From the NCBI RefSeq assembly GCF_000568255.1, contig NZ_KK037166.1, positions 4,248,374-4,312,373 on the forward strand: a stretch of 64,000 bases of DNA, read 5' to 3'. This document shows positions 1 through 64,000 of this stretch, one piece after another. Position numbers and translations under genes: made by a program. The notes beneath the pieces were generated by a model. The model did no database searches, was not told the origin of the DNA, and saw only the letters and a list, made by a program, of their open reading frames with translations. The stretch's first letter is position 1, and the number at the start of each line of letters is the position of its first letter. The stretch comes from Kutzneria sp. 744. GTDB taxonomy: Bacteria > Actinomycetota > Actinomycetes > Mycobacteriales > Pseudonocardiaceae.

Positions 1-18
1 CTCGCCCTCGCCGTCCAT
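1..18 (-). CDS. possible 5' end of a gene leaving the window on the left
   Basis: An ATG on the minus strand at 18 is preceded by a GGGAG-type ribosome binding site about eight bases upstream and begins M-D-G-E-G-E before the window ends. Only six codons are visible, so no function can be given. The region between it and the glycosidase gene on the plus strand contains a clear palindrome, which fits a divergent promoter region. This could equally be chance. Confidence 0.22.
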
Positions 19-47
19 CTGCCCACTCCCTCGCGAACCCTCGAGCA

Positions 48-64
48 ACTTTGTAACACAAAGT
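48..64. promoter_or_regulatory. 17-bp perfect palindrome, likely operator
   Basis: ACTTTGT-aac-ACAAAGT is a perfect inverted repeat with 7-bp arms and a 3-bp centre, AT-rich in a GC-rich setting. It lies about 80 bp upstream of the glycosidase start and about 30 bp upstream of a possible divergent start at 18. Such short AT-rich dyads are typical binding sites of small HTH repressors. No regulator gene can be linked to it from this window. Confidence 0.5.
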
Positions 65-142
65 ACCTCGTCCCGCAAAGAGATCATGGTGTGGGTTACC
101 CTGTGATCACGCTGGGTCACCCGCGCGAGGGGGGAGCGCCAC

Positions 143-1372
143 ATGCCCGATCTGCCGTTGATCTCCGGCCCCGAGTTCCCGATCGGCCTCTACTGGCCGC
201 CGCCGCCGGAATTCACCACACTCGCGCGCTACCAGGAGATCGCCGCCGCCGGCTTCACCTTCCTGATCACCGGCAACTACCTGGGCGACGGCACCATCAT
301 CGGCTCGGCGCTGCAGCAGGCCGACGCGGTCGGCCTGAAGGTGCTGGTGTTCGAGGACACGCAGCTGCTCAACCTCACCCGCTGGTTCACCCTCGGCGAC
401 GACCGCTCCGCGCCGATGTCGATCTCCATGTCCGACGGCGCCGAGCTGATCCGCCGGGTCGAGGCGGCCTACGGCCCGCATCCCTCGCTGGCCGGCTACA
501 ACCTGTTCGACGAGCCGGACTACAACAAGTTCGACACCGTCGGCCGAGCCTTCCAGCTCGTGCGGCAGAACGCCCCGGCCCGCCTGCCGTACTGCAACCT
601 CTTACCGGATCTCGGCCGCGCGCCCGGCGACTACCCGAACTACCTGGAACGGTTCTGCCAGGTGGTGCAGCCCTCCCTGCTCTCGTTCGACCGCTACCCG
701 ATGACCTCGGCGTCCGGCTCGTTCGACGTCGACTACTTCACCAACTGGGTGGACTTCCGCGAGGTCGGCCTGCGGCACAACCTGCCGACGTGGACCTACA
801 TCCAGGCGGTCGGAACCAACTGGTACCGGGTGCCGACCACCGCCGAGATGCTCTTCCTGATCAACGTCAGCCTGGCCTACGGCTGCAAGGGGATCCAGTA
901 CTTCACCTACTGGCAGCCGGATCCGGCCCGCGGCGAGGACTTCCAGCCGGCGCTGATGGACCTCAACGGCAACCAGACCGCCCGCTACCAGGGCGCCAGG
1001 ACGATCAACACGACCTGGCTGCGACAGGTCGGCCGGGAGCTCAAGCCGCTGGTGTCCGAGCGGGTCATGCACTTCGAGGAGCCGGCCGACCCGGCGCGGA
1101 TCACCGAGTTCAGCCCGGACGCCTTCGTCAGCACCGTGGCCGGGGATCCGGTGATCCTCGGGCAGTTCACCTCGGGCGCGCCGGGCCGCTGGCTGCTCGT
1201 GGTCAACCGCTCGTTCAGCGCCGCCAGCACGACCTCGCTGTGGTTCGGGCCCGCGGTGTCGTCGGTGACGCTGTTCGATCCGGGCTCCCAGACCTACCGG
1301 CCGGTGCGTGACCCTTCCACCGTCACGGTGATGCTGCCGGCCGGCGGCGCGGCGCTATACCGCCTCCAGTAG
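143..1372 (+). CDS. putative cytosolic TIM-barrel glycoside hydrolase
   Basis: The 409-residue protein has no signal peptide, and its pattern of alternating hydrophobic strands resembles a TIM barrel of the clan GH-A kind. The segment around residues 119-126 (N-L-F-D-E-P-D) places Glu124 at the end of a strand, where the catalytic acid usually lies, and aromatic-rich loops (YFTYWQPD near residue 255) resemble a sugar-binding cleft. I cannot assign a GH family or substrate. A TTA leucine codon at 602-604 suggests possible bldA-type translational control. The 3' end overlaps the convergent SnoaL-like gene by 18 bp. The secreted GH79-like gene 3 kb away suggests a wider glycan-use region. Confidence 0.7.
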   Translation: MPDLPLISGPEFPIGLYWPPPPEFTTLARYQEIAAAGFTFLITGNYLGDGTIIGSALQQADAVGLKVLVFEDTQLLNLTRWFTLGDDRSAPMSISMSDGAELIRRVEAAYGPHPSLAGYNLFDEPDYNKFDTVGRAFQLVRQNAPARLPYCNLLPDLGRAPGDYPNYLERFCQVVQPSLLSFDRYPMTSASGSFDVDYFTNWVDFREVGLRHNLPTWTYIQAVGTNWYRVPTTAEMLFLINVSLAYGCKGIQYFTYWQPDPARGEDFQPALMDLNGNQTARYQGARTINTTWLRQVGRELKPLVSERVMHFEEPADPARITEFSPDAFVSTVAGDPVILGQFTSGAPGRWLLVVNRSFSAASTTSLWFGPAVSSVTLFDPGSQTYRPVRDPSTVTVMLPAGGAALYRLQ

Positions 1373-1939
1373 CCAGACCTGCCCCTCGCGGTAGAGCCGG
1401 CGGGTGGCCTCGTCGTGCAGGCCCGGCAGTCCCGGCCGAACCTGCGCGCCGCAGGCCACCTCCTGGAGGTAGGCCAGGTGCCGGTAGCCGACCGGGAACC
1501 GGGCCAGGCGGTCGGCGTCCAAGCCCAGGACGGCCGCCGGGTCGAGGGCGTGCATGCGGTCGGACTCGTAGATCGGTTGACGGTGTGCCATACGCCATTC
1601 GCCCTCATGGCGCGCGAAGAAGTCGTAGAACCGGCCGGTGCACACCACGTCGACCTCGACGCCGTGCACGACTCCGCGCTGGGTGATGGTCATCTTGGTC
1701 TGGGCGATGGCGTGGCCGCCCACGACGTCGACCGCGGTGCCGCCCAGGAAATGCAGAATCCGCACGCCCTCGGCGAAACCCTTGCGGCTGGCCCGGATGA
1801 ACTCCTCGTACGGGCCCTCGAACCAGGTGGCGCTCATCCAGCCGTTGGGGTGCCAGACGTCGCGAAAGCGGTCCCAATCGCCGGCGTCGCGATAGAGGAC
1901 CCAACGCTGCACCACCGCGGAGATCTCCAGTTCGTCCAT
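1355..1939 (-). CDS. SnoaL-like / NTF2-fold polyketide cyclase-family protein
   Basis: The 194-residue protein starts MDELEISAVVQRWVLYRDAGDWDRF-like, the usual opening helix of SnoaL-like domains (seen here as acid-rich helix followed by W-D). It continues with alternating beta strands typical of the NTF2-like cone fold (roughly residues 5-135). The last 50 residues are an extension beyond the usual domain. Members act as small cyclases, dehydratases or isomerases, or simply as ligand-binding proteins, so substrate is unknown. It is divergent from the adjacent IclR regulator, with a 72-bp gap containing a dyad, so it is the most likely local target of that regulator. Confidence 0.75.
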   Translation of the reverse strand: MDELEISAVVQRWVLYRDAGDWDRFRDVWHPNGWMSATWFEGPYEEFIRASRKGFAEGVRILHFLGGTAVDVVGGHAIAQTKMTITQRGVVHGVEVDVVCTGRFYDFFARHEGEWRMAHRQPIYESDRMHALDPAAVLGLDADRLARFPVGYRHLAYLQEVACGAQVRPGLPGLHDEATRRLYREGQVWLLEAV

Positions 1940-1975
1940 CTCTCGACGCTAGGAGTGACCCACGAGTACGGTCGA

Positions 1976-1995
1976 CACCGGACTTCCACCCGGTG
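1976..1995. promoter_or_regulatory. inverted repeat in the IclR/SnoaL divergent region
   Basis: CACCGG-N8-CCGGTG is a perfect 6-bp inverted repeat located 17 bp upstream of the IclR start codon and about 37 bp upstream of the divergent SnoaL-like start. Its position suits an operator for autoregulation and control of the divergent gene. The arms are short, so this is a candidate only. Confidence 0.4.
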
Positions 1996-2011
1996 AAAGG
2001 ACTGGTCGACG

Positions 2012-2758
2012 ATGGCAGCGGAGCCTCGGCGCAGCGTGGTGCGCAGGCTGCTCAGCGTCCTGGCCACCTTCGACACCATGACGCCCACCCAGTCGCTGAC
2101 CGAGATAGCCGCCCGCACCGAGCTGCCCTTGCCCACCGCGCACCGGTTCCTGGCCGAGCTGACCACCGGCGGTTGGCTGGAACGGTTGCCGGACGGGCGA
2201 TACCGGGTGGGGCTGCGGCTGTGGAAGCTCGGCACGCTCGCCCCCAGCTACCGCAACCTGCGCGAGCTCGCCCTGCCGTACATGCAGGATCTCCAGCACG
2301 CCACCCGGGAAAGCGTCCAACTGGCCGTGCTCGACGGGCGGACCGCGCTGTGCGTGGAGAACATCAACGGCGTGCGATCGGTGTCGACGATGAGCCGCAT
2401 CGGCGGCCGATTGCCGTTGCATGCCACCGGAACCGGCAAGGTGCTGCTGGCCGCGGCCGGCACCGAGTTGCTGAAGGCGCTGGCGGAGAAGGGATTCCGC
2501 CGCTTCACCCGGTACACGATCATCGAGCCCGGGCGGCTGGCCCGCAACCTGGAGGCCGTGCGGGACGAGCAGGTCGCCTTCTCCCGCGAGGAGATGACCC
2601 TCGGCGCGTGCTCGGTGGCCTCGCCCGTGACCGGCGAATCCGGCGAGGTCATCGCCGCGGTGTCGATCGTGGCTCACTCGTCGGTGGACATCGACCGGCT
2701 GGCCTTCGCCGTGCGGACCGCGGCCAGCGGCATCTCCCGCCAGACCCGGCTGCTGTAG
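2012..2758 (+). CDS. IclR-family transcriptional regulator
   Basis: The 248-residue protein has the IclR layout: an N-terminal winged helix-turn-helix (about residues 8-65, including SLTEIAARTELPLPTAHRFL) followed by a ligand-binding domain (about 80-245) with the characteristic LPLHATGTGKVLLA segment near residues 135-148. IclR proteins control small carbon-catabolic loci and bind small organic effectors. The gene is divergent from the SnoaL-like gene. ATG at 2012 gives the expected family length. The effector is not predictable from sequence. Confidence 0.92.
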   Translation: MAAEPRRSVVRRLLSVLATFDTMTPTQSLTEIAARTELPLPTAHRFLAELTTGGWLERLPDGRYRVGLRLWKLGTLAPSYRNLRELALPYMQDLQHATRESVQLAVLDGRTALCVENINGVRSVSTMSRIGGRLPLHATGTGKVLLAAAGTELLKALAEKGFRRFTRYTIIEPGRLARNLEAVRDEQVAFSREEMTLGACSVASPVTGESGEVIAAVSIVAHSSVDIDRLAFAVRTAASGISRQTRLL

Positions 2759-2828
2759 GCCGTTTGTCACGGCTGAACCGTGATCACCGGCCCAGGCGAC
2801 TCGCCGGGCAACGGCCCAGAATCGGGGC

Positions 2829-3486
2829 ATGCGCTTCCCCGTACTGACCGCCGGCGTGACGGCCGTGACCGCCGTCGTGGACATCGTGCAGTTCGCCGTT
2901 CCCGGCACGTTGGAGCGGCTGGAACGGACGCCCGCCCTGCTGCACGGCGAGTGGTGGCGGGCCGTGACCTCGCTGTTCGTGCAGGACGGCGGCATCGCCG
3001 GCACCGTGTCCAACCTGCTGTTCCTGGTGCTGCTGGGCACCCTCGCCGAGCAGGTTCTCGACAAGCCGCGGTGGCTGGTGCAGTACTTCGGCGTCGGCAT
3101 CGCCAGCGAGTTCCTCGGGTGCCTGTGGAGGATACCGGCGGCGGCAACTCCATCGCCCTCTGCGGGGAGACGGTTCCGTGGCCGTGGCACTGTGGCGGCG
3201 CGACGCCCGGCTGCCGGGGTGGGCCCCGCCGGCCGCCATGCTGTGGTGCGGGGCGTTGCTCGCCACGGCGTGGCTCCCCCTGATCTTCGTCGGCATCGTC
3301 GCGGCGGCCGTCATGCAGCGGCGGGCCTGGGCCATGCGGCCGGCCGCCGTCAGCGTGCTCGCCGTCGGCATCGCGTTGTCGGCCCTGACCAACCTGCACG
3401 GCGGCTCGCTGCTGATCGGCCTGGTGGTGGCCCTGGGCACCGCACCGCGGCGAAATTCGGCCGCGATCGCCGCGCCCGCTGCCTAG
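2829..3486 (+). pseudogene. rhomboid-like membrane protein, interrupted by two frameshifts
   Basis: Three consecutive reading frames together encode one rhomboid-like integral membrane protein of about 219 residues. Frame one (2829 to about 3128) gives the first membrane segments and the W-R-A-V-T-S-L-F motif typical of rhomboid loop 1. A second frame (about 3128-3165) carries GGGNSIALCG, matching the G-x-S-x region of rhomboids. A third frame (about 3165-3486) supplies the remaining hydrophobic helices. Each transition is explained by one missing G in a run of Gs (near 3128 and 3165). Either two base-calling errors or a decayed gene. The joined product resembles actinobacterial rhomboid-family proteins, some of which are inactive; I do not see a clear catalytic His. 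Confidence 0.65.
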
Positions 3487-3495
3487 GCTGCCGAT

Positions 3496-4053
3496 GTGGG
3501 CGAAATCGACCTGATTGCGGCGTTTCCGGCGCGCTTCGCGGCTGACGCGCGGGTGGCCGTCGAGGTCATGCCGCCGCCCCGGCTGTGGAACGCCACGCCG
3601 TTCGAGGTCGAGGTGGACGGCGAGACCGTGGCGATCCCGGATCGGCTCTACCACGTCGAACCCACGCCCGCCGCGGAGTCCGGGCTCACAGCCACGCAGC
3701 GGCTGATCCTGGACTGCCTCTACACGCGCAACAACGACGGCTGGGTCCGACAGCGGCGGCTGGCCACGCTGCTCGACTCCACCGAGCCGTTCGTGGCCCC
3801 GTTCGTGCTGAAGCTCGTCGGCGAGTACGTGCTGGAGATCGTGAGGACCATCGAGGATGCCGCCCCGGGGCCGTACCCGGACTTCGCCGCCCGCAATCCG
3901 GCCTTCGTCGGACTCACCATGGCCCGGGTCATCAGCTACTGGAACGAGTACTACCGGCGCAGCTACCGCGGCTACCGGGACTATCACGACTATCCGGGCT
4001 ACCGGGTGCTGCGTCGGTTGACCGGATCCGCGGGAAACCGCAGTTCGGTGTGA
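3496..4053 (+). CDS. conserved hypothetical protein (185 aa)
   Basis: A GTG start ten bases after the rhomboid-like gene opens a soluble 185-residue protein. The central part (about residues 60-110) contains a helical segment with TATQRLILDCLY and RRLATLLDS that looks like a winged-helix or similar small domain. The C-terminal 40 residues are rich in Tyr and Arg (Y-R-R-S-Y-R-G-Y-R-D-Y motif), an unusual composition. No family could be recognised. It is probably co-transcribed with the rhomboid-like gene. Confidence 0.65.
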   Translation: MGEIDLIAAFPARFAADARVAVEVMPPPRLWNATPFEVEVDGETVAIPDRLYHVEPTPAAESGLTATQRLILDCLYTRNNDGWVRQRRLATLLDSTEPFVAPFVLKLVGEYVLEIVRTIEDAAPGPYPDFAARNPAFVGLTMARVISYWNEYYRRSYRGYRDYHDYPGYRVLRRLTGSAGNRSSV

Positions 4054-4061
4054 TGCTGGGC

Positions 4062-4126
4062 GCGACTCGCGGGGGTGTGCTCGAAGCTGTGGTTCGGTGG
4101 GTCTGGGACCGTGACTCGCGGGGGGT
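4062..4126 (+). repeat. two direct copies of a short GACTCGCGGGGG repeat
   Basis: GCGACTCGCGGGGGT (4062-4076) and GTGACTCGCGGGGGG (4111-4125) lie 49 bp apart between two same-strand genes. The same core, on the right arm and as reverse complement on the left arm, forms the outer ends of the large inverted repeat at 10349-10470. This looks like a dispersed intergenic element with copies or half-copies at both sites. Function unknown. Confidence 0.6.
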
Positions 4127-4220
4127 GTGGGAGCGCTACCAGGTGGGTGTTGACCGAATCGGTTCAGGTTGCGAGGATCGTGACTGCCTCCGCCAGAGTG
4201 ACGCTCCCGGAGGTGTACCC

Positions 4221-5570
4221 ATGATCCGGTTCCCAGCACTGCTGGGCTCGGTGGCGCTGGCCGTGACCTGCCTCGCCGCGCCCGCGGCCCAGGCCGTCAC
4301 GGCCGGGCCGGCGGTCACGGTCGGCGCGGCCGCCAGCGGCCACGTCGGCCAGGACTTCGCCGGCTTCAGCTACGAGAAGGACCGCATCGGCGCGGGCATG
4401 TTCGACGCCGCCGACACCAATCTGGTGCGACTGTTCCGGCTGCTCGGCCCGAGCTCGCTGCGCGTCGGGGCCAACCTGGTCGACATGACGCCGTGGAACC
4501 CGAACGGGGCCGGCGGCTCGCCGACCGAGGTCGCCCCGTCCGACGTGCTCAAGCTGGCCAAGTTCGCCAAGGCGACCGGCTGGAGCGTGATCTACGGCCT
4601 CAACCTCAAGACCGGCACGCCGGAGAGCGCGGCCGACGAGGCGGCGTTCGCCGCCAAGGCGCTGGGCCACAGCCTGGCGGCGTTCGAGGTCGGCAACGAG
4701 CCGAACTTCTACCGCACCGAGGCGGCCTACGAGGCGTCGTACGAGTCCTACGTGACGGCGATCCGGGCCAAGGTGCCGGGCGCGGTGTTCGACGGCCCGG
4801 GCGTGACGAACGGCCAGAACGCGTGGCTGCCGCCGTTCACGGCCAAGGAGAAGTCCAACGGCCTGAGCATGCTGACCATGCACAGCTACATCGGAGACCA
4901 GACCACCGGCACCATCGCCGGCATGCTGGCCGCCAACGGCAAGGGCTACGAGGACAAGGACGAGACGGCGCTGCAAACCGCCAAGGCGGCCAACAACATC
5001 CCGAAGTGGCGGATGAGCGAAGCCAACTCGTACTACCACGGCGGCACCGCCGGGGTGAGCAACGTGCAGGCGGCTTCCCTTTGGTCGCTGGACTTCATGT
5101 ACGGCATCGCCGCGCACAACGGTGACGGCGTGAACTTCCACGGCGGCACCTCGACGCAGTGGCCGCTGAACTACTCGCCGATCAAGTTCGACAACCTGGC
5201 GCCGGTGGGCGTGCAGGGTGTGTTCTACGGCGAGCTGCTGTGGTCGCTGGCCGGCACGGGCGCCGTGCACCCGGCCACCGTCACCGGCGCGACCGACGTG
5301 ACGGCGTGGGGTATCGGCAACAACGTCATCGTCAACAACAAGGGCACGTCGGCGCAGACGTTCACGGTGAACCTGCGCTCGGCGGCGTTCATGGGCACCG
5401 AGTACGTGCTGACCGCCCCGACGCTGGACTCCACCGCGATCACCATCGCCGGCTCGGGCGTGGACGTGAAGGGCTCGTTCCACCCGGCGCCGAAGCTGGT
5501 GCGCGTGCACGGCCACACGGCGACGATCACCGTGCCGGCCGGCAGCGCCGCGCTGCTGAAGACGGTCTGA
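4221..5570 (+). CDS. secreted GH79-like beta-glucuronidase/heparanase-family enzyme
   Basis: The 449-residue protein begins with a signal peptide (residues 1-25, cleavage after A-Q-A). It then has a TIM barrel in which FEVGNEPNFY places the likely acid/base Glu160 and WRMSEANSYYHGG places the likely nucleophile Glu267, the spacing seen in GH79 and related clan A enzymes. A C-terminal beta-sandwich (about residues 365-449) ends the chain, as in GH79. The enzyme would act outside the cell on uronate- or galactose-containing glycans; substrate not determined. An AGGTG ribosome binding site precedes the ATG at 4221. Transcription probably ends at the hairpin just downstream. Confidence 0.8.
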   Translation: MIRFPALLGSVALAVTCLAAPAAQAVTAGPAVTVGAAASGHVGQDFAGFSYEKDRIGAGMFDAADTNLVRLFRLLGPSSLRVGANLVDMTPWNPNGAGGSPTEVAPSDVLKLAKFAKATGWSVIYGLNLKTGTPESAADEAAFAAKALGHSLAAFEVGNEPNFYRTEAAYEASYESYVTAIRAKVPGAVFDGPGVTNGQNAWLPPFTAKEKSNGLSMLTMHSYIGDQTTGTIAGMLAANGKGYEDKDETALQTAKAANNIPKWRMSEANSYYHGGTAGVSNVQAASLWSLDFMYGIAAHNGDGVNFHGGTSTQWPLNYSPIKFDNLAPVGVQGVFYGELLWSLAGTGAVHPATVTGATDVTAWGIGNNVIVNNKGTSAQTFTVNLRSAAFMGTEYVLTAPTLDSTAITIAGSGVDVKGSFHPAPKLVRVHGHTATITVPAGSAALLKTV

Positions 5571-5578
5571 TCCCGTTG

Positions 5579-5616
5579 TCCTGAACCGCCGTCGTTGTCC
5601 AGGCGGCGGTTCAGGA
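5579..5616. terminator. bidirectional hairpin between GH79-like gene and lysR
   Basis: A perfect 13-bp stem (5579-5591 with 5604-5616) and 12-base loop sits between the convergent GH79-like and LysR genes and overlaps the last codon of the latter. There is no strong U-tract, as is usual in GC-rich actinomycetes. Confidence 0.7.
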
Positions 5617-6495
5617 CACGGCGCCGCGGATGATGTCGCGGAGCCAGCGCTGTGCGGGGTCGGCGTCCAGGCGGGCGTGCCACAGCATGGTGACCTCCAC
5701 CTCCGGCAGCGCGACGGGGATGGGAAACGACCGCACACCAACGGTTGCGCCGTACATGTCGGCCAGTCGGCGTGGCACCAGGCCGATGAGGTGGCTCGAC
5801 GCCACCAGATGCAGGGCCACCACGAAGGTCGGCACGACGGCGGCGACATGCCGCTGCCGCCCAACGGCTTCCAGCGCGTCATCAAGGGGACCGCGGGCCC
5901 GGCCCCGGCGCGAGGCCGAGACGTGCGGATGCCGGCACAGCTGGGCCACCGTGGGCCGCCGGCTCAGGGCGCTGTCCGCACGAACGATGCCGACCACGCT
6001 TTCCTTGTACAGCACCGCGGTGCGGATGTCGGTGGCCGGCTCCTCGACCACGCCGATGTCGATGTCGATGGAGCCGTCGCGCAGGGCTTCGGCGCTCTCG
6101 CTGCCTTCGGCGACGAAGCGCAGCACCACACCGGGCGCGACCGCCGCCACGGCGTCCATCACGGCCGTGACGAGCGTGGCGGCGACGCCGTCGTTGATAC
6201 GCAAGGTGAATGTCCGCTTGAGGTCGGCGACCGAGACCTCGCGGTCGGCACTGATCAGGGCGGACGCCTCGTCGAGCAGGGACCGCACCCGGGGCGCGGT
6301 GCGCAGCGCGAACGGCGTGGGGGCCATGCCCCGGCCGGCCCGCACCAGGATCGGGTCGTCCATGGCCCGCCGCAGCCGGCCCAGCGCCCGGCTGGTGGCC
6401 GGGATGGACAGGTGCAGGCGCTCGGCCGCACCCGTCACACTGCCGTCCTGGAGCAGCGCGTCGAACACGCGCAGCAGGTTCAGGTCGAGCTCCAT
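5611..6495 (-). CDS. LysR-family transcriptional regulator
   Basis: The 294-residue protein opens with MELDLNLLRVFDALLQDGSVTGAAERL, the standard LysR winged helix-turn-helix (residues 1-65, shown here as the usual L-L-R-V-F-D-A-L start). A periplasmic-binding-like effector domain (about 90-290) follows. The ATG at 6495 was preferred over upstream starts because it begins exactly at the HTH. A LysR-type T-N11-A dyad lies directly upstream, and the divergent beta-propeller gene starts 97 bp away, so autoregulation and control of that gene are likely. Confidence 0.92.
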   Translation of the reverse strand: MELDLNLLRVFDALLQDGSVTGAAERLHLSIPATSRALGRLRRAMDDPILVRAGRGMAPTPFALRTAPRVRSLLDEASALISADREVSVADLKRTFTLRINDGVAATLVTAVMDAVAAVAPGVVLRFVAEGSESAEALRDGSIDIDIGVVEEPATDIRTAVLYKESVVGIVRADSALSRRPTVAQLCRHPHVSASRRGRARGPLDDALEAVGRQRHVAAVVPTFVVALHLVASSHLIGLVPRRLADMYGATVGVRSFPIPVALPEVEVTMLWHARLDADPAQRWLRDIIRGAVS

Positions 6496-6514
6496 AGTTG
6501 CATTGTACGCAACT
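6496..6514. promoter_or_regulatory. LysR-type T-N11-A box
   Basis: AGTTGC-attgtac-GCAACT is a perfect 6-bp inverted repeat containing TTGC-N7-GCAA, which fits the LysR T-N11-A consensus. It abuts the lysR start codon and lies within the lysR/beta-propeller divergent region. Confidence 0.6.
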
Positions 6515-6592
6515 GTCTGTTGCCACATTTGCGTGGCGCGACCTATCAGAGCGCTCCTAGCGTTGTGGGCACGACAACGAAGGAGACGCATC

Positions 6593-7624
6593 ATGCCGAG
6601 CACCGGTGACCAACTCGCGGTGGTCAGCCAGGGCGCCTGCACCGTCGCACTGCTGGACGCCGTCGATCACGGCGTGCGGACGGTGCTGACCGTGCCCGCC
6701 CAGCCGCACGAGCTGCTGTTCGACGCCGAGCACCGCCTGCTGTACTGCACCAGCACCTATCACGACGGCTACTACGACGCCAACGCCGGCCGCAACCACC
6801 AGCTCACCGTGATCGACCCGGACGCCGGGCGGATCGTGGAGGTGCTGGACCTCTCCCCCGAGCACGGCCCGCACGGGCTCGCCCTCGACGCGGCCCGCCG
6901 CCTGCTTTACGTCAGCGTCGAAGCCGGGCCGGCCGGTCCGGGCGGGGTGGTCGTGTTGGACACGGTCACCCGCCGAGTGTTGCGGCGGATCGACACGCTG
7001 GCCCCCGGCCCGCATTGGTTCGCCCTCGACCCGGGCGGCGAATTCGGCTATGCCACGAACAAAGAGGCGCCGTACGTCACCGTCGTCGAGCTGGCCACCG
7101 GCACGCTGGTGGACAAGATCCCGGTACCGGGCAGCGAGGGCGTTTCCCTCAGCCCGGACGGCTCGACCCTCGCCGTGGCCGCGCCGAAGGCCGGCACGCC
7201 CGGCGCGGAGCCGGGCGTGCGGCTGATCGACACCGGGACCGGCGTGATCGTGCGGACCCTGCCGACCGAGCGGTTCGTGATCCCGGTGCACTGGACCTCG
7301 ACCGGTCTGCTGCTGGCCGGCGAGCTCGGGCCGAACGGCGTCAAGTTCGACCCGAACCCCCGGCCCGACGGCCGGCTGGCGGTGTGGGCCGGGCCGTCGC
7401 CGACCGCCGTCGAGCCGGTCGGCTCGGCTCCGGTCGGCGCCGGCCCGCTCACCCTGACGTCCTCGCCCGAGGGCGATCGTGCTTACCTGGCCGGCATTTT
7501 CGACTCCACGGTCACCGTGATCGACCTGACCGTGCCACCCCGGCCGGCGGTGCTGGACACCCTCGCCATCCCGCGGGCCGGCATGGCCGGCGCGCACGGC
7601 TTGGCGTACATCCCGGCGGCCTGA
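6593..7624 (+). CDS. YncE-like beta-propeller protein
   Basis: The 343-residue protein consists of repeated blade-like units of about 45 residues with D-x-x-T/G strands (for example VTVVELATGTLVDKIPVPG and VRLIDTGTGVIVRTLP), as in YncE/surface-antigen beta-propellers. No signal peptide is seen, so it is probably cytosolic. AAGGAG lies eight bases upstream of the ATG at 6593. It is divergent from the LysR gene and is its likely target. Such proteins bind ligands or have lactonase-like activity; nothing here decides which. Confidence 0.75.
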   Translation: MPSTGDQLAVVSQGACTVALLDAVDHGVRTVLTVPAQPHELLFDAEHRLLYCTSTYHDGYYDANAGRNHQLTVIDPDAGRIVEVLDLSPEHGPHGLALDAARRLLYVSVEAGPAGPGGVVVLDTVTRRVLRRIDTLAPGPHWFALDPGGEFGYATNKEAPYVTVVELATGTLVDKIPVPGSEGVSLSPDGSTLAVAAPKAGTPGAEPGVRLIDTGTGVIVRTLPTERFVIPVHWTSTGLLLAGELGPNGVKFDPNPRPDGRLAVWAGPSPTAVEPVGSAPVGAGPLTLTSSPEGDRAYLAGIFDSTVTVIDLTVPPRPAVLDTLAIPRAGMAGAHGLAYIPAA

Positions 7625-7629
7625 TTCCC

Positions 7630-8589
7630 TTACACCGTCAGCTCCGCCCCGGTCCACCGGCGGCGGAACTGACGGTCACGGGACACCACGACCACCGCGC
7701 CGGCGAAGGTCTCCAGGGCGATCTCCAGCTCCTCGGCCAGCGCCGGCGGCAGATGATTCGTCGGCTCGTCGAGCAACAGAACGTCCACTTCGGACGCCAG
7801 AAGCCGAGCCAGGTCGAGTTTACGCTGCTGGGCAACGGACAGCTCGCCCACCGGCGTCGACAGGTCGTCCTCGGCGAACAAACCCAGGGCCAGTAACCGG
7901 TCGGCGTGGTGGTCGAACGTGCCGGCGCGTCCACGGGCGAACATGGCCAGCACGCTGCGATCCGGCGTCCGGACAACACTTTCCGCCGCCAGGTAGCCGA
8001 TCCGTCCACCGCGGACGATCGATCCCAGGTCGGGCTGGCGCTGGCCGGCGAGCAACGACAGCAACAGTGACCGGCCGGGACCGTCGACCAGCAGCCGGGA
8101 TCCCGGCTTGATGGTCAGCGGGCCGACGGTCAGCCGCCCGCGCACGGTGAGGCGGGTGGTGGTGAGGCCGCCGGAGCCGAAGGTCTCGAACCGAAGCGGG
8201 TCGGGCGGCCTAGGCACGGGCGTCGCCCACAGGTGCTTGGCCCCGCGCTCGATGGCGGTGACCCAGCCGAGGTACTCCCGCTCCCACCGCTTGCGCGCGG
8301 TCCACTTCTCCTTGAGGTAGCCGGCGTATCCGTTGCGGTAACGGGTGATCTTCTCGGCGGTGGCCTCGACGATGGTGGTGGCGAAGCGATCCAGCAGCAG
8401 CCGGTCGTGGGTCGCCATCACCAGCCGGCCGGGGTGGTCTCCCGGCACCTCGGCGGGCTCGTCGAGCACCAGCAGGTCCGGCTCGTCGACCAGCTGCCGG
8501 AGCACGGCGGAGCGGTTCTCGCCGACGACGCCGATCCGCTCGCCGGGACGGACCGCGAGGCGAACGGGCGAAAGGGACAGAGTTGACAT
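7630..8589 (-). CDS. degenerate, internally deleted ABC-F ATPase
   Basis: The reading frame is intact (319 residues) and clearly descends from the duplicated-ATPase ABC-F family (ribosome-protection or antibiotic-resistance type), normally about 530 residues. In the first ATPase domain GERIGVVGENRSAVLRQ replaces the Walker A motif, and everything to the Walker B stretch (LLVLDEPAEV) is deleted, including the signature. The linker (YLKEKWTARKRWEREY) is present. In the second domain the Walker A is reduced to VDGPGRSLLL without the lysine, the signature is VGELSVAQQ, and Walker B is VLLLDEPTNHL. With neither Walker A lysine, ATP hydrolysis is unlikely. The start at 8589 was chosen as the family N terminus. 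Confidence 0.75.
   Translation of the reverse strand: MSTLSLSPVRLAVRPGERIGVVGENRSAVLRQLVDEPDLLVLDEPAEVPGDHPGRLVMATHDRLLLDRFATTIVEATAEKITRYRNGYAGYLKEKWTARKRWEREYLGWVTAIERGAKHLWATPVPRPPDPLRFETFGSGGLTTTRLTVRGRLTVGPLTIKPGSRLLVDGPGRSLLLSLLAGQRQPDLGSIVRGGRIGYLAAESVVRTPDRSVLAMFARGRAGTFDHHADRLLALGLFAEDDLSTPVGELSVAQQRKLDLARLLASEVDVLLLDEPTNHLPPALAEELEIALETFAGAVVVVSRDRQFRRRWTGAELTV
7634..7676. terminator. hairpin at the convergent propeller/ABC-F boundary
   Basis: A 15-bp stem with one mismatch (7634-7648 with 7662-7676) lies just after the beta-propeller stop codon and inside the 3' end of the convergent ABC-F gene. It could end transcription of the plus-strand gene. Confidence 0.5.
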
Positions 8590-8719
8590 GGGACACCTAC
8601 CGCGAAATGAGCATGCGGACATGCCCGCCGGGCGATCTACGCCTCGGACGCGGGCCGGAAGAGTGCCAGGTGTCAGCTCAACATGGTCCGGCGAGGGTGA
8701 CAGGGCGGCCAGCGGCCCG

Positions 8720-9910
8720 TCAACCGGATATTCGACGGCGGAGGTGCTCGGCGGTCGGCGCGTTGATGCCGGCGGCCACCGCCTTCTCGAAGGCGGCTCG
8801 GGCGGCGTCCTTGTCCCCCAGCCGGTTCAGCAGCTCGGCCCGGCTGGCGTGCCACCACGGGTACGACTCCAGGTCGGCGATGCCGTCCACCAGCGCCAAC
8901 CCGGCGGCGGGGCCGTCCCGCTCCGCGACGGCGGCGGCCCGGTTCAGCCGGACCACCGGCGTGTCGTGCACGGTCAGCAGCACGTCGTACCAGGAGACGA
9001 CGGCCTCCCAGTTCGTCTCCGCGTACGACGGCGCCAGGGCGTGACAGGCGGCGATCGCGGCCTGTACCGCGTACCGGTTGTCGGGACCACGTCTCAGGGC
9101 CACCCCGACCAGCTCGACGCCTTCCTTGATCGCCCGCCCGTCCCATCGCGTCCGGTCCTGGTCGGCCAGCAACACCGGCTGGCCGTCGACCAAAAAAAAA
9201 AGCGCGGCGGGACTCTTTTTTTTTTTTTCAGGGACAGCAGGCCCAGCACAGTCGGCTCGTCGGGCATCAGCTCGGCCAGCACCCGGCCCAGCAAACAGCG
9301 CCTCCGCGGCCACCCCAGCCCGGCCGATGTCGGCGTACCCCTCGTTGAAGATCAGGTAGACGGTGGTGGCCACGCCGTCGAGCCGGTCCGGCAGCTCCTC
9401 GGCCGCCGGCACCCGGTACGGGATGCCGGCGGCGGCGATCTTCTGCTTGGCCCTGGTCAGCCGCTTGGCCATGGTCGCCTCGGGCACCAGCAGCCCGCGC
9501 GCCACCTCGGCCGTGGACAGGCCGCCCAGCGTGCGCAGGGCCAGCGCCACCTGCGCGTCCAGCGACAGGAACGGGTGGCAGCAGGTGAACACCAGCCGCA
9601 GCAGGTCGTCCCGGACGACCTCGGCCGGCTCGTCGTCGACGGGGTGCTCCATCGCCGCGGCCTCCTTGTCGGCCCGACGGCCCTCGCGCCGGATGTGGTC
9701 GATGGCCTGCCGCTTGGCCGCGACCAGCAGCCACGCGCGCGGATTGTCCGACAGGCCGTCGCGCGGCCAGGTCTCCAGCGCGCGGACCATGGCGTCCTGG
9801 GCCGCGTCCTCGGCCAGGACGACGCTGCCGGTGACGCGGATCAGCGTGGCCAGCACGCGGCCGTATTCCTCGCGTACCAGCCGCGCGACCGCGTCACCGG
9901 CGGAGCTCAT
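8720..9910 (-). CDS. ECF sigma factor with C-terminal SnoaL/TPR-like extension (ECF42-like), locally scrambled
   Basis: The 396-codon frame has sigma region 2 (about residues 10-75), region 4 (about 125-180, LGGLSTAEVARGLLVPEATMAKRL-type helices) and the long C-terminal helical domain of ECF42-type factors. The companion DGPF/YCII gene overlaps its start (ATGA), the usual ECF42 context. Between about 9290 and 9192 the frame carries about 35 residues that do not belong: the expected LGRVLAELMPDEP continues in another frame after one extra base near 9290, and the correct frame returns only after an A13...T10 patch (as read on the minus strand). The original gene was probably intact; see the separate entry on the homopolymers. 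Confidence 0.8.
   Translation of the reverse strand: MSSAGDAVARLVREEYGRVLATLIRVTGSVVLAEDAAQDAMVRALETWPRDGLSDNPRAWLLVAAKRQAIDHIRREGRRADKEAAAMEHPVDDEPAEVVRDDLLRLVFTCCHPFLSLDAQVALALRTLGGLSTAEVARGLLVPEATMAKRLTRAKQKIAAAGIPYRVPAAEELPDRLDGVATTVYLIFNEGYADIGRAGVAAEALFAGPGAGRADARRADCAGPAVPEKKKKSPAALFFLVDGQPVLLADQDRTRWDGRAIKEGVELVGVALRRGPDNRYAVQAAIAACHALAPSYAETNWEAVVSWYDVLLTVHDTPVVRLNRAAAVAERDGPAAGLALVDGIADLESYPWWHASRAELLNRLGDKDAARAAFEKAVAAGINAPTAEHLRRRISG
9192..9228. other. A10 and T13 homopolymer patch inside the sigma-factor gene
   Basis: On the plus strand ten As (9192-9201) and thirteen Ts (9216-9228) flank a 14-base GC-rich core. In ECF42-type factors this place normally encodes a conserved helix ending in S-R-R-A; the core still encodes S-R-R-A on the minus strand, while the bases on both sides are replaced by single-nucleotide runs. 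Homopolymers of this length are extremely rare inside coding DNA of about 70% GC. This looks like an assembly or gap-filling artefact, or less likely a real replication-slippage lesion. Confidence 0.75.
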
Positions 9911-10257
9911 GCGAACGTGACCACGGGGCGGATCTCGACGGCGCCGCCGTTCCACGCGGCCGGGATCCGGGCCGCCGTCTTGACGGCTTCCTCCAGGTCG
10001 GCGCACTCCAGCACGTAGTAGCCGGAGAGGACCTCTTTGGTCTCGGCGTACGGGCCGTCGGTGGTCAGCACGTCGCCGCCCTTGCCGCCGCTGACCCGGA
10101 CGGTGGTCGCCGTCGCGGTCGAGTGCAGGGCGTTGCCGCCGCGCAGCACCGCCGCCGCGGCCTGGCCGAACTCGGCGTACTCGGCGCCCATCTCGGCCGC
10201 GCCGGACTGGTTGAAGTCCATGTCGGGGGTGTAGATGAGGGCGATGTAGGTGGTCAT
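9907..10257 (-). CDS. DGPF/YCII-related protein, sigma-factor partner
   Basis: This 116-residue protein has the YCII-related fold, with the TTDGPYAETKEVLSGYYVLE stretch (residues about 68-87) containing the diagnostic D-G-P-[FY] motif. It overlaps the downstream sigma-factor gene by ATGA, so the two are translationally coupled. DGPF proteins are conserved partners of ECF42 sigma factors; their biochemical role is not settled. Start at 10257 matches the family N terminus (MTTYIALIYTP). Confidence 0.88.
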   Translation of the reverse strand: MTTYIALIYTPDMDFNQSGAAEMGAEYAEFGQAAAAVLRGGNALHSTATATTVRVSGGKGGDVLTTDGPYAETKEVLSGYYVLECADLEEAVKTAARIPAAWNGGAVEIRPVVTFA

Positions 10258-10348
10258 GGCTGCTCCCAAGGCTGCGGGCCGGCTCCGTTCGCCGACCGAC
10301 ACCCTAAGGACGAACGGCCTCCCCCGCCCAAGGACACCCCGCACCAAA

Positions 10349-10470
10349 AACCTCCGCGAGTCACGCTCTCCGGCAGTGCGAAATACGGTTTCGGGCATTT
10401 CTGAGACCTGAGTCGCAGTTCTGTCTGAAACTGTATTTCGGTGTGTCTGAGAGCGTGACTCGCGGGGGTT
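10349..10470. repeat. large imperfect inverted repeat (44-bp arms)
   Basis: Left arm 10349-10392 and right arm 10427-10470 match at 37 of 44 positions as inverted repeats, separated by a 34-bp centre. The outer 22 bp, built on CCGCGAGTCACGCTCTC, match almost perfectly. The same core appears twice near 4062-4125. The element fills the space between the pirin stop codon and the DGPF promoter region and touches the pirin stop codon. It could act as a terminator for pirin transcripts or be a small non-autonomous repetitive element; no coding capacity. Confidence 0.75.
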
Positions 10471-11408
10471 CAGTGGCGGCGGCGTGGTGTTAGGCGGACG
10501 CTGGGGAGGGGTGGGGCGGGGATGCGGGCGCCGTCGTGGCCTTTGACCAGGCCGAAGCGGTCGCCGTCCTCCCACTCGGCCCGGGCCTGAGCGATGTCGT
10601 CGTGGCTGCGGCCGACGAAGTTCCACCACATGACCAGGTCGTCCTCGTACGGCGCCCCGCCGAGCAGGACGGCCCGGGCGCCGCTGTCACTCGTCACGGT
10701 GACGTGGTCCCGATCGGCCCCCAGGTACAGCATCGGCCCCGACGGCAGGTCATGCCCCAGCGCCGACAACGCCCCCTCCACGACCACCAGCGCGTGCTCG
10801 AAGTCCCGCCGCAGCGGCACCGTCGCGGTGTCGCCGGGGGCGAGGGAGAAATCGGCCCCGACCAGGGGGCTGTAGGTAGTCGCGGGGGAGGTCACGTCGC
10901 CGATGGAGCCGATGAACACCCGCGCCCGAAGGCTGTGGTCGGTGAAGACCGGCAGGTCGGCGTGCTGCTCGAAGCTCGGGGCGACGCTGTCGGCCGATCC
11001 GGGCAGGGCGACCCACAGCTGGAGCCCGTCGAGCCGGGGACGGTCACCGAGCGAGAACTCGGAGTGCGAGATCCCCCGACCGGCGGTCATCAGGTTGAGC
11101 TGCCCGGGCTTGATCAGGACGTCGCTGCCGAGGCTGTCGCGGTGCCGGATCTCGCCGGCCAGCGGCCAGGTGACGGTCTGCAGCCCGGTGTGCGGATGGG
11201 GCAGCACGGTCATGTCGTCGTACTGCGGCCCGAACCGGTCGAGGAAGCACCAGGCGCCGACGGTGGGCAGGGTGCGGTGCGGCAGCAGCCGGTCCACCTT
11301 CATCGCCCGCAGGCCGCCGAGCGGCACGGCCCGCGCCTCCAGCAGCCGCGTCTTGTCGACGATCGGGTCGGAGGCTTCAAGGGAGGGATTGGTGCACTGG
11401 TTGCTCAT
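10470..11408 (-). CDS. pirin-family cupin protein
   Basis: The 312-residue protein has the two cupin halves of pirins. The N-terminal half contains the metal-binding pattern HPHTGLQTV (near residue 78) and later GISHSEFS (near residue 120), consistent with the His/Glu ligands of pirin. Pirins are iron-binding and some have quercetinase activity; in bacteria they can modulate metabolic enzymes. The gene is divergent from the acetoacetyl-CoA synthetase gene with only 36 bp between start codons, so the two share a promoter region. Start at 11408 fits the family N terminus. Confidence 0.88.
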   Translation of the reverse strand: MSNQCTNPSLEASDPIVDKTRLLEARAVPLGGLRAMKVDRLLPHRTLPTVGAWCFLDRFGPQYDDMTVLPHPHTGLQTVTWPLAGEIRHRDSLGSDVLIKPGQLNLMTAGRGISHSEFSLGDRPRLDGLQLWVALPGSADSVAPSFEQHADLPVFTDHSLRARVFIGSIGDVTSPATTYSPLVGADFSLAPGDTATVPLRRDFEHALVVVEGALSALGHDLPSGPMLYLGADRDHVTVTSDSGARAVLLGGAPYEDDLVMWWNFVGRSHDDIAQARAEWEDGDRFGLVKGHDGARIPAPPLPSVRLTPRRRH

Positions 11409-11444
11409 CAACAGACCCCTGTCGGAAGTACGCTGATCACCACT

Positions 11445-13379
11445 ATGACAGGGCCCGTCTGGATTCCGAGCCAAGCTGTCGTCGACGGCTGCAACGTCGA
11501 ACGCTACCGGCGGTGGCTGCCCGCGCACGCCTGTCCGGACCTCCCCGACTACACGGCGTTGCACGCGTGGTCGGTGGCGGAGCCGGCGCGGTTCTGGGGC
11601 TCCCTGTGGGAGTACTTCGCGATCATCGCCACCTCGCACGACGAGGTGCTGGCCTCGGCGGAGATGCCCGGGGCGCGGTGGTTCACCGGGGCGACCCTCA
11701 ACTACGTGGACCAGGTCTTCCGACACGCCCGTGAGGGCATCGCGGTGATCGACGCGCCGGAGGAAGGTCCGACCAGGACCCTCAGCTGGGTCGAACTGCG
11801 CCGCCAGGTCGCGGCCGTGGCGAACACGTTGCGGGCCCTTGGCGTCGGCCAGGGCGACCGCGTGGTCGGCTACCTGCCGAACATCGCCGAGGCAGTGGTG
11901 GCGTTCCTCGCCACGGCCGGTCTCGGGGCGATCTGGTCCTCGTGCGGGCAGGACTACTCGGCCCCGGCGGCGGTGGCTCGCCTCGGCCAGCTCTCCCCCA
12001 AGGTGCTGATCACCGCCGACGGCTACCGGTACAACGGCAAACCACAGGACCGCCGCGAGGCGATCTCCTTGATACGCAAAGAGATCCCCTCGCTCGAAGC
12101 CATCATCGTCGTCCCCCGCCTCGGCCTCGAACTCCAGCCCGGCGCCACGCCGTGGTCGGCGGACGGCGACCACGAGCTGACCACAGTCGCCGTGCCGTTC
12201 GACCACCCGCTGTGGGTGCTGTTCTCCTCCGGCACCACCGGCAAGCCCAAGGGAATCGTGCACGGCCACGGCGGCGTGGTGCTGGAACACGTCAAACAGC
12301 TGTCCCTGCACCTGGATCTGGGGCCGCAGGACACCTTCTTCTGGTACACGTCGCCGAGCTGGATGATGTGAAACTTCCAGGTGGCGGGGCTGCTCGTCGG
12401 GGCGGCGATCGTCTGCCACGACGGCAATCCCGGCTTCCCGACGCCCGGCGCGCTGTGGGATCTGGCCGCCCGCCTGGATGTCACGGTCCTCGGCACCAGC
12501 CCCGCGTACCTCCAGGCGTCGGAGAAGGCCTCAGTGCACCCGTCGCTGCCCAGGCTCAGAACCTTGGGCGCCACCGGATCCGTGGTGCCGGAAGCCGCAT
12601 ACCGTTGGGTGGCAACGGAACTGGGCTCGCACATCGCCCTCGCCGCCACCAGCGGCGGCACGGACGTGGTGAGCGCCTTCGCCGGCCCGGTGCCGACGGT
12701 CCCGATCTGGGCCGGCGAGATGTCGGCCCCCTGCCTCGGCGTCGCACTGGAGGCCTGGGATGCCGAAGGCCGCAGTGTCATCGACGAAGTCGGCGAACTC
12801 GTTGTCACCCAACCGATGCCGTCGATGCCACTGTCCTTCTGGGACGATCCCGGCGACGCCCGCTACCGTGACGCCTACTTCACCGCCTACCCCGGCGTCT
12901 GGCGACACGGCGACTGGATCACGATCACGAGCCGCGGCACCGTGCTCGTGCACGGGCGATCCGATTCCACCTTGAACCGCAACGGGATCCGGATGGGCAG
13001 CGCCGACATCTACGCCGTGGTCGAGAAGCTCCCGGAGATCACCGAGTCGCTGGTCATCGGGGCGGAGCAAGAGAACGGCGGCTATTGGATGCCGCTTTTC
13101 GTCGTGCTCAGGGACGGCATGGAACTCACCGACGAGCTCAGAGAACGGATCCGCGCCGCCATTCGCACCGACGCCTCGCCGCGGCACGTGCCCGACGAGA
13201 TCATTGCCGTTACCGGCATTCCGCACACCAGGACCGGCAAGAAGCTGGAGGTGCCGGTGAAACGGCTGCTCCAGGGGGCCGAGATCCAGGACGTCGTCGA
13301 CCCGCAGTCGGTCGACGACGCCGGCCTGCTCGACGTGTTCGCCGAGCTCAGTTCACGCAGGTCACGCCGCTGGCGGTGA
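11445..13379 (+). pseudogene. acetoacetyl-CoA synthetase, interrupted by in-frame TGA
   Basis: One continuous frame (645 codons, the usual size) encodes an acetoacetate-CoA ligase of the acyl-adenylate superfamily. The N-terminal lid, the ATP-binding motif LFSSGTTGKPKGIVHG (about residues 263-278), the later GWRHGDW-type motif (WRHGDWITI) and the C-terminal lysine region TGKKLEVPVKRLL are all present. Codon 309 (12369-12371) is TGA where the family has Trp in S-W-M-M-W-N; the frame continues flawlessly afterwards. One G-to-A change explains it. Without readthrough the product would stop at 308 residues and lack half the active site. The last codons overlap the convergent LCP gene by 32 bp. 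Confidence 0.85.
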
Positions 13380-14538
13380 TCGACTGGTCGGTCTTGGCGG
13401 TGTCGTCCGACACGATCGGCGACTTGCGGCTGCCGTCGGCGGCCGCCTTGCCGGTCGGCGGCGGGCCGGTGGTCGTCGACGTCGGCGGCGCGGCCGCGTC
13501 GCCGGCGAACTTGGCCGCCACGAACGCCTGCACCTGCTCGGGATCCACCTGCACGGCGTCGCCGTCGGCGGGCGTCCAGTAGGTGATGTTCACGATCGGC
13601 ACGGTGTCGAAGGTGATGTTGCCGCCGGAGATGCCCTGCACCTGCTGGGCGAACTGCACCAGGTTCCAGTCCTGGTCCAGCACGATGGAGTTCTGCACGG
13701 CGGTGATGATGTCGTTGAGCTTGCTGGGGCTGGTCAGCGTGCCGACCGACAGCAGCTGGTGCACGGCCGAGGCCAGGAACGCCTGTTGGCGGCGTTCGCG
13801 GTCGATGTCGCCGTTGTCCAGACCGTGCCGCTGGCGCACGAACTGCAACGCCTGCACGCCGGACAGGCTCTGCGGCCCGGCCGGGAACACCGCGCCGGAG
13901 TACTCGCTGTCGTTGACGGCGTGGTTGAGGCACACCGGCACGCCGCCGAGGGCCTGGCTGATCAGGTCGAAGCCGTACAGGTTGATCTCGGCGTAGTGGT
14001 CGATGGTGACGCCGGTGAACTTCTCCACCGTCTTGATCAGCGTCTTGCGGCCCTCGGTCTGCGAGCCGCCGTGGTTGTTCATGCCGATCGAGTACGCCGA
14101 GTTGATCTTGTGCTTGCCGTAGCCGCCCGAGCCGTCGCCGCTGGCGATGTCCACGTACGAGTCGCGGGGAATGGAGATGGCCGACGCCTTGCCGCCGTCG
14201 CCCGGCACGTGCACGACCATGAGCGTGTCGGTGTTCAGGAAGTGGTCGTCCGGGCCGGCGTGCAGCGAGGCCAGCACGTCCGGCGGCAGCGGATTGCCGT
14301 GCACGTCGGTGCGGCTGTCGATGCCCACCAGCAGGAAGTTGACGTCCTGGCCGTCCTGGTGCTGGATGGTCGCCGGCTGGGCCGGCGGCGTGTGGTGCTC
14401 GATCACGTTGTCGGTGGTCATGTGCGCCTGGGCCTGGCTCAGCAGGCTCCAGCCGTAGCCGGACAGCCCGATGACCGCCACCGAGGCCAGCGCGACCACG
14501 GCTCTTCCCGTGACCACGGCAGGGCTTGCAGTGCGCAC
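13348..14538 (-). CDS. LytR-CpsA-Psr (LCP) family cell-wall glycopolymer ligase
   Basis: The 396-residue protein has a cytoplasmic start, one membrane helix (about residues 10-32), then the extracellular LCP domain with its conserved acidic and arginine motifs: LLVGIDSRTD, NTDTLMVVHV, SAISIPRDSYV, and FVRQRHGLDNGDIDRERRQQ near residue 250. LCP enzymes attach glycopolymers (teichoic acid-like or arabinogalactan-like) from undecaprenyl-pyrophosphate to peptidoglycan. The C-terminal tail is Thr/Pro-rich. GTG at 14538 has GGAGG just upstream. The first 128 coding bases are contained in a duplicated block (see repeat entries). Confidence 0.9.
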   Translation of the reverse strand: MRTASPAVVTGRAVVALASVAVIGLSGYGWSLLSQAQAHMTTDNVIEHHTPPAQPATIQHQDGQDVNFLLVGIDSRTDVHGNPLPPDVLASLHAGPDDHFLNTDTLMVVHVPGDGGKASAISIPRDSYVDIASGDGSGGYGKHKINSAYSIGMNNHGGSQTEGRKTLIKTVEKFTGVTIDHYAEINLYGFDLISQALGGVPVCLNHAVNDSEYSGAVFPAGPQSLSGVQALQFVRQRHGLDNGDIDRERRQQAFLASAVHQLLSVGTLTSPSKLNDIITAVQNSIVLDQDWNLVQFAQQVQGISGGNITFDTVPIVNITYWTPADGDAVQVDPEQVQAFVAAKFAGDAAAPPTSTTTGPPPTGKAAADGSRKSPIVSDDTAKTDQSITASGVTCVN

Positions 14539-14776
14539 TGTTCCTCCCCGAAAACGAACTCCCCACAGGGCAGACGCCCGACCGCACGATCCGGTTGCAT
14601 GTGTCCTGGGACGCAACCCCGGGCGTACCCACGGCGTCACTACCCTGAACGGGACGAGGTGAAGAGGGAGCATGGAAACCGAGACGACGACCGCTCGACC
14701 ATGGGGTCTGCCCTGGTGGGCGGCGATCCTGCTGCCGCTGGCGACCACCGCGGCCGGCGCGTACGTGGACCTCACG
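14411..14776. repeat. first copy of a 366-bp tandem direct duplication
   Basis: This block is repeated, base for base as far as I can follow, at 14800-15165 (offset 389). It holds the first 128 bases of the LCP gene (minus strand), the whole divergent promoter region and the first 105 bases of the DUF6542 gene (plus strand). The two copies are separated by 23 bp (14777-14799) that match neither copy. Confidence 0.9.
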
Positions 14777-14863
14777 AACACACGTGTGAGAGGCAAAGTT
14801 CGGTGGTCATGTGCGCCTGGGCCTGGCTCAGCAGGCTCCAGCCGTAGCCGGACAGCCCGATGA
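14672..14863 (+). pseudogene. truncated duplicate start of the DUF6542 gene
   Basis: The first 35 codons are identical to those of the full-length gene at 15061 (METETTTARPWGLPWW and onward to the end of the first membrane helix). After the duplication boundary at 14776 the frame runs 29 codons through unrelated sequence and stops. It keeps the same ribosome binding site as the complete copy, so a short non-functional membrane peptide could be made. Confidence 0.7.
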
Positions 14864-14927
14864 CCGCCACCGAGGCCAGCGCGACCACGGCTCTTCCCGT
14901 GACCACGGCAGGGCTTGCAGTGCGCAC
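14772..14927 (-). pseudogene. truncated duplicate start of the LCP gene
   Basis: The first 43 codons (GTG start at 14927) repeat the LCP N terminus including its membrane helix. Reading then crosses the junction into unrelated sequence and stops after 51 residues. It is a by-product of the 366-bp duplication. Confidence 0.7.
14777..14799. other. 23-bp junction with a perfect 10-bp palindrome
   Basis: The spacer between the two duplicated blocks contains CACACGTGTG, a perfect palindrome, flanked by a CTCAC...GTGAG partial inverted repeat that reaches into the first copy. It marks the breakpoint of the duplication. Origin unknown. Confidence 0.6.
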
Positions 14928-15165
14928 TGTTCCTCCCCGAAAACGAACTCCCCACAGGGCAGACGCCCGACCGCACGATCCGGTTGCATGTGTCCTGGGA
15001 CGCAACCCCGGGCGTACCCACGGCGTCACTACCCTGAACGGGACGAGGTGAAGAGGGAGCATGGAAACCGAGACGACGACCGCTCGACCATGGGGTCTGC
15101 CCTGGTGGGCGGCGATCCTGCTGCCGCTGGCGACCACCGCGGCCGGCGCGTACGTGGACCTCACG
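14800..15165. repeat. second copy of the 366-bp tandem direct duplication
   Basis: The copy of 14411-14776. It supplies the promoter and start of the complete DUF6542 gene at 15061, while the first copy supplies those of the complete LCP gene, so both full genes keep an intact upstream region. Confidence 0.9.
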
Positions 15166-15531
15166 GTCAACCACGGCCTCGGCCTGCCGTTCCAGGCCGC
15201 ATATGCGGGCGGCTGCCTGCTTTCCGTGCTGCTGGTGCGGCGGCGCAACCTGTTCGGCCCGATGGTCCAGCCGCCGCTGATCCTGCTGTTCGCCGCCTCG
15301 CCCGTGGCCCTGCTGCTCAACGGCGGCAACGGCAGCTTCGGCTCCCAGCTCGGCTCCCAGTTCGTCAACCAGGCCCTGACCTTCGGCATGCCGCTGGTGA
15401 ACAACTTCGTCCTGCAGGCCGGTGTGACCATCGCCACCGTCGTCATCGGCCTGATCCGCCTGATCCTCACCCGCAAGCGCCCGGCCGCCCCGGAACCCGA
15501 GCCCTCCGAGCCCGAACCCGCCGCCGCCTGA
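15061..15531 (+). CDS. DUF6542-like small membrane protein
   Basis: The 156-residue protein has four predicted membrane segments (about residues 15-35, 46-60, 68-84 and 118-136) and a Pro/Glu-rich cytoplasmic tail. This arrangement matches the DUF6542 family often found beside cell-envelope genes in actinobacteria. It is divergent from the LCP ligase, which suggests an envelope role. GAGGTGAAGAGGGAGC provides a strong ribosome binding site. Function unknown. Confidence 0.75.
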   Translation: METETTTARPWGLPWWAAILLPLATTAAGAYVDLTVNHGLGLPFQAAYAGGCLLSVLLVRRRNLFGPMVQPPLILLFAASPVALLLNGGNGSFGSQLGSQFVNQALTFGMPLVNNFVLQAGVTIATVVIGLIRLILTRKRPAAPEPEPSEPEPAAA

Positions 15532-15536
15532 CCCTG

Positions 15537-15595
15537 AACGCTGTGAAGGGGGCTTTCCCGCACCCGGAGTGCGGGAAAGCCCCCTTCACAGCGTT
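15537..15595. terminator. perfect 26-bp stem-loop between convergent genes
   Basis: A perfect 26-bp stem (15537-15562 with 15570-15595) and 7-base loop lies between the DUF6542 gene and the convergent chitinase gene. It is a strong candidate for a bidirectional terminator. The length and perfection exceed what a simple terminator needs, so it may also belong to a dispersed repeat family. Confidence 0.85.
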
Positions 15596-15604
15596 GGAAA
15601 CGCC

Positions 15605-16681
15605 TCAGCAGGTCAGGTTGCCGCCGGGCGAGACACCCAGCATCGAGGCGTACTGCTGGTACAGGTTGACCCGGTCCTGCATCTCGCCGGTGTTGTTGCC
15701 GTTGCACTCCAGGCCGCCGTTGATGGCCCGGATCGTCGCGCCGAAGCCGTTGCCGTTGACCATGGCGTTGTGCGACGTGACGCCGCCCGCTCCGGTGCCG
15801 GTGAACCAGTACCAGAGGCCGGTCTGCCAGGCCACGGACGAATCCTGCTCGACCAGGTACGGGTTGCCCAGCAGGTTCAGGCCGAGGTAGTCGCCGGCCG
15901 CCTTGTAGTTGAAGTTCCAGCTGAGCTGGAGCGGGCCGCGGCCGTAGTAGGCGTAGGTGCCGGCCGGGCAGCCGTAGGACTGGCTGGTGTCGCAGTAGTT
16001 GCCCGACTTGTCGATCTCGGTCACGTAGACCAGGTGGCCGGTCTCGTGGCTGACGTTGGCCAGGAACGCCGCCGCTTCCTGCTTCTGCACGGTGTCGCTG
16101 CCGGTGCTGGCGAAGCCGGGGAACTTGGCGATCGCCGCGGTCAGGCCGGCGTAAGTGTAGAAGCTGTTGCGGCTGGGGAACATCGAGTTGAACTGGGCCT
16201 CGCTCACCGGGAAGGCGCCCGTGCCGCCACCTCCACCGCCGCCCCCGCCGGTGCAGGAGAACGGCGACCAGAACCAGGTGCTGATGGTCGGGTCGTAGCC
16301 GGGATTGTCGTGCGTGGCCTGGTAGTACTGGCCGTTGGCCGGGTAGCGCACGATGTTGCCGGTCACGTAGTTGACGCCCGCGGCCCAGTCCGGGTAGCTG
16401 CAGGTGGTTCCGCCACCGCCGCCACCGCCCGAGCCGCCGGAACAGGCGCCCTGGTCGGCCCAGACCCCGGTGCCGCCGGTGCTCGGCGCCTCACCCTGGG
16501 TCCACCACTTGGCCTGCCAGTTGTGCGAGTTGTACGAGGCGGACATGCCGCCGGTGTAGACCTGGGTGGTGCTGTAGGCGGCGGCGCAGGTGGCCGCGTT
16601 GGCGGTCGCGGGGGCCACGACCGCGAGGGTCGCGGCCACCGCGGCGGTGGCCAGTCCGGCCAGGATTCGTCGTAACGACAA
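15605..16681 (-). CDS. secreted GH19 chitinase with two chitin-binding modules
   Basis: The 358-residue enzyme has a signal peptide (about residues 1-29, ending A-T-A-N-A), two CBM5/12-type chitin-binding modules separated by Gly-rich linkers (NWQAKWWTQGEAP near residue 50 and the Y-P-D-W-A-A-G-V module near 95), and a GH19 catalytic domain (about 155-355) with the general acid Glu in NVSHETGHLVY and the YYGRGPLQLSWNFNY motif. It cleaves chitin by inversion outside the cell. TTG at 16681 has AGGAG eight bases upstream and begins directly at the signal peptide; a GTG at 16690 lies too close to that site. DasR-type boxes lie about 100 bp upstream. Confidence 0.9.
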   Translation of the reverse strand: MSLRRILAGLATAAVAATLAVVAPATANAATCAAAYSTTQVYTGGMSASYNSHNWQAKWWTQGEAPSTGGTGVWADQGACSGGSGGGGGGGTTCSYPDWAAGVNYVTGNIVRYPANGQYYQATHDNPGYDPTISTWFWSPFSCTGGGGGGGGGTGAFPVSEAQFNSMFPSRNSFYTYAGLTAAIAKFPGFASTGSDTVQKQEAAAFLANVSHETGHLVYVTEIDKSGNYCDTSQSYGCPAGTYAYYGRGPLQLSWNFNYKAAGDYLGLNLLGNPYLVEQDSSVAWQTGLWYWFTGTGAGGVTSHNAMVNGNGFGATIRAINGGLECNGNNTGEMQDRVNLYQQYASMLGVSPGGNLTC

Positions 16682-16772
16682 GCCGATCACTCCTCGACGC
16701 GCAGGGGTGCGTAGGCCCGAGGAACTGCACAGGATCGGCGGGAGTGGCGGCTGGCACCGAACCTGCCCTCTG

Positions 16773-16784
16773 TGGGCTGGACCA
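16773..16784. promoter_or_regulatory. weaker DasR-type (dre) box
   Basis: On the minus strand the 12-mer TGGTCCAGCCCA matches the DasR core TGGTCTAGACCA at 10 of 12 positions. It lies 23 bp (two helical turns) from the better site at 16796 and about 92 bp upstream of the chitinase start, recalling the paired repeats in Streptomyces chitinase promoters. Confidence 0.5.
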
Positions 16785-16795
16785 CTCAATCCGAT

Positions 16796-16807
16796 TGGTC
16801 TATACCA
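16796..16807. promoter_or_regulatory. DasR-type (dre) box upstream of the chitinase
   Basis: TGGTCTATACCA matches the DasR operator core TGGTCTAGACCA at 11 of 12 positions. A TTGACT candidate -35 element of the chitinase promoter overlaps its upstream side on the minus strand. DasR is the GntR-family repressor of N-acetylglucosamine and chitin use, so induction by chitin breakdown products is likely. Confidence 0.7.
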
Positions 16808-16859
16808 GTCAAGAGTGTGAACGTCGGATTACGCCACCCGGCAGACCGGATTCGTCCGG

Positions 16860-18536
16860 TCAGCGGACCGTGCGGCCCCTCAGCAGCGAGGCCAGCGCAG
16901 CGACCGCCGCCATGACGGCGGCCGCGCCGAACACGGTGACCAGGCCCTGGTGGAACGGGCCGGAGATCAACTGCGGGAAGAACTCCTTGCCGGTCAACGT
17001 GGCCACGTGGTCGGGCGGCAGGGTCTTGAGCACGCCGCTGGGGCCCAGCAGGTGGGCGATCGGGTTGTCGCCGAGGAAGGCGGCGAACAGCGTGCTGACG
17101 GGTGGCAGCGAGGCGATGGACTGGGCGGTGCTCAGCGGCACGCCCTGCGCCTGCAGGCCGGCGGTGAGCGTCGTCGGCAGCGAGGACGCGAGGCCGACGA
17201 TCATCAGCGAGAAGAAGACGCCGATCGACAGCGAGGTCCCGGAGTTCTGGAACGTGGACCGCATGCCGGAGGCGACGCCGCGGTCGGCGGCCGGGACCGC
17301 GCCCATGATCGCGGACGTGTTCGGCGCGGAGAACATGCCCTGCCCGATGCCGCTGAGGAACAGCAACAGGGCGAACAGCGTGTACGAGAAGTTCACCGGC
17401 AACGCCAGTAGGCCGAGGAACGCCAGCACCACCAGGACCAGGCCGCCGGTGGCGAACAGGCGCGCGCCGAACCGGTCGGACAGGAAGCCGGCCACCGGGC
17501 CCGCCACCAGGAAGCCGAAGGTGAGCGGCAGCATGTAGATGCCGGCCCACAGTGGCGTGTCCTCGAAGTCGTAGCCGTGCAAGGGAAGCCAGATTCCCTG
17601 CAACCAGATGATCAGCATGAACTGCATGCCGCCGCGGGCCACGGCCGTGAGCAGCGCGGCGATGTTGCCGGCGGCGAAGGCGCGGACCTTGAACAGGCCC
17701 AGACGGAACATGGGATGGGGGATGCGGGTCTCGGCGATGCAGAACACCACCAGCAGGGCGATGCCCAGCGCGAGTCCACCCAGGACGGCCGGACTGGTCC
17801 AGCCGGTCGGATGTCCGCCGTAGGGCTGGATTCCGTACGTGATCGCGGCCAGCAGGGCGCCGGTGCCGGCGGTGAAGGTGAGCGTGCCGACCCAGTCGAT
17901 GCGCGCCGGCTGCGGCGCGCCGATCTCGCGCAGGCTGCGGTAGGACCAGAGCGTGCCGATCACACCGATGGGCACGCTCACCCAGAACACCGCGTGCCAG
18001 TCGATCACGGCCAGGAAGCCACCGGCCAACAGGCCGATGAACTGCCCGGCCAACGCGGTGATCTGGTTGATGCCCAGGGCGGTTCCGCGCTGGTTGGCCG
18101 GGAAGGCGTCGGTGATGATCGCCGCCGAGTTGCCGGTCAGCATCGCGCCGCCGAACGCCTGCACGACGCGCCAGCCGATCAGCCACAGCGCGCCGGGGGC
18201 TCCCATGAGCGGATCCAGTGACAGGGCAAGGGAAGCGGCGGCGAAGATGGCGAAGCCGGCGTTGTACATCTTGACCCGGCCGAACATGTCGCCGAGGCGG
18301 CCCAGCGCCACCACCAGCACCGCGGACACCAGCAGGTAGCCCAGGATCATCCACAGCAGATAACTGATGTTGCCCGGGGCCAACGGATCCAGCCCGATGC
18401 CGCGGAAGATGGCCGGCAGCGAGATGATCACGATCGAGCCGTCGACGGTGGCGATGAACACGCCGAGCGTGGTGTTGGACAGGGCGATCCACTTGTAGCG
18501 GCGGCCGATCGTGGGCTCGTCCCTGATCGCCGTCAC
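16860..18536 (-). CDS. MFS drug-efflux transporter, DHA2 (14-TM) family
   Basis: The 558-residue protein has about 14 hydrophobic helices and opens with the DHA2-type segment containing TTLGVFIATVDGSIVIISLP (helix 1, motif D-G-S-I-V). Motif A, GRLGDMFGRVKMYNAG, lies near residue 85. Such antiporters export hydrophobic drugs or secondary metabolites using the proton gradient. The GTG start at 18536 overlaps the MarR stop codon (GTGA), so the two genes form a MarR-MFS operon in which the regulator is probably the sensor of exported compounds. Confidence 0.88.
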   Translation of the reverse strand: MTAIRDEPTIGRRYKWIALSNTTLGVFIATVDGSIVIISLPAIFRGIGLDPLAPGNISYLLWMILGYLLVSAVLVVALGRLGDMFGRVKMYNAGFAIFAAASLALSLDPLMGAPGALWLIGWRVVQAFGGAMLTGNSAAIITDAFPANQRGTALGINQITALAGQFIGLLAGGFLAVIDWHAVFWVSVPIGVIGTLWSYRSLREIGAPQPARIDWVGTLTFTAGTGALLAAITYGIQPYGGHPTGWTSPAVLGGLALGIALLVVFCIAETRIPHPMFRLGLFKVRAFAAGNIAALLTAVARGGMQFMLIIWLQGIWLPLHGYDFEDTPLWAGIYMLPLTFGFLVAGPVAGFLSDRFGARLFATGGLVLVVLAFLGLLALPVNFSYTLFALLLFLSGIGQGMFSAPNTSAIMGAVPAADRGVASGMRSTFQNSGTSLSIGVFFSLMIVGLASSLPTTLTAGLQAQGVPLSTAQSIASLPPVSTLFAAFLGDNPIAHLLGPSGVLKTLPPDHVATLTGKEFFPQLISGPFHQGLVTVFGAAAVMAAVAALASLLRGRTVR

Positions 18537-18982
18537 AGCCGCTCCGCCAGCCGGTCGAGCAGCGGCAGCACGGCCAGCAGCTTGCGTCGTTCCACGGTCG
18601 TGAACTCCTCGGCGAGGGCGTGGGTGATTCGCTCGGCGCTGGCGGATCGCCGCTCCGACAACATCTTCCGGCCCGCCGTGGTGACGGAGACCAGCACCTT
18701 TCGGCCGTCGACCGCGTCGGGTTCGCGCCGCACCAGGCCACGACCCTCCATTTCGGACAGTGTGGTGCCCATGGCCTGTGGTCGGATCCGCTCCAGCTCG
18801 GCCAGCGCGGCCGGCGTGTTCGGACCGTCACGGTCCAGCCGGGCCAGCACCGACACCTCGGACAGGGTCACGTCGCCCACCTCGTGGGCCTGCCGCAGCC
18901 GGCGGGCGATCCGGCCGACGGCGACCCGCAGGTCGGCCCCGGCCCGGACCAGGTCCGGCGACAGCTCCTTCAGCTCAGCCAC
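18533..18982 (-). CDS. MarR-family transcriptional regulator
   Basis: The 149-residue protein has the winged helix-turn-helix of MarR proteins (about residues 30-100, with VTLSEVSVLARLDRDGP and the wing DAVDGRKVLVSVTTAGR). It is translationally coupled to the DHA2 transporter and probably represses both until a drug-like ligand binds. GTG at 18982 was chosen; another GTG lies 12 bases upstream (18994), and neither has a clear ribosome binding site. The stretch just upstream (about 18992-19015) includes an AT-rich ATAAACCTAG segment suitable for an operator. Confidence 0.88.
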   Translation of the reverse strand: MAELKELSPDLVRAGADLRVAVGRIARRLRQAHEVGDVTLSEVSVLARLDRDGPNTPAALAELERIRPQAMGTTLSEMEGRGLVRREPDAVDGRKVLVSVTTAGRKMLSERRSASAERITHALAEEFTTVERRKLLAVLPLLDRLAERL

Positions 18983-19264
18983 GGGTACCAACACTAGGTT
19001 TATCAGTCTGGATTGGCAAGCTTCCGGTGAAGTGACCACGCAGACACGGTGAGTAACAGCAATTAACGCACTACTCATCGAGTGAATAGCGACGCTATTC
19101 CGCGAGTGGACAGCTCCGCGGAAATTCACGTCCATGATCATCTGGACACCGAGAAGCATTCGTGTTTCGAATGTTTCAGCCCGCAGAAGCGACGGACCAC
19201 ACGAACCGATATGGTCACCGTCGGTAGCATTACTGCTCCGTTCGTGTGCATCACTGAAACGCTC

Positions 19265-19293
19265 TTGAGTCCACCCGGGGGGCGGGCTAGCTT
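19265..19293 (+). promoter_or_regulatory. candidate promoter of the biosynthetic operon
   Basis: TTGAGT (19265-19270), a 17-base spacer and TAGCTT (19288-19293) form a housekeeping-sigma type promoter facing the operon. Confidence 0.45.
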
Positions 19294-19335
19294 CCGAACA
19301 GGGCATGAGCAGGCCCGAAAACCGGGGGTCCAAAG

Positions 19336-19374
19336 ATGAAAGCATCACTGCCCGATAGGACAACACCGCACTGA
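19336..19374 (+). CDS. possible 12-residue leader peptide
   Basis: ATG at 19336 follows a GGGGGT motif at suitable distance and opens a 12-residue peptide (MKASLPDRTTPH) ending at TGA. Codons such as AGG, TCA and ACA are uncommon in GC-rich genomes, which would suit a translation-sensing leader. Its place in the presumed mRNA leader of the operon is suggestive, but so short a frame can occur by chance. Confidence 0.2.
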   Translation: MKASLPDRTTPH

Positions 19375-19419
19375 ACAATCGCGGCCGTCGCTTACTTTCC
19401 ATTCGTAGGCGCGCATCCT

Positions 19420-19431
19420 GACAACGTTGTC
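19420..19431. promoter_or_regulatory. perfect 12-bp palindrome upstream of the operon
   Basis: GACAACGTTGTC is a perfect dyad 55 bp upstream of the first start codon, inside the presumed mRNA leader. It may be an operator or part of an RNA hairpin. Confidence 0.4.
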
Positions 19432-19486
19432 GCGGCATATTCGCCCGTGTCGCGACGGATTGGGGACGCATGCGATCGGGCACCGC

Positions 19487-20731
19487 ATGAGCAGGGCTCC
19501 GGCCTGTTTCCGCTGGTACTGGTTCAGTCAGACCGCGAGCTTCGTCGGGGACCGTCTCACCGGCTTCACCGCGCCGAGCATCGCCATCCTGGTGCTGCAC
19601 GCCTCCAGCGCCGAGGTCGGCCTGCTGTCCGCGACCGGCTGGCTGGCCTACCCCGTGTTCGGCATGCTCGCCGGCGGCTTCCTGGCCCACGTGCGCAAGC
19701 GGCCGGTGCTGGTGGCCGGCGAACTCACCCGGCTGCTCGCCTTCGTCGCCGTCGGCGCATTCGCGACGATGGGTCACATCAGCGTCGCCGGGCTGGTCGT
19801 GGCGGTCGCGGTCGCCGGTGTGGCCACGGTGTTCGGCGACGTCGCCGGCCAGACCTACCTGCCGACGCTTGTCGAGCCCCGCTCGCTGTTCGCCGCCAAC
19901 GCCCGCCTCCAGAGCTCCAACAGCCTGTCCAAGCTGGTCGGGCCGGCGCTGGCCGGCCTGCTCATCGACGTGGTCGGGCCGCTGGCCGCGCTGGCCGTCA
20001 ACGCCCTGCCCTTCGCGCTCTCGGCCTTCGGCCAGTCCCGGGTGGCCACCGTGGAGCCCCTGCCCCGGCCTGAGCGGCGTGACCCGGTGCTGACCAGGAT
20101 TCGTGACGGCCTCGACCAGGTTCGCCGCATCCCCACGCTGTGGCGGATCGTGCAGGGCTCGGCCCTGCGTGCCTTCGGCATCGGCATCGTCGACACGGTG
20201 TTGCTGCTGTTCGCCTACCGTGCGCTCGGACTGTCCAGTGTGGGCGGTGAAATAAAAATGGCCGCCGGATCGCTGGCCACACTGGCCGGCGCGTTCCTGA
20301 CGCCCCGGCTGGCGGCGCGATTCGGCGTGCGGCGGTCGACCATAAAAATACCGGGCTCGAAGGCGCCACCTGGCTGGCAAAAACCGCTGGGCCTGTGGGT
20401 AACACCCGTCGCCGTGGTGGCGGCCATCCGCGTGTTGTCGTCGTTCTGGCTACCCGTGTGGGCGGTCCTCACCACGGGCGTCCGGCAGTCGCTGGCCCCA
20501 GCCGGGCACGAGAGCGCCGTACACGCCACCGTCAGCACCATCGTCTCCTCCGCCGTCCCGGCCGGATCACTGGCCGGCGGGCTGGTGGCCGGCGCCGCCA
20601 CGGGCTGGCTCGGCGTCACCGACGGGCTCGCGCTCGTGCTGGCCGCCGGCGGCCTGCTCGCCGCCGCCGGCGTGCTGTTCGTCCGCCACCCCGACCGAAA
20701 CCTCGCCCCACCCGAACTTGTCGCTGCCTGA
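19487..20731 (+). CDS. MFS exporter, first gene of the biosynthetic operon
   Basis: The 414-residue protein has about 12 hydrophobic segments and resembles the enterobactin-exporter/macrolide-efflux branch of the MFS (RWYWFSQTASFVGDRLTG near the start; GPALAGLLIDVVGPLAALAVNA near residue 160). It is presumably the exporter, and perhaps self-protection, for the product made by the downstream genes, the first of which begins 11 bp after its stop. A short central patch uses very rare ATA and AAA codons (around 20248-20350), unlike the rest. ATG at 19487 was preferred because it begins at the conserved N terminus. Confidence 0.85.
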   Translation: MSRAPACFRWYWFSQTASFVGDRLTGFTAPSIAILVLHASSAEVGLLSATGWLAYPVFGMLAGGFLAHVRKRPVLVAGELTRLLAFVAVGAFATMGHISVAGLVVAVAVAGVATVFGDVAGQTYLPTLVEPRSLFAANARLQSSNSLSKLVGPALAGLLIDVVGPLAALAVNALPFALSAFGQSRVATVEPLPRPERRDPVLTRIRDGLDQVRRIPTLWRIVQGSALRAFGIGIVDTVLLLFAYRALGLSSVGGEIKMAAGSLATLAGAFLTPRLAARFGVRRSTIKIPGSKAPPGWQKPLGLWVTPVAVVAAIRVLSSFWLPVWAVLTTGVRQSLAPAGHESAVHATVSTIVSSAVPAGSLAGGLVAGAATGWLGVTDGLALVLAAGGLLAAAGVLFVRHPDRNLAPPELVAA

Positions 20732-20742
20732 TTGGGGAAGAC

Positions 20743-21918
20743 ATGCACCCGCTCACCACACGAAGGATCAACGCCAAGGAATTCGCCGACATCAAACACA
20801 CCGTGGCGATGCGGTCGCGGGCCCGGCGCAGCCTGCTGGCCGACCCCGGCTACGCCGCGCCGCTGCCGCAGGAGGTCAGCCTCCAGCTGACCTACCGCTG
20901 CAACCTGCGGTGCAGCCACTGCTACCAGTGGAACGAGCAGGGCTTCTTCCGGGACTTCAGCCCCGAACGGCAGAAGACCGAGCTGGACGTGGAGATCATC
21001 TCCAGCGTGCTGCGCACCACCGCGCCCACCCGCTCAAAGCTGTTCCTGTGGGGCGGGGAACCGTTGATGCACACCAAGTTCGGCCAGGTCGCCGAGCTGC
21101 TGGAGCGCTATCCCCGCACGGTCAACATGTGCACCAACGGCCTGCTGTTCAAGCGCAAGCTGGACGACCTGCTGCGCATCGGGGAGAACCTGAACCTGCT
21201 GATCAGCCTGGACGGGCTGGGCGAGGACCATGAGGCGCTGCGCGGCAAGGGCACGTTCAAGCGCACCATGGAGAACATCCGGATGATGCTGGACCTCAAG
21301 CGGTCCGGGCAGTTCGACGGCGAGATCTCGTTGTCCTGCATGGTCTCGCACGTGACCGTGGGCAAGATGTACGAGTTCATGGAGTGGGCCGAGGAGCTCG
21401 GCGTCAACACCGTGTACTTCCAGTTCCCCTGGTACATCAGCCCCGAGGTCGCGGCGCAGATGGACGAGGTGTACGAGAAGTCGTTCTCCTGGCTCAAGCC
21501 CGACACCGGCACCAAGCAGCCGACCTGGCACTCCTACACCTACCAGCTGCCGTCCGAGCAGCTGCCCGTGCTGCGGGAGTCCATGGCGCGCCTGGCTTCC
21601 CGGTCGTGGCGGGTCCGCGTGCGGTACCAGCCGCAGCTGGAGGCCGACGAGGTCGAGGACTTCATCCTCGGCACCTCCCGTCCCGCGCAGCGCCGGTCCA
21701 AGTGCCTGGCCGTGTCCAACCGGATGGAGGTGCACGCCGACGGCAACGTCAGCTCCTGCAAGTTCTTCCCCGAGTTCGTGGTGGGCAACCTCTATGACAC
21801 CGAGGTCACCGAGCTGTGGCAGAGCACGGCGTTCCGCGAGGTGCGGTCGATCCTGTCGGCCAACGGCATGATGCCGGTCTGCTCGAAGTGCATTCTCCTC
21901 TACCTGAACGGGGTGTGA
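20743..21918 (+). CDS. radical SAM enzyme with twitch-type auxiliary cluster
   Basis: The 391-residue protein has the radical SAM motif CNLRCSHC (Cys53, Cys57, Cys60), the GGEP motif (residues 104-107) and a C-terminal domain with just four further candidate cysteines: Cys321, Cys339, Cys380 and Cys383. This is the C-x17-C ... C-x2-C layout of a single auxiliary [4Fe-4S] site (twitch), not the seven cysteines of a full SPASM domain. The best known twitch enzyme is BtrN, which dehydrogenates an aminocyclitol in butirosin biosynthesis. The reaction here is unknown: a dehydrogenation, epimerisation or peptide modification is possible. GGGGA precedes ATG 20743. The carrier-protein gene follows after three bases. 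Confidence 0.9.
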   Translation: MHPLTTRRINAKEFADIKHTVAMRSRARRSLLADPGYAAPLPQEVSLQLTYRCNLRCSHCYQWNEQGFFRDFSPERQKTELDVEIISSVLRTTAPTRSKLFLWGGEPLMHTKFGQVAELLERYPRTVNMCTNGLLFKRKLDDLLRIGENLNLLISLDGLGEDHEALRGKGTFKRTMENIRMMLDLKRSGQFDGEISLSCMVSHVTVGKMYEFMEWAEELGVNTVYFQFPWYISPEVAAQMDEVYEKSFSWLKPDTGTKQPTWHSYTYQLPSEQLPVLRESMARLASRSWRVRVRYQPQLEADEVEDFILGTSRPAQRRSKCLAVSNRMEVHADGNVSSCKFFPEFVVGNLYDTEVTELWQSTAFREVRSILSANGMMPVCSKCILLYLNGV

Positions 21919-21921
21919 GTC

Positions 21922-22176
21922 ATGGACGACGTCGAGAACAAGGTGCGCGCGGTGCTGGTCGGCGTGTTGTCGAACGGGCTCGCGGTGGACGAGGTGGCGC
22001 TGGACGCCGACCTGGTCGACGAGTACGGCCTGGACTCGCTGCAGATGATCTCGTTCCTGCTCGGCATCGAGGACTCCTTCGACCTGGAGCTGGACTACGA
22101 GAACCTGGAGCTGGACCATCTCCGGTCGGTGTCGCAGTTCGCCTCGTACGTGCGGCAGCTGGCACCGGCCGCGTGA
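21922..22176 (+). CDS. stand-alone acyl/peptidyl carrier protein
   Basis: This 84-residue acidic protein is a discrete carrier protein. YGLDSLQMISF places the phosphopantetheine attachment serine at Ser39, in the usual D-S-L motif at the start of helix 2. It would be activated by a phosphopantetheinyl transferase encoded elsewhere. Its gene overlaps the following ATP-grasp gene (GTGA), which strongly suggests that the ATP-grasp enzyme loads it or works on what it carries. Confidence 0.92.
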   Translation: MDDVENKVRAVLVGVLSNGLAVDEVALDADLVDEYGLDSLQMISFLLGIEDSFDLELDYENLELDHLRSVSQFASYVRQLAPAA

Positions 22177-23354
22177 CAGCCGTCGTCCTGGGGACCTTCG
22201 ACGCGGAACGGTGGTGGCGGCCGGCCGACCTGGCCACGCTGCCGGCGGCCGCTGCCGCCGACGGGGCCGCGGAGTCGATGGACGAGCTGCTGGCGGGGTT
22301 CTGTGCCCCGGGCGATCTGCTGGTCACCCGGCGGCCGGTCGCGCCGGCGGTGGTGTCGGGGCTGGCCGCTCGCGGGATCACCTTCCGTCAGCATGCGTGT
22401 CCAGTTCCCGCTGCCGGCACGATGGAAAGCGCTCTCCTCGGATCGGCCCTGCTGCGGTCGCATGCCGAGTTCCGCCCCTACGCAGTGCTACCGGACACCG
22501 TCCGTCTCGATTGGACGGACGGCCTGCCGCCCTCGCCGGTGGTGGCCGAGGTGAACTCCAAGTCCTGGTCCAACGATCTCGCCTTGGAGCTGGGGCTGCC
22601 CGGCACCGGCACCGTGGTTCGTTCCGTGGAGGAGCTGACCGCGGCCGTGGACGGGACCGTGGTGGTCAAGGACCCGTACGGGGTGTCCGGGCGGGCGATG
22701 TTGGAGGTCGCCACGCCCGGGGTGTTGCGGGCGGTGACCAGGACCCTGGCCCGGCAGGATCGCCGGATCGAGCTGCTGGTGCAGCCGAAGTTCGAGAAGC
22801 GGCTGGACTTCTCCGGTCATCTGGAGGTGTTCCGGGACGGCGGCTGGGAGTTCCTCGGCGTGCAGGCCATGAACAACCGGGGCTTCCGGCACATCGGCTC
22901 CGCCCCGCCGTCCGTCGAGCTGCTGGACCTGGTGGAGCGCAGCGGGTACGTGGAGGTGCTCGGCTCGGTGGCCAAGGCGGTGTCGGCGGCCGGCTACTGG
23001 GGTCCGGTCGGCGTGGACTCGATGGTGCTGGCCGACGGGACCGTCGTGCCGGTGCTGGAGATCAACGCCCGACGGTCGCTGGGCCTGCTGTCCCTGCTGT
23101 TGGCCCGGCGCATGCCGGGCTTCCGGTTGTGGCAGCTGGAACTTCGGGTCCCCGAAGGGCTCGGCGTCGAGGACGTGGTGGCCGCGCTGCCGTGGCCCGA
23201 GGTGATCGTGCTCAGCGGCAGCGGGCTGGCCGCCCCGGGCGGTCGGGTGTATCTGGGGCTGGTGACCGACGATGTCCGGCGGCTTCAGGACGCGGTGGTG
23301 GCCGCGCTGACGGCCGCCGGCCTGGTGCCGAGGGGAGTCGCCGATGCCGCTTGA
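22173..23354 (+). CDS. ATP-grasp ligase, likely carrier-protein loading enzyme
   Basis: The 393-residue protein has an ATP-grasp C-terminal region: VVVKDPYGVSGRAML with the nucleotide-binding Lys166, and LEINARRSLG with the metal-binding Glu296 and Asn298. The N-terminal 120 residues are a family-specific preATP-grasp domain. ATP-grasp enzymes join a carboxylate to an amine or thiol through an acyl phosphate. Immediate coupling to a carrier-protein gene suggests the role of butirosin BtrJ, which loads an amino acid onto the BtrI carrier (analogy, not shown). GTG 22173 overlaps the carrier stop codon; its own end overlaps the next gene by 11 bp. Confidence 0.85.
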   Translation: MTAVVLGTFDAERWWRPADLATLPAAAAADGAAESMDELLAGFCAPGDLLVTRRPVAPAVVSGLAARGITFRQHACPVPAAGTMESALLGSALLRSHAEFRPYAVLPDTVRLDWTDGLPPSPVVAEVNSKSWSNDLALELGLPGTGTVVRSVEELTAAVDGTVVVKDPYGVSGRAMLEVATPGVLRAVTRTLARQDRRIELLVQPKFEKRLDFSGHLEVFRDGGWEFLGVQAMNNRGFRHIGSAPPSVELLDLVERSGYVEVLGSVAKAVSAAGYWGPVGVDSMVLADGTVVPVLEINARRSLGLLSLLLARRMPGFRLWQLELRVPEGLGVEDVVAALPWPEVIVLSGSGLAAPGGRVYLGLVTDDVRRLQDAVVAALTAAGLVPRGVADAA

Positions 23355-24306
23355 CATCGGCCTGATCGGCGCGACCGGGATCGCGGAGAAGGCCATCCTG
23401 CGGCCGGCTTCGGCCTTCGACGACGTCTCCGTGCGGGCAGTGGCGGCTTCCGATCCGGTGCGGGCCAAAGAGTTCGCCACGCGGCACGGCATCGACCGTG
23501 TGCACGACACGTATGCCGAACTGGTGGCGGATCCGGCGGTCAACACCGTCTATGTGTCGCTGCACAACTCCGCCCACCGGGAGTGGGTGGTCGCCGCGGC
23601 CGAGGCCGGCAAGCACGTGATCGTCGAGAAGCCGCTGTGTCTGTCGGCCTTGGAAGCGGCCGAGATCGCCGCGGCGGCGGTGGGCGTGCAGGTGATCGAG
23701 GCAGTGCCGACGATCGGACATCCGTGGCAGGCCGCGGTCCGGGAGATGATTCTGGGCAACCGTTTCGGCCCGCTCACCCGGATCCGCACCGAGATCCGCT
23801 TCGGCGTGCCCGCGCCGGGAAGTTATCGGGAGCGTCCTGAACTCGGCGGCGGCATCTTCCTGGACAGCGCCAGCTACTGGCTTCAGGCCGTGCAGGCGAC
23901 GGTCGGCCTTGACGGCGCGGTCGGCTCCGCGCAGTCCGCGTTCGACGGGCCCAACGGCGTCGACCGCTCCTTCGACGCCGCGCTGACCTGGCCCGGCTTG
24001 ACGGCCGAACTGCACTGCTCGGTCGGAGACAAGCACATCGCCAACCACGAGTTCACCTTCGCCGAGGCCACGGTCAAGATCCGCAACTTCCTGCTGCCCG
24101 CCGCCGGCCCCCTGCCGCTCAACCTGGCGATCCGGCGGGTGGGCGGGCCGACCACCGTGGAAGCGTTCCCACCGGTTTCGTACTACGACCTCCAGCTGGC
24201 CCGCGTGCGTGACATCGTGGCCTCCGGCGGTGGCGAACTCGCCGCCGCCGTGGACCGCATCACGCTGATGGCCGCCCTCCATCGGCGGGCCAGGGAGGCA
24301 TCGTGA
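23344..24306 (+). CDS. Gfo/Idh/MocA-family oxidoreductase
   Basis: The 320-residue protein has an N-terminal Rossmann fold with GLIGATGIAEKAI (residues 6-18) and the diagnostic EKP motif (residues 95-97, HVIVEKPLCL). A substrate domain with GGGIFLDSASYWLQA follows, where the family usually has G-G-G-x-L-x-D-x-G-x-H/Y. Relatives oxidise or reduce sugars, inositols and amino sugars with NAD(P). Within this operon it points to a sugar- or cyclitol-derived building block. It overlaps both neighbours. Confidence 0.88.
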   Translation: MPLDIGLIGATGIAEKAILRPASAFDDVSVRAVAASDPVRAKEFATRHGIDRVHDTYAELVADPAVNTVYVSLHNSAHREWVVAAAEAGKHVIVEKPLCLSALEAAEIAAAAVGVQVIEAVPTIGHPWQAAVREMILGNRFGPLTRIRTEIRFGVPAPGSYRERPELGGGIFLDSASYWLQAVQATVGLDGAVGSAQSAFDGPNGVDRSFDAALTWPGLTAELHCSVGDKHIANHEFTFAEATVKIRNFLLPAAGPLPLNLAIRRVGGPTTVEAFPPVSYYDLQLARVRDIVASGGGELAAAVDRITLMAALHRRAREAS

Positions 24307-25277
24307 CCAGCATCAATAGCTACCAGCGGCACATCGACGACGTACAGCTCGCCGGTGTGCTGATGGCGGCCGGCATCGCGCCGTCCAGGCTGGCCGAGCG
24401 GTCGGAACTGAGCGAGGCCAGCTACAACACCGCCTACCGGCTCCGCCTCACCGACGGCTCCGGGCTGGTGCTGAAGATCGCGCCCGACCCGGCCATGCCC
24501 GGTCTGTCCTACGAGCGTGACCTCATGCGGACCGAGACGCTGTTCTACCGCACCGCTTCCGGTGTGGTACCCGTGCCCGAGGTCGTGCACGCCGACTTCT
24601 CCCGCGATCTCCTCGACAGCGACTTCCTGGTCATGACCGAGCTCCCCGGCGCCAACTGGTACGGCCTGCGTTCCTCTTTGGCCGACACCGACCGCGACCG
24701 CCTGCGTGGTGACCTCGGCCGACTGGTGGCCGACCTGCATCGAATCACCGGCGATGAATTCGGCTATCCGCAAGGGGAAACGTCGTCCAGCTGGCGCACC
24801 GCCTTCCTCGGCATGCTCGACGCCCTGCTGGCCGACGCTGCCCACTGGGAGACGCAGCTCCCGCGTTCCCTGTCCCAGATCCGCCAGCTGATCGGCGCCA
24901 ACGCGTACGTACTGGACGAGGTCACCACGCCGGTCCTCGTGCACTTCGACCTCTGGCCCGGCAACATCCTGTTGCACGACAACCAGATCACCGGCATCGT
25001 CGACGGCGAGCGCGCGTTCTGGGGCGATCCCCTGGCCGAGATGGTGTCCCTCGCCCTGTTCGCCAGCATCAAGGACGATGCCGCCTTCCTCGACGGCTAC
25101 GGCCCGCTCGACTTCACCGACGCCGCCCGCCGACGGCTGGCCCTCTACCGCACCTATCTGTACCTGATCATGCTCATCGAGGGCGCCCCGCGCGGCTACT
25201 CGGGGCCGGACCGGGACGCCCTCGTGAAGATCACCTCCCTGCACCTGCGGAAGGCACTGACGGAGTTGCAGTCATGA
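24303..25277 (+). CDS. APH-fold small-molecule kinase
   Basis: The 324-residue protein has the aminoglycoside-phosphotransferase fold: Lys58 in VLKIA, the catalytic loop HFDLWPGN (His214, Asp216, Asn221) and the metal-binding Asp234 in GIVDGERAFWGDP. Such kinases phosphorylate hydroxyls of sugars, homoserine-like amino acids, choline or antibiotics. Here it may be a biosynthetic step or self-protection by phosphorylating the product. GTGA overlap with the previous gene and ATGA overlap with the next show strict coupling. Confidence 0.88.
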   Translation: MTSINSYQRHIDDVQLAGVLMAAGIAPSRLAERSELSEASYNTAYRLRLTDGSGLVLKIAPDPAMPGLSYERDLMRTETLFYRTASGVVPVPEVVHADFSRDLLDSDFLVMTELPGANWYGLRSSLADTDRDRLRGDLGRLVADLHRITGDEFGYPQGETSSSWRTAFLGMLDALLADAAHWETQLPRSLSQIRQLIGANAYVLDEVTTPVLVHFDLWPGNILLHDNQITGIVDGERAFWGDPLAEMVSLALFASIKDDAAFLDGYGPLDFTDAARRRLALYRTYLYLIMLIEGAPRGYSGPDRDALVKITSLHLRKALTELQS

Positions 25278-26287
25278 TCGAGATCCTCACCTCGGGTGTC
25301 GCCCTCGGCGTGCACGTGCCGGGGCTGCTGCTGGCCGACCGGTTGCGCGAGAAGGGAGTTCCCGTCGGCGTCAGCGTGTTGGAGCGGTTGCTGCCGGCGC
25401 AGAAGCTGGCCACCACCGCCACCATGAAGTTCGCCTTCCACCGGGACTTCCGGGTCGCCCTGGCCGGGCAGAAGATGGCCGGCTCGCCGGCGGACTCGGT
25501 GGATCCGGCGGCCGTCGAGGCGCTGTTCGCCGACTGGCGGGCGCGGGGCGTGGACCGCGTGGTGGTGTTCTCCGGCTTCTGGCTGCCCATCCTGGCCGGC
25601 TACGACTGTGCGATCGACGTCTGCCACGTTGATTCGGTCGCTTCACCGTCATTCACCAAGACAGTCACGGATCTTGACGTTCGCCCGGTGTGGCTGGCCG
25701 ACGCCGAGGCCGGCGCCATCCCGTGCAGCATCCGCGTCAGCCATGAACCTCCTGTGCCCTGGACGGATCGCTCGCCGCGTGTGTTCCTGCACGGCGGCGG
25801 CTGGGGCATGGGCACCTACCGGGACCGCATCGGCGAACTGCTGGAACACGGGTTGCAGCTGGACGTCATCGCCTACGAGGGCCGGGACGTGACGGCCGAG
25901 GGCGTGCGGTACTTCATGGTCGATCCGGAGTGGCATCCCTGGCTGGACAACGGATATCCGCCGTTCGGCGAGGTCGGCGCCGGCTTCACACGCGGCGTCG
26001 GCCACCACGGGTCGTTCGATCTGACCCGGAAAGCCCTGGCCACGGTGAGCAAGCCCGGCGGCGGCACCCTGTTGGACTCCCTGTGGTCGGCGACGCCGGC
26101 CGTGCTGCTGGAGCCGTTCGGCGCGCACGAGCAGCGCAACGCCGACCTGTGGTGCTCGCTGGGGTACGGCATTCCCTTCGGCACCTGGCGTGCGTCCGGC
26201 TTCGACCCGGAGTTGTTGCGGCCCTTGCACGAGGCGCTGCTGAAGGCCGATGTTCCCGACTACGCCGAGGAGTTGGCGCGCCGATGA
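25274..26287 (+). CDS. GT-B fold glycosyltransferase-like protein
   Basis: The 337-residue protein reads as two Rossmann-like halves. The C-terminal half contains GGGTLLDSLWSATPAVLLEP followed by E-Q-R-N-A, which resembles the donor-binding signature of UGT/MurG-type glycosyltransferases (G-G-x-x-T ... P ... [DE]-Q-x-x-N-A). The N-terminal half starts MIEILTSGVALGVHVPGLLLA, a typical GT-B start with a glycine-rich turn. It may transfer a sugar to the product or to a carrier-bound intermediate. It is smaller than most UGTs (about 400 residues), so the assignment is tentative. Confidence 0.6.
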   Translation: MIEILTSGVALGVHVPGLLLADRLREKGVPVGVSVLERLLPAQKLATTATMKFAFHRDFRVALAGQKMAGSPADSVDPAAVEALFADWRARGVDRVVVFSGFWLPILAGYDCAIDVCHVDSVASPSFTKTVTDLDVRPVWLADAEAGAIPCSIRVSHEPPVPWTDRSPRVFLHGGGWGMGTYRDRIGELLEHGLQLDVIAYEGRDVTAEGVRYFMVDPEWHPWLDNGYPPFGEVGAGFTRGVGHHGSFDLTRKALATVSKPGGGTLLDSLWSATPAVLLEPFGAHEQRNADLWCSLGYGIPFGTWRASGFDPELLRPLHEALLKADVPDYAEELARR

Positions 26288-27489
26288 CCAGCGTGGAGAC
26301 GACCTGGCCGCTGTCCGTCTGGCAGCGGCAGTGCATGGGCCTCGAACGCGCGCACCCCGGCTCGTTCACCGACCCGCTCTACACCATCAGCGCCGTCGTC
26401 GAGCTGCGCGGGCCGCTGGATCTCGTCGTGCTGCAACGCGCCGTCGACGAGCTGATCCGGCGGCACGAGATCCTGCGCACCCGGTTCGTCGAGGACGCCC
26501 AGGTCGTGTCTCCACGAGCTTCGTCCGAGGTCGTGCTCCTCGACGAGGTCGACGTGTACTTCCCGGTCTACGCCGACAGCCCGACGCCGCTCGCGGTTAC
26601 CGTGTCCCGCCACGGCACCGACGAGCACAGGCTCTCCTTTCACCTGCAACACCTTGCTTGCGACCCGGTCACGCTGTGGTCGGCGCTGGCCGAACTGGGT
26701 GCCTTGTACCATGCCGAACTCGGCGGTCCGGCCGTGCCGCCGCCTAGCGCGCAGTTCGGCGAGTACGTCACGTTCGAAGGCCAACAGCAGCGGGCTGACG
26801 AGGTCGCCGCCCGCGCTTGGTGGGAAAGTTGCCTGGGCGGCAAGGCTTTCGCCCGCGTTCCCGCCGACTCCACCGCACTGTCGTTCGAGTACCGGGACGA
26901 TCTGCTGTCCGCCGAGGAGTTCACGGCGCTGGCGAAGTTCGGCCGTGCGCACCGTGGCACCGTGCTGACCACGCTGGCCGCCGCCCTCGCCTGCGCCATG
27001 GGTCCGCACGTCAGCGGCGGCGATCTGTTGTTCTCCACCATCTTCCGCAAGCGCGACCGTCCACAGTGGCAGCGGATGCTGGGTCCGTGCTTTGCAGTCA
27101 CCCTTTTCCCGGTCCCCGCCCCACCGGACCGGCTCACCGCCGACTACTCCCGCGCCGTGCGTGACATCCTCGTGCGGTGCCAGCGATACAACCGGTTCGA
27201 CCTGCTGGAGCTGCACGCCCTCATCCCGGACTTCACCCCCGCACTCAACCACTTCCTCGAGTTCATGCCGCCCGACCGGCCTGATGGCATCGCCTTCGGG
27301 CCGGTGACCGGCCGGGTCGTGACCGCCGCCGGGCCACCGACGGACACCCCGTTCGGCCTCGACCTGCGCACCCGGGACACCCCGGCCGGCGCCGTCGTCG
27401 GACACATCAGCGGTTGCGGCGGCGGCTGGCGTGAGGCGACCGTCCGTCAGCTGTGGCGGGATGTCGCCGCGCAACTCAGGGATGGATGA
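26284..27489 (+). CDS. free-standing NRPS condensation-domain protein with altered active site
   Basis: The 401-residue protein begins PLSVWQRQCMGLE, continues with LDLVVLQRAVDELIRRHEIL (core motif C2) and ends after the expected size for a lone condensation domain. The catalytic motif HHxxxDG reads Q-H-L-A-C-D-P (residues 122-128): the second His and the Asp are kept, while the first His and the Gly are lost. It could still form an amide or ester between a carrier-bound acyl group and a free amine or alcohol, as other stand-alone C domains do. It is the last gene of the operon and overlaps the convergent GNAT gene by 14 bp. Confidence 0.82.
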   Translation: MTSVETTWPLSVWQRQCMGLERAHPGSFTDPLYTISAVVELRGPLDLVVLQRAVDELIRRHEILRTRFVEDAQVVSPRASSEVVLLDEVDVYFPVYADSPTPLAVTVSRHGTDEHRLSFHLQHLACDPVTLWSALAELGALYHAELGGPAVPPPSAQFGEYVTFEGQQQRADEVAARAWWESCLGGKAFARVPADSTALSFEYRDDLLSAEEFTALAKFGRAHRGTVLTTLAAALACAMGPHVSGGDLLFSTIFRKRDRPQWQRMLGPCFAVTLFPVPAPPDRLTADYSRAVRDILVRCQRYNRFDLLELHALIPDFTPALNHFLEFMPPDRPDGIAFGPVTGRVVTAAGPPTDTPFGLDLRTRDTPAGAVVGHISGCGGGWREATVRQLWRDVAAQLRDG

Positions 27490-28189
27490 ACGGCGTGGTC
27501 GTGGCCAGTTGCACGAAGCCGAGCCGTTGCAGGATCGGGCTGCTGTCGTCGGAGGCGTCGGCCTGGAAGTAGCGGAATCCCGCATCCTTGGCCGCTCGTG
27601 TTCCGTGGGCCACCAGCGCCCTGAACAGGCCGCGTCCCCTCCACTGCGCCAGCGTTCCGCAGCCCCACAGGCCGGCGAAGTCCGTTCCTGGCGTGAACTC
27701 CACGCGGGCGCAGGACACCGGGCCGCCTTCGGCCACCGCCACGAAGCCCCGCTGACTCTCCTTGTCCTCCAGCAGCTTCCGACCGACCGCCGAGTAGTCG
27801 CCGCCGAACACCTCGTTGTGCACCTTGACGAACATCTCGACCGTCTCTTCGTCGGTCACGGGAAGGAGCGTCGTGCCCGCCGGCAACGCCGCTTCCGTCG
27901 GCAGCTCGTCGATCACCGCCACCAGCAGCGCTTCCGTCGGCTCCGGCGCGAATCCCGCCGCCAGCAACCGATCCGCGAGATCCGCCGGCTTGTCGTAGGA
28001 GTAGTGCTTCCACTCCCACTCGCGGCCGAGCTCCGCGAACCGGGCCACATACCCGGCGATCGCCCCGTCCGCCGTCGCCTCGTCCAGGTCGCTGGCCACC
28101 ACCCCCGCCCAGTCGTCCTCGATCAGCACCTCGCCGTCGGCCCGGCGAATCTGACGCTCGAACTCGGCCAACACATAGTCGCGATCCAC
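27476..28189 (-). CDS. GNAT-family N-acetyltransferase
   Basis: The 237-residue protein has an N-terminal extension and a C-terminal GNAT domain (about residues 100-235), with the acetyl-CoA motif Q-W-R-G-R-G-L-F (Q/R-x-x-G-x-G/A) near residue 185 and a final R-L-G-F strand. The substrate is unknown. It is convergent with the condensation-domain gene. It is transcribed away from the operon and is probably not part of it, although acetylation as self-resistance cannot be ruled out. Confidence 0.85.
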   Translation of the reverse strand: MDRDYVLAEFERQIRRADGEVLIEDDWAGVVASDLDEATADGAIAGYVARFAELGREWEWKHYSYDKPADLADRLLAAGFAPEPTEALLVAVIDELPTEAALPAGTTLLPVTDEETVEMFVKVHNEVFGGDYSAVGRKLLEDKESQRGFVAVAEGGPVSCARVEFTPGTDFAGLWGCGTLAQWRGRGLFRALVAHGTRAAKDAGFRYFQADASDDSSPILQRLGFVQLATTTPFIHP

Positions 28190-28216
28190 CGCCGCAGTAT
28201 GCCGTCATGGGTGACG

Positions 28217-28754
28217 TCAAAAGGTGGGATCAGCCCTCGGCGAACGGGACCGCCGCTCGCGACTGCGCCGGCTGCCGCCAGACGGAGAACGCCGGCCCGC
28301 ACCACGCTCGTGTGGCTGATCGAGCACCTCGCCCGAGCCACCCACGGCATCACCAGCCGGCCTCGGAAACACCCGGCCCGAATCACCCATCACTTCACCG
28401 GCCGGCTCCAGAAACATCCAGCCCGAGCCACACGCCACTTCACGGCCAGCCTCGGAACACTCAGCCCGAATCTTCCACCGCATCACCGGCCGACTCCGGG
28501 AACAGCCGGCCCGAGCCGCCTACCACTTCACCGGCAGCCCCCGAGAACACCCGGCCCGAATCACCCACCGGATCATCGGCCAGCCCTGAGAACACCCGGC
28601 CGAGTAACCATCGACTTCGGCCGCGAAAGAGTCGCCCCCGAATCAATCCAAGCACATGTTGCTGTGAACGGGCCGATGCACTGTTCCCGCAGGCCTTCGC
28701 CACGGAGCCCGGCTCGCCGTTTCGACTAGAATTGATTTGGGGGCTGCTCAGCAC
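28217..28754 (-). pseudogene. possible degenerate gene of 15-residue repeats
   Basis: On the minus strand two overlapping frames together read a series of 15-residue repeats with consensus S-G-R-V-F-x-x-x-A-G-[DE]-x-V-G-[DGE], switching frame in the unit that has lost two bases. The regular hydrophobic pattern is better on this strand than on the other. No signal peptide or known repeat family is recognised. It may be a decayed repeat protein or simply non-coding tandem DNA that happens to stay open. Confidence 0.3.
28331..28598. repeat. 45-bp tandem repeat (six units) with a 90-bp higher-order period
   Basis: Six units start at 28331, 28376, 28421, 28464, 28509 and 28554; five are 45 bp and the third is 43 bp. 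Odd units begin GCCCGAGCC and even units GCCCGAATC, so the true period is 90 bp repeated three times. A partial seventh unit follows. The array fills most of the 576-bp gap between the GNAT and phenylacetate-CoA ligase genes. There are no unique spacers, so it is not a CRISPR. Confidence 0.88.
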
Positions 28755-28765
28755 CGCAAGATCAA

Positions 28766-30085
28766 TTAGTCCTTGGGTCGTTCGTCGATGATCCGCTTGA
28801 GCTTGCCCACCGAGCGTTCCAGGGTCTCCGGATCCACCACCTCGACGGCCACGGTCACGCCGACGCCGTCCTTGACGCGGCCGACGATCTCGCCGGCGGC
28901 CGCGATTCGGTCCTGCGCCGGGGCGTCGGGCCGGGCCTCGACGACCACGGTGAGGTGGTCCATGCGGTCACGGCGGCTGAGGCGGAGCTGGAAGTGCGGG
29001 GACAGGCCGGCGGTGCCGAGCACGATCTCCTCGATCTGCGTGGGGAACACGTTCACACCGCGCAGGATGATCATGTCGTCGCTACGGCCGGTCACCTTGT
29101 CCATGCGGCGGAAGGCCGGCCGGGCGGTGCCGGGGCGCAGGGCGGTGAGGTCGCGGGTGCGGTAGCGGATGATCGGCAGGGCCTGCTTGGTCAGCGAGGT
29201 GAACAGCAGCTCGCCGGTCTCGCCATCCGGCAACACGGTGCCGTACACGGGATCGATCACCTCGGGCAGGAAGTGGTCCTCCCAGATGTGCAGCCCGTCC
29301 TTGGTCTCCACGCACTCCTGCGCGACGCCGGGCCCCATCACCTCGGACAACCCGTAGATGTCGACGGCGTCCAACCCGGCCCGCGTCTCGATCTCGGCCC
29401 GCATCTTCTCGGTCCACGGCTCGGCGCCGAAGATGCCGACCCGCAGCGAGCTGGTCTCGGGGTGGATGCCCTGCCGCTCGAACTCGTCGAGCAGGGTCAG
29501 CATGTACGTCGGCGTAACCATGATGATCTCGGGCCGGAAGTCGGTGATGATCTGCACCTGCCGCGCGGTCATGCCGCCGGAGGCGGGAATGACCGTGCAG
29601 CCCAGTTTCTCGGCGCCGTAGTGCGCACCGAGGCCGCCGGTGAACAGACCGTAGCCGTACGCCACGTGCACCTTGTGCCCGGGCCGGCCACCGGCGGCGA
29701 AGATGGAGCGCGCCATCACGGTGGCCCAGGTGTCGATGTCCTCCGCGGTGTAGCCGACGACGGTCGGTTTTCCGGTGGTGCCGCTGGAGGCGTGGATGCG
29801 ACGAACCTGTTCCTGCGGCACGGCGAACATGCCGAACGGGTAGTTGTCGCGCAGGTCGTGCTTGGTCGTGACGGGAAAACCGGCCAGGTCGGTCAGTTCC
29901 CGACAGTCCTGCGGCCGCACGCCGGCCTCGTCGAACTTCTTGCGGTAGAAGGGGACGTTCTCGTAAGCGTGCCTGAGCGTCCACTGTAGACGGGTGAGCT
30001 GGAGGGCCCGCAGCTCGTCGGCGGAGAGTCGCTCGACGGCCGTCAGCTCGTGTGCGGTCGGCGCCGCGCCCCATCTTGCCGTCAT
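28766..30085 (-). CDS. paaK: phenylacetate-CoA ligase
   Basis: The 439-residue acyl-adenylate enzyme has the PaaK hallmarks: an N-terminal FYRKKFDEAG segment, the ATP-binding motif SSGTTGKPTVVGYT (about residues 89-102), YGLSEVMGPGV (near 245), and the C-terminal lysine motif SVGKLKRII. PaaK converts phenylacetate, ATP and CoA to phenylacetyl-CoA, the first step of the aerobic phenylacetate pathway. No other paa genes are beside it. ATG at 30085 has GGAG six bases upstream; a GTG at 30097 is less likely. A PaaR-like operator lies just upstream. Confidence 0.9.
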   Translation of the reverse strand: MTARWGAAPTAHELTAVERLSADELRALQLTRLQWTLRHAYENVPFYRKKFDEAGVRPQDCRELTDLAGFPVTTKHDLRDNYPFGMFAVPQEQVRRIHASSGTTGKPTVVGYTAEDIDTWATVMARSIFAAGGRPGHKVHVAYGYGLFTGGLGAHYGAEKLGCTVIPASGGMTARQVQIITDFRPEIIMVTPTYMLTLLDEFERQGIHPETSSLRVGIFGAEPWTEKMRAEIETRAGLDAVDIYGLSEVMGPGVAQECVETKDGLHIWEDHFLPEVIDPVYGTVLPDGETGELLFTSLTKQALPIIRYRTRDLTALRPGTARPAFRRMDKVTGRSDDMIILRGVNVFPTQIEEIVLGTAGLSPHFQLRLSRRDRMDHLTVVVEARPDAPAQDRIAAAGEIVGRVKDGVGVTVAVEVVDPETLERSVGKLKRIIDERPKD

Positions 30086-30102
30086 CGTCGACTCCACTGT
30101 TT

Positions 30103-30120
30103 ACCGACCGAACGGACGGT
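30103..30120. promoter_or_regulatory. PaaR/TetR-like operator upstream of paaK
   Basis: ACCGACCG-AA-CGGACGGT is an 8-2-8 dyad with one mismatch, 18 bp upstream of the paaK start. It closely resembles operators of TetR-type PaaR repressors of phenylacetate genes in actinobacteria (known family, from memory). No TetR gene is adjacent here. Confidence 0.6.
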
Positions 30121-30224
30121 TCAGAATGTGCCGCCGTCGCGGCCTTGTCAAGGATCCGGGCACCGCGCCGCGCGCTGTCCTAGACTGGATGTCGAGGGGG
30201 TGGACGCAGGGCGAGAGGACAAAG

Positions 30225-31217
30225 GTGCCGCGAGCTACGATTCGCGATGTCGCACGCGCGGCGGGCGTGTCGGTCTCCACGGTGTCGAGGGTGTTCACCC
30301 GACCGGAGCTGTTCCGCGACGAGACACGGCTGAAGGTGCACACCGCGGCCGAGCGGTTGAACTACTCCCCCAATCGGAACGCGGCCTCGCTGACCACGGG
30401 GCGCACCGCGAACATCGGGCTGGTGGTGCCCAACCTGGCCGATCCGCTGTTCCCGGAGATGATCAAGGCGGCCCAGCACGGCGCCCGCGAGCACGGCCTG
30501 GCCGCGCTGCTCGCGGACAGCGACGACAGCGCCGCCGACGAGGAGAAGCTGGTGCACGCCCTGGCCAAGGACGTGGACGGCCTGATCCTGTTCTCCTCGC
30601 TGCTGTCCGACGAGCAGATCGCCTCGGTGGACTCGCTGCGGCCGCTGGTGTTCGTCAACCGGCACGTGCCCGGACACCGCAGCGTTCTCGTGCATGCCCC
30701 GCACGCGATGTCCCTGCTCACGCAGTATCTGGCCAACCTCGGCCACACTTCGGCCACCTACTACCCGGGCCCGGACAACTCGTGGGTCGCGCACGACCGG
30801 TTGGCCGCCTTGCGCAAGGCCGCGGCCGGCGCGGGCATCGACCTGGAGGTCGAGCCGATGGGGCCGGCCTCGTTCGAGAGCGGCAGCGCCGTGGCCGACG
30901 AGCTCGTGCGCCGGCCGTTACCCACGACTGTGTTGTGCTTCAACGACCAGATGGCCCTGGGCGTCGTCGCCCGGCTTTTGCAGCTGGGCGTGCGGATTCC
31001 GGAGCAGACCAGCGTGACCGGCTGGGGCGGCACCAAGGTCGGCGCCTATTCCACGCCCGCGCTGACCACCATCGCCGCCCCGCTGGCCGACCTCGGTTCG
31101 GCCGCCGTCGCCGAGCTTCTGCTGGCGCAGCAGGACGAACCCGGCGCCGACCCCGCCCCGGTCACGCTGGAGGCCACCCTGCAAGCCCGAGCCACCACCG
31201 GCCGCGCCCGCTCGTGA
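30225..31217 (+). CDS. LacI-family transcriptional regulator
   Basis: The 330-residue protein has the LacI HTH and hinge helix (ATIRDVARAAGVSVSTVSRVF, residues 4-24, cited here in part) and a periplasmic-binding-like sugar sensor (about 62-325). GAGAGGA precedes the GTG at 30225. It is divergent from paaK, but LacI proteins usually sense sugars, and the operator-like site near paaK is of TetR type, so a direct role in phenylacetate control is doubtful. A TTA codon at 30918-30920 suggests possible bldA dependence. Confidence 0.9.
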   Translation: MPRATIRDVARAAGVSVSTVSRVFTRPELFRDETRLKVHTAAERLNYSPNRNAASLTTGRTANIGLVVPNLADPLFPEMIKAAQHGAREHGLAALLADSDDSAADEEKLVHALAKDVDGLILFSSLLSDEQIASVDSLRPLVFVNRHVPGHRSVLVHAPHAMSLLTQYLANLGHTSATYYPGPDNSWVAHDRLAALRKAAAGAGIDLEVEPMGPASFESGSAVADELVRRPLPTTVLCFNDQMALGVVARLLQLGVRIPEQTSVTGWGGTKVGAYSTPALTTIAAPLADLGSAAVAELLLAQQDEPGADPAPVTLEATLQARATTGRARS

Positions 31218-31224
31218 GCGGGTC

Positions 31225-31848
31225 CTATTCGGACAGTTGGGTCGGCTTGGGCGCGTCCGGGTGCACCACCCGGGCCACCAGCGGCGGCACCAGGAGCAGC
31301 AGCAGGCCGTAGTAGTTGACCACCGGCGCGATCAGTTCGAGGACGAAGGCCGCCAGCACCGCGATCGTCGTGCCCAGCGTGTTGAACAGCCAGCCGCCCG
31401 TGATCTGCTCGCCCTCCCTCTGCAGCGCCGGGTCCGACCGCACCATCATCGTCATCAACGAGAGGCAGGCGCTGTTCACCATGATGGTGCCGATGTAGAA
31501 CAGGCAGGTGAACTCGCTGGTGTTGAAGCCGCCCACCAGCTCCGTGGCGAACGGCATCACGATCACCGCGAGCAGCCACACCATGTTGGTCATCATCAGC
31601 GGGGTGTTGTAGGCCCGCACGTGCTCGAACAGACGGTGGTGGCTGACCCACTGCCGGCCGATCACCACGAAGCTCAGCAGGAAGCTCCAGATGGTGGACT
31701 GGTTGCGCGTGATCGCCTCGATCGGCTCCGCGTGCTCGGCCACCAGCTCCGGCACGATCTCGGTCAGCGGCAGCACCAGCAGCGTCAGCGCGATGGCGAC
31801 CACCGCGTCGGTGAAGAACACCAGGCGTTCGGGCGACTTCTCGGTCAT
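31225..31848 (-). CDS. TMEM175-family (DUF1211) membrane protein, putative potassium channel
   Basis: The 207-residue protein has six hydrophobic helices and begins with FFTDAVVAIALTLLVLPL, the F-S/T-D-A-V pore motif of bacterial TMEM175 channels (residues 11-28). Bacterial members form tetrameric potassium-conducting channels. It is convergent with the LacI gene (7-bp gap). No regulation is visible. Confidence 0.85.
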   Translation of the reverse strand: MTEKSPERLVFFTDAVVAIALTLLVLPLTEIVPELVAEHAEPIEAITRNQSTIWSFLLSFVVIGRQWVSHHRLFEHVRAYNTPLMMTNMVWLLAVIVMPFATELVGGFNTSEFTCLFYIGTIMVNSACLSLMTMMVRSDPALQREGEQITGGWLFNTLGTTIAVLAAFVLELIAPVVNYYGLLLLLVPPLVARVVHPDAPKPTQLSE

Positions 31849-31967
31849 CGGTCCCCTCGGCTAGTCACGGCCAAATCGGAACAAGTATTCGCCAACGGTC
31901 ACCCGGACGGCCCAGTCGGGTACCCCGCCCGCCCCGAACATCTGCCCCCGCGTGCTCGTCACGCCGA

Positions 31968-34934
31968 TCATGCCCCCGACTCGGCGACGGCGATGGTGGC
32001 CAGTTCGGTCCGATTGCCGATGCCCAGCTTGGTGAAGATGTGGGACAGGTGGGTCTTGACCGTGCCCCGGCTCATGAAGAGCTTGGCGGCGATCTCGGGG
32101 TTGTTGAGGCCGTCGGCGACCAGTTTGGCCACGGTGACCTCGGTCGGGGTGAGGCTGGGCCAGCCGGACGAGGGACGGGTGCGCGGTCCACGGGTGCGGC
32201 GAACGTACTCGATGGCCTCGTCGAGTGACATGAGGGCGTCATTGGTTGCGTGTGGCGGCACCAAGGCGCGTCTGGGATAGCCCATGTGCTCACGGACGGC
32301 GGTGGCCGAGGCGAGCAGGTGCTCGGAGCCGATGAGGGCGGCGATGGCGTCGAGACTGTCGACGCAGCCGAGGCGGAGGCCGTGCTCGATCCGGATGGCG
32401 AGGGCCTGGTGATGCAGCTCCAGGTCGCTACGAAGGCGGCCTTGCTGCTCATAGGCGTCACCAAGTACGCGTTGCATGCGCAGCTCCCCGGCCATCGTGA
32501 CGGCCCGGTCGAGCACGGCCAGGGCCTCGTCGCGGCGGTCGAGGCCGATCAGGGCGGAAGCGAGCGGGGGCAGGGACTGCACGGCTATGCAGGTGATGTG
32601 CTCGGTGGGTTGGGAGGCTTCGCGAAGCCAGCGCTCGGCCTCGGCGAACTCGGCGCGGGCCAGGTGGAGCTGGCCGAGGGCGGATGCCATGCCGGGCACG
32701 ACAACGGGCACCTCGGCGTTGCGGACGAGGGTGAGGACCGGCTCCATCAACTCCAGGCCGGCATCGGTGTCGCCGGTGAAGCTGTGCACGGTGGCGAGCA
32801 TGCTGCGCGTGGTTCCGACGCGGTTGTAGTCGCCCAGCGGGGCGGCGATGGCGACGGCCTCCTCGGCGAGATCCCGGGCCAGGTCGAGGTCGCCGGTCAC
32901 CAGGGCGCTGGAGGCGCGGAAGCAGAGCGCGGTGGCGGCGACTCCGCGATCGCCGCGTCGCAACAGCTCGGCGACGGAGGTCGCCAGCAACGGCACAGCC
33001 CGCTCGTGGTCGTCACGAAGGTGCAGCACAATGCCTTGCAGGGCAAGGGCGGAGTCGCGAACGAACTCGTCGCCGGAGATCTCCGCCGAGGCCACCGCGG
33101 CCAGGCTCTGCCGCCACGCGCCGTCCAGATCGGCGAAGACCCGGCCGACTCCTTGCAACACAAGGGGAAGGCCCCGGTCCCGCTCGTCGGCGGCGAGCTT
33201 CAAGGCCCGATCCAGCACGTCGAAGCCCAGATCAACCGGCCCGGTGACGTCGGCGACCAGCGCGATGCCGGTCAGCAGCCGGGACTGGAGCGGCGAGGTG
33301 TCCTGTGGGGCCCGATCGACGGCCCGGCGCAGGAAGTCGATGCCCTCGTGGCCGGGACCGTGCAGGTGCCACAGCCAGGGCAGCCCGGCCGCGAGCCGGC
33401 GGCCCTTCGCCGGGTCCTCGGCGGTCAGCCCGTGCTCAAGGGCGGCGCGGAGGTTGCCGTGCTCGGCCTGCATCCGGACCCGCCAGGAATCCTTGTCCGG
33501 CGAGGAATCCCCTTCCACGTAAGCGAGAAAGTGGTCGAGGTGGCGATCTCTGACCGCCTCTTCCTCGCCGGCCTCGCGCAGCCGGGCCGCGGCGTACTCA
33601 CGGATCGTCTCCAGCAGGCGGTAGCGGCCGTCCTCGGCGACGACGAGCGACTTGTCGACAAGTCCAGCCAACGTCACGAGCGCGTCCCGGTCGCAGACGG
33701 CGCGGGCGGCGTCGAGGGTGAAGCCGCCGTGGAAGACGGCGAGCCTCCGGAACACCGCGCGTTCGGTGTCATCGAGCAGGTCATGGCTCCATCGCACGGA
33801 CGCCGCAAGCGTTTGCTGACGGTTCGCGACGCCGCGAGGACCCCGTGTGAGCAGGGAAAACCGGTCGTCGAGGCCGGCAAGGACCTGCTGCGGGGTGAGC
33901 GTGCGCAGCCAGGCCGCGGCCAGCTCCAGGGCCAGCGGCATGCCGTCGAGGCGCTCGCACATCGACGTGACGGCGGCGCGGCTAGACTCGTCCAGCTCGA
34001 ACCCCGGCACCAGCAGCCGCGCTCGCTCGACGAACAGGTCCTGGGCCTCGTCGGTGGAGATCGGCGGCACCCGCCAGACGACCTCGCCGGGGATGCCGAG
34101 CGGCTCACGGCTGGTCGCCAGCACCGTCACCTCGGGGCAGGTGCGCAGCAGCTCGGCCGCCAGGTCGGCGACGCCGTCCAGCACCTGCTCGCAGTTGTCC
34201 AGGGCGAGCAGCAGACGGCTGGTGCGCAGCTGCGGCGCCAGCCGGCCGGAGCCGACCAGCGCGCCGACCGCGTCCGCCACCGTATCGGCCACCAGCGTCG
34301 GGTCGGTGATCTCGGACAGGTCCACCCACCAGGCGCCCTGCGGCCAGAACTCGGAGTGGTTGGCCGCCAGCTGCGCGGCCAGCCGGGTCTTGCCGCTGCC
34401 GCCCGGCCCGGCCAGCGTGACCAGGCGTTCGCCGAGCAGCAGGGTGCGCAGCGCGGACAGCTCCGCCTGCCGGCCGACGAAGGTCGTGAACTGCACCGGC
34501 AGGTTGTTCGGCACCTGGTCCAGCGACCGCGGCGGCCGGTCGTCGCCGATCGCGTACAGGCGAATCGGTGACATGAGATCCCGCAGTCGGTGCAGCCCGA
34601 GGTCGTAAGTGCGCCTTGGTAGCCCGGCCGCGGTGGCCGCGGACAGCAGGGTCTGGCCGCCGTTGGCGATCTCGCACAGGTGCCGGGCGCGGCGGGCCGT
34701 GGCCGAGCTGTCGTCGCCGGTGTGCAGGGCTATGCGTAGCCGACCGGCCTGCGGGTCGTCGGCGAACGCCCGGCGCAGCGCTTCGGCGGCTTCCACCGCG
34801 TCCTCGGGTGACACGAAAGCGGACTTGGTGGCACCCAGCAGCAGCTCCAGGCGTCCTCGTGACGCCTGCGCCGAGTCGTTCGGCCCGGCCACGCCCAGCG
34901 GGTCGAGACCGGCGGCCAGGTGGGTCGCGGACAT
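31968..34934 (-). CDS. large LuxR-type regulator with NB-ARC-like ATPase and TPR domains
   Basis: The 988-residue protein starts with a partial cyclase-homology-like segment (about residues 25-130, RIALHTGDDSSATARRARHL). Then come a STAND/NB-ARC ATPase (Walker A GPGGSGKTRLA near 178, Walker B LLLALDNCEQVL near 245), helical TPR-like repeats (about 450-880) and a C-terminal LuxR HTH (about 925-985, SLTPTEVTVAKLVADGLNN). The cyclase remnant lacks the catalytic metal aspartates I would expect. Such ATP-dependent regulators often switch on secondary metabolism. Three direct TCGGCCACC repeats lie just upstream of the start. Confidence 0.88.
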   Translation of the reverse strand: MSATHLAAGLDPLGVAGPNDSAQASRGRLELLLGATKSAFVSPEDAVEAAEALRRAFADDPQAGRLRIALHTGDDSSATARRARHLCEIANGGQTLLSAATAAGLPRRTYDLGLHRLRDLMSPIRLYAIGDDRPPRSLDQVPNNLPVQFTTFVGRQAELSALRTLLLGERLVTLAGPGGSGKTRLAAQLAANHSEFWPQGAWWVDLSEITDPTLVADTVADAVGALVGSGRLAPQLRTSRLLLALDNCEQVLDGVADLAAELLRTCPEVTVLATSREPLGIPGEVVWRVPPISTDEAQDLFVERARLLVPGFELDESSRAAVTSMCERLDGMPLALELAAAWLRTLTPQQVLAGLDDRFSLLTRGPRGVANRQQTLAASVRWSHDLLDDTERAVFRRLAVFHGGFTLDAARAVCDRDALVTLAGLVDKSLVVAEDGRYRLLETIREYAAARLREAGEEEAVRDRHLDHFLAYVEGDSSPDKDSWRVRMQAEHGNLRAALEHGLTAEDPAKGRRLAAGLPWLWHLHGPGHEGIDFLRRAVDRAPQDTSPLQSRLLTGIALVADVTGPVDLGFDVLDRALKLAADERDRGLPLVLQGVGRVFADLDGAWRQSLAAVASAEISGDEFVRDSALALQGIVLHLRDDHERAVPLLATSVAELLRRGDRGVAATALCFRASSALVTGDLDLARDLAEEAVAIAAPLGDYNRVGTTRSMLATVHSFTGDTDAGLELMEPVLTLVRNAEVPVVVPGMASALGQLHLARAEFAEAERWLREASQPTEHITCIAVQSLPPLASALIGLDRRDEALAVLDRAVTMAGELRMQRVLGDAYEQQGRLRSDLELHHQALAIRIEHGLRLGCVDSLDAIAALIGSEHLLASATAVREHMGYPRRALVPPHATNDALMSLDEAIEYVRRTRGPRTRPSSGWPSLTPTEVTVAKLVADGLNNPEIAAKLFMSRGTVKTHLSHIFTKLGIGNRTELATIAVAESGA

Positions 34935-34963
34935 GGCTGGTCATCCTGCCAGGCGCGGCGATA

Positions 34964-35014
34964 TCGGCCACCCCGAACGGCCATGTCGGCCACCTGGCAG
35001 ATCTCTCGGCCACC
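34964..35014. promoter_or_regulatory. three direct TCGGCCACC repeats
   Basis: TCGGCCACC occurs at 34964, 34986 and 35006, spaced 22 and 20 bp (about two helical turns), in the divergent region between the LuxR-type regulator and the DHFR-fold gene. Regularly spaced direct repeats suit a cooperative activator or autoregulation of the LuxR-type protein. Confidence 0.55.
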
Positions 35015-35066
35015 TCCACCGGCGAGGCTTTGACCAGCAACGACACACCGACTCAGGGAGCACGAG

Positions 35067-35657
35067 ATGTCCGAGGTCATCGCCAACATGTCCATGTCGC
35101 TCGACGGTTTCATCGCCGACACCAACGACGGCATCGAGCAGGTCTTCGGCTGGTACGGCAGCGGCGACGTGACCGTGCCGACCGCCGTCGAGTGGGCCAC
35201 CTTCCGCACCTCCGAGGCCAGTGCCGGCGTGCTGCGGCACGGCCTGGCCACCATCGGCGCGCTGATCGGCGGCCGCCGGCTGTTCGACCTCACCAACGGC
35301 TGGAACGGCCTGCACCCGATGGGCGTGCCGGTGTTCGTCGTGACCCACCGCGAGCCCACCGACTGGGCCCACCCCGAGGCCCCGTTCACCTTCGTCACCG
35401 ACGGCATCGAGAGCGCCGTCGCCAAGGCCAAGGCCGCCGCCGGCGACAAGAACGTGGCCGTCGCCAGCCCCACCGTCGTGCGGCAGTGCCTGGACGCCGG
35501 GCTGCTCGACGCCGTACAGGTCGACCTCGTGCCCGTGCTGCTGGGCAAGGGCATCCCGTTCTTCGGCGAGCTGGCGAAAAGCCCGGTGCAGCTGGACGGC
35601 CCGACCGTGGTCGAGGGCAAGGGCGTCACCCACCTCACCTACCGGGTGCGCCGCTGA
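35067..35657 (+). CDS. DHFR/RibD-fold reductase-like protein
   Basis: The 196-residue protein has the RibD C-terminal/dihydrofolate-reductase fold: MSMSLDGFIAD near the start (residues 8-18), GGRRLFDLTNGW near 70, a Gly-rich NADPH-binding stretch and VDLVPVLLGKGIPFF near 155. Members of this branch (YyaP-like) are often of unknown substrate. It is divergent from the LuxR-type regulator with 132 bp between starts and may be its target. Start at 35067 has a GGGAGCACGAG leader. Confidence 0.85.
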   Translation: MSEVIANMSMSLDGFIADTNDGIEQVFGWYGSGDVTVPTAVEWATFRTSEASAGVLRHGLATIGALIGGRRLFDLTNGWNGLHPMGVPVFVVTHREPTDWAHPEAPFTFVTDGIESAVAKAKAAAGDKNVAVASPTVVRQCLDAGLLDAVQVDLVPVLLGKGIPFFGELAKSPVQLDGPTVVEGKGVTHLTYRVRR

Positions 35658-35730
35658 CGACAGCGGGCGGGGCCGGCCGGGGGTGGCCGGTCCCGCCGGG
35701 CCTCCCGCGGATTTACTTGTCCACCAAGAG

Positions 35731-36546
35731 TTATCGCGTCACCTCCTCGGGAACGGCCAGGTCCTCGGCGGCGTAGACCGCCCCGATGGCGGCGGGGTCG
35801 TCGGCCCCGCACGCGTCGGCGATCCGATCCATGAGCTGGTCGAACTCCTCGCCGGTGCGGCCCTGGTAGGAGGCTTCCATGCGCCCCCACTCGTCCCAGG
35901 GCAGGGTCTCGATCTTCACCATGGCGGCCAGGTCGCGGATCAGGTTGCCGCGGATCTCCCCGACGCCCCAGGCGAAATCGACGCCCGCGACACCGAACAG
36001 CTTGCCGTCGACCTCGCCGGTGCGGTACCACTGCCAGGCCTCGCCGCCGGTCAGGAAGGCGCCGGCCGGCATGTCCTCGGACCTCGGCACGTACGGCCGG
36101 TGCAGGTGCTCGACGTCCACCCGCGCCCACCGGCCGTCCCGGCGGTACTCGATGACCCAGTGGTCGAGGTTCTTGCCCTCCTCGAAGTACGTGCCGAAGC
36201 CGCAGCGGGCCCGCGCGGCGATCCCCCGTTGCCGTAACAGCGCCGTGGCCAGGGTCGACCAGTGCCGACAGGTGCCGACCACGCGTTTGTCCGGCGACCT
36301 CGGCACGTCCAGCGGCGCCGGGTCGATCGCCGTCAGCGCGTCGATGAGGGCGTTGGCCGGGCGGATGTTCCGCTCGGCCAACCGTCCCTCGGGCACGCCC
36401 GCGGCCGGCGCGTCCGTCGGCTGGATGAACAGCTGCTGCACCGCGGCGCAGATGCCGATCGGATCCTCGGGCAGGCCCTTGGTCAGCGGGACCTGCTTCG
36501 GGGCCACGGTGGTGAACACACCCGGTGTGGCGTAGTCGATGTCCAT
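35731..36546 (-). CDS. transglutaminase-like (papain-fold) protein
   Basis: The 271-residue protein has the transglutaminase-like catalytic core: G-T-C-R-H-W-S near residue 108 (nucleophile Cys), a His in KNLDHWVIEY near 150 and an Asp in RVDVEHLH near 165. No signal peptide is present. Prokaryotic members are proteases or amide-cleaving enzymes; substrate unknown. It follows the MetRS-like gene on the same strand with ten bases between, so the two may be co-transcribed. ATG at 36546 was chosen because upstream residues are not family-like. Confidence 0.75.
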   Translation of the reverse strand: MDIDYATPGVFTTVAPKQVPLTKGLPEDPIGICAAVQQLFIQPTDAPAAGVPEGRLAERNIRPANALIDALTAIDPAPLDVPRSPDKRVVGTCRHWSTLATALLRQRGIAARARCGFGTYFEEGKNLDHWVIEYRRDGRWARVDVEHLHRPYVPRSEDMPAGAFLTGGEAWQWYRTGEVDGKLFGVAGVDFAWGVGEIRGNLIRDLAAMVKIETLPWDEWGRMEASYQGRTGEEFDQLMDRIADACGADDPAAIGAVYAAEDLAVPEEVTR

Positions 36547-36556
36547 GCCGAGGATG

Positions 36557-37996
36557 CTAGGGCCGGGGTCTGACACTTCTCGGGAACACCGGGCTGGGCG
36601 TGGGCACAACCGCGCCGCCGCACTGCTCGGCGATGCGGCGGGCAGCAGCCGGCAGGAACGGTGTCAGGTGCTCCGCGATGTCCCGGCACGCCGCGACCAG
36701 CTCGGCCAGCACCGCGTCCAGCTCCGCCGAATTTCGGTTGAGCTGCCAGGGTTTTGTGACCTGAACGAAACGATTGGCCTCGTCGCCGATGCGCAGCACG
36801 GCCTCGACCGCCCGCCGGAAGTCGAAGGCCCGCAGCGCGGTGTCGATCGCCCCGGCCGCCTCCCGCCGCGCCGCCCGCAGGTTCTCCGCTGTCGGATTCC
36901 CTTGTTGCACAACAGGAACGACACCATCTCGACACCTCCTCACCATGGCCACCGTACGGTTGACCAGGTTGCCGAGATTGTTGGCCAGGTCCTCGTTCAG
37001 CCGGGTCTCCAACCGGCCGTCCGAGTAGTCGGTGTCGCCGGTTCGGGCGACGTCCGACAGCAGCCACCAACGCAGCGCGTCGGAGCCGAATTGTGTTGCC
37101 ACGCCTAGAGGATCGGCCGCATTGCCCAGCGACTTCCCGATCTTGCGTCCATTCGCGGTAAGGTACTCGTGCACCAGCACCCGGGACGGCAGTTCCAGAC
37201 CGGCGGAGAGGAGCATGGCTGGCCAGTAGACGGCGTGGAAGCGAATGATGCCCTTGCCGATCACATGGACGCGTTCGCTGTCGCGCCAACGATCACCGGC
37301 TCCGGTGAGATAGTTGACGAGGGCGTCGAACCAGACGTAGACCACCTGGCCCGGATCGCCGGGCACGGGGATTCCCCAGCCACGAGCCCGAGAAACACTC
37401 CTGCTGACACTGAAGTCGCCGAGTCCGCCGGCGATGAAGGCGAGCACCTCTCGCTTCCGTGTCGCGGGCACGATCTCGATGACATCGGTCCCGATCAGCT
37501 CGACCAGCCGGTCCTGGTAGCGGCTGAGCCGGAAGAACCAGTTGTCCTCGGACACCAGCTCCGGTTTCTCCTCGTGCTCCGGGCAGTCGCCCTCGACGAA
37601 CGCCTCGCAGCCGACGCAGTACAGGCCCGTGTACGACTTGCGGTACAGGTCGCCGCTGCGCTCGCAGGCTCGCCACAGCCGCTCGACGACAGGCCGGTGG
37701 CGTGAATCGGTGCTGGTGCGCACGAAGTCGTCGAAGGAGAGGTCCAACCCCTCCCCCAGTGCGACAAAACGATCCGCCATGCGGGCCACGTAGTCCGCGA
37801 CCGGGATGCCCTCGGCTTCCGCGCTGCGCACGTTCTTCAGCGCGTTGTCGTCCGTCCCGGTCTGTGCCCACACCTCGTCGCCGCGCTGTCTCCGGTGCCG
37901 GGCAAGCACATCCGCCTGCACCAGCTCCAGCGCGTGCCCGATGTGCGGTGTCCCGTTCACGTACGGGATCGACGTCGTCACCACGGTCCGCCCCAT
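36557..37996 (-). CDS. metG: methionyl-tRNA synthetase paralogue
   Basis: The 479-residue protein is a MetRS: PYVNGTPHIGHA with the HIGH motif (residues 18-21), a zinc-knuckle region C-x2-C-x7-C-x2-H (Cys127, Cys130, Cys138, His141), and KIGKS (285-289) in place of KMSKS. The anticodon-binding alpha-helical domain (about 340-470) has a Trp-rich VTKPWQLNR. It lacks the C-terminal tRNA-binding extension. With its TetR-type operators and odd neighbours it looks like an accessory MetRS, such as those used for resistance to MetRS inhibitors; whether it is the only copy cannot be told here. Confidence 0.85.
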   Translation of the reverse strand: MGRTVVTTSIPYVNGTPHIGHALELVQADVLARHRRQRGDEVWAQTGTDDNALKNVRSAEAEGIPVADYVARMADRFVALGEGLDLSFDDFVRTSTDSRHRPVVERLWRACERSGDLYRKSYTGLYCVGCEAFVEGDCPEHEEKPELVSEDNWFFRLSRYQDRLVELIGTDVIEIVPATRKREVLAFIAGGLGDFSVSRSVSRARGWGIPVPGDPGQVVYVWFDALVNYLTGAGDRWRDSERVHVIGKGIIRFHAVYWPAMLLSAGLELPSRVLVHEYLTANGRKIGKSLGNAADPLGVATQFGSDALRWWLLSDVARTGDTDYSDGRLETRLNEDLANNLGNLVNRTVAMVRRCRDGVVPVVQQGNPTAENLRAARREAAGAIDTALRAFDFRRAVEAVLRIGDEANRFVQVTKPWQLNRNSAELDAVLAELVAACRDIAEHLTPFLPAAARRIAEQCGGAVVPTPSPVFPRSVRPRP

Positions 37997-38038
37997 TCAT
38001 CGAGGCTAGACAACGGAGGCAATCTGATTTCCACGGGC

Positions 38039-38054
38039 TTGAGCGATCGCTCAA
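38039..38054. promoter_or_regulatory. 16-bp perfect palindrome, TetR-type operator 1
   Basis: TTGAGCGATCGCTCAA is a perfect 16-bp palindrome in the divergent region between the MetRS paralogue (start 37996) and the small membrane protein (start 38097). The shape matches TetR-family operators. A second copy follows 29 bp downstream. Confidence 0.7.
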
Positions 38055-38065
38055 TTCACGCTACG

Positions 38066-38085
38066 GTTTGAGCAGTCGCTCAAAC
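38066..38085. promoter_or_regulatory. second TetR-type operator, 8-bp arms
   Basis: GTTTGAGC-agtc-GCTCAAAC has perfect 8-bp arms and repeats the TTGAGC-N4-GCTCAA pattern of the first site. The centre-to-centre distance of 29 bp (close to three turns) allows cooperative binding. Confidence 0.7.
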
Positions 38086-38096
38086 CGGGGGGTTCG

Positions 38097-38576
38097 ATGG
38101 ACGACAGCGTTTCTGCGGACGACAGGGTTTCGACGGACTACGGGGTTTCGACGGACGACAGGGTGTCCTGGCGGCAAAGCCTGCTGCCACTGATCAACAT
38201 CGCGCCGGCGGTGCTCTCGCTGGCCGCCGGAGATGTGCTCGCATACGTCCGAGCCCAGGCCATGGGGTTCGCGCCGTACACGGCCGATCCGGTGGACACG
38301 TACTTCGTCCCCGCCGGCATCGCGGTCGTGCTGGTGTTGCCGATGTTCCTCCGGCAACGGCGGCTGTTCGTCATCGCCTGCGTGGTGTTGGGAGCGCTGG
38401 AAGTCCTGGTGTGCACGGTCCTGGTGCTGACGATTCCGTTCATCCCGATCGGGCTCGGCCTGATGATCGCGGGTTTCGCCCGGCGGCGGATCCCCCTGGC
38501 CATCGGGATCTTCGCGCTTATGTTCGTGTACGACGCATGGCTGTGGGTCAGTTTGGTGTTCGGCCGGCTGAGCTGA
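38097..38576 (+). CDS. small membrane protein with hexapeptide-repeat N terminus
   Basis: The 159-residue protein has four membrane segments (about residues 28-48, 68-85, 88-110 and 113-150) and a cytosolic N terminus made of near-identical hexapeptides (V-S-A-D-D-R, V-S-T-D-Y-G, V-S-T-D-D-R). No family is recognised. Two TetR-type operators lie directly upstream, so expression is presumably inducible, together with or opposite to the MetRS paralogue. Confidence 0.75.
   Translation: MDDSVSADDRVSTDYGVSTDDRVSWRQSLLPLINIAPAVLSLAAGDVLAYVRAQAMGFAPYTADPVDTYFVPAGIAVVLVLPMFLRQRRLFVIACVVLGALEVLVCTVLVLTIPFIPIGLGLMIAGFARRRIPLAIGIFALMFVYDAWLWVSLVFGRLS
38109..38162 (+). repeat. 18-bp tandem repeat, three copies, in coding sequence
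   Basis: Three 18-bp units (38109, 38127, 38145) with consensus GTTTCGACGGACGACAGG encode the hexapeptide repeats of the small membrane protein. Slippage could change copy number without shifting the frame. Confidence 0.8.
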
Positions 38577-38590
38577 TCGACGCGTGACGG

Positions 38591-40477
38591 CTACGCGCTA
38601 CGCGCCTGGTGGCGCTCGATCACGGCCCTCGCTCGGGCGGTCTTGACCGCGGCGGAGAGGGTTTCGAGGTCGAACGCGCCGTAGTGGCGCTGGCCGTTGA
38701 TGAAGAAGGTGGGGGTGCCGGAGACGCCGCTGAGGTCGGCGGACTGGACGTCCTGGGCGATGCGGGCCTCGTGCTGGTGGCGCTTGAGGTCGTCGTGGAA
38801 GCGCTCGCGGTCGAGGCCGAGTTCCTCGGCGTAGGAAAGGAGATCCGTGACACGGAGGTTGTCCTGACGCTGCATGAGCAGGTCGTGCATGGGCCAGAAG
38901 GCGCCCTGGGCGGCGGCGGCCTCCGAAGCCTCGGCGGCGAGTTCGGCGCGGGGGTGGACGTCGGTGAGCGGCAGATGCCGCCACACGTAACGAAGATCGG
39001 TGTCGGTGAGGAGGTCGCGCACGACGGGTTCGGCCAGACCGCAGTAGGGGCACTCGAAGTCGCCGTACTCGACGACGGTGACCGAGGCGTCCGCGGGCCC
39101 ACGGATGTGGTCGCGGGTCGGGTCGACCTCGTCGACGAGGTCGATGAGCTGCTCGGAGGTGCCGAGCAGGGCCAGCGCCTTCTTCTTGGGCGAGAGGTAG
39201 CGGGTCGTGTGGTAGACGGCCCAGGTGACACCGGATGAGAGGAGGACCGCGGAGAGCACGCCGACCTTGGCCTGGTCGAGCTCCTGGCCCCGCAGGGCCA
39301 GCGTGGCGATGAGCAGGGAGACGGTGAAGCCGATGCCGGCGATGGTACCGCTGCCGGCGACCGCCAGCCAGCCGACCGGCGGCCGGATGCGGCCGCGGCT
39401 GGAGCGGGTGATCAGCCAGGTGGTGCCGACGACGGCCACGGGCTTGCCGACGACGTAGCCGAGGATGATGCCGAGCGTCACCGGCGAGGTGTAGGCGCGG
39501 GCCAGGAAGCCGCCGTCGATGGCGACACCGGCGTTGGCCAGGCCGAACAGCGGCACGATGACGTAGCTCGTCCACGGGTGGAACATGTTCTGCAGCCGGG
39601 AGTTGGGCGACAGGCTCCGGTTCAGGCCGGTGGTGGCCTCCCGCGCCAGCTCGGCAGTGGGCTGCTCGCGGAACAGCCGGAACAGGCCGGTGGCCCGTTC
39701 GAGGTCGTCGCGGGCCGGCGTGTAGGCCGACGTCGCGAGGCCGACGCCGAGGCCGACAACCACGGGGTCGACGCCGCTTTCCAGCAGCGCGAGCCAGGAG
39801 ATGACACCGAGCAGGGCGTGCACGACGCCGCTGCGCACACCGATCACGCGGAGGACGACCAGGACGACGAACACCAGCACGGCGATGATCAGCGGCAGGA
39901 CGCTGATCTGCTCGCTGTAGGCGATGGCGATCACCAGCAACGAGACGAGGTCGTCCACGACAAAAACGGTGAGGAGGAAGACCCGCACGCGGTCCGGCAC
40001 GCCGCGGCCGAGCAGGGTGAGCAGGCCGAGGGCTAGGGCGGTGTCGGTGGACATCGCGACGCCCCAGCCGTGCGCGCCCGGCCCGCCGAGGTTGACCACT
40101 GTGTAGATCAGCGCCGGCAGCGCCAGGCCGACCAGGCCCGCGCTGAACGGCAGCAGGAACCGGCGCCGGTCACGGAAGTCGCCCAGGTCGAACTCGCGGC
40201 GGGCTTCGAGGCCGACGACGAGGAAGAACAGCGTCATCAGGCCGCTGTTCACCCACTCCCGCAGGTCCTCGACGACCTCCATACCGCCCAGCCGCACCGA
40301 CAACGTGATGTGCCAGAACGACTCGTACGAGCTGGTGTCCACGTTGGACCACAGCAGCGCCACGACGATCGCGGCCACCAGCACGCCCGCGCTGGCCGAC
40401 TCCGTGCGCAGGAACGCGCGGATGGGGGCGGCGATGCCGCGCTGCCACAGCGTCCGCTGCCGGGTGGGCTCGCTCAC
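38591..40477 (-). CDS. nhaA: NhaA sodium/proton antiporter fused to a DsbA-like thioredoxin domain
   Basis: The 628-residue protein joins an NhaA antiporter (about residues 20-420, with the paired ion-binding aspartates in FVVDDLVSLLVIAIAY and the STDTALALGLL segment) to a C-terminal DsbA-type thioredoxin domain (about 440-620) with the active site F-E-C-P-Y-C-G and the cis-Pro region GVSGTPTFFING. The antiporter half exports Na+ in exchange for protons; the thioredoxin half probably has a redox role on the cytosolic side of the last helix or outside, depending on topology. GTG at 40477 begins at the antiporter part; its ribosome binding site is weak. Confidence 0.85.
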   Translation of the reverse strand: MSEPTRQRTLWQRGIAAPIRAFLRTESASAGVLVAAIVVALLWSNVDTSSYESFWHITLSVRLGGMEVVEDLREWVNSGLMTLFFLVVGLEARREFDLGDFRDRRRFLLPFSAGLVGLALPALIYTVVNLGGPGAHGWGVAMSTDTALALGLLTLLGRGVPDRVRVFLLTVFVVDDLVSLLVIAIAYSEQISVLPLIIAVLVFVVLVVLRVIGVRSGVVHALLGVISWLALLESGVDPVVVGLGVGLATSAYTPARDDLERATGLFRLFREQPTAELAREATTGLNRSLSPNSRLQNMFHPWTSYVIVPLFGLANAGVAIDGGFLARAYTSPVTLGIILGYVVGKPVAVVGTTWLITRSSRGRIRPPVGWLAVAGSGTIAGIGFTVSLLIATLALRGQELDQAKVGVLSAVLLSSGVTWAVYHTTRYLSPKKKALALLGTSEQLIDLVDEVDPTRDHIRGPADASVTVVEYGDFECPYCGLAEPVVRDLLTDTDLRYVWRHLPLTDVHPRAELAAEASEAAAAQGAFWPMHDLLMQRQDNLRVTDLLSYAEELGLDRERFHDDLKRHQHEARIAQDVQSADLSGVSGTPTFFINGQRHYGAFDLETLSAAVKTARARAVIERHQARSA

Positions 40478-40654
40478 GGCAGTGGAGTTTACCGAGTGGG
40501 CGGGGCTTCGTGCCCGGCCGCGCACGCATTCCGGCAGGTCAGGCTGCCTGAGCAGCCCCCGAACCGAGCCTGGTCCAGTGGGTGGGAACGACGGCTCGAT
40601 CGGGGGCTGTCCAGAGGCGGCGTCGGACGACGGCGTCACCGGCGGGAGTGGAGG

Positions 40655-43444
40655 TCAGTGCGAGAAGTAGCCGAAGACGTCGGCGATCACGTCGACGTTG
40701 CCGGCCAGGTTGGAGAAGTCGATGTCGCCGTTCGCCCCGACCGGCACGACCACCTGGTTCTGGATGATCTTGCCGGCGCCGAAGTTCAGGTTGGACACTC
40801 CGGGCTGGGCCGTGCCGCCGGGGAACACCGTGAGGAAGCTGTCCGAGGTGCCGTCGGCCACGGTGACGTTCAGGACCACGGCGGTCGCGTCGGCCGGCAC
40901 GCCGCCGACCCCGGCGACGTGCAGCGACCGGGTCTGGCCGGGGCCGACCGGGCCGCCGACGTCGCGGGTGTCGAGCAGCCGGGCCGGGGCCAGCGGCACG
41001 AACGGCATCCCGATCACGGTCGGCGGGTTGGTCAGGGCGTACGCGCCGACGTAGTCGACGACGACGTCGGCGTTGCCGGCGAGGTTGTGCAGGTCGACCT
41101 TGCCGTCCGCGCTCACGCCGACCACCACCAGGTTGGAGGTGGTCTGCCCGGCGGTGAAGTTGAGGTTGGAGGCGCCGGGCAGCGGCGTGCCGTCCGGGTA
41201 CGCGGTGAGCACGCTGCCGGCGGTCGGGTTGGTCACCGTCACGTTGAGCACCACCGCTCCGATGGTGCTCGCAGAGGCCGGTAGCTTGCCGAACAGGCTG
41301 AGCACGCGCGTGCCGTCAGGGCCGATAGAGCCGCCGTCGGTGCGGGTGTCGAGTGCCCGGGTCGGCGTGCCGGGGATGTAGGCGTACTGGTTACCGCCCG
41401 GGAACCGATCGCTGTAGTAGCCCTCGAGGTCCACGATCACGTCGACGGAGCCGAAGCGGTTGGCGATGTCGATGGAGCCGTCGGCGCCGACCGGCACGGT
41501 CACCAGGTTCGGCACCGTCCGGCCGGCGTCGAAGTTGAGATTGGAGGTGCTGGGCTCCGGCTGTCCGTGCGGGAAGACGGTGAGGAAGCTGTCGGCGGTC
41601 GGGTTGGTGGCGGTCACGTTGAGCACGGCCGCCGTGACGCCGGTGGCCGCGACACCGTGCGTGCCGGCGATCTTCAGGTTCAGCTGGCCGCCGTTGACGA
41701 GCGTGCCACCGTCGCGGGTGTCGAGCAGCCGGGTCGGGGCGACCGGGTTGTACAGGCCGCCGATGGTCACCCGCTGGGTGGTGTGTGCGGTGGCGCCGGT
41801 CGAGTCCTTGATGGTCAGCGCGACCGTGTAGACGCCGGGGTTCAGGTAGGAGTGGCTGCTGTTGGCGCTGCTGGAATCGACCGGCGCGGTGCCGTCGCCG
41901 TAGTCGACGATGTAGTCGGTGATCTTTCACGCGTCCGTCGAGGCCGACGCGTCGGTGATGACCCTCAGCGGTTCGTCCTGGAAGGCGCTCAGCCGGGCGA
42001 CCTCCGGCGCCGGGTCGGTCACCAGGGCCTGACCCGTGTCGTGGACGGCGACGCCGGAGGGCGCGGTCGCCGTCACGGAGACGAGGTACGGGTAGGCGCC
42101 GCTGCGCTGCTGGTAGACGTGGGTGACGGATGTGTCGGTGGTGACGACCGGGCTGCCGTCCTGGAAGTCGTAGGTGTAGGACAGCGGCGTGGACCAGGGG
42201 TTGCTGACCTGGACCGACGCGGTCACCGGCAGCGGGTGCGGGCCCTGGTCCGGGGTCACCGTCAACTGGGTGATGGCGAACGGGTCCGGCAGCTCGACGG
42301 CCCCTCGGTCGTGCGTGCCGATGCCGGCGACCAGCGGGTCGTCCACCCGCGGCGAGTGCGTGAGGTCGCTGGCCAGCTCGCCGGGGGCGGTGTCGTTGGC
42401 CGAGTCGATCACCGGCGAGCCGTTCTGCACGGTCCAGGCCTTGGGGTGTGTGGTCATCGGGTCGCCGACCAGGTCGTGCGCGCCCTGCCCGGTGCCGGCG
42501 GCGAAGGCGGCCGGGTCGGCGTAGGTCGTGTCGGCCCAGCGGTACGGGGTCTTCGCGGCCGGTCCGAACAGGTTGTACGCGGCGGTCGTGCCGGCCGTGG
42601 CCGTCGCGGCCACCGAGAGCTCGGCGAAGCTGCCCGTCTTGCAGGCCGACCGGTTCACGCCGTTGCCGCTCAGCACGTTGTTCTGGATGGACGCGCCGGC
42701 CGAGGCGCCGGTCAGCGAGATGCCGACCGGGCAGTTGGTCAGCACGGTGTTCGAGGTGATGACCGCGGCCGCCGAGTCGGTGACCTGGATGCCGGGGCCG
42801 GCGTTGTTGGCGAGCACGTTGGTGGTGACGACGGCGCCGGTGACACCGGCCCCGACGGCGATGCCGGCCGCGCCACGGTGCTCGATGTCGTTGCGGCTCA
42901 GGGTGATCCGGGCGCTCGCGCCGGTGATGTCGATGCCGTCGCTGGCCGGCGGCGGGCTGCCGTTGCCGTAGACCGTCATACCGTCCACGGTGACGTCGGT
43001 GGAGTTGTCGATCAGCACCGCCGACGACAGGCCCGTGGCCTGGAAGTTGCCGCGCACCACGATGTCGTGCACGCCGTGCATGGCGACGGCGTGCTGCTGC
43101 ACGCCGTTGTTCCGGTCGACTCCCAGCTGGAAGGGCCCGAGGAAGCCGTTGTTCTGGTCGGCCAGGAACGTGATCGGCGCGCCCGGCCGACCCGAGTGCG
43201 TGACATCCAGTTCGCCCCAGTCGCCCGCCGTCACGTGCACCGTGTCGCCGGCCTCTGCCACCTCGGCCGCCCGCTGCACCGTGCAGAACGGCGCCGCGAC
43301 CGTGCCCGGCCCCTGGTCCGAGCAGTTCTGCAGCGGTATCACCCACAGATCGGGCCCGGTGTCCGCGGCCGCGACGCCCGTCGCGACCAGTGTTGACGTG
43401 CCCAGAACCGCAGCCACCATCGCTGCGACAGCGCGCGTGCGCAT
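40655..43444 (-). pseudogene. secreted beta-helix / PKD / LDTR-repeat protein, interrupted by in-frame TGA
   Basis: One 930-codon frame encodes a signal peptide (residues 1-27), a right-handed parallel beta-helix (about 40-380), two PKD domains (about 410-560) and three repeats of about 120 residues with the L-L-D-T-R motif, a module common at the C terminus of secreted actinobacterial proteins. Codon 506 (41927-41929) is TGA within the second PKD domain, between STDA and KITDYIVDYGDG, and the frame resumes perfectly. Either a base error (Trp, Arg or Ser codon originally) or a true nonsense mutation. The intact protein would be an extracellular carbohydrate-binding or surface protein. GGGGAG precedes ATG 43444. 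Confidence 0.82.
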
Positions 43445-43584
43445 ATGTCGTTTTCTCCCCTTGAGCTGGTAGCCCACCTTGTCGCCCGTATCGAGGACGC
43501 GGGCGGCCGCGTTACTCGGGCCGGCGATCGAATTTGTGGCCACTAGCTGGGGAAACGGACAAAGGGATCATTACCGGGAAGCAA

Positions 43585-43613
43585 GAACGGCCGCCCACCG
43601 CGGGCGGCCGTTC
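43585..43613 (-). terminator. terminator of the DsbA-like gene
   Basis: A perfect 12-bp GC-rich stem (43585-43596 with 43602-43613) and 5-base loop lies 14 bp beyond the stop codon at 43627 on the minus strand, followed by a short T-rich stretch on that strand. Confidence 0.75.
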
Positions 43614-43626
43614 GGGCCTGCACGGG

Positions 43627-44238
43627 TCAGCTGAAGTCGAGGTCGGCGTTGCGGCTGCGCTTGAGCTCGAAGAAGTGCGGGAAGCCGGCCAGGACGCGAG
43701 CCGCGTCGAAGAGCTCGGCGGCGCGCTCGCCGCGGGGGATGGAGGCCAGGACGGGGCCGAAGTAGGCGACCTCGTCGATGTGGATGGTCGGGGTGCCGAC
43801 CTCGTCGCCGACGGGGTCCATGCCGCGGTGGTGGCTCTTGCGCAGCTCCTCGTCGAAGTCGGTGCTGTGCGCGGCGGCGGCGAGCTCGGCGGGCAGGCCG
43901 ACCTCGGCCAGGGCCTCGGCGATGACGGCGTCGTAGTCCTTGTTGCCGCCATTGTGGATCCGCGTGCCGAGCGAGGTGTACAGGTCACGCAGCACGTCGT
44001 CGCCATGCTGCTGGGCGGCGGCGATGCAGACCCGCACGGGACCCCAGGCCCGGTCGCAGAACTCGCGGTACCACGGCTCGATCTCGCGGTGCTCGTTGAG
44101 CACCGACAGGCTCATCACCCGGAAGTGCAGGTCGATGTCGCGGTGCTGCTCGACCTCCAGGATCCAGCGGGACGTGATCCACGCGAACGGGCAGGCGGGA
44201 TCGAAGTAGAAGTCGACCCGCGGCGAGGTGGCGGACAT
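43627..44238 (-). CDS. DsbA-family oxidoreductase, mycothiol-dependent type
   Basis: The 203-residue protein is a FrnE/DsbA-like thioredoxin-fold protein: [18 protein letters not shown] carries the C-P-F-A-W variant of the active site (one cysteine, residue 16), then a helical insertion and [16 protein letters not shown] with the cis-proline. This matches mycobacterial Rv2466c-type mycothiol-dependent nitroreductases/peroxidases, although those have C-P-W-C. The single cysteine argues for an S-transferase-like or monothiol role. AGGAGAACC precedes ATG 44238. Confidence 0.82.
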
Positions 44239-44356
44239 GGTTCTCCTGTCGGTTCGTGCTGCTGTCCACACGGTAGGCAGAAACCGCCGATCGCGCCCAC
44301 GAGTTGAGTCGACGGTTCGGTGTGATGCTGAGCGGGACCCGCGCGATACTGGGCGG

Positions 44357-45289
44357 ATGTCGATCGTGACCACGGGCCAGGATGTGGCCGAGGAGACCGT
44401 CGCCTTCAACCGGCGGCTGGCCGCGACCCTGGCCACGGTGCCGCCGGTGTACGAAGTGGACGACATCGCCCAGGTCCGGGCCGGTTTCGGCGTCTTCCCG
44501 CCGCCGAAGGTCCTGGACGAAGGCGTGGACCGGGTGGTGCCCGGCCGCGACGGCGACGTGGCCGTGCGGGTGTTCACGCCGGCCGAGGTCCGCGGCGTCT
44601 ACCTGCACATGCACCCGGGCGGCCGGGTCCTCGGCTCCGCGCGCAACCAGGACGTCCGGCTGTGGGCCCTGGCCGAGGAGACCGGGCTGGCGGTCGTGTC
44701 CGTCGACTACCGCCTGGCCCCCGAACACCCTCACCCCGCCGCCGTGCACGACTGCGTCGACGCCGCGCGATGGCTGGTTTCCACCTCTGCCACCGAGTTC
44801 GGCACCTCCAGGCTGCTGCTCGGCGGCGAGTCCGCCGGCGCCGAGTTGGCGGTGCAGGTGTTGCTGGGGCTGAGGGAATCCGGCCAGCACCGGGCATTCA
44901 GCGCCGCCCACCTGTCGTACGGCGTCTACGACATGGCTTTGACGCCGAGTGCCCGGGCCTACGGCGAGCAGAACCTGGTCACCGGAACGCTTTCCGAGCG
45001 CTGGTTCCGGGCGCAGTCGTTCCCGGGGCTGTCCGAGGCCGAGCTGCACGCGCCGGACATCTCCCCGCTGTACGCCGACCTCCACGACCTGCCCGCGGCT
45101 CGTTTTGTCGTGGGCGGCAACGATCCGCTGCTCGACGACACCCTGTTCATGTCCGCACGCTGGCAGGCCGCCGGAAACCCCTGCGAGGTGGAGGTTGTCG
45201 CCGAGGCCGTGCACGGCTTCACGGCGTTCCCCATCACCGTGGCCACCCGCGAGCTCGCCGCCCAGAACGCCTGGCTCGCGGCGCACTGA
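44357..45289 (+). CDS. alpha/beta hydrolase, HSL-type esterase
   Basis: The 310-residue enzyme has the hormone-sensitive-lipase layout: the oxyanion-hole motif is H-M-H-P-G-G instead of H-G-G-G (about residues 82-87), the nucleophile serine lies in GGESAGAE (near 157), the Asp in GGNDPLLDD (near 252) and the His in EAVHGF (near 285). It should hydrolyse small carboxyl esters. It is convergent with the S9 peptidase gene, with 4 bp between stop codons. Confidence 0.88.
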
Positions 45290-45293
45290 GCGG

Positions 45294-47345
45294 TCACGGC
45301 TCGAGTTCGGCCGCCAGGAAGGCGAAGATGTCGGCCATCACGGCGTTGCGCTGGTCGCGGGTCGACCCGAGGCCGTGGCCGCCGTGCTGCTCCACGCGGA
45401 TCAGCACCGGCCGGTCGGACGCGGTCGCGGCCTGGAGGCGGGCGGCCATCTTGGCCGGCTGCCACGCCGCTACGCGCGGGTCGTTCAGGCCGGCGGTGAT
45501 CAGCACGGCCGGGTACTCGACGCCGTCGACGACACGCAGGTAGCTGTCCACGATGAGCAGCGCCCGCAGGCCCTCCTCGGTGGTCTGGGTGCCGAACTCC
45601 GGCGCGTTGATCGGGCCGTTCTCGCTGAACTCCATCCGGGTCATGTTGAACACCGGGACCTGCGACACCATGGCCGCGAACAGGTCCGGCCGGCGTACGA
45701 GCGCGCCGCCGGTGGGGATGCCGCCGGCGCTGGCGCCCTCGCCGGCCAGCCGCTGCGGGCTGGTGTAGCCGGTGTCGACCAGGTATTCGGCGCAGTCGAT
45801 GAAGTCGGTGATGGTGTTTTCCTTGTTCAGCAGGCGTCCCGCCGCGTGCCACTCGTGGCCGTGGTCGCCACCGCCGCGCAGGCCGGCCAACGCGTACACG
45901 CCGCCGCGCTCCAGCCATGGCAGCAGCCGCGGGTTGAACGCCCGGCGCAGCACGAACCCGTACGAGCCGTAGCCGGTCATCATAGTCGGATTGGTGCCGT
46001 CGAGCGCAAGTCCCTTGCGGTGCAACACAGTCAGCGGCACCAGCACGCCGTCACGGGCCGGGGCGCGCAGCTGGGTGACCTCGATGTCGGAGAAATCCAC
46101 CGGAGAGCGCGGGATCCAGCCGGTGTCGCGCAACTCGCCGTCGTACCGGTAGGCGGTCGGCGGCTGCGTCCACGAGCTGAACACGATCAGCGCCGACTTG
46201 CCGTCGGGGTGGGCCGTCCACTGCGCGATGGTGCCGCCGGTCGGCAGCGGGATCTCCTCGATGTCCCCGCCGGCCAACGGAATTCGCCGCATGCGGGCGG
46301 TTCCGGCGTCGATGTCGCGGATCAGCAGGTGATCGCCGACGACCTTGACGCCCATCACAGCCCGGTCGCCGCCGGGCACCACGGTCCGGCGCGTGCCGTC
46401 GGTCAGCGACCACGCCTGCACCTCGGACCGCGGGGCGTTCTTGTGCGTGACGACGTAGATCGTGTCGCCGTGGATCGCGTAGCCAGTGACCTCGTCGGCC
46501 GGATCGATGATCTTGCGCCACACGCAGGCGGTCGGGTCGGCCAGGCCGGCGCGATCGGTGGCGTACAAGGAGAACTCGGACAGTTCCTCGGACAGCGAGC
46601 CACCGGAGGCGGCGTGCGAGATCAGCGCGAACGCCAGCTCGGTGTCCGAGGGCGCCAGCACGAAGGCGCGGTCGATCGGCGACAACGGTAGCGTCGGATT
46701 GTGACCGCGCCGCAACGTGATCGTCGGTTCGCCGCCGCCGATCGACTGGAACCAGGTCGCGCTGTTGTCGCGCCGCCGGTCGGCCGGCACGGCCGGATCG
46801 GGCGCCGGGCGGCGGTGGCAGAAGAAACCCGAGCCGTCGGGCAGCCAGGTCGGGTGGCCCTGGAGCGAATGCGTGATCTCGGTCGGGGTGAGGTCGCCGG
46901 TGGCCACGTCCAGCACGTGCACCTGGCACTGCTCGGAGCCGCCCTGGGCCAGGCCGCAGGCGACCAGGCGGCCGTCCGGACTCGGGTCGAAGAATTCGAG
47001 GGTGCTGTGCTCGTCGCCCGCGATCGTGGCCGGATCGAGCAGCACCCGCTCCTCGCCGCCCTCGCGGACCACCAGCACCGGCACCGCGCCGGTCTGGCGC
47101 AGGAAGAACACGCGGTCGCCGGCCATGGCGAAGGCGGTGACCTCGACGGTGTCCCGGGTGACTTCGTCCAGCCGCGCCAGCAGTTCCGCCCGCAGCGGCA
47201 GCCCGGTGAGGTGCTCCTTGGTCTTCGCGCCTTGGGCCAGGAGCCATTCCCGGAGCTCAGGACCCTCTTCCATCCACCGGTACGGATCGGACAGCTCGTG
47301 CCCGAACACCGTGTCCACGACCGTCTGCACGCGAGCGTTGGTCAC
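45294..47345 (-). CDS. prolyl oligopeptidase-family serine peptidase (S9A)
   Basis: The 683-residue cytosolic enzyme has an N-terminal cap (SDPYRWMEEG near residue 18), a seven-bladed beta-propeller (about 70-400) and a C-terminal alpha/beta-hydrolase domain with the nucleophile in GEGASAGG (near 535), Asp in AGLNDPRVA (near 615) and His in EQHGGHGLG (near 650). It cleaves short peptides after proline-like residues. GTG at 47345 has GGGGGAG upstream. The region between it and the amidohydrolase gene carries a TetR-type operator. Confidence 0.9.
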   Translation of the reverse strand: MTNARVQTVVDTVFGHELSDPYRWMEEGPELREWLLAQGAKTKEHLTGLPLRAELLARLDEVTRDTVEVTAFAMAGDRVFFLRQTGAVPVLVVREGGEERVLLDPATIAGDEHSTLEFFDPSPDGRLVACGLAQGGSEQCQVHVLDVATGDLTPTEITHSLQGHPTWLPDGSGFFCHRRPAPDPAVPADRRRDNSATWFQSIGGGEPTITLRRGHNPTLPLSPIDRAFVLAPSDTELAFALISHAASGGSLSEELSEFSLYATDRAGLADPTACVWRKIIDPADEVTGYAIHGDTIYVVTHKNAPRSEVQAWSLTDGTRRTVVPGGDRAVMGVKVVGDHLLIRDIDAGTARMRRIPLAGGDIEEIPLPTGGTIAQWTAHPDGKSALIVFSSWTQPPTAYRYDGELRDTGWIPRSPVDFSDIEVTQLRAPARDGVLVPLTVLHRKGLALDGTNPTMMTGYGSYGFVLRRAFNPRLLPWLERGGVYALAGLRGGGDHGHEWHAAGRLLNKENTITDFIDCAEYLVDTGYTSPQRLAGEGASAGGIPTGGALVRRPDLFAAMVSQVPVFNMTRMEFSENGPINAPEFGTQTTEEGLRALLIVDSYLRVVDGVEYPAVLITAGLNDPRVAAWQPAKMAARLQAATASDRPVLIRVEQHGGHGLGSTRDQRNAVMADIFAFLAAELEP

Positions 47346-47400
47346 GTCTGCTCCCCCCACTTGACAGCACCATCGGGGAGCGTACCGTGACGAAGGTAAG

Positions 47401-47421
47401 TGAACTGTACGTATCAGTTCA
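47401..47421. promoter_or_regulatory. operator upstream of the amidohydrolase
   Basis: TGAACTG-N7-CAGTTCA is a perfect inverted repeat 19 bp upstream of the amidohydrolase start, in the divergent region with the S9 peptidase gene. It contains AACTGTAC, which also occurs in the palindrome upstream of the nearby TetR gene, pointing to that TetR as the binding protein. Confidence 0.65.
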
Positions 47422-47440
47422 TTTGAGTGGAGGCCCCGAG

Positions 47441-48376
47441 ATGCGTATCGACGTGCACGCCCACCTGTGGAGCGAGAGCTACCTGGACCTGATGACCGAA
47501 CTGGGCGTGCCCACGCAGGCACAGCGGGGCCTCGGCGCCGGATCGGCGGACCAGGAACTGGCCGACCGGTTCGCCCAGCTCGACGCGGCCGGCGTCGACC
47601 GGCAGGTGCTGTCGGTCACGCCCGTCTCGCCGCACCTGGCCGACGAGGCCGCCGCCGTCCGCGCCGCACGGCTGGTCAACGACGAGTACGCCGGCATCGT
47701 GGCCAAGCACCCCGAGCGGTTCCGCGCCTTTGCCGCCCTGCCCCTGCCGCACGTCGACGCCTCGCTCAAGGAGCTCACCCGCGCCCTGGACGACCTCGGC
47801 ATGGTCGGCGCCGCCGTCACTACGTCCGTGCTCGGCCGCGGCCTCGGCGATCCCCTGTTCGACCCGCTGTACGAGGAGCTCGACCGCCGCGGCAGCGTGC
47901 TGTACGTGCACCCGGCCGGCGAGGGCGCCGGGGCCGAGCTCATCGCCGGCCACAACCTGACCTGGTCGATCGGGGCGCCCATCGAGGACACCGTCGCGAT
48001 CATGCACCTGATCCTGGCCGGCATCCCCAGCCGCCACCCCGACCTGAAGATCATCGTCTCGCACCTGGGCGGCGCGCTGCCGATGCTGCTCAACCGCACC
48101 GACCACCAGGTGCCCTGGGAGGCCCCCGGCACGCCGGAGCTGCCGAGCGTGGCCGCCGGCCGGATGTGGTTCGACACCGTCGGGCACGACCACGCCCCGG
48201 CGCTGCGGGCCGCCGTCGACACCTTCGGCGCCGACCGCCTCGTGCTCGGCACGGACTTTCCTTACCAGGCCAAGGAGGAGTACCAGGAGGCCATCGACTA
48301 CGTCACCAAGACCGTGACGGCCGAGCAGGCGACGGCGATCCTGGACACCAACGCCCAGGCGATCTTCGGTTTCTAG
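47441..48376 (+). CDS. amidohydrolase-2 family metal-dependent hydrolase/decarboxylase
   Basis: The 311-residue TIM-barrel protein starts MRIDVHAHLW with the H-x-H metal ligands (residues 6-8), has further His ligands in VLYVHPAG (near 165) and IVSHLGGALP (near 218), and the Asp in GTDFPYQ (near 275). This matches the amidohydrolase-2/ACMSD branch, which decarboxylates or hydrolyses aromatic ring-cleavage products. GGAGG lies upstream of ATG 47441. A TetR gene follows on the opposite strand and is its likely regulator. Confidence 0.88.
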   Translation: MRIDVHAHLWSESYLDLMTELGVPTQAQRGLGAGSADQELADRFAQLDAAGVDRQVLSVTPVSPHLADEAAAVRAARLVNDEYAGIVAKHPERFRAFAALPLPHVDASLKELTRALDDLGMVGAAVTTSVLGRGLGDPLFDPLYEELDRRGSVLYVHPAGEGAGAELIAGHNLTWSIGAPIEDTVAIMHLILAGIPSRHPDLKIIVSHLGGALPMLLNRTDHQVPWEAPGTPELPSVAAGRMWFDTVGHDHAPALRAAVDTFGADRLVLGTDFPYQAKEEYQEAIDYVTKTVTAEQATAILDTNAQAIFGF

Positions 48377-48416
48377 GACACAAGCCCGTCAACGCCGATC
48401 ACCGCCCGGGCCGGCT

Positions 48417-49052
48417 TCAGTCGGTCCCGTAGTAGCCGAGGAACATGTCCACGCCGGCGACGATCAGGCGGTCCGCCAGCTTCTTGCCCGGCGTGCGGCC
48501 GTAGGCGCCGTACACCAGGTTCGGGGAAAGCACGAGGCCCGAGAGCTGGAGGACCGCCAGCTCGACGTCGGGGATGTCCAGCACGCCGCGCTGGTTGAGC
48601 CTGGTCAGCGCGGTCACGAACACCTCGTGCAGGCGGTTCGGGCCGTGCTCCAGCCAGGTCTCCCCCAGCTCCGGGAACCGCTTGGACTCGCCGACGACCA
48701 GGTTGCGCAGCGCCATCATGTCCGGCAGGGTCAGCGCCGTCACCCAGGCCCGACAGGCCTTGACCAGCTCGGTGCGCACGTCCTCGGAGTCGCCGAGGCG
48801 GGACTCCACCAGCTGCTCCACCACCGACAGCGCGTTGTGCAGCTGCCCGGACACCACCGCCCGGAACAGGTTCTCCTTGCTGTCGAAGTGGTTGTACACG
48901 GTGACCTTGGAGACGCCGGCCGCCGCCGCGATCCGGTCCATGCTCACGTCGAAGCCGTCAGCCAAGAAGGCCAGCAGGGCCGCCTCCACGATGGCCTTGC
49001 GCTTGCCGTCCGCCCGCGCGCCCGAGGGCGCTGCCCGTCCCGCCTCGCTCAT
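48417..49052 (-). CDS. TetR-family transcriptional regulator
   Basis: The 211-residue protein has the TetR HTH (about residues 18-65, with MDRIAAAAGVSKVTVYNHFDS) and a helical ligand-binding domain ending in a dimerisation helix. ATG at 49052 was chosen because the HTH follows at the usual distance. Palindromes with the shared half-site AACTGTAC lie upstream of its own gene (49059) and of the amidohydrolase (47401), so it probably represses both. Confidence 0.9.
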   Translation of the reverse strand: MSEAGRAAPSGARADGKRKAIVEAALLAFLADGFDVSMDRIAAAAGVSKVTVYNHFDSKENLFRAVVSGQLHNALSVVEQLVESRLGDSEDVRTELVKACRAWVTALTLPDMMALRNLVVGESKRFPELGETWLEHGPNRLHEVFVTALTRLNQRGVLDIPDVELAVLQLSGLVLSPNLVYGAYGRTPGKKLADRLIVAGVDMFLGYYGTD

Positions 49053-49058
49053 CCCGCG

Positions 49059-49078
49059 ACTGTACCACTGAGTACAGT
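49059..49078. promoter_or_regulatory. TetR autoregulatory operator
   Basis: ACTGTAC-N6-GTACAGT is a perfect 7-bp inverted repeat seven bases upstream of the tetR start codon. It shares the AACTGTAC half-site with the operator at 47401. Confidence 0.7.
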
Positions 49079-49213
49079 TGAATCCGTCGGCAAACATCTC
49101 GCGCCCGGCTCTTTTGGCCGGTGCGCGACTGGTGTGCGGGGTGGCACGCTGGGGGATGATGGTGGGCGCCGGGACGACGGGGGCTGGCTGGTGATCGCTC
49201 GTGGGGAGGGCGG

Positions 49214-51010
49214 ATGACCACGGTGCGCGCGGCCCTGGCGATCGCTCTGCTGTTCGGCGTGTACGTGTTGGCCCTGCTCAGCATCGCGGTCGCCGTCGCG
49301 CTGGTGGTCCTGGCCGTCTGGTCGACGCAGGACTTCGTGCAGGGCGAGGTCGACAACGTCACCCCGCAGATCGTGGTGCTGCCCTTCGCCTCGCTGGCCG
49401 CGCTGGTGGCCGTGGCCAGCGGCCTCGTCTCGGCCGGCAGGGCCGGCTCGGACGCCGATTCCGTGCTGGTGGACGAGGAGGACGCGCCGGAGCTGTGGGC
49501 GTTCGTCAGGCAGGTGGCGGCCGAGGTCGGCATCCGCCCGCCGGACGAGCTACGGCTCAACGGCGAGGTCAACGCCTCGGTCACGGAGGACGCGCGGCTG
49601 CTGGGCCTGCTGCCCGGCCGCCGTCGCCTCACCCTGGGGCTGCCGCTGCTGGCCGCGTTGCCGGCCAACGAGCTCCGGGCGCTGCTCGGCCACGAGTTCG
49701 GGCACTACATCGGCGGGCGCACTCGGGTCGGCGTGGTCGTGCACCGCGGCTACGCGGCGCTGGACCGGCTCCAGGACAACCTCATCGAGGCCAGCCAGCT
49801 CCGCTTCGGGCCGGCCGGGCTGTTCGCCCGGATCTTCACCGGCTACACCCACGTCTACGCGCGGATCTCCTTCGCGGTGCGGCGTCGGCAGGAGTTCGAG
49901 GCCGACGCCGTCGCCGCCTGCATCGCCGGGCCCGAGGCCATCGCGCAGGCGCTGCGGTCGCTGGCCTCGATCGACGCACGCTGGCAGCTGTTCCTAAGCC
50001 AGTACCTGAACCGGACCGCGGCCGCCGGTTACGCGCCCGAGGATCCGCTGGCCATGTTCTCGGCCATGCTCGTGGATCGCCCGTTCGAGGTCACGGACCC
50101 CGAACCGGAGCAGCGCAGCCCGTTCGCCAGCCATCCCAGCACCGCCGACCGGCTGGCCCGGCTGGCGGCGATGGACGCCGAGGTCCCTTCCCGGCTGTGC
50201 GAGCCCACGACCTGGCGTTATCCCAAGCGGGAGCTCCTGCGGCACCTGCTGCCCGATCACGACGTGGAGGCCCTGCCCTCGGCGCAGTGGATGGCCAAGG
50301 CCGCCCGGCAGGCCGCGCCTCTCGCCTCCGCCTGGATGCTGCTCGACGGTCCCAATGCCACCCTTGCCACCGTGTTCGACGTGCTTTCCGATGGCGAGGC
50401 CGCGCTGCTGGCCGCCCGTTTCGACACCGGCGACCCGCACCGTGCCACCGCCCGGCTGTGCGAGGCCCTGCACGCGCTGGTCGGGCACTACCTGGTCGAG
50501 GCCGGCAGCGCCCATTGGCGGCTGTCGTGGACCGGCCCCAGCAAGCTCGTCGTCAGCGAGCTGCGGGCCGACGGCGTGCACGTGCTGCCCTTCGCTGAAC
50601 TGAACGGTTTGGTTTTCGAGGCCGTCGACCACCCCTCCGGCGTCGACCGCCTCCGCCTGCACCTCGCGTCCTTGCGCGTCGATCCGAAGCGGCGCTTCGC
50701 CACCGAAGTCGTGCAATCCACCACCGTCACCGTCGACACGGCGCCCACTCGCCGCGCCAACTCCCGCCGCATGGGCATCTTCGCCCTCTACGGCGCCGCC
50801 CTCGTCGCCGTCGTCGCGGTGTTCGTGATCGCCGACGTGTCCAACGACGACCGGCCCAGCCGCAGCACCACCATCCGGCCCGCCTACACCCGGCCGACCA
50901 CCTACTTCCGGCTGCCCAGCAGCATCTTCCTCCCGCCCTCCCCGCCGGAGTCCAGCTTCGACCTCACCTTCATCCCGCCGCCGCTGGCCACCACGGACGG
51001 AAATCCATGA
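49214..51010 (+). CDS. M48-family membrane metalloprotease
   Basis: The 598-residue protein has two N-terminal membrane helices (about residues 8-36 and 52-73), the zinc motif HEFGH (His160, Glu161, His164) with third ligand Glu227 in EFEAD, a long cytosolic C-terminal region and a further helix near 525-545. M48 proteases such as HtpX degrade misfolded membrane proteins. The long C-terminal domain is unusual and resembles nothing I recognise. The next gene overlaps its stop codon (ATGA), an odd partner for a protease. Confidence 0.82.
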   Translation: MTTVRAALAIALLFGVYVLALLSIAVAVALVVLAVWSTQDFVQGEVDNVTPQIVVLPFASLAALVAVASGLVSAGRAGSDADSVLVDEEDAPELWAFVRQVAAEVGIRPPDELRLNGEVNASVTEDARLLGLLPGRRRLTLGLPLLAALPANELRALLGHEFGHYIGGRTRVGVVVHRGYAALDRLQDNLIEASQLRFGPAGLFARIFTGYTHVYARISFAVRRRQEFEADAVAACIAGPEAIAQALRSLASIDARWQLFLSQYLNRTAAAGYAPEDPLAMFSAMLVDRPFEVTDPEPEQRSPFASHPSTADRLARLAAMDAEVPSRLCEPTTWRYPKRELLRHLLPDHDVEALPSAQWMAKAARQAAPLASAWMLLDGPNATLATVFDVLSDGEAALLAARFDTGDPHRATARLCEALHALVGHYLVEAGSAHWRLSWTGPSKLVVSELRADGVHVLPFAELNGLVFEAVDHPSGVDRLRLHLASLRVDPKRRFATEVVQSTTVTVDTAPTRRANSRRMGIFALYGAALVAVVAVFVIADVSNDDRPSRSTTIRPAYTRPTTYFRLPSSIFLPPSPPESSFDLTFIPPPLATTDGNP

Positions 51011-52116
51011 CCCACGCACTGATCATCGGCGGCGGCATCGCCGGCGCCGCGACCGCACTGGCGCTGGGCAAGGCCGGCGTGACCTCGACCGTGTACGAGG
51101 CCTATCCGAGCGGCGGCGACGATGTCGGCGCGTGGCTCATGGTGATGCACAACGGAATGGACGCGCTGCGGGCGATCGACGCGGACCGGCCGGTGATCGA
51201 GCGGTCGTTCCGCACCACCAACGTCGAATACCTCGACCCGGCCGACACGATCTTCGCCAGCGGGCCCCTCGGCGCCGGCCATCCCGATCCCGACGGCCCG
51301 CGCACGATCCGGCGGGCCGATCTCTACCTTGCCCTGCAAGGGGAATTGCTCCGGCGGGGCGGGAAGATCCAGCACGGCAAGCGCTTGGTGAGCGCCGTGG
51401 GCTCTGACCGTGTGGTGGCAACGTTTGCCGACGGCAGCACCGCCGAGGGCGACTTCCTGGTCGGCGCGGACGGCGTCTGGTCGACGACTCGCAACCTGAT
51501 CGACCCGGAGGCGCCGCAGCCGCAGTTCACCGGGCTCACGCTGGTGTACGGCTACAGCCGTGACACCTCGATCCCCACCGTGCCGGACACCTGCCGGCTG
51601 GTGGCCGGCGGCGTGGTCTACACGACGTCGCCGGACAACGAGACCTTCTGGGCCTCCGGCGTGCCCGGCGAGGGCGACGGGCCGTGGCTCAAGGCGCTGG
51701 CCGCGCAGTTCGCCGATGCCCCGGGCGAGGTGCCGCGCCGGATCGTCGGCGCCGAGCACGAGGAGGTGCTGGCCACCGCCATTCACCACCTGCCCGAACA
51801 GCTGCCGCACTGGCACAACGCGCGGATGGCGCTGGTCGGCGACGCCGCCCACCTGAGCGCCACCTCCGCCGCCCAGGGCGCGTCGATCGCGTTGGAGGAC
51901 AGCGTGATCCTCGCGATGTGCGTGCGGGACATCCCCGATCTGGAGCAGGCTTTCGCCACGTACCAGCGCATTCGCGCGCCAAGGGCCCAGCGGCTGGCCG
52001 AACTCACGGCGCGGCAGGTCCGCACCCCCGAGGAGGCCAGGGACAACGCCCGGCCGGAGGTGCGGGCCTGGCTGTACGAGCACGAAATTCACTGGAACGA
52101 GGTCATCAAGCCGTGA
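51007..52116 (+). CDS. FAD-dependent monooxygenase
   Basis: The 369-residue protein has the class A flavin monooxygenase pattern: IIGGGIAGAATALALGKAG (GxGxxG, residues 6-24), the DG motif in VGADGVWSTTR (near 152), and LVGDAAHLSATSAAQG (near 277) contacting the flavin ribose. Such enzymes hydroxylate aromatic or polyketide-like substrates. It overlaps the M48 protease gene (ATGA) and precedes the alcohol dehydrogenase by 71 bp, so it may belong to one transcript with them. Confidence 0.88.
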   Translation: MTHALIIGGGIAGAATALALGKAGVTSTVYEAYPSGGDDVGAWLMVMHNGMDALRAIDADRPVIERSFRTTNVEYLDPADTIFASGPLGAGHPDPDGPRTIRRADLYLALQGELLRRGGKIQHGKRLVSAVGSDRVVATFADGSTAEGDFLVGADGVWSTTRNLIDPEAPQPQFTGLTLVYGYSRDTSIPTVPDTCRLVAGGVVYTTSPDNETFWASGVPGEGDGPWLKALAAQFADAPGEVPRRIVGAEHEEVLATAIHHLPEQLPHWHNARMALVGDAAHLSATSAAQGASIALEDSVILAMCVRDIPDLEQAFATYQRIRAPRAQRLAELTARQVRTPEEARDNARPEVRAWLYEHEIHWNEVIKP

Positions 52117-52187
52117 AGGCGTTGGCATAGGGGCATGCCTGTCGTAGCGTCGGACGCACAAACGTTGCACTGGAAGGGATTCCGCCG

Positions 52188-53237
52188 TTGAGCCTGCCCG
52201 AGACGATGCGCGCCGTCCGATTCCACGCCGAGTCGGGGAAGCTGAGCCTGGAGACAGTGCCGGTGCCGCGCCCGGGGCCGCGCGAGGTGGTGGTGCGGGT
52301 CGCGGCGTGCGGCATCTGCCACTCCGACCTGAGCCAGATCGACGGCCACATCCCGGCCCAGCTGCCGGCGATCACGCCGGGCCATGAGGCGTCGGGCACG
52401 GTCGCGGCGGTAGGCAGCGACGTGCGGCACTGGCAGGTCGGGGACCGCGTGGCGATCGCCGCCGGCCGGGCCTGCGGGCGCTGCCGGTCGTGCGTGTTCG
52501 GCGGCACGATCGACGACTGCGAGGCGCTGGAGGTCATGGCCTTCGCGTACGACGGCGCGTGGGCGGAGTACGTGGTCACGCCGGGCGTGTCGCTGATCTC
52601 CGTGCCGGACAACGTGCCCATGGAGCAGGCGGCCGTGCTGGCCGACGCCGTCGCCACGCCGTACGGGGCGCTGGAGACGGCCGATCTTCGCATGGCGCAG
52701 TCGGTGGGCGTGTGGGGGCTGGGCGGCATCGGCTCGCACCTGGTGCAGCTGGCCCGGCTCGCCGGCGCGTCGCCGATCATCGGCCTCGACCCGGTGGCCG
52801 GCGTGCGTGACCGGGCGCTCGCGCTCGGCGCGGACTTCGTGCTGGACCCGCTGGCCGCGGACACCCCGGACCGGCTCAAGGAGATCACCGGCGGCCGCGG
52901 GCTGCGGGTGGCGTTCGACTGCGTCGGCCGCACGTCCACGGTGGCGCAGGCCAACGGAGTGCTCGGCCAGCGGGGCAAGGTCGTGCTGGTCGGCATCAGC
53001 GCCGAGAACATCGAACTCGGCCGCGAAGGCTCGTTCCTCGGCCGCCGGCACGCCGTCATCGGGCACCTCGGCTACAAGATGAAGCACCTGTCCGACCTGG
53101 TGGAACTGGTCTCCCGGGGCCGCCTCGACCTGTCCGCGTCGGTCAGCGCCGTGCTGCCGCTGGAGGACTTCGAGGAGGGCATCCGCCGGCTGCGCGAGCA
53201 CGACGGCCACCCGATCCGGGTGTTGCTGAAGCCCTGA
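52188..53237 (+). CDS. zinc-dependent alcohol dehydrogenase (MDR family)
   Basis: The 349-residue protein has the medium-chain dehydrogenase layout: catalytic zinc ligands in GICHSD and GHEASG, a structural zinc loop with four cysteines in GRACGRCRSC...C (near residues 95-112), and the NAD(P)-binding GLGGIG motif (near 178). It oxidises or reduces alcohols and aldehydes; substrate unknown. TTG at 52188 with AAGGGA eight bases upstream was preferred; an ATG at 52206 is the alternative. Confidence 0.88.
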   Translation: MSLPETMRAVRFHAESGKLSLETVPVPRPGPREVVVRVAACGICHSDLSQIDGHIPAQLPAITPGHEASGTVAAVGSDVRHWQVGDRVAIAAGRACGRCRSCVFGGTIDDCEALEVMAFAYDGAWAEYVVTPGVSLISVPDNVPMEQAAVLADAVATPYGALETADLRMAQSVGVWGLGGIGSHLVQLARLAGASPIIGLDPVAGVRDRALALGADFVLDPLAADTPDRLKEITGGRGLRVAFDCVGRTSTVAQANGVLGQRGKVVLVGISAENIELGREGSFLGRRHAVIGHLGYKMKHLSDLVELVSRGRLDLSASVSAVLPLEDFEEGIRRLREHDGHPIRVLLKP

Positions 53238-53316
53238 GGAGTGGAGGCGCGGTCCACCCCGATCTCCACCGCCGGGAGGTGCTGGTCCACCCGGGTCTCT
53301 CCGTAGCGTCCGGGCC

Positions 53317-53538
53317 ATGGAGATCTACCTGGAGTACCTGGCGATTCGCTTCGCCGTTATCGGCGGCGTCATCGCGTTGGCCGTGCTCGCGCTGTTCGCC
53401 GTGGCCATGATCCTGCGCCGGCTGGGCAAGCTCGACCGCGCGCGGGACATGGTCGAGCCGATGATCCGCGAGTCGGCCCGTCGCCGAGGCGGGCTCGCGA
53501 ACATGGTCGTCGAGCGTGTGGTCAAGGAGCGCCGCTGA
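53317..53538 (+). CDS. small membrane protein, first of a tandem pair
   Basis: The 73-residue protein has one membrane helix (about residues 13-33) followed by a basic helical tail (R-R-L-G-K-L-D-R-A-R). It overlaps the next small gene by one base (TGATG) and lies directly ahead of a two-component system. No family recognised. Confidence 0.7.
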   Translation: MEIYLEYLAIRFAVIGGVIALAVLALFAVAMILRRLGKLDRARDMVEPMIRESARRRGGLANMVVERVVKERR

Positions 53539-53654
53539 TGGGCGCCGTGCTGGAGTTCCTCATGGTCCGGTTCCTGATGATCGGGGCCGGGGTGGTCGCG
53601 TTGGTCGTGCTGGTTTTCGTGCTGGCGCTGATCTGGCGGCGGACGGGCCGCTGA
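53538..53654 (+). CDS. 38-residue membrane peptide, paralogue of the preceding gene
   Basis: The 38-residue product aligns over its whole length with the start of the preceding protein (L-E-[YF]-L-x-[IV]-R-F ... R-R-x-G-[KR]), so it is a shortened tandem copy keeping only the membrane helix. It overlaps the previous stop codon and precedes the histidine kinase by 12 bp. Such single-helix peptides sometimes modulate sensor kinases (inference). Confidence 0.6.
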   Translation: MGAVLEFLMVRFLMIGAGVVALVVLVFVLALIWRRTGR

Positions 53655-53666
53655 CGTGGCAGCCTG

Positions 53667-54743
53667 ATGCTCGTGCGACTGCTCGATCGGATCGGTCCCC
53701 CGTGGCTGGTGGTCGGCCTGGTCGGGACCGCCGTGTTCGTGATCACGCTGGCCACCGTGCAGCGGCCGACGCCGGTCTGGCTGTGGCTGCTCTACGGCGT
53801 CGGCCTGGCCTGCTGGCTCGGTTTTGTGCTGCTCGACCGCCGTTCGCCCCAGACGGCGACCGCCCTGCTGCTGGCCTGCCTGCTGGTGTCGGTGACGGCG
53901 ATCGGGCCCGCGCCCGACGGCACTCCCGTGCTGCTCACCTGCGTCGGGCTGGCGGTCACGTGCTCGCTGCCCCGGCTGTCGTCCCGGGTGCTGGCCGCTG
54001 TCCTCGGTCTGACGTTCGTGATCGCCGGCGGCGGGACCTTGACCTGGGCCCAGGGCGCTACTTCCTTGTTCGGCGACCTGGCCGTGCTGCTGATCATGGC
54101 GTTGATCGGGTTGAGTTCCCGGCAGCACCAGATGCAGGCCCGCCTGCTCGCTTCCTACGCCGCGTTGGACGAGCGGGCCCGGATCGCCCGGGAGATGCAC
54201 GACGTGTTGGCCCATTCCCTTGGCGCCCTGGGTGTGCAGCTGGAAGTCGCCGAGGCGTTGCTGTCCGAGCGCGGCGACCTGCCCGGCGGATTGCTCCGGG
54301 TGCAGCGGGCTCGTTTGTTGGCTCATGAGGGCCTGGACGAGGCCCGCCGAGCCGTTGCCGCCCTCCGGGCCGACGTCGTGGCGTTGGACGAGGCATTGTC
54401 CCGCCTCATCGAGGACGGTCGGCGGGATCGTGGCCTGGAGGTGGACTTCGTCGTCACCGGCACGGTTCGGCCAGTGCCGGCCGGCGCCACCGTGGCGTTG
54501 CTGAGGATCGCTCGGGAAGCGCTGACCAACGCCGCCAAGCACGCCCCCGGCTCGGCCGTCTCCGTGTCGCTCGACTACGGTTCAGGCGTCCGTTTGAGGG
54601 TGTACAACGCTTTCGTCGGCGATACCGGTGTTCCCGGGCATGGGCTCACCGGGATGCGGGAGCGGATCGCCCTCGTCGGTGGCACGCTGACCGCTGGACG
54701 ATCGGGAGAGGGCTGGCTCGTGACCGCCGAGGTGCCGGAATGA
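53667..54743 (+). CDS. NarL-type sensor histidine kinase
   Basis: The 358-residue kinase has about five membrane helices (residues 12-148) and no large extracellular domain. The HisKA_3 dimerisation helix follows with the phospho-acceptor His178 (REMHDVLAHSLG), then an HATPase_c domain (N box ALTNAAKHAPG near 290, G2 box HGLTGMRERI near 327). It phosphorylates the coupled response regulator downstream. The signal may be membrane-associated stress, perhaps through the two small membrane proteins just upstream. Confidence 0.9.
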   Translation: MLVRLLDRIGPPWLVVGLVGTAVFVITLATVQRPTPVWLWLLYGVGLACWLGFVLLDRRSPQTATALLLACLLVSVTAIGPAPDGTPVLLTCVGLAVTCSLPRLSSRVLAAVLGLTFVIAGGGTLTWAQGATSLFGDLAVLLIMALIGLSSRQHQMQARLLASYAALDERARIAREMHDVLAHSLGALGVQLEVAEALLSERGDLPGGLLRVQRARLLAHEGLDEARRAVAALRADVVALDEALSRLIEDGRRDRGLEVDFVVTGTVRPVPAGATVALLRIAREALTNAAKHAPGSAVSVSLDYGSGVRLRVYNAFVGDTGVPGHGLTGMRERIALVGGTLTAGRSGEGWLVTAEVPE

Positions 54744-55369
54744 TCAGGGTTGCCGTCGTCGACGACCAGTTGGTGATGCGCGAGGGCCTTGTCGCCCTGC
54801 TCGACCTCGCCGACGACATCGAGGTCGTCGGCTCCGCCGGCACCGGCTCGGAAGCCTTGGAGCTGTTGGCTTCCGTGGCCGTCGATGTCGTGCTCATGGA
54901 CCTTCGCATGCCCGTCATGGACGGCGTCGAGGCCACCCGCCGCATCGCTTCCGCTCACCCGGACGTGGCCGTTGTCGTGCTCACCACCTACTCCGACGAC
55001 GAGTCCATCACCACCGCGTTGCAGGCCGGCGCCCGCGGCTACCTCACCAAGGACGCCGGCCGCGCCGAGATCACCGCCGCCCTGCGAGCCGTCGCCGCCG
55101 GTCAGTCCACTTTCGACGCCGCCGTCTCCCGCCGCCTCGTCGCCGCCCTCGCCACGCCCGCCCCGCCGCCCGCCGGCCTCACCGCCCGGGAGGCCGAGGT
55201 CCTCACCCTTGTCGCCCGCGGCCTCGCCAACGCCGACATCGCCGCCGCCCTGTTCATCGGCGAGACCACCGTCAAGACCCACATCAACAACCTCTTCGCC
55301 AAGATCGGTGTCCGCACGCGCCCCGAGGCCATCCGCTACGCCTACAGCAGCGGCATCGTCGCCCCCTGA
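54740..55369 (+). CDS. NarL/FixJ-family response regulator
   Basis: The 209-residue regulator has a receiver domain (acidic pocket Asp8/Asp9, phosphorylation site Asp54 in VLMDLRMP, Lys near 104 in YLTKDAG) and a LuxR-type HTH (about residues 145-205). The ATGA overlap with the kinase gene confirms the pair. Its 3' end overlaps the convergent ogt gene by 28 bp. Confidence 0.92.
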   Translation: MIRVAVVDDQLVMREGLVALLDLADDIEVVGSAGTGSEALELLASVAVDVVLMDLRMPVMDGVEATRRIASAHPDVAVVVLTTYSDDESITTALQAGARGYLTKDAGRAEITAALRAVAAGQSTFDAAVSRRLVAALATPAPPPAGLTAREAEVLTLVARGLANADIAAALFIGETTVKTHINNLFAKIGVRTRPEAIRYAYSSGIVAP

Positions 55370-55827
55370 GCCTCGAACGCCAGCAGGTACTGCTTGCGGT
55401 CCAGGCCACCGCCGTAGCCCGTCAGGCCGCCGCCCGCGCCGACCACCCGGTGGCAGGGCACGATGATGCCGATCGGGTTCTTCCCGTTGGCCAGCCCCAC
55501 CGCCCTCGACGCGCTCGGCTTGCCGATCTGCTCCGCCAGCTCCCCGTAGGACACCGTTTCGCCGTAGGGGATCTCCCTCAGCGCCGCCCACACCGTCCGC
55601 TGGAACTCCGTCCCCCGCAGCGAAAGCTCCAGGTCGAACACGTCCAGCTCACCCTTGAAGTACGCCTCCAGCTGCTCCACCACGTCGCCGAAGGCCCCCT
55701 CGACCACCTCGCCGAAGGTCTCCTCCGCCGGCCGGTGCCGCTGGCTCTCCATGTACAGGCCGGTGAGCTTGCCGTCCTCACCCACCAGCGTCAGCTGCCC
55801 CACGGGGCTGTCCACAATGGTCTTCAT
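55342..55827 (-). CDS. ogt: methylated-DNA-protein cysteine methyltransferase
   Basis: The 161-residue protein has the acceptor motif PCHRV (Cys125) and the RAVGLANGKNPIGIIVP stretch of Ogt/MGMT proteins. It removes O6-methyl (or larger alkyl) groups from guanine by suicide transfer to the cysteine. It lies 42 bp downstream of the GlxA-type regulator on the same strand and is probably co-transcribed, an arrangement reminiscent of AdaA-AdaB pairs. Confidence 0.93.
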   Translation of the reverse strand: MKTIVDSPVGQLTLVGEDGKLTGLYMESQRHRPAEETFGEVVEGAFGDVVEQLEAYFKGELDVFDLELSLRGTEFQRTVWAALREIPYGETVSYGELAEQIGKPSASRAVGLANGKNPIGIIVPCHRVVGAGGGLTGYGGGLDRKQYLLAFEAQGATMPLL

Positions 55828-55869
55828 GACACCAGCATGGCCTTCGCGCGAGGTGATGGCTGGCGGAAA

Positions 55870-56796
55870 TCAGCCATCAAGGCCGCGGTGGATGCGGCGG
55901 TAGTCGCTGGGCAGGGAACCGGTCTCCCGCCGGAAGATCGCCCGGAAGTTGGCGGCGGTGCCCATGCCGGCCGCGCCGGCGATGCGGTCGACGGACCAGT
56001 CGGAGGTCTCCAGCAGGCGGCGGGCGACGAGGATGCGCTGGAGGGTGAGCCAGCGCATCGGGGGCAGGCCGGATTCCTCGCTGAAGCGGCGGATGAAGGT
56101 GCGGCGGGACATGGCGGCGTGACGGGCGAGGGCGTCGACGGTGAGGGGCTGGGACAGGTGGGAGAGGGCCCACTCACGGGTGGGGGCGAGGTCGGCGCCG
56201 GGTGGGGAGAGGACGTCGACGTACTGGGGCTGGGGGCCGAGGCGGGCGGGGGAAGCGATGGCCTCCCGGCCGGCGGCGTGGGAGGCGTCGACGCCGAAGT
56301 CCTCGCGGATGAGGTGCAGGCACAGGTCGATGGCCGCGCCGGCGCCGGCGGAGGTCAACAGGTTGCCGTCCTGGACGAACAGCACGTTGTCGACGACCTT
56401 GGTGTCGGGGAACAGCTCCCGCAGCTGGTCGGACCACCGCCAGTGGGTGGTGACCCGGCGGTCGGTGGTGATGCCGGCGAAGGCCAGGCCGAACGTCCCG
56501 GTGCAGAGGCCGACGACGGTGGCGCCGCGGGCGTGGCCACGGGCGATGACGTCCAGGTAGGAATCGGGCGGCGGGAGGTGCGGGTCGCCGAAGCCGGGAA
56601 CGACGATCATGTCGGCGTCGTCGGCGGCGGACAGCGGATGGGACGGCACGATCACCACGCCGTCGTCCGAGGCGACGCCGGGCTCGCCGACCGACAGCAC
56701 CGAGTACCCGGGCTGATCGCCGAGGATGTTGACGCCGATGCTGTAGTCCAGGGCGCTCACCCGAGGCGGCACAAGGAGCGCGATCCGGCGAACCAT
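55870..56796 (-). CDS. GlxA-type AraC-family regulator with DJ-1/PfpI domain
   Basis: The 308-residue protein combines an N-terminal DJ-1/PfpI domain (about residues 5-175, with the nucleophile-elbow-like VGLCTGTFGLAFAG) and a C-terminal AraC HTH pair (about 205-305, MSRRTFIRRFSEESG). AGGAGG precedes ATG 56796. Such regulators sense small metabolites. It is divergent from the RidA-like gene (85 bp between starts) and upstream of ogt, either of which it might control. Confidence 0.88.
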   Translation of the reverse strand: MVRRIALLVPPRVSALDYSIGVNILGDQPGYSVLSVGEPGVASDDGVVIVPSHPLSAADDADMIVVPGFGDPHLPPPDSYLDVIARGHARGATVVGLCTGTFGLAFAGITTDRRVTTHWRWSDQLRELFPDTKVVDNVLFVQDGNLLTSAGAGAAIDLCLHLIREDFGVDASHAAGREAIASPARLGPQPQYVDVLSPPGADLAPTREWALSHLSQPLTVDALARHAAMSRRTFIRRFSEESGLPPMRWLTLQRILVARRLLETSDWSVDRIAGAAGMGTAANFRAIFRRETGSLPSDYRRIHRGLDG

Positions 56797-56881
56797 CCAC
56801 GCACCTCCTGGCACGATCCTTGGCATCTACGGCACAGTCTGGCCTGGTCGGGGGCCATGAGCGAATTCTAGGTTTCCTCCC

Positions 56882-57310
56882 ATGACGACAACGCAGGTGG
56901 AGAGCTTCGGGGTGCCGTGGGAGGAGTCCTACGGCTACGTGCAGGCGATCAGGCGCGGCGACACGATCTACGTCTCCGGGCAGCTGTCCCACGAGGGCGC
57001 GGACTTCGTGGCCCCGGCGCCGCTGGACGAGCAGGGCCGCGTCACCGACTACCGCCCGATGGCCGAGCAGATGGCCCAGACCTACGCCAACGCCAAGACC
57101 CTGCTGGCCCGCTTCGGGGCGTCGCTGGACGACGTGGTCGAAGAGGTGATCTACGTGCTGGACGTGGACGCCGGCATGGCGGCCGCCGGGCCGGTGCGCA
57201 AGGCGGCCTACGGCACGGACAAGCCGCGGGTGGCGAGCACGATCATCGGCGTGACCCGGCTCGCGCTGCCCCCGCAGCTGCTGGAGATCAAGCTGATCGC
57301 CAAGGTATAG
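56882..57310 (+). CDS. RidA/YjgF-family protein
   Basis: The 142-residue protein has the RidA fold with YVSGQLSHEG near residue 30, an internal helix, and a C-terminal P-P-Q-L-L-E-I-K-L-I strand. The usual active-site Arg near residue 105 (family motif R-x-x-V) appears as KPRVASTIIGVTRLALP. RidA proteins hydrolyse reactive imines; other members serve in catabolism. It is divergent from the GlxA-type gene and overlaps the convergent kinase gene by 23 bp. Confidence 0.88.
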   Translation: MTTTQVESFGVPWEESYGYVQAIRRGDTIYVSGQLSHEGADFVAPAPLDEQGRVTDYRPMAEQMAQTYANAKTLLARFGASLDDVVEEVIYVLDVDAGMAAAGPVRKAAYGTDKPRVASTIIGVTRLALPPQLLEIKLIAKV

Positions 57311-58160
57311 ACAGCGTCTCGGTCTCCGGCTCGGCCGCCTCGACGACCAGCGCCGACAGCGTGTTGACGCAGTGCTGCGCGGTCGGGCGACGACCCGGCT
57401 CGCGGGCGGTCATGGCCCGCAGCAGCCCGGCCAGCGGCCCCGGCAGCTCCTCCGGGATCTGCGGGTCGCGGCTGAGCCGGGCCAGCGCGGCCTCCAGCTT
57501 GTTGGGACCGTCGTACTCGCGGTGGCCGGTGATGCACTCCAGCAGCACGAGGCCCAGCGCGTAGATGTCGACGGCCGGCCCGAGGGCGCCGCTGAGGATC
57601 TGCTCCGGCGCGAGGTAGGCGGGCGTGCCGATGACCTCGTCGACGGCGGTCACCCGGGACTGCCCGGCCAGCAGGGCGATGCCGAAGTCGCTCAGGTGCG
57701 GCAGGCCCTCCTCGTCCAGCAGGATGTTGGACGGCTTCACGTCGCGGTGGACCACGCCCTGGGCATGCACGTGGGCCAGCGCGTCGGCCAGCAGCGCGAC
57801 CAGCACCACGGCCTCGGCGGTGAGCATCGCGCCATCGCGCAAACGCTTGCTGAGGCTGAGGCCACGGATCAGCTGCATCACCAGGTACGGCCGGCCCTGG
57901 TGAATGCCGCCGTCGAACACCGAGACCAGCCGGCGGTGGTTGAGCCGGTCCAGCGCCCGGGCCTCGTCGGCGATGCGCCGGCAGGCGGTCTCGTCCAGGT
58001 CGGCCGGGAACAGCTTGACCGCGACCTCACGGTCCAGGTCGTCGTCGTAGGCCTCGTACACCTCCGTGCCGACGCCGCGCCCCAGCAGGCCGCCGACCTG
58101 GAACCTGGTCGGCAGCGGCTGATTCGACGGCCGGTACGCCACGTATGGGCGCTGCCTCAT
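57288..58160 (-). CDS. soluble Ser/Thr protein kinase
   Basis: The 290-residue protein is a single PknB-type kinase domain: G-R-G-V-G-T-E loop (near residue 26), Lys in VAVKLF (near 47), VVHRDVKPSNILL (near 135), DFG (near 158) and APEQ (near 185). It lacks the usual membrane helix and extracellular PASTA or sensor domain, and ends soon after the kinase core, so it is cytosolic. ATG at 58160 has GAGAGG upstream and was preferred to a GTG nine bases earlier. Confidence 0.9.
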   Translation of the reverse strand: MRQRPYVAYRPSNQPLPTRFQVGGLLGRGVGTEVYEAYDDDLDREVAVKLFPADLDETACRRIADEARALDRLNHRRLVSVFDGGIHQGRPYLVMQLIRGLSLSKRLRDGAMLTAEAVVLVALLADALAHVHAQGVVHRDVKPSNILLDEEGLPHLSDFGIALLAGQSRVTAVDEVIGTPAYLAPEQILSGALGPAVDIYALGLVLLECITGHREYDGPNKLEAALARLSRDPQIPEELPGPLAGLLRAMTAREPGRRPTAQHCVNTLSALVVEAAEPETETLSIPWRSA

Positions 58161-58241
58161 CCGGTTCACCTCTCCCAGTTGGCAGCCGGGTCAACGATAC
58201 GGTGCCGGATGGGCCAGTGATGTCCGGTTGTGACATGTGGA

Positions 58242-59105
58242 TCACTTCTTTGCCTGTGGCAGCCTCGCTTTCCTGCCCGTCCCGCGGGCCGACGGCGGCG
58301 GCACCACCGGCCCGATGTCGCCGTCCGGCGCCTCGTCCAGGTCCACGATCACCGGCGCGTGGTCGCTGGGCCCGCTGCCCTTGCGGGCGTGGCGGTCCAC
58401 CCAGGCCGCCCGCACCCGCCCAGCCACCGGCGCCGAGGCCAGCACCAGGTCGATCCGCATGCCCAGGTCCTGGTGGAACATACCGGCCCGGTAGTCCCAG
58501 TAGCTGAACACGCGTTCGGTCGGCCACTTCTCGCGCACCACGTCGTGCAGCCCCAGGTCCAAGAGCTGCTGCAACGCGGCCCGCTCCGGCGGCGTCACGT
58601 GCGTCTGGCCCACGAACGCGTCGGGGTCGAAGACGTCGGCGTCCGTCGGCGCGATGTTGATGTCCCCGCACACCACCGCGTCCGCCGGGCCGCCGGCCAC
58701 CACGTCCCGAAGCGCCGCCAACCACTCCAACTTGTAACGGTAATGGTCCGAATCCGGTTCACGTCCGTTCGGCACGTACAGCGAATGCACGCGCACCCCG
58801 CCGCAGGTGGCGGCAACCGCCCGCGCCTCCGGATGCGGGAACCCGGGTGCCCCCGCCACCCCGACCACCACGTCGTCGAGGCCGACCCGGGACAGCACCG
58901 CGACCCCGTTCCACCGCGACTCACCGGCCACGGCGGCCTCGTACCCGCGCCGCGCCAGCTCCTCGCCGAGCAGCTCGGTGAACGCCTCCGTGGTCAGCTT
59001 CGTCTCCTGGAGACACACCACGTCCGGCCGCCGCTCGTCCAGCCACGGCAGCAACCTCGGCAGCCGCTGCTTCACCGAGTTCACGTTCCACGTCGCAACT
59101 CGCAC
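58242..59105 (-). CDS. xth: exodeoxyribonuclease III
   Basis: The 287-residue enzyme has the exonuclease III/AP endonuclease signature: VRVATWNVNSVKQRL at the start, CLQETKL with the metal-binding Glu (near 36), VPNGRE with Tyr/Asn (near 110), GDINIAPTDADVFDP (near 150) and a final SDHAPVIVDLD with the catalytic His. It cleaves at abasic sites and removes 3' blocking groups in base-excision repair. GTG at 59105 begins at the conserved N terminus. Confidence 0.92.
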   Translation of the reverse strand: MRVATWNVNSVKQRLPRLLPWLDERRPDVVCLQETKLTTEAFTELLGEELARRGYEAAVAGESRWNGVAVLSRVGLDDVVVGVAGAPGFPHPEARAVAATCGGVRVHSLYVPNGREPDSDHYRYKLEWLAALRDVVAGGPADAVVCGDINIAPTDADVFDPDAFVGQTHVTPPERAALQQLLDLGLHDVVREKWPTERVFSYWDYRAGMFHQDLGMRIDLVLASAPVAGRVRAAWVDRHARKGSGPSDHAPVIVDLDEAPDGDIGPVVPPPSARGTGRKARLPQAKK

Positions 59106-59146
59106 ACCGACCACCGTAGCCACCGCCCCCGACAATCGCCGGAACG

Positions 59147-60034
59147 TCACATCGGCCACTCCCAGCGAGCGCCATAGGCCAGTCCGGGAGTCAGCTGGTG
59201 GAAGCGCACGTGGATCTCCCCGGCGAGGTCCACCGGCTGCTCGTGCCCGTCGTGCAGCGGGTTCTCCCGCGGCGCCCCGCGCAGGGCGAACACCGTCGGC
59301 GGCTCGCGGTCCTGCCGGAACCGCACCCGCAGGTCGAACCGCTCGCACGGCCGCCTCGGCACGCACAGCAGGTGCCGCATGGCCTGCCGGGTCGACGGCC
59401 GGAACCGCACCGCCACGTCGTGTCGCTCCTCCTTGGACACCGGCGCCGGCAGGGTGAGAGTGAACCCGCCCTCGGTCGGCACGAGCGTGCCGCCGTAGAG
59501 CACCTGCACGTCGGACTCGGTGAGCGGGATCGGCGCGACAAGCTCCAGCTCGCGCAGGCCGTCCTGCTCGGCGATGATCCGCCGCTGCTCCAGCACCTCC
59601 GGCCGGTCCTGGTCCAGCGCGACGGACACGGTCAGCTCGGCCGTCCGCCAGCCGCCGGCGCGGGCGCCGGTGACGGCGGCCAGCTCGGCCAGCTGGTTGA
59701 CGGCGTCGTCGACGCGACGCCGGACCGTCCGTTCGTCACGGTCCATTCGCGCCGCCACCGACGCCACCCGCTGCTGGTAGAGCGGCTGCCGGGCCTCGGT
59801 GTCGAGGTTGAACGCCACCAGCGCGGCCGGCCGCAGGTCCTCCGGCAGCTGCTGGATCAGCTCGGTCAGCCGGGCGGTCAGCTTGCGCCGCACCGCCACC
59901 GGGCCGTCCCCGACGTCGATCTCGCACGCCGCCCGCACGGCCGGCCCCACCCGCCGTTCGATCCGCCCCGCGTGCACACCGCGCCCCTTGCGCAACGACT
60001 TCAACTCACGCACCAGATCCAGATGTCCGTTCAT
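59147..60034 (-). CDS. conserved hypothetical protein, partner of the vWA gene
   Basis: The 295-residue protein opens with a basic segment (LRKGRGVHAGRIERRVGP), followed by a helical region (about residues 40-125) containing RDERTVRRRVDDAVNQLA, which looks like an HTH. A beta-rich C-terminal half (about 140-290) is of unknown fold. It overlaps the upstream vWA gene by 29 bp and is therefore its co-translated partner. The basic N terminus and HTH suggest nucleic-acid binding. I cannot name the family. Confidence 0.7.
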   Translation of the reverse strand: MNGHLDLVRELKSLRKGRGVHAGRIERRVGPAVRAACEIDVGDGPVAVRRKLTARLTELIQQLPEDLRPAALVAFNLDTEARQPLYQQRVASVAARMDRDERTVRRRVDDAVNQLAELAAVTGARAGGWRTAELTVSVALDQDRPEVLEQRRIIAEQDGLRELELVAPIPLTESDVQVLYGGTLVPTEGGFTLTLPAPVSKEERHDVAVRFRPSTRQAMRHLLCVPRRPCERFDLRVRFRQDREPPTVFALRGAPRENPLHDGHEQPVDLAGEIHVRFHQLTPGLAYGARWEWPM

Positions 60035-60632
60035 CGCCCTGCCTCCCCGTGAACTCGGCGACAGCGTCCGGCGGGCGAGTGGACCAGAAGTGGACACGGC
60101 GTGGATGCAGCACCGTCGCGGCCAGCGCGGCCCCCAGGCGCACCCCGCCGAGGAACACCCCGGACGTCCCGATCCGGGCGAGCGTGTCCGGATCCGCCGC
60201 CCCCACCGCGAAAGCGATCACCTCGGGCCGCGTCAACTTCGCGAACGCGGCGGGCCAGGTGTCGTCGGCCGGTCGGCCGTCCGACACGAAGAACACGATC
60301 GGACGAAGGGCAGCCCGCCGTTCCCGCCTGAGAGCGTTCACGTCCGTCTCGATCCGTTCGGCCAGCAACTCGAACACAGGCCCGAAGAACGTTGTGGCGC
60401 AGGGACTCTGCTCGGCGATGTCGATCAGTTCGGCCGCCGGGCGCAAGGGTTGCAGCACGGTCGGCCTCTGCGCCATGCCGATCACACAGACGTGAATCCG
60501 AGCCGCCGCAACCGGATCGGCGTGCACGGCGCCACGGAATTCCCGTAACCCGGCGCGCAGCTCTCCGATGTAGTCGGTCATGGACGAGGAGCAGTCGCAC
60601 ACCACATAGCAGGGCAACACATCGGCTTCCAC
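60006..60632 (-). CDS. von Willebrand factor A-domain protein
   Basis: The 208-residue protein is essentially one vWA domain: the MIDAS motif V-C-D-C-S-S-S-M (D-x-S-x-S, near residue 12), the later Thr/Ser in ATTFFGP (near 80), and ALRPIVFFVSDGRPADD (Asp near 120) completing the metal site. It has no signal peptide and would act in the cytosol by metal-dependent protein binding. Divergent from the SARP-like regulator and co-translated with the preceding hypothetical protein. Confidence 0.85.
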   Translation of the reverse strand: MEADVLPCYVVCDCSSSMTDYIGELRAGLREFRGAVHADPVAAARIHVCVIGMAQRPTVLQPLRPAAELIDIAEQSPCATTFFGPVFELLAERIETDVNALRRERRAALRPIVFFVSDGRPADDTWPAAFAKLTRPEVIAFAVGAADPDTLARIGTSGVFLGGVRLGAALAATVLHPRRVHFWSTRPPDAVAEFTGRQGDERTSGSGA

Positions 60633-60752
60633 GGCGGCAGCGTGCCGAGCGGACGTCGAGAGATCGTGGACGGAACGGGGACGGGGCCGGCACCCGGACG
60701 GGCGCTTGCGCCGCCGGTGCCCCCACATCAGGCTCGGACGCCGGGAGGCCGC

Positions 60753-63613
60753 GTGGAGTTTCGGATGCTGGGCCCACTGCAGGCCTGGCACGACGGTGCG
60801 CAGGTGCCGCTCGGCGACCAGCAGCAGCGGTTCGTGTTGGTGGTGTTGCTGTTGCACGCCAACAAACCGGTGTCGCCGGAGCGGCTGACCGAGACGGTGT
60901 GGCCGGGCATCGCGGAACGTCGCTCCCTTGTTCGGGGATACATCAAGAGGCTGCGGATAGCCTTTCAGGACGCCGGGGACGTGACGATCGACACCACGCC
61001 GACGGGATACGTGCTGAGGATCGACGAGGACCAGCTCGACGTCCTGCGGTTCGACCGGTTGCGCGAGGAGTCGTTGCGCACGAACGATCCTCGTGAGCAG
61101 ATCGAGTTGCTGCGGGCGGCGGTGGATCTCCGGCACGGTGCGTTCCTGGAGGACATCGACATCGACCGGGTCGGCGGCGCCGAGGTGGTGTCGCCGGACG
61201 CCGCGTACTTCGACGCCGTCGGCGACCTGGCCGAACTGGAGCTGGCGGCCGGCGATCACCGCTCGGCGCGGGATCGGCTGCGCCCCGTGGTGAAGCTCGA
61301 TCCGGCCCGGCAGAAGCACGCCGAGCTGCTCATGCGGGCGCTGCTGGCCGGCGGCGACGGGGTGGCGGCAATCCGCATTTTTCGGGACACCACAGCGGCA
61401 TTGGCCGATTCCGGGATGGAACCCGGCCCCAAACTGCGGAATCTGGCCGCCCGGGCCGAACGCGGCGAGCCCGCCGGTTCGCTGCCGTCGCGACCGGCGA
61501 TGTTCACCGGGCGGACCGCCGAGCTCGCGGCGATCACCGGGGCGCGGGGCCCGGCCGTGTGGATCAGTGGGGCGCCCGAATCCGGCAAGACCGGCCTGGC
61601 GATCGAGGCGGCGTACAGCCTGCGGACACGGTACCCGGATCGACAGTTGTTTCTGCAGCTCAACGGTTTCACACCAACGTGCCGTCGATGACCAGCTCGG
61701 AGGCGTTGACCCGGCTGCTGACCGACCTCGGGATTCCGCCCGAGCAGATCCCGTCCACCGAGGGCGGCAAGGTCACGCTGTACCGGTCGCAGCTCTACGG
61801 CACCGCGACGTTGATCGTGCTGGACAACGCCTTCTCGGCCGACCAGGTGCGGTCGCTGCTGCCGGACGCGCCGGGCTGCTTCGCGATCGTCACCAGCCGG
61901 CGCATGGGCGATCCGGACACCGGCGAGCCGGTCCGGCTTTCACCGCTGCCGCCGGAGGACGCCGTCACGATGTTCCGCGCCTTGGCCGGGGCGCACCGCC
62001 TTCGCGGAAAGACGGCCGAGGTCGCCGAGGTAGTCAAGCGGTGCGGGTACCTGCCGATGCAGATCAAGGTGGCGGCCGCTCTGTTCCGCCGGCACGACAG
62101 TTGGCCGCTGGAAAACCTGTTGCGACAGTTGCCCACCAGCGGCGCCGCCGCAGTCGAGGCGTCGTATCAGCAGTTGAACTCCCAGCAGCAGAACACGTTC
62201 CGCCTGCTCGGCCACGCGCCCGGGGATCTTCACGTGACGGGCGCGGCGGCGCTGGTGAACAGCGACGTCGCCCTGGCCCAACTCCTGCTCGACGCGTTGC
62301 ACGAGGTGTGTCTGCTGGAGGAGATCGCGCCGGACCGGTATCAGATGCTGGATCCGGTGAAGGAGTTCGCGGCCGGCCGACCCTCAGAATCCACAAAGGA
62401 CGCCTGGCTGCGGCTGCTCGACTACTACCTCGTGTCGTTGCTCAGGGCGATGAAGTCCGGCTACCCCTTCGACCAGCAGCCGACCGTGGACAGGTTGTCG
62501 GCCGTAGCGCCCAGGTTCGCCGACGCCGACGAGGCCGTGGCGTGGATCGCCGCCGAGCGCGGGAACCTCGTCGCTGCGATCCGCTATGCCGCGACAAATG
62601 GACTACCCGAGCACGCGTGGCGGCTGGCCGTGCTGATCTGGCGCTACTTCAACACCACCAACCAGTTCGAGGACTGGCTGGACACCATGGAGCTGGCCCG
62701 GGAGGTCGCAGTCGGCGACTACGGGCAGGCGAACGTGCTGCTGCGGCTGGCCACCGCGCACGACCGGGTCGGCAGGCTTGTCGAGGCGCGGGCGCTGGCC
62801 GAGCAGTCGTTGCCGCACTGGCAGCGGCTCGGGGATGTCCGCGGTGAGGCGGCCAGCCTGTGCGCCATCGCCATTCCCATCACGGAGCTGGGCGATCACG
62901 AACTCGCGATCACGTATTTCGAGTCGGCGCTGGAGAAGTACCGGCAGTGCGAGGACGTTCGCGGCCAGGCCCACGCCTTGAGCATGTTGGGCTACCTCAA
63001 CCATCTCCGCGGCCGGCAGGAGATCGCCCTGGAGCACCAGCAGGCCGCTTGCACGATGCTGCGGGAGATCGGCCATGCGTACGGCCTGGCCCATTCCCTG
63101 AACAATCTCGGCGCGGTGCAACAGGAACTGGGGTTGCTGGCCGAGGCCATGGCCAGTCACACCGAGGCGTACGAGCACGCGCGTGAGGTGGAGGACGAGG
63201 TAGCCACCGCCTATGCCTTGAACAACATCGGGAACGTCCACCGCCGGCAGGGCCGGTTGGCCGAGGCGACGCGCTACCAGGAGCAGGCCAAGGTGGTGGC
63301 TGCCGACCTCGCCGATGCCGACCTGCGCACGCAGCTGTACCACGACCGTGGCGCGACCGCCCTGGCCGCCGGCCGACTGGCCGAGGCGCGTCGGGCGTTC
63401 CTGGCCGCGCTGGATCTGGCTACCGGCATGGGAAATCGCTCCTACCAGGCGCAGGCCAACCGTGGCGTGGCGCAGACCCTGCACGCGTTGGGCAGCCACG
63501 CCGACGCCGTGGCGTACTGGCGGGCCGCCTCGGCGTTGTTCACCGAGCTGGAGCTGCCGGAGGCCGAACTCGTTCGGGTGGAACGGGATTCGTTGTCCTG
63601 CGTCTGCCGCTAG
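60753..63613 (+). pseudogene. SARP-family regulator with NB-ARC and TPR domains, frameshifted
   Basis: GTG at 60753 (GGGAGG upstream) starts an AfsR-like protein: winged-helix OmpR-type DNA-binding domain (about residues 1-90, with RLTETVWPG), bacterial transcriptional activator domain (about 95-230), NB-ARC ATPase (Walker A ISGAPESGKT near 270) and C-terminal TPR repeats (about 640-950). Near 61677 the frame breaks: LFLQLNGFTP runs into a short tail, while the continuation N-V-P-S-M-T-S-S is one base back, fully explained by a missing A in C-C-A-A-A-C. If real, the gene is split into a 312-residue N-terminal part and a non-translated remainder; a base error is at least as likely. SARP regulators activate antibiotic clusters. 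Confidence 0.85.
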
Positions 63614-64000
63614 TGTCGGTGCAGCACGCGGCTCAGCGACGGGCGGATCTCCCGCACGGTGCGATGTCCGCGCCAGCGGCCGAGCGTCCGGGCCAGGTCC
63701 TTGAGGTCCATGCGGATGGTCGCCGAGTCGACGCGGGCGGCGTCGTCCAGGGTCTCGGCCAGCGTCAAGCAGCTCTGGTCGATCTCGCCGGCCAGGGCGT
63801 AGGCCAACGAGCGGCGCGCCCCGAACCGGGCCCGGTTGCGGCGGGACTCCTCGGGCAGTCGGGCCAGCTCCACCTCCAGGACCTCGGCTGCCTCGACGGT
63901 GCGACCGAGGTCACACAGGGTCCAGCCACGGGCCAGGCCGATCGGATCCGGCGCGGTTGAGCCGAGAACCGGGTAACGATTGTCCGATGTGGACTGACTT
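63610..64000 (-). CDS. C-terminal part of an XRE-family regulator with TPR-like domain
   Basis: The frame runs open to the right edge of the window and ends at a stop overlapping the SARP-like gene by 4 bp. The visible 129 residues match the C-terminal helical region of the large actinobacterial XRE-TPR family (ELARLPEESRRNRARFGARR, SLAYALAGEIDQSC, DSATIRMDLKDLARTLGRWR). The HTH part lies outside the window. Such proteins are often developmental or metabolic regulators with unknown ligands. Confidence 0.75.
   Translation of the reverse strand, partial: SQSTSDNRYPVLGSTAPDPIGLARGWTLCDLGRTVEAAEVLEVELARLPEESRRNRARFGARRSLAYALAGEIDQSCLTLAETLDDAARVDSATIRMDLKDLARTLGRWRGHRTVREIRPSLSRVLHRH

Follow-up and report, generated by a model that had tools for sequence, protein, structure and literature searches.

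Which kind of molecule is made by a compact operon of Kutzneria sp. 744 that contains carrier-protein, radical SAM and glycosyltransferase-like genes side by side? The operon lies at positions 19487-27489 on the + strand of the window, that is, the whole stretch of 64,000 nucleotides analysed here. Its reading frames comprise eight ORFs free of internal stops (Table 1), separated in order by gaps of 11 and 3 bp and then overlapping by 4, 11, 4, 4 and 4 bp. The original prediction had named a function for each of these genes, and all eight assignments stand, either through a family model or through a predicted fold. Indeed, the Pfam models MFS_1, Radical_SAM and SPASM, PP-binding, GFO_IDH_MocA, APH and Condensation are all matched above their cut-offs, and the ATP-grasp and GT-B proteins, which have no fitting Pfam family, were assigned from their structural models. 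As it had also stated, neither a polyketide synthase nor a precursor peptide is encoded among the eight genes (ORFs, Pfam, NCBIfam), and the adenylation domain that marks an NRPS is equally absent from them (Pfam, NCBIfam). The acyl-activating enzyme identified closest to the operon, a PaaK-type ligase, is encoded at 28766-30097 on the other strand. A scan of 18980-19600 for a promoter or terminator returned none, a result that is weakly informative in an actinomycete.

Table 1. The eight genes of the operon, with window positions and the evidence for each assignment
Feature	Positions	Strand	Place in the cassette	Evidence
MFS exporter, 414 aa	19487..20731	+	satellite	Pfam MFS_1, 78.1 bits
Radical SAM enzyme with C-terminal twitch domain, 391 aa	20743..21918	+	core	Pfam Radical_SAM, SPASM
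Carrier protein, stand-alone, 84 aa	21922..22176	+	core	PF00550, 35.6 bits
ATP-grasp ligase, 393 aa, GTG start	22173..23354	+	core	AlphaFold2 model and Foldseek
Gfo/Idh/MocA oxidoreductase, 320 aa	23344..24306	+	satellite	PF01408, 71.3 bits
APH-fold kinase, 324 aa, GTG start	24303..25277	+	satellite	PF01636, 99.5 bits
GT-B-fold protein, 337 aa	25274..26287	+	core	AlphaFold2 model and Foldseek
Condensation domain, stand-alone, 401 aa	26284..27489	+	proposed hand-off enzyme	PF00668, 81.2 bits

Comparison with other genomes shows that these genes are a real unit. Relatives were collected by a genome scan with two short peptide patterns, which favours close relatives, and 80 of the 105 found were kept (25 were left out): 39 actinobacterial loci from 37 genomes (Kutzneria CA-103260 and Umezawaea endophytica contributing two each) and 41 non-actinobacterial ones, one of the 80 coming from a metagenome assembly. 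Across all loci collected in the analysis, some are the same place taken twice. Of the 39 actinobacterial loci, 20 contain all eight gene kinds; the order is that of the window in 15 and departs from it by a single displaced gene in 5. Two Streptomyces plasmids also contain all eight kinds. The block, whose conservation across actinomycetes had been put forward as a check, is thus kept.

Within it, four genes form a core: those for the radical SAM enzyme, the carrier protein, the ATP-grasp ligase and the GT-B protein are found together in 70/80 loci, Paenibacillus included. Taken singly, they are recognised by family models in 80, 79, 71 and 74 of the 80 loci, respectively, counts that lean towards presence, the models having been built partly from the same loci. 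Since each open frame receives a single label from the models, they missed the carrier protein of L116; tblastn showed it, and detects the carrier protein in 80/80 loci. Absence counts rest on tblastn and six-frame searches, gene calling being unreliable in the high-GC loci L078, L092, L096 and L098. The APH-fold kinase occurs in 34/39 actinobacterial and 0/41 non-actinobacterial loci, and the Gfo/Idh/MocA gene in 26/39 and in only part of the 41, so neither belongs to the core. An MFS match is found in 24/39 actinobacterial loci by family model and in 20/80 loci by tblastn with the window protein. In the Nonomuraea genomes of L098 and L099, no cassette-type ATP-grasp gene was seen, the matches being one weak one and one in a BtrK-type locus. 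The core family also extends to Paenibacillus and Thermoflavimicrobium and, in part, to Lysobacter, and its genes stand together in 12/397 genomes of the order, that of the window included. The eight genes are one actinobacterial layout of a wider four-gene-core family, rather than a pathway standing alone. The earlier view of them as apparently undescribed agrees with the literature searched, no description of the cassette family or of a member's product having been found among the papers listed; MIBiG and subscription papers lay outside its scope.

 

The radical SAM enzyme has its CX3CX2C cysteines at 53/57/60 and auxiliary-cluster cysteines at 321, 339, 380 and 383; all seven are invariant, with a mean column identity of 78% (14 sequences). 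Its C-terminus matches the twitch domain of BtrN (hhalign probability 92%, E 7e-7, only the twitch part being aligned), and its best NCBIfam match is the twitch model NF033640, at 103 bits and below the cut-off of 170; this model is matched by 14/14 members of the radical SAM alignment A1. It is also strongly conserved: its mean sequence distance is 0.23, and those of five operon partners range from 0.41 to 0.52. The attachment Ser of the carrier protein lies in GLDSL and is a Ser in 42/42 aligned sequences (motif counts take stop-free sequences no shorter than 80% of the window protein, drawn from the window itself, two plasmid loci and the 39 actinobacterial ones). This protein shows a weak DltC likeness (NCBIfam), and its direct comparison with BtrI is not significant (E 0.10). 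A cispentacin pathway was considered and dropped, the NCBIfam model AmcB matching the carrier protein only (37.9 bits vs a cut-off of 80).

The AlphaFold2 model of the ATP-grasp protein (mean pLDDT 93.3) retrieves ATP-grasp peptide ligases with Foldseek, the best being 8ynd (E 8e-20), and profile matches are obtained with 8ynd (6e-20), PGM1 (4e-13) and BesA (5e-7); K130, K166, D282, E296, N298 and R300 are invariant in 28 sequences. The GT-B protein reaches no Pfam glycosyltransferase model and has no fitting Pfam or NCBIfam family. Its model (mean pLDDT 93.7) has a predicted GT-B fold. With Foldseek it retrieves GT-B glycosyltransferases of natural-product type, at a best E of 3e-10 and a query TM of about 0.56, and a profile match points to a diacylglycerol glucosyltransferase (4e-5). 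Among the satellites, the Gfo-type enzyme has as its closest solved relative 1ydw, a plant oxidoreductase of unnamed function, and its other solved relatives include 1,5-anhydrofructose reductase (5e-21) and the sugar 3-ketoreductase 3rbv (2e-19), presumably KijD10. The Lys of its EKP motif and the Tyr of DxASYW are each invariant in 29/29 sequences; at the position of the latter, 3rbv also has a Tyr, which we take to be the catalytic acid, and 3rc7 a Phe. The kinase finds its best solved match in hygromycin-B 4-O-kinase (E 1e-6) and keeps HFD....N and DxE in 37/37 sequences.

The original prediction had called the ATP-grasp loading of a carrier protein beside a twitch radical SAM enzyme butirosin-like. 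In butirosin biosynthesis, BtrJ loads the carrier protein and BtrH transfers the side chain to the acceptor, BtrK is a PLP decarboxylase, BtrG a cyclotransferase acting in deprotection, and BtrN, a twitch radical SAM dehydrogenase, acts on the cyclitol; BtrO and BtrV also have roles. A butirosin-type cluster was located in Paenibacillus chitinolyticus, whose genes are given the Btr names here; one of its proteins matches PF14399 (BtrH_N). Its BtrJ is found by the ATP-grasp profile A3 with 211 bits, helped by the BtrJ-like Paenibacillus rows that A3 contains, and is 25% identical to the window ATP-grasp protein over 157 aa (E 6e-12). Across the 80 loci, tblastn detects BtrJ in 66, BtrN in 14 (weak), BtrH in 7, BtrO in 6, BtrI in 2 (weak) and BtrD in 1. 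BtrK, BtrG (at E 1e-4) and BtrV are found in 0/80; the 7 matches that BtrK does have belong to a different type of locus (L051-L061). The route by which butirosin makes its acyl unit is therefore excluded here. The BtrH homologue f30 occurs in 7/80 loci, all from Paenibacillus, and not among the eight genes of the window. Membership of the butirosin pathway proper is thus rejected, since BtrK, BtrH and BtrG are all missing from the window. The likeness survives in the ATP-grasp enzyme, homologous to BtrJ, and in the twitch domain, homologous to that of BtrN, and on this analogy we keep the reading that the cassette would work like the butirosin side-chain pathway.

We consider it somewhat probable that the operon adapts the side-chain logic of butirosin, with a twitch radical SAM enzyme at its centre: an aminoacyl unit would be built on the carrier protein and transferred to a sugar-containing acceptor. 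The ATP-grasp enzyme would activate an amino acid as an acyl phosphate and load it on the carrier protein; its gene adjoins that of the carrier protein, so its product is likely to be a thioester and not a free peptide. The radical SAM enzyme would then remodel, and most likely oxidise, the carrier-bound aminoacyl group. A sugar-containing acceptor would be built or tailored by the GT-B protein together with the Gfo-type ketoreductase and APH-type kinase, although the kinase may instead protect the producer; the sugar-acting enzymes among the solved relatives of these two satellites speak for this step. The C-domain protein would take the place of BtrH in butirosin and transfer the carrier-bound aminoacyl group onto an amine or hydroxyl of the acceptor, and the MFS protein would export the product. 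The data show which genes are present, their homologies and folds, that active-site residues and the block are conserved, and that the apparent hand-off enzyme varies; every chemical step, as well as the identity of the amino acid and of the acceptor, is our inference. The original prediction of a small sugar-, cyclitol- or amino-acid-derived metabolite that is acylated from the carrier protein, phosphorylated, glycosylated and exported is thus partly supported.

The substrate of the radical SAM enzyme is the point on which the strongest alternative differs. On the model of BtrN, this enzyme could act on a sugar or cyclitol, the carrier branch being separate and the Gfo-type enzyme reducing the resulting ketones, a scheme that is unlikely, although it has in its favour the homology of the twitch domain to BtrN with its four cysteines and the sugar ketoreductases among the solved relatives of the Gfo-type enzyme. 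Against it, the protein is 391 aa long vs 250 for BtrN, and the profile comparison covered the twitch part only. Furthermore, the P. elgii-type genomes carry the ATP-grasp and GT-B genes on another contig than the family radical SAM gene (4/4 genomes searched), which itself stays with a carrier-protein gene. The two ATP-grasp halves read (L169, L170) contain a carrier protein, ATP-grasp, GT-B, the orphan gene f10 and an ABC ATPase (59-60% to that of L139) without a permease, and the five radical SAM halves have both permeases without such an ATPase; the two kinds of halves complement each other. A second Kutzneria copy (L063) likewise keeps the radical SAM, carrier-protein and C-domain genes, beside terpene-type genes, without the family GT-B, Gfo or APH genes (a putative GT-like frame lies 7 kb off), which also suggests that a sugar acceptor may not be general. 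Finally, among the five pairs that contain the radical SAM enzyme, its distance matrix correlates best with that of the carrier protein (r 0.94; 27 of 42 sets, those with all six genes); the highest value overall is that of ATP-grasp vs GT-B (0.955), and relatedness inflates all correlations.

A second and less probable scheme gives the carrier-bound amino acid to the GT-B protein for glycosylation; the glyco-amino-acid would then be released by the C domain onto an acceptor of variable kind, be it a sugar, a terpene or a lipid. Such an arrangement would suit a frequent Paenibacillus layout, which consists of carrier protein, ATP-grasp, GT-B, radical SAM, an ABC exporter and f10, as well as the terpene-type neighbours of L063. 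Yet no family GT-B gene adjoins the radical SAM and carrier-protein genes in L063 or, locally, in the P. elgii-type loci, and the Foldseek matches listed for the GT-B model (50) include small-molecule glycosyltransferases and MurG, with none described as acting on a carrier protein.

It is quite improbable that the cassette decorates a cell-envelope polymer, in the manner of teichoic acid D-alanylation, instead of making a secreted metabolite. The DltC likeness of the carrier protein would fit this idea, as would an LPG-synthase-like membrane protein in 4/80 loci and a DltB-like membrane acyltransferase 2.4 kb downstream of the radical SAM gene in L104 (188 bits, cut-off 375), relatives of which occupy the corresponding position in L103 and L110. 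However, the DltB-like gene was seen in these 3 loci only and may be a neighbour, and exporters are widespread, with the MFS matches in actinobacteria and ABC permeases in 37/80 loci (family models). The patchy distribution and the plasmid copies would also fit a specialised metabolite better than an envelope role. That the eight genes are unrelated neighbours packed by chance is rejected as next to impossible, given the conservation of the block in other genera and the flanks, which change from one genus to another across the ten loci read.

Returning to the preferred aminoacyl-transfer reading, the enzyme of the last step apparently varies: a C domain in actinobacteria, and BtrH-like, f10 or KASIII-like proteins elsewhere. 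In the fetched stretches, a C domain is present in 37/80 loci (36/39 of the actinobacterial ones), f10 or a BtrH-like protein in 31/80, a KASIII-like protein in 11/80 and none of these in 3/80 (L080, L098 and L099), two loci being counted twice. Some of these counts are doubtful, as the only non-actinobacterial C domain (L115) belongs to a frame of 1303 aa with several domains, and L079 has its KASIII 4 kb away on the other strand. The KASIII likeness of f20 is supported (98.9%), and f10 as a BtrH-type enzyme is unproved (hhalign probability 0.5%, E 0.11). The predicted stand-alone condensation domain of the window was found in place, well above the PF00668 cut-off of 30.6 bits. Its HHxxxDG site has the second His and the Asp in 25/25 sequences, the final Gly replaced by Pro in 25/25, and the first His replaced by Gln in the window. 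Elsewhere, the genome of the window also encodes a fusion of a C domain with an ATP-grasp domain.

A broader proposal, which we advance tentatively, is that of a mobile cassette common to Actinobacteria and Firmicutes, and partial in Lysobacter, in which the twitch radical SAM enzyme would act on an ATP-grasp-loaded amino acid and interchangeable hand-off enzymes (C domain, BtrH-like or KASIII-like) would deliver it to sugar, terpenoid or other acceptors, so that a swap of the last enzyme would re-target one building block. If true, a metabolite family exists in dozens of named strains that searches keyed to NRPS, PKS or precursor peptides may miss, and the strongly conserved radical SAM enzyme gains a candidate substrate, a carrier-bound amino acid. 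The logic of the butirosin side chain would then reach into actinobacteria, where another enzyme would carry out the transfer, and this would be relevant to the making of acylated aminoglycoside-like molecules.

Compared with known systems, the cassette stands closest to the butirosin side-chain pathway, in which two papers place BtrI, BtrJ and BtrK (PMC11405602, PMC4431377). Both clusters possess a BtrJ-homologous ATP-grasp enzyme, a small carrier protein and a twitch radical SAM enzyme. While butirosin has BtrK, BtrG and BtrV, the actinobacterial cassette has a C domain in place of BtrH, a larger and different radical SAM enzyme, a GT-B core gene and the APH and Gfo satellites. BtrN and the cassette enzyme share a four-cysteine auxiliary domain, spaced in the latter as C-X17-C and then C-X2-C; the cassette enzyme differs in its length and in sitting with a carrier protein. 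The ATP-grasp protein resembles 8ynd, PGM1 and BesA in fold and profile, its ATP-grasp residues being invariant within the family, but is only 17-19% identical to the peptide ligases in the Foldseek alignments and adjoins a carrier protein. The GT-B protein shares its fold and a GGGT-containing C-terminal motif with SnogD, CalG3, the elaiophylin glycosyltransferase and MurG (GT1/GT28-type), at 11-18% identity among the 50 matches listed. Finally, the C domain aligns over nearly its full length with NRPS condensation domains (Txo2, 8z0q) and keeps the catalytic second His and the Asp, but stands alone, without A or T domain, and bears HHxxxDP (QHxxxDP in the window) instead of HHxxxDG.

The eight genes that the original prediction had placed in one run, encoding in order an MFS exporter, a radical SAM (rSAM) enzyme, a carrier protein, an ATP-grasp enzyme, a Gfo/Idh/MocA protein, an APH-fold kinase, a GT-B protein and a condensation (C) domain, were all recovered when the open reading frames were read, and the tight junctions claimed for them hold as well, with gaps of 11 and 3 bp followed by overlaps of 4, 11, 4, 4 and 4 bp. 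Downstream, a PaaK-type ligase and a LacI-type regulator follow a convergent GNAT-like gene. The genome is a single contig of 11.65 Mb, and the window is syntenic with Kutzneria sp. CA-103260, long matches having 79–87% DNA identity. Near three A5 runs in its gene, the MFS protein diverges sharply from the Kutzneria relative in locus L062, and this odd segment is either a base-calling problem or a genuine local divergence.

Coordinates of the operon, its surroundings and related loci (for loci with L-numbers, positions are those of the fetched stretch)
Feature	Sequence	Position	Strand	Remarks
Eight-gene operon	window	19487-27489	+	
Divergent pair upstream of operon	window	16860-18982		MarR-type regulator, DHA2-type MFS
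GNAT-like gene	window	27476-28189		convergent
Odd segment of MFS gene	window	20249-20400		A5 runs at 20254, 20344, 20379; gene lies in a 68% GC stretch
Predicted sigma-factor-like gene	window	8720-9910	-	
A10 and T13 homopolymers	window	9192-9228		within sigma-factor-like gene
rSAM, carrier protein and C domain locus	L063, Kutzneria sp. CA-103260	1824-11432		
Second carrier-protein pathway	L051, window's own genome	7711-18074		G000:C1 near 9,602,000
BtrJ-like ATP-grasp, BtrK-like decarboxylase, carrier protein	L061, Streptomyces decoyicus plasmid	7929-10973		NRPS adjoining
KASIII-like protein	L061	6951-7883		ahead of the preceding set
DltB-like membrane acyltransferase	L104, Paenibacillus agilis	13577-14788		downstream of cassette; relatives in L103, L110

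Six of the eight proteins pass the Pfam cut-off; the ATP-grasp and GT-B proteins match no fitting Pfam family, and no NCBIfam model exceeds its cut-off for these two or for the rSAM protein. By structure comparison, the AlphaFold2 models of the ATP-grasp (pLDDT 93.3) and GT-B (pLDDT 93.7) proteins group with ATP-grasp peptide ligases and GT-B glycosyltransferases, respectively, and the ATP-grasp family profile matches 8ynd, PGM1 and BesA in the PDB. The rSAM protein has a CX3CX2C motif at 53/57/60 and a twitch with four cysteines (C321, C339, C380 and C383), and its C-terminus aligns with BtrN in a PDB profile search (E 3e-6). Strict conservation was observed for the attachment Ser of the carrier protein (42/42 aligned sequences), the HFD....N and DxE motifs of the kinase (37/37), the Lys and Tyr of the Gfo protein (29/29) and the second His and the Asp of the C-domain motif (25/25); the final Gly of this last motif is Pro in all 25 sequences, and its first His is replaced by Gln in the window and one other.

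Conservation of the block in other actinomycetes, which had been put forward as a mark of a real pathway, is indeed found. With the ATP-grasp protein as query, 27 of the 397 genomes of the order gave matches, and 12 of the 397 (the window's own and 11 others) encode the rSAM, carrier, ATP-grasp and GT-B proteins together. A scan with the rSAM alignment, using one genome per species, retrieved 105 relatives; the 80 that were kept comprise 39 actinobacterial loci, 39 from Paenibacillus and one each from Thermoflavimicrobium and Lysobacter. Family models detect the rSAM in 80 of these loci, the carrier protein in 79, the GT-B protein in 74, the ATP-grasp protein in 71 and all four in 70; tblastn with the window proteins gives 80, 80, 74 and 70, respectively. 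All eight gene kinds occur, always on the same strand, in 20 of the 39 actinobacterial loci; the window's order is kept in 15 of them, five with a divergent C domain, and in the other five (L064-L067 and L088) the C domain precedes the kinase. The kinase gene is on the opposite strand in L090, L092 and L094-L097. Two Streptomyces plasmids also bear the eight-gene set, with the divergent C domain. Among ten loci whose flanks were read, these vary from genus to genus; the exception is L071, which is filed under Streptomyces and has flanks in common with the Kribbella loci.

In Paenibacillus chitinolyticus, a copy of the cassette (L128) coexists with a separate butirosin-type cluster, one protein of which matches Pfam BtrH_N. 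The Btr proteins of this cluster served as tblastn queries (E 1e-4) against the nucleotide sequences of the 80 loci: BtrJ matches 66 loci, BtrN 14, weakly and through the twitch domain as judged by profile comparison, BtrH seven, BtrO six (luciferase-like monooxygenases), BtrI two, weakly, and BtrD one (a PIG-L protein), and BtrK, BtrG and BtrV match none. Compared directly, the window's ATP-grasp protein is 25% identical to BtrJ over 157 aa, and its carrier protein gives no significant match to BtrI. From this pattern, the butirosin-like character first proposed stands as homology of the loading enzyme and of part of the rSAM enzyme, and not as membership of the pathway.

The candidate enzymes for handing the acyl unit on, taken from the fetched stretches at distances of up to 10 kb from the rSAM gene, differ between loci. 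A C domain is present in 37 of the 80 loci, including 36 of the 39 actinobacterial ones, a protein of family f10 or a BtrH homologue (f30) in 31, and a KASIII-like protein in 11, two loci being counted twice; L080, L098 and L099 contain no recognised hand-off enzyme. A relationship of f10 to the BtrH type is unsupported (hhalign E 0.11). Some of the counted proteins probably just happen to lie nearby: in L079 the KASIII gene is 4 kb away on the opposite strand, and the C domain of L115 is part of a 1303-aa frame that matches the C-domain family twice.

In Paenibacillus genomes of the P. elgii type, the cassette is split into two halves, and in all four searched for both, the family rSAM is on a different contig from the ATP-grasp and GT-B genes. 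The ATP-grasp half, for which two examples were read (L169 and L170), comprises carrier protein, ATP-grasp, GT-B, ABC ATPase and f10 genes; the rSAM half (L109, L113, L123, L129 and L134) comprises two ABC permeases, a second rSAM, Gfo, another carrier protein, the family rSAM and KASIII-like genes. The halves are complementary: the ATPase is present and a permease absent in both ATP-grasp halves, and in the five rSAM halves both permeases occur but no such ATPase. Furthermore, L063 harbors second copies of the rSAM (89%) and carrier protein (79%) and keeps, of the eight gene kinds, only these two and the C domain, beside cyclase, polyprenyl synthetase and terpene synthase genes and a BtrO-like monooxygenase; an aminoacylated terpenoid is a possible product. 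Distance matrices of rSAM and carrier protein correlate best among pairs including the rSAM (r 0.94), with ATP-grasp and GT-B higher still (0.955). Together, the split clusters, L063 and this correlation make it more likely, though not certain, that the rSAM enzyme works on a carrier-bound substrate.

We consider it likely that the ATP-grasp enzyme loads the carrier protein, and lean, with somewhat less assurance, towards the rSAM enzyme acting on the carrier-bound unit. The whole scheme, in which the C domain would pass this unit to a sugar-containing acceptor, is a best guess that we only slightly prefer. Its sugar part is suggested by the GT-B fold, by the presence of sugar reductases among the proteins of solved structure closest to Gfo (the closest of all is a plant oxidoreductase that has no named function) and by the best solved match of the kinase, a hygromycin-B 4-O-kinase; this kinase could serve in self-protection of the producer. 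In three Paenibacillus versions (L121, L130 and L133), a gene for a PIG-L deacetylase-like protein is oriented divergently to that of the carrier protein, and genes of methyltransferase type lie downstream (assigned by Pfam for L121 and L133 and by family model for L130); these hint at an N-acetyl amino sugar.

Other loci carry related parts. The second pathway of the window's own genome encodes an 881-aa fusion of a condensation domain to an ATP-grasp domain, also matched by BtrJ, followed by a BtrK-like decarboxylase, a carrier protein and two KASIII-like proteins.

No description of the cassette family was found in the open-licence literature. We rate the eight-gene operon as a butirosin-like carrier-protein pathway whose core is new and whose transfer enzyme has been exchanged.
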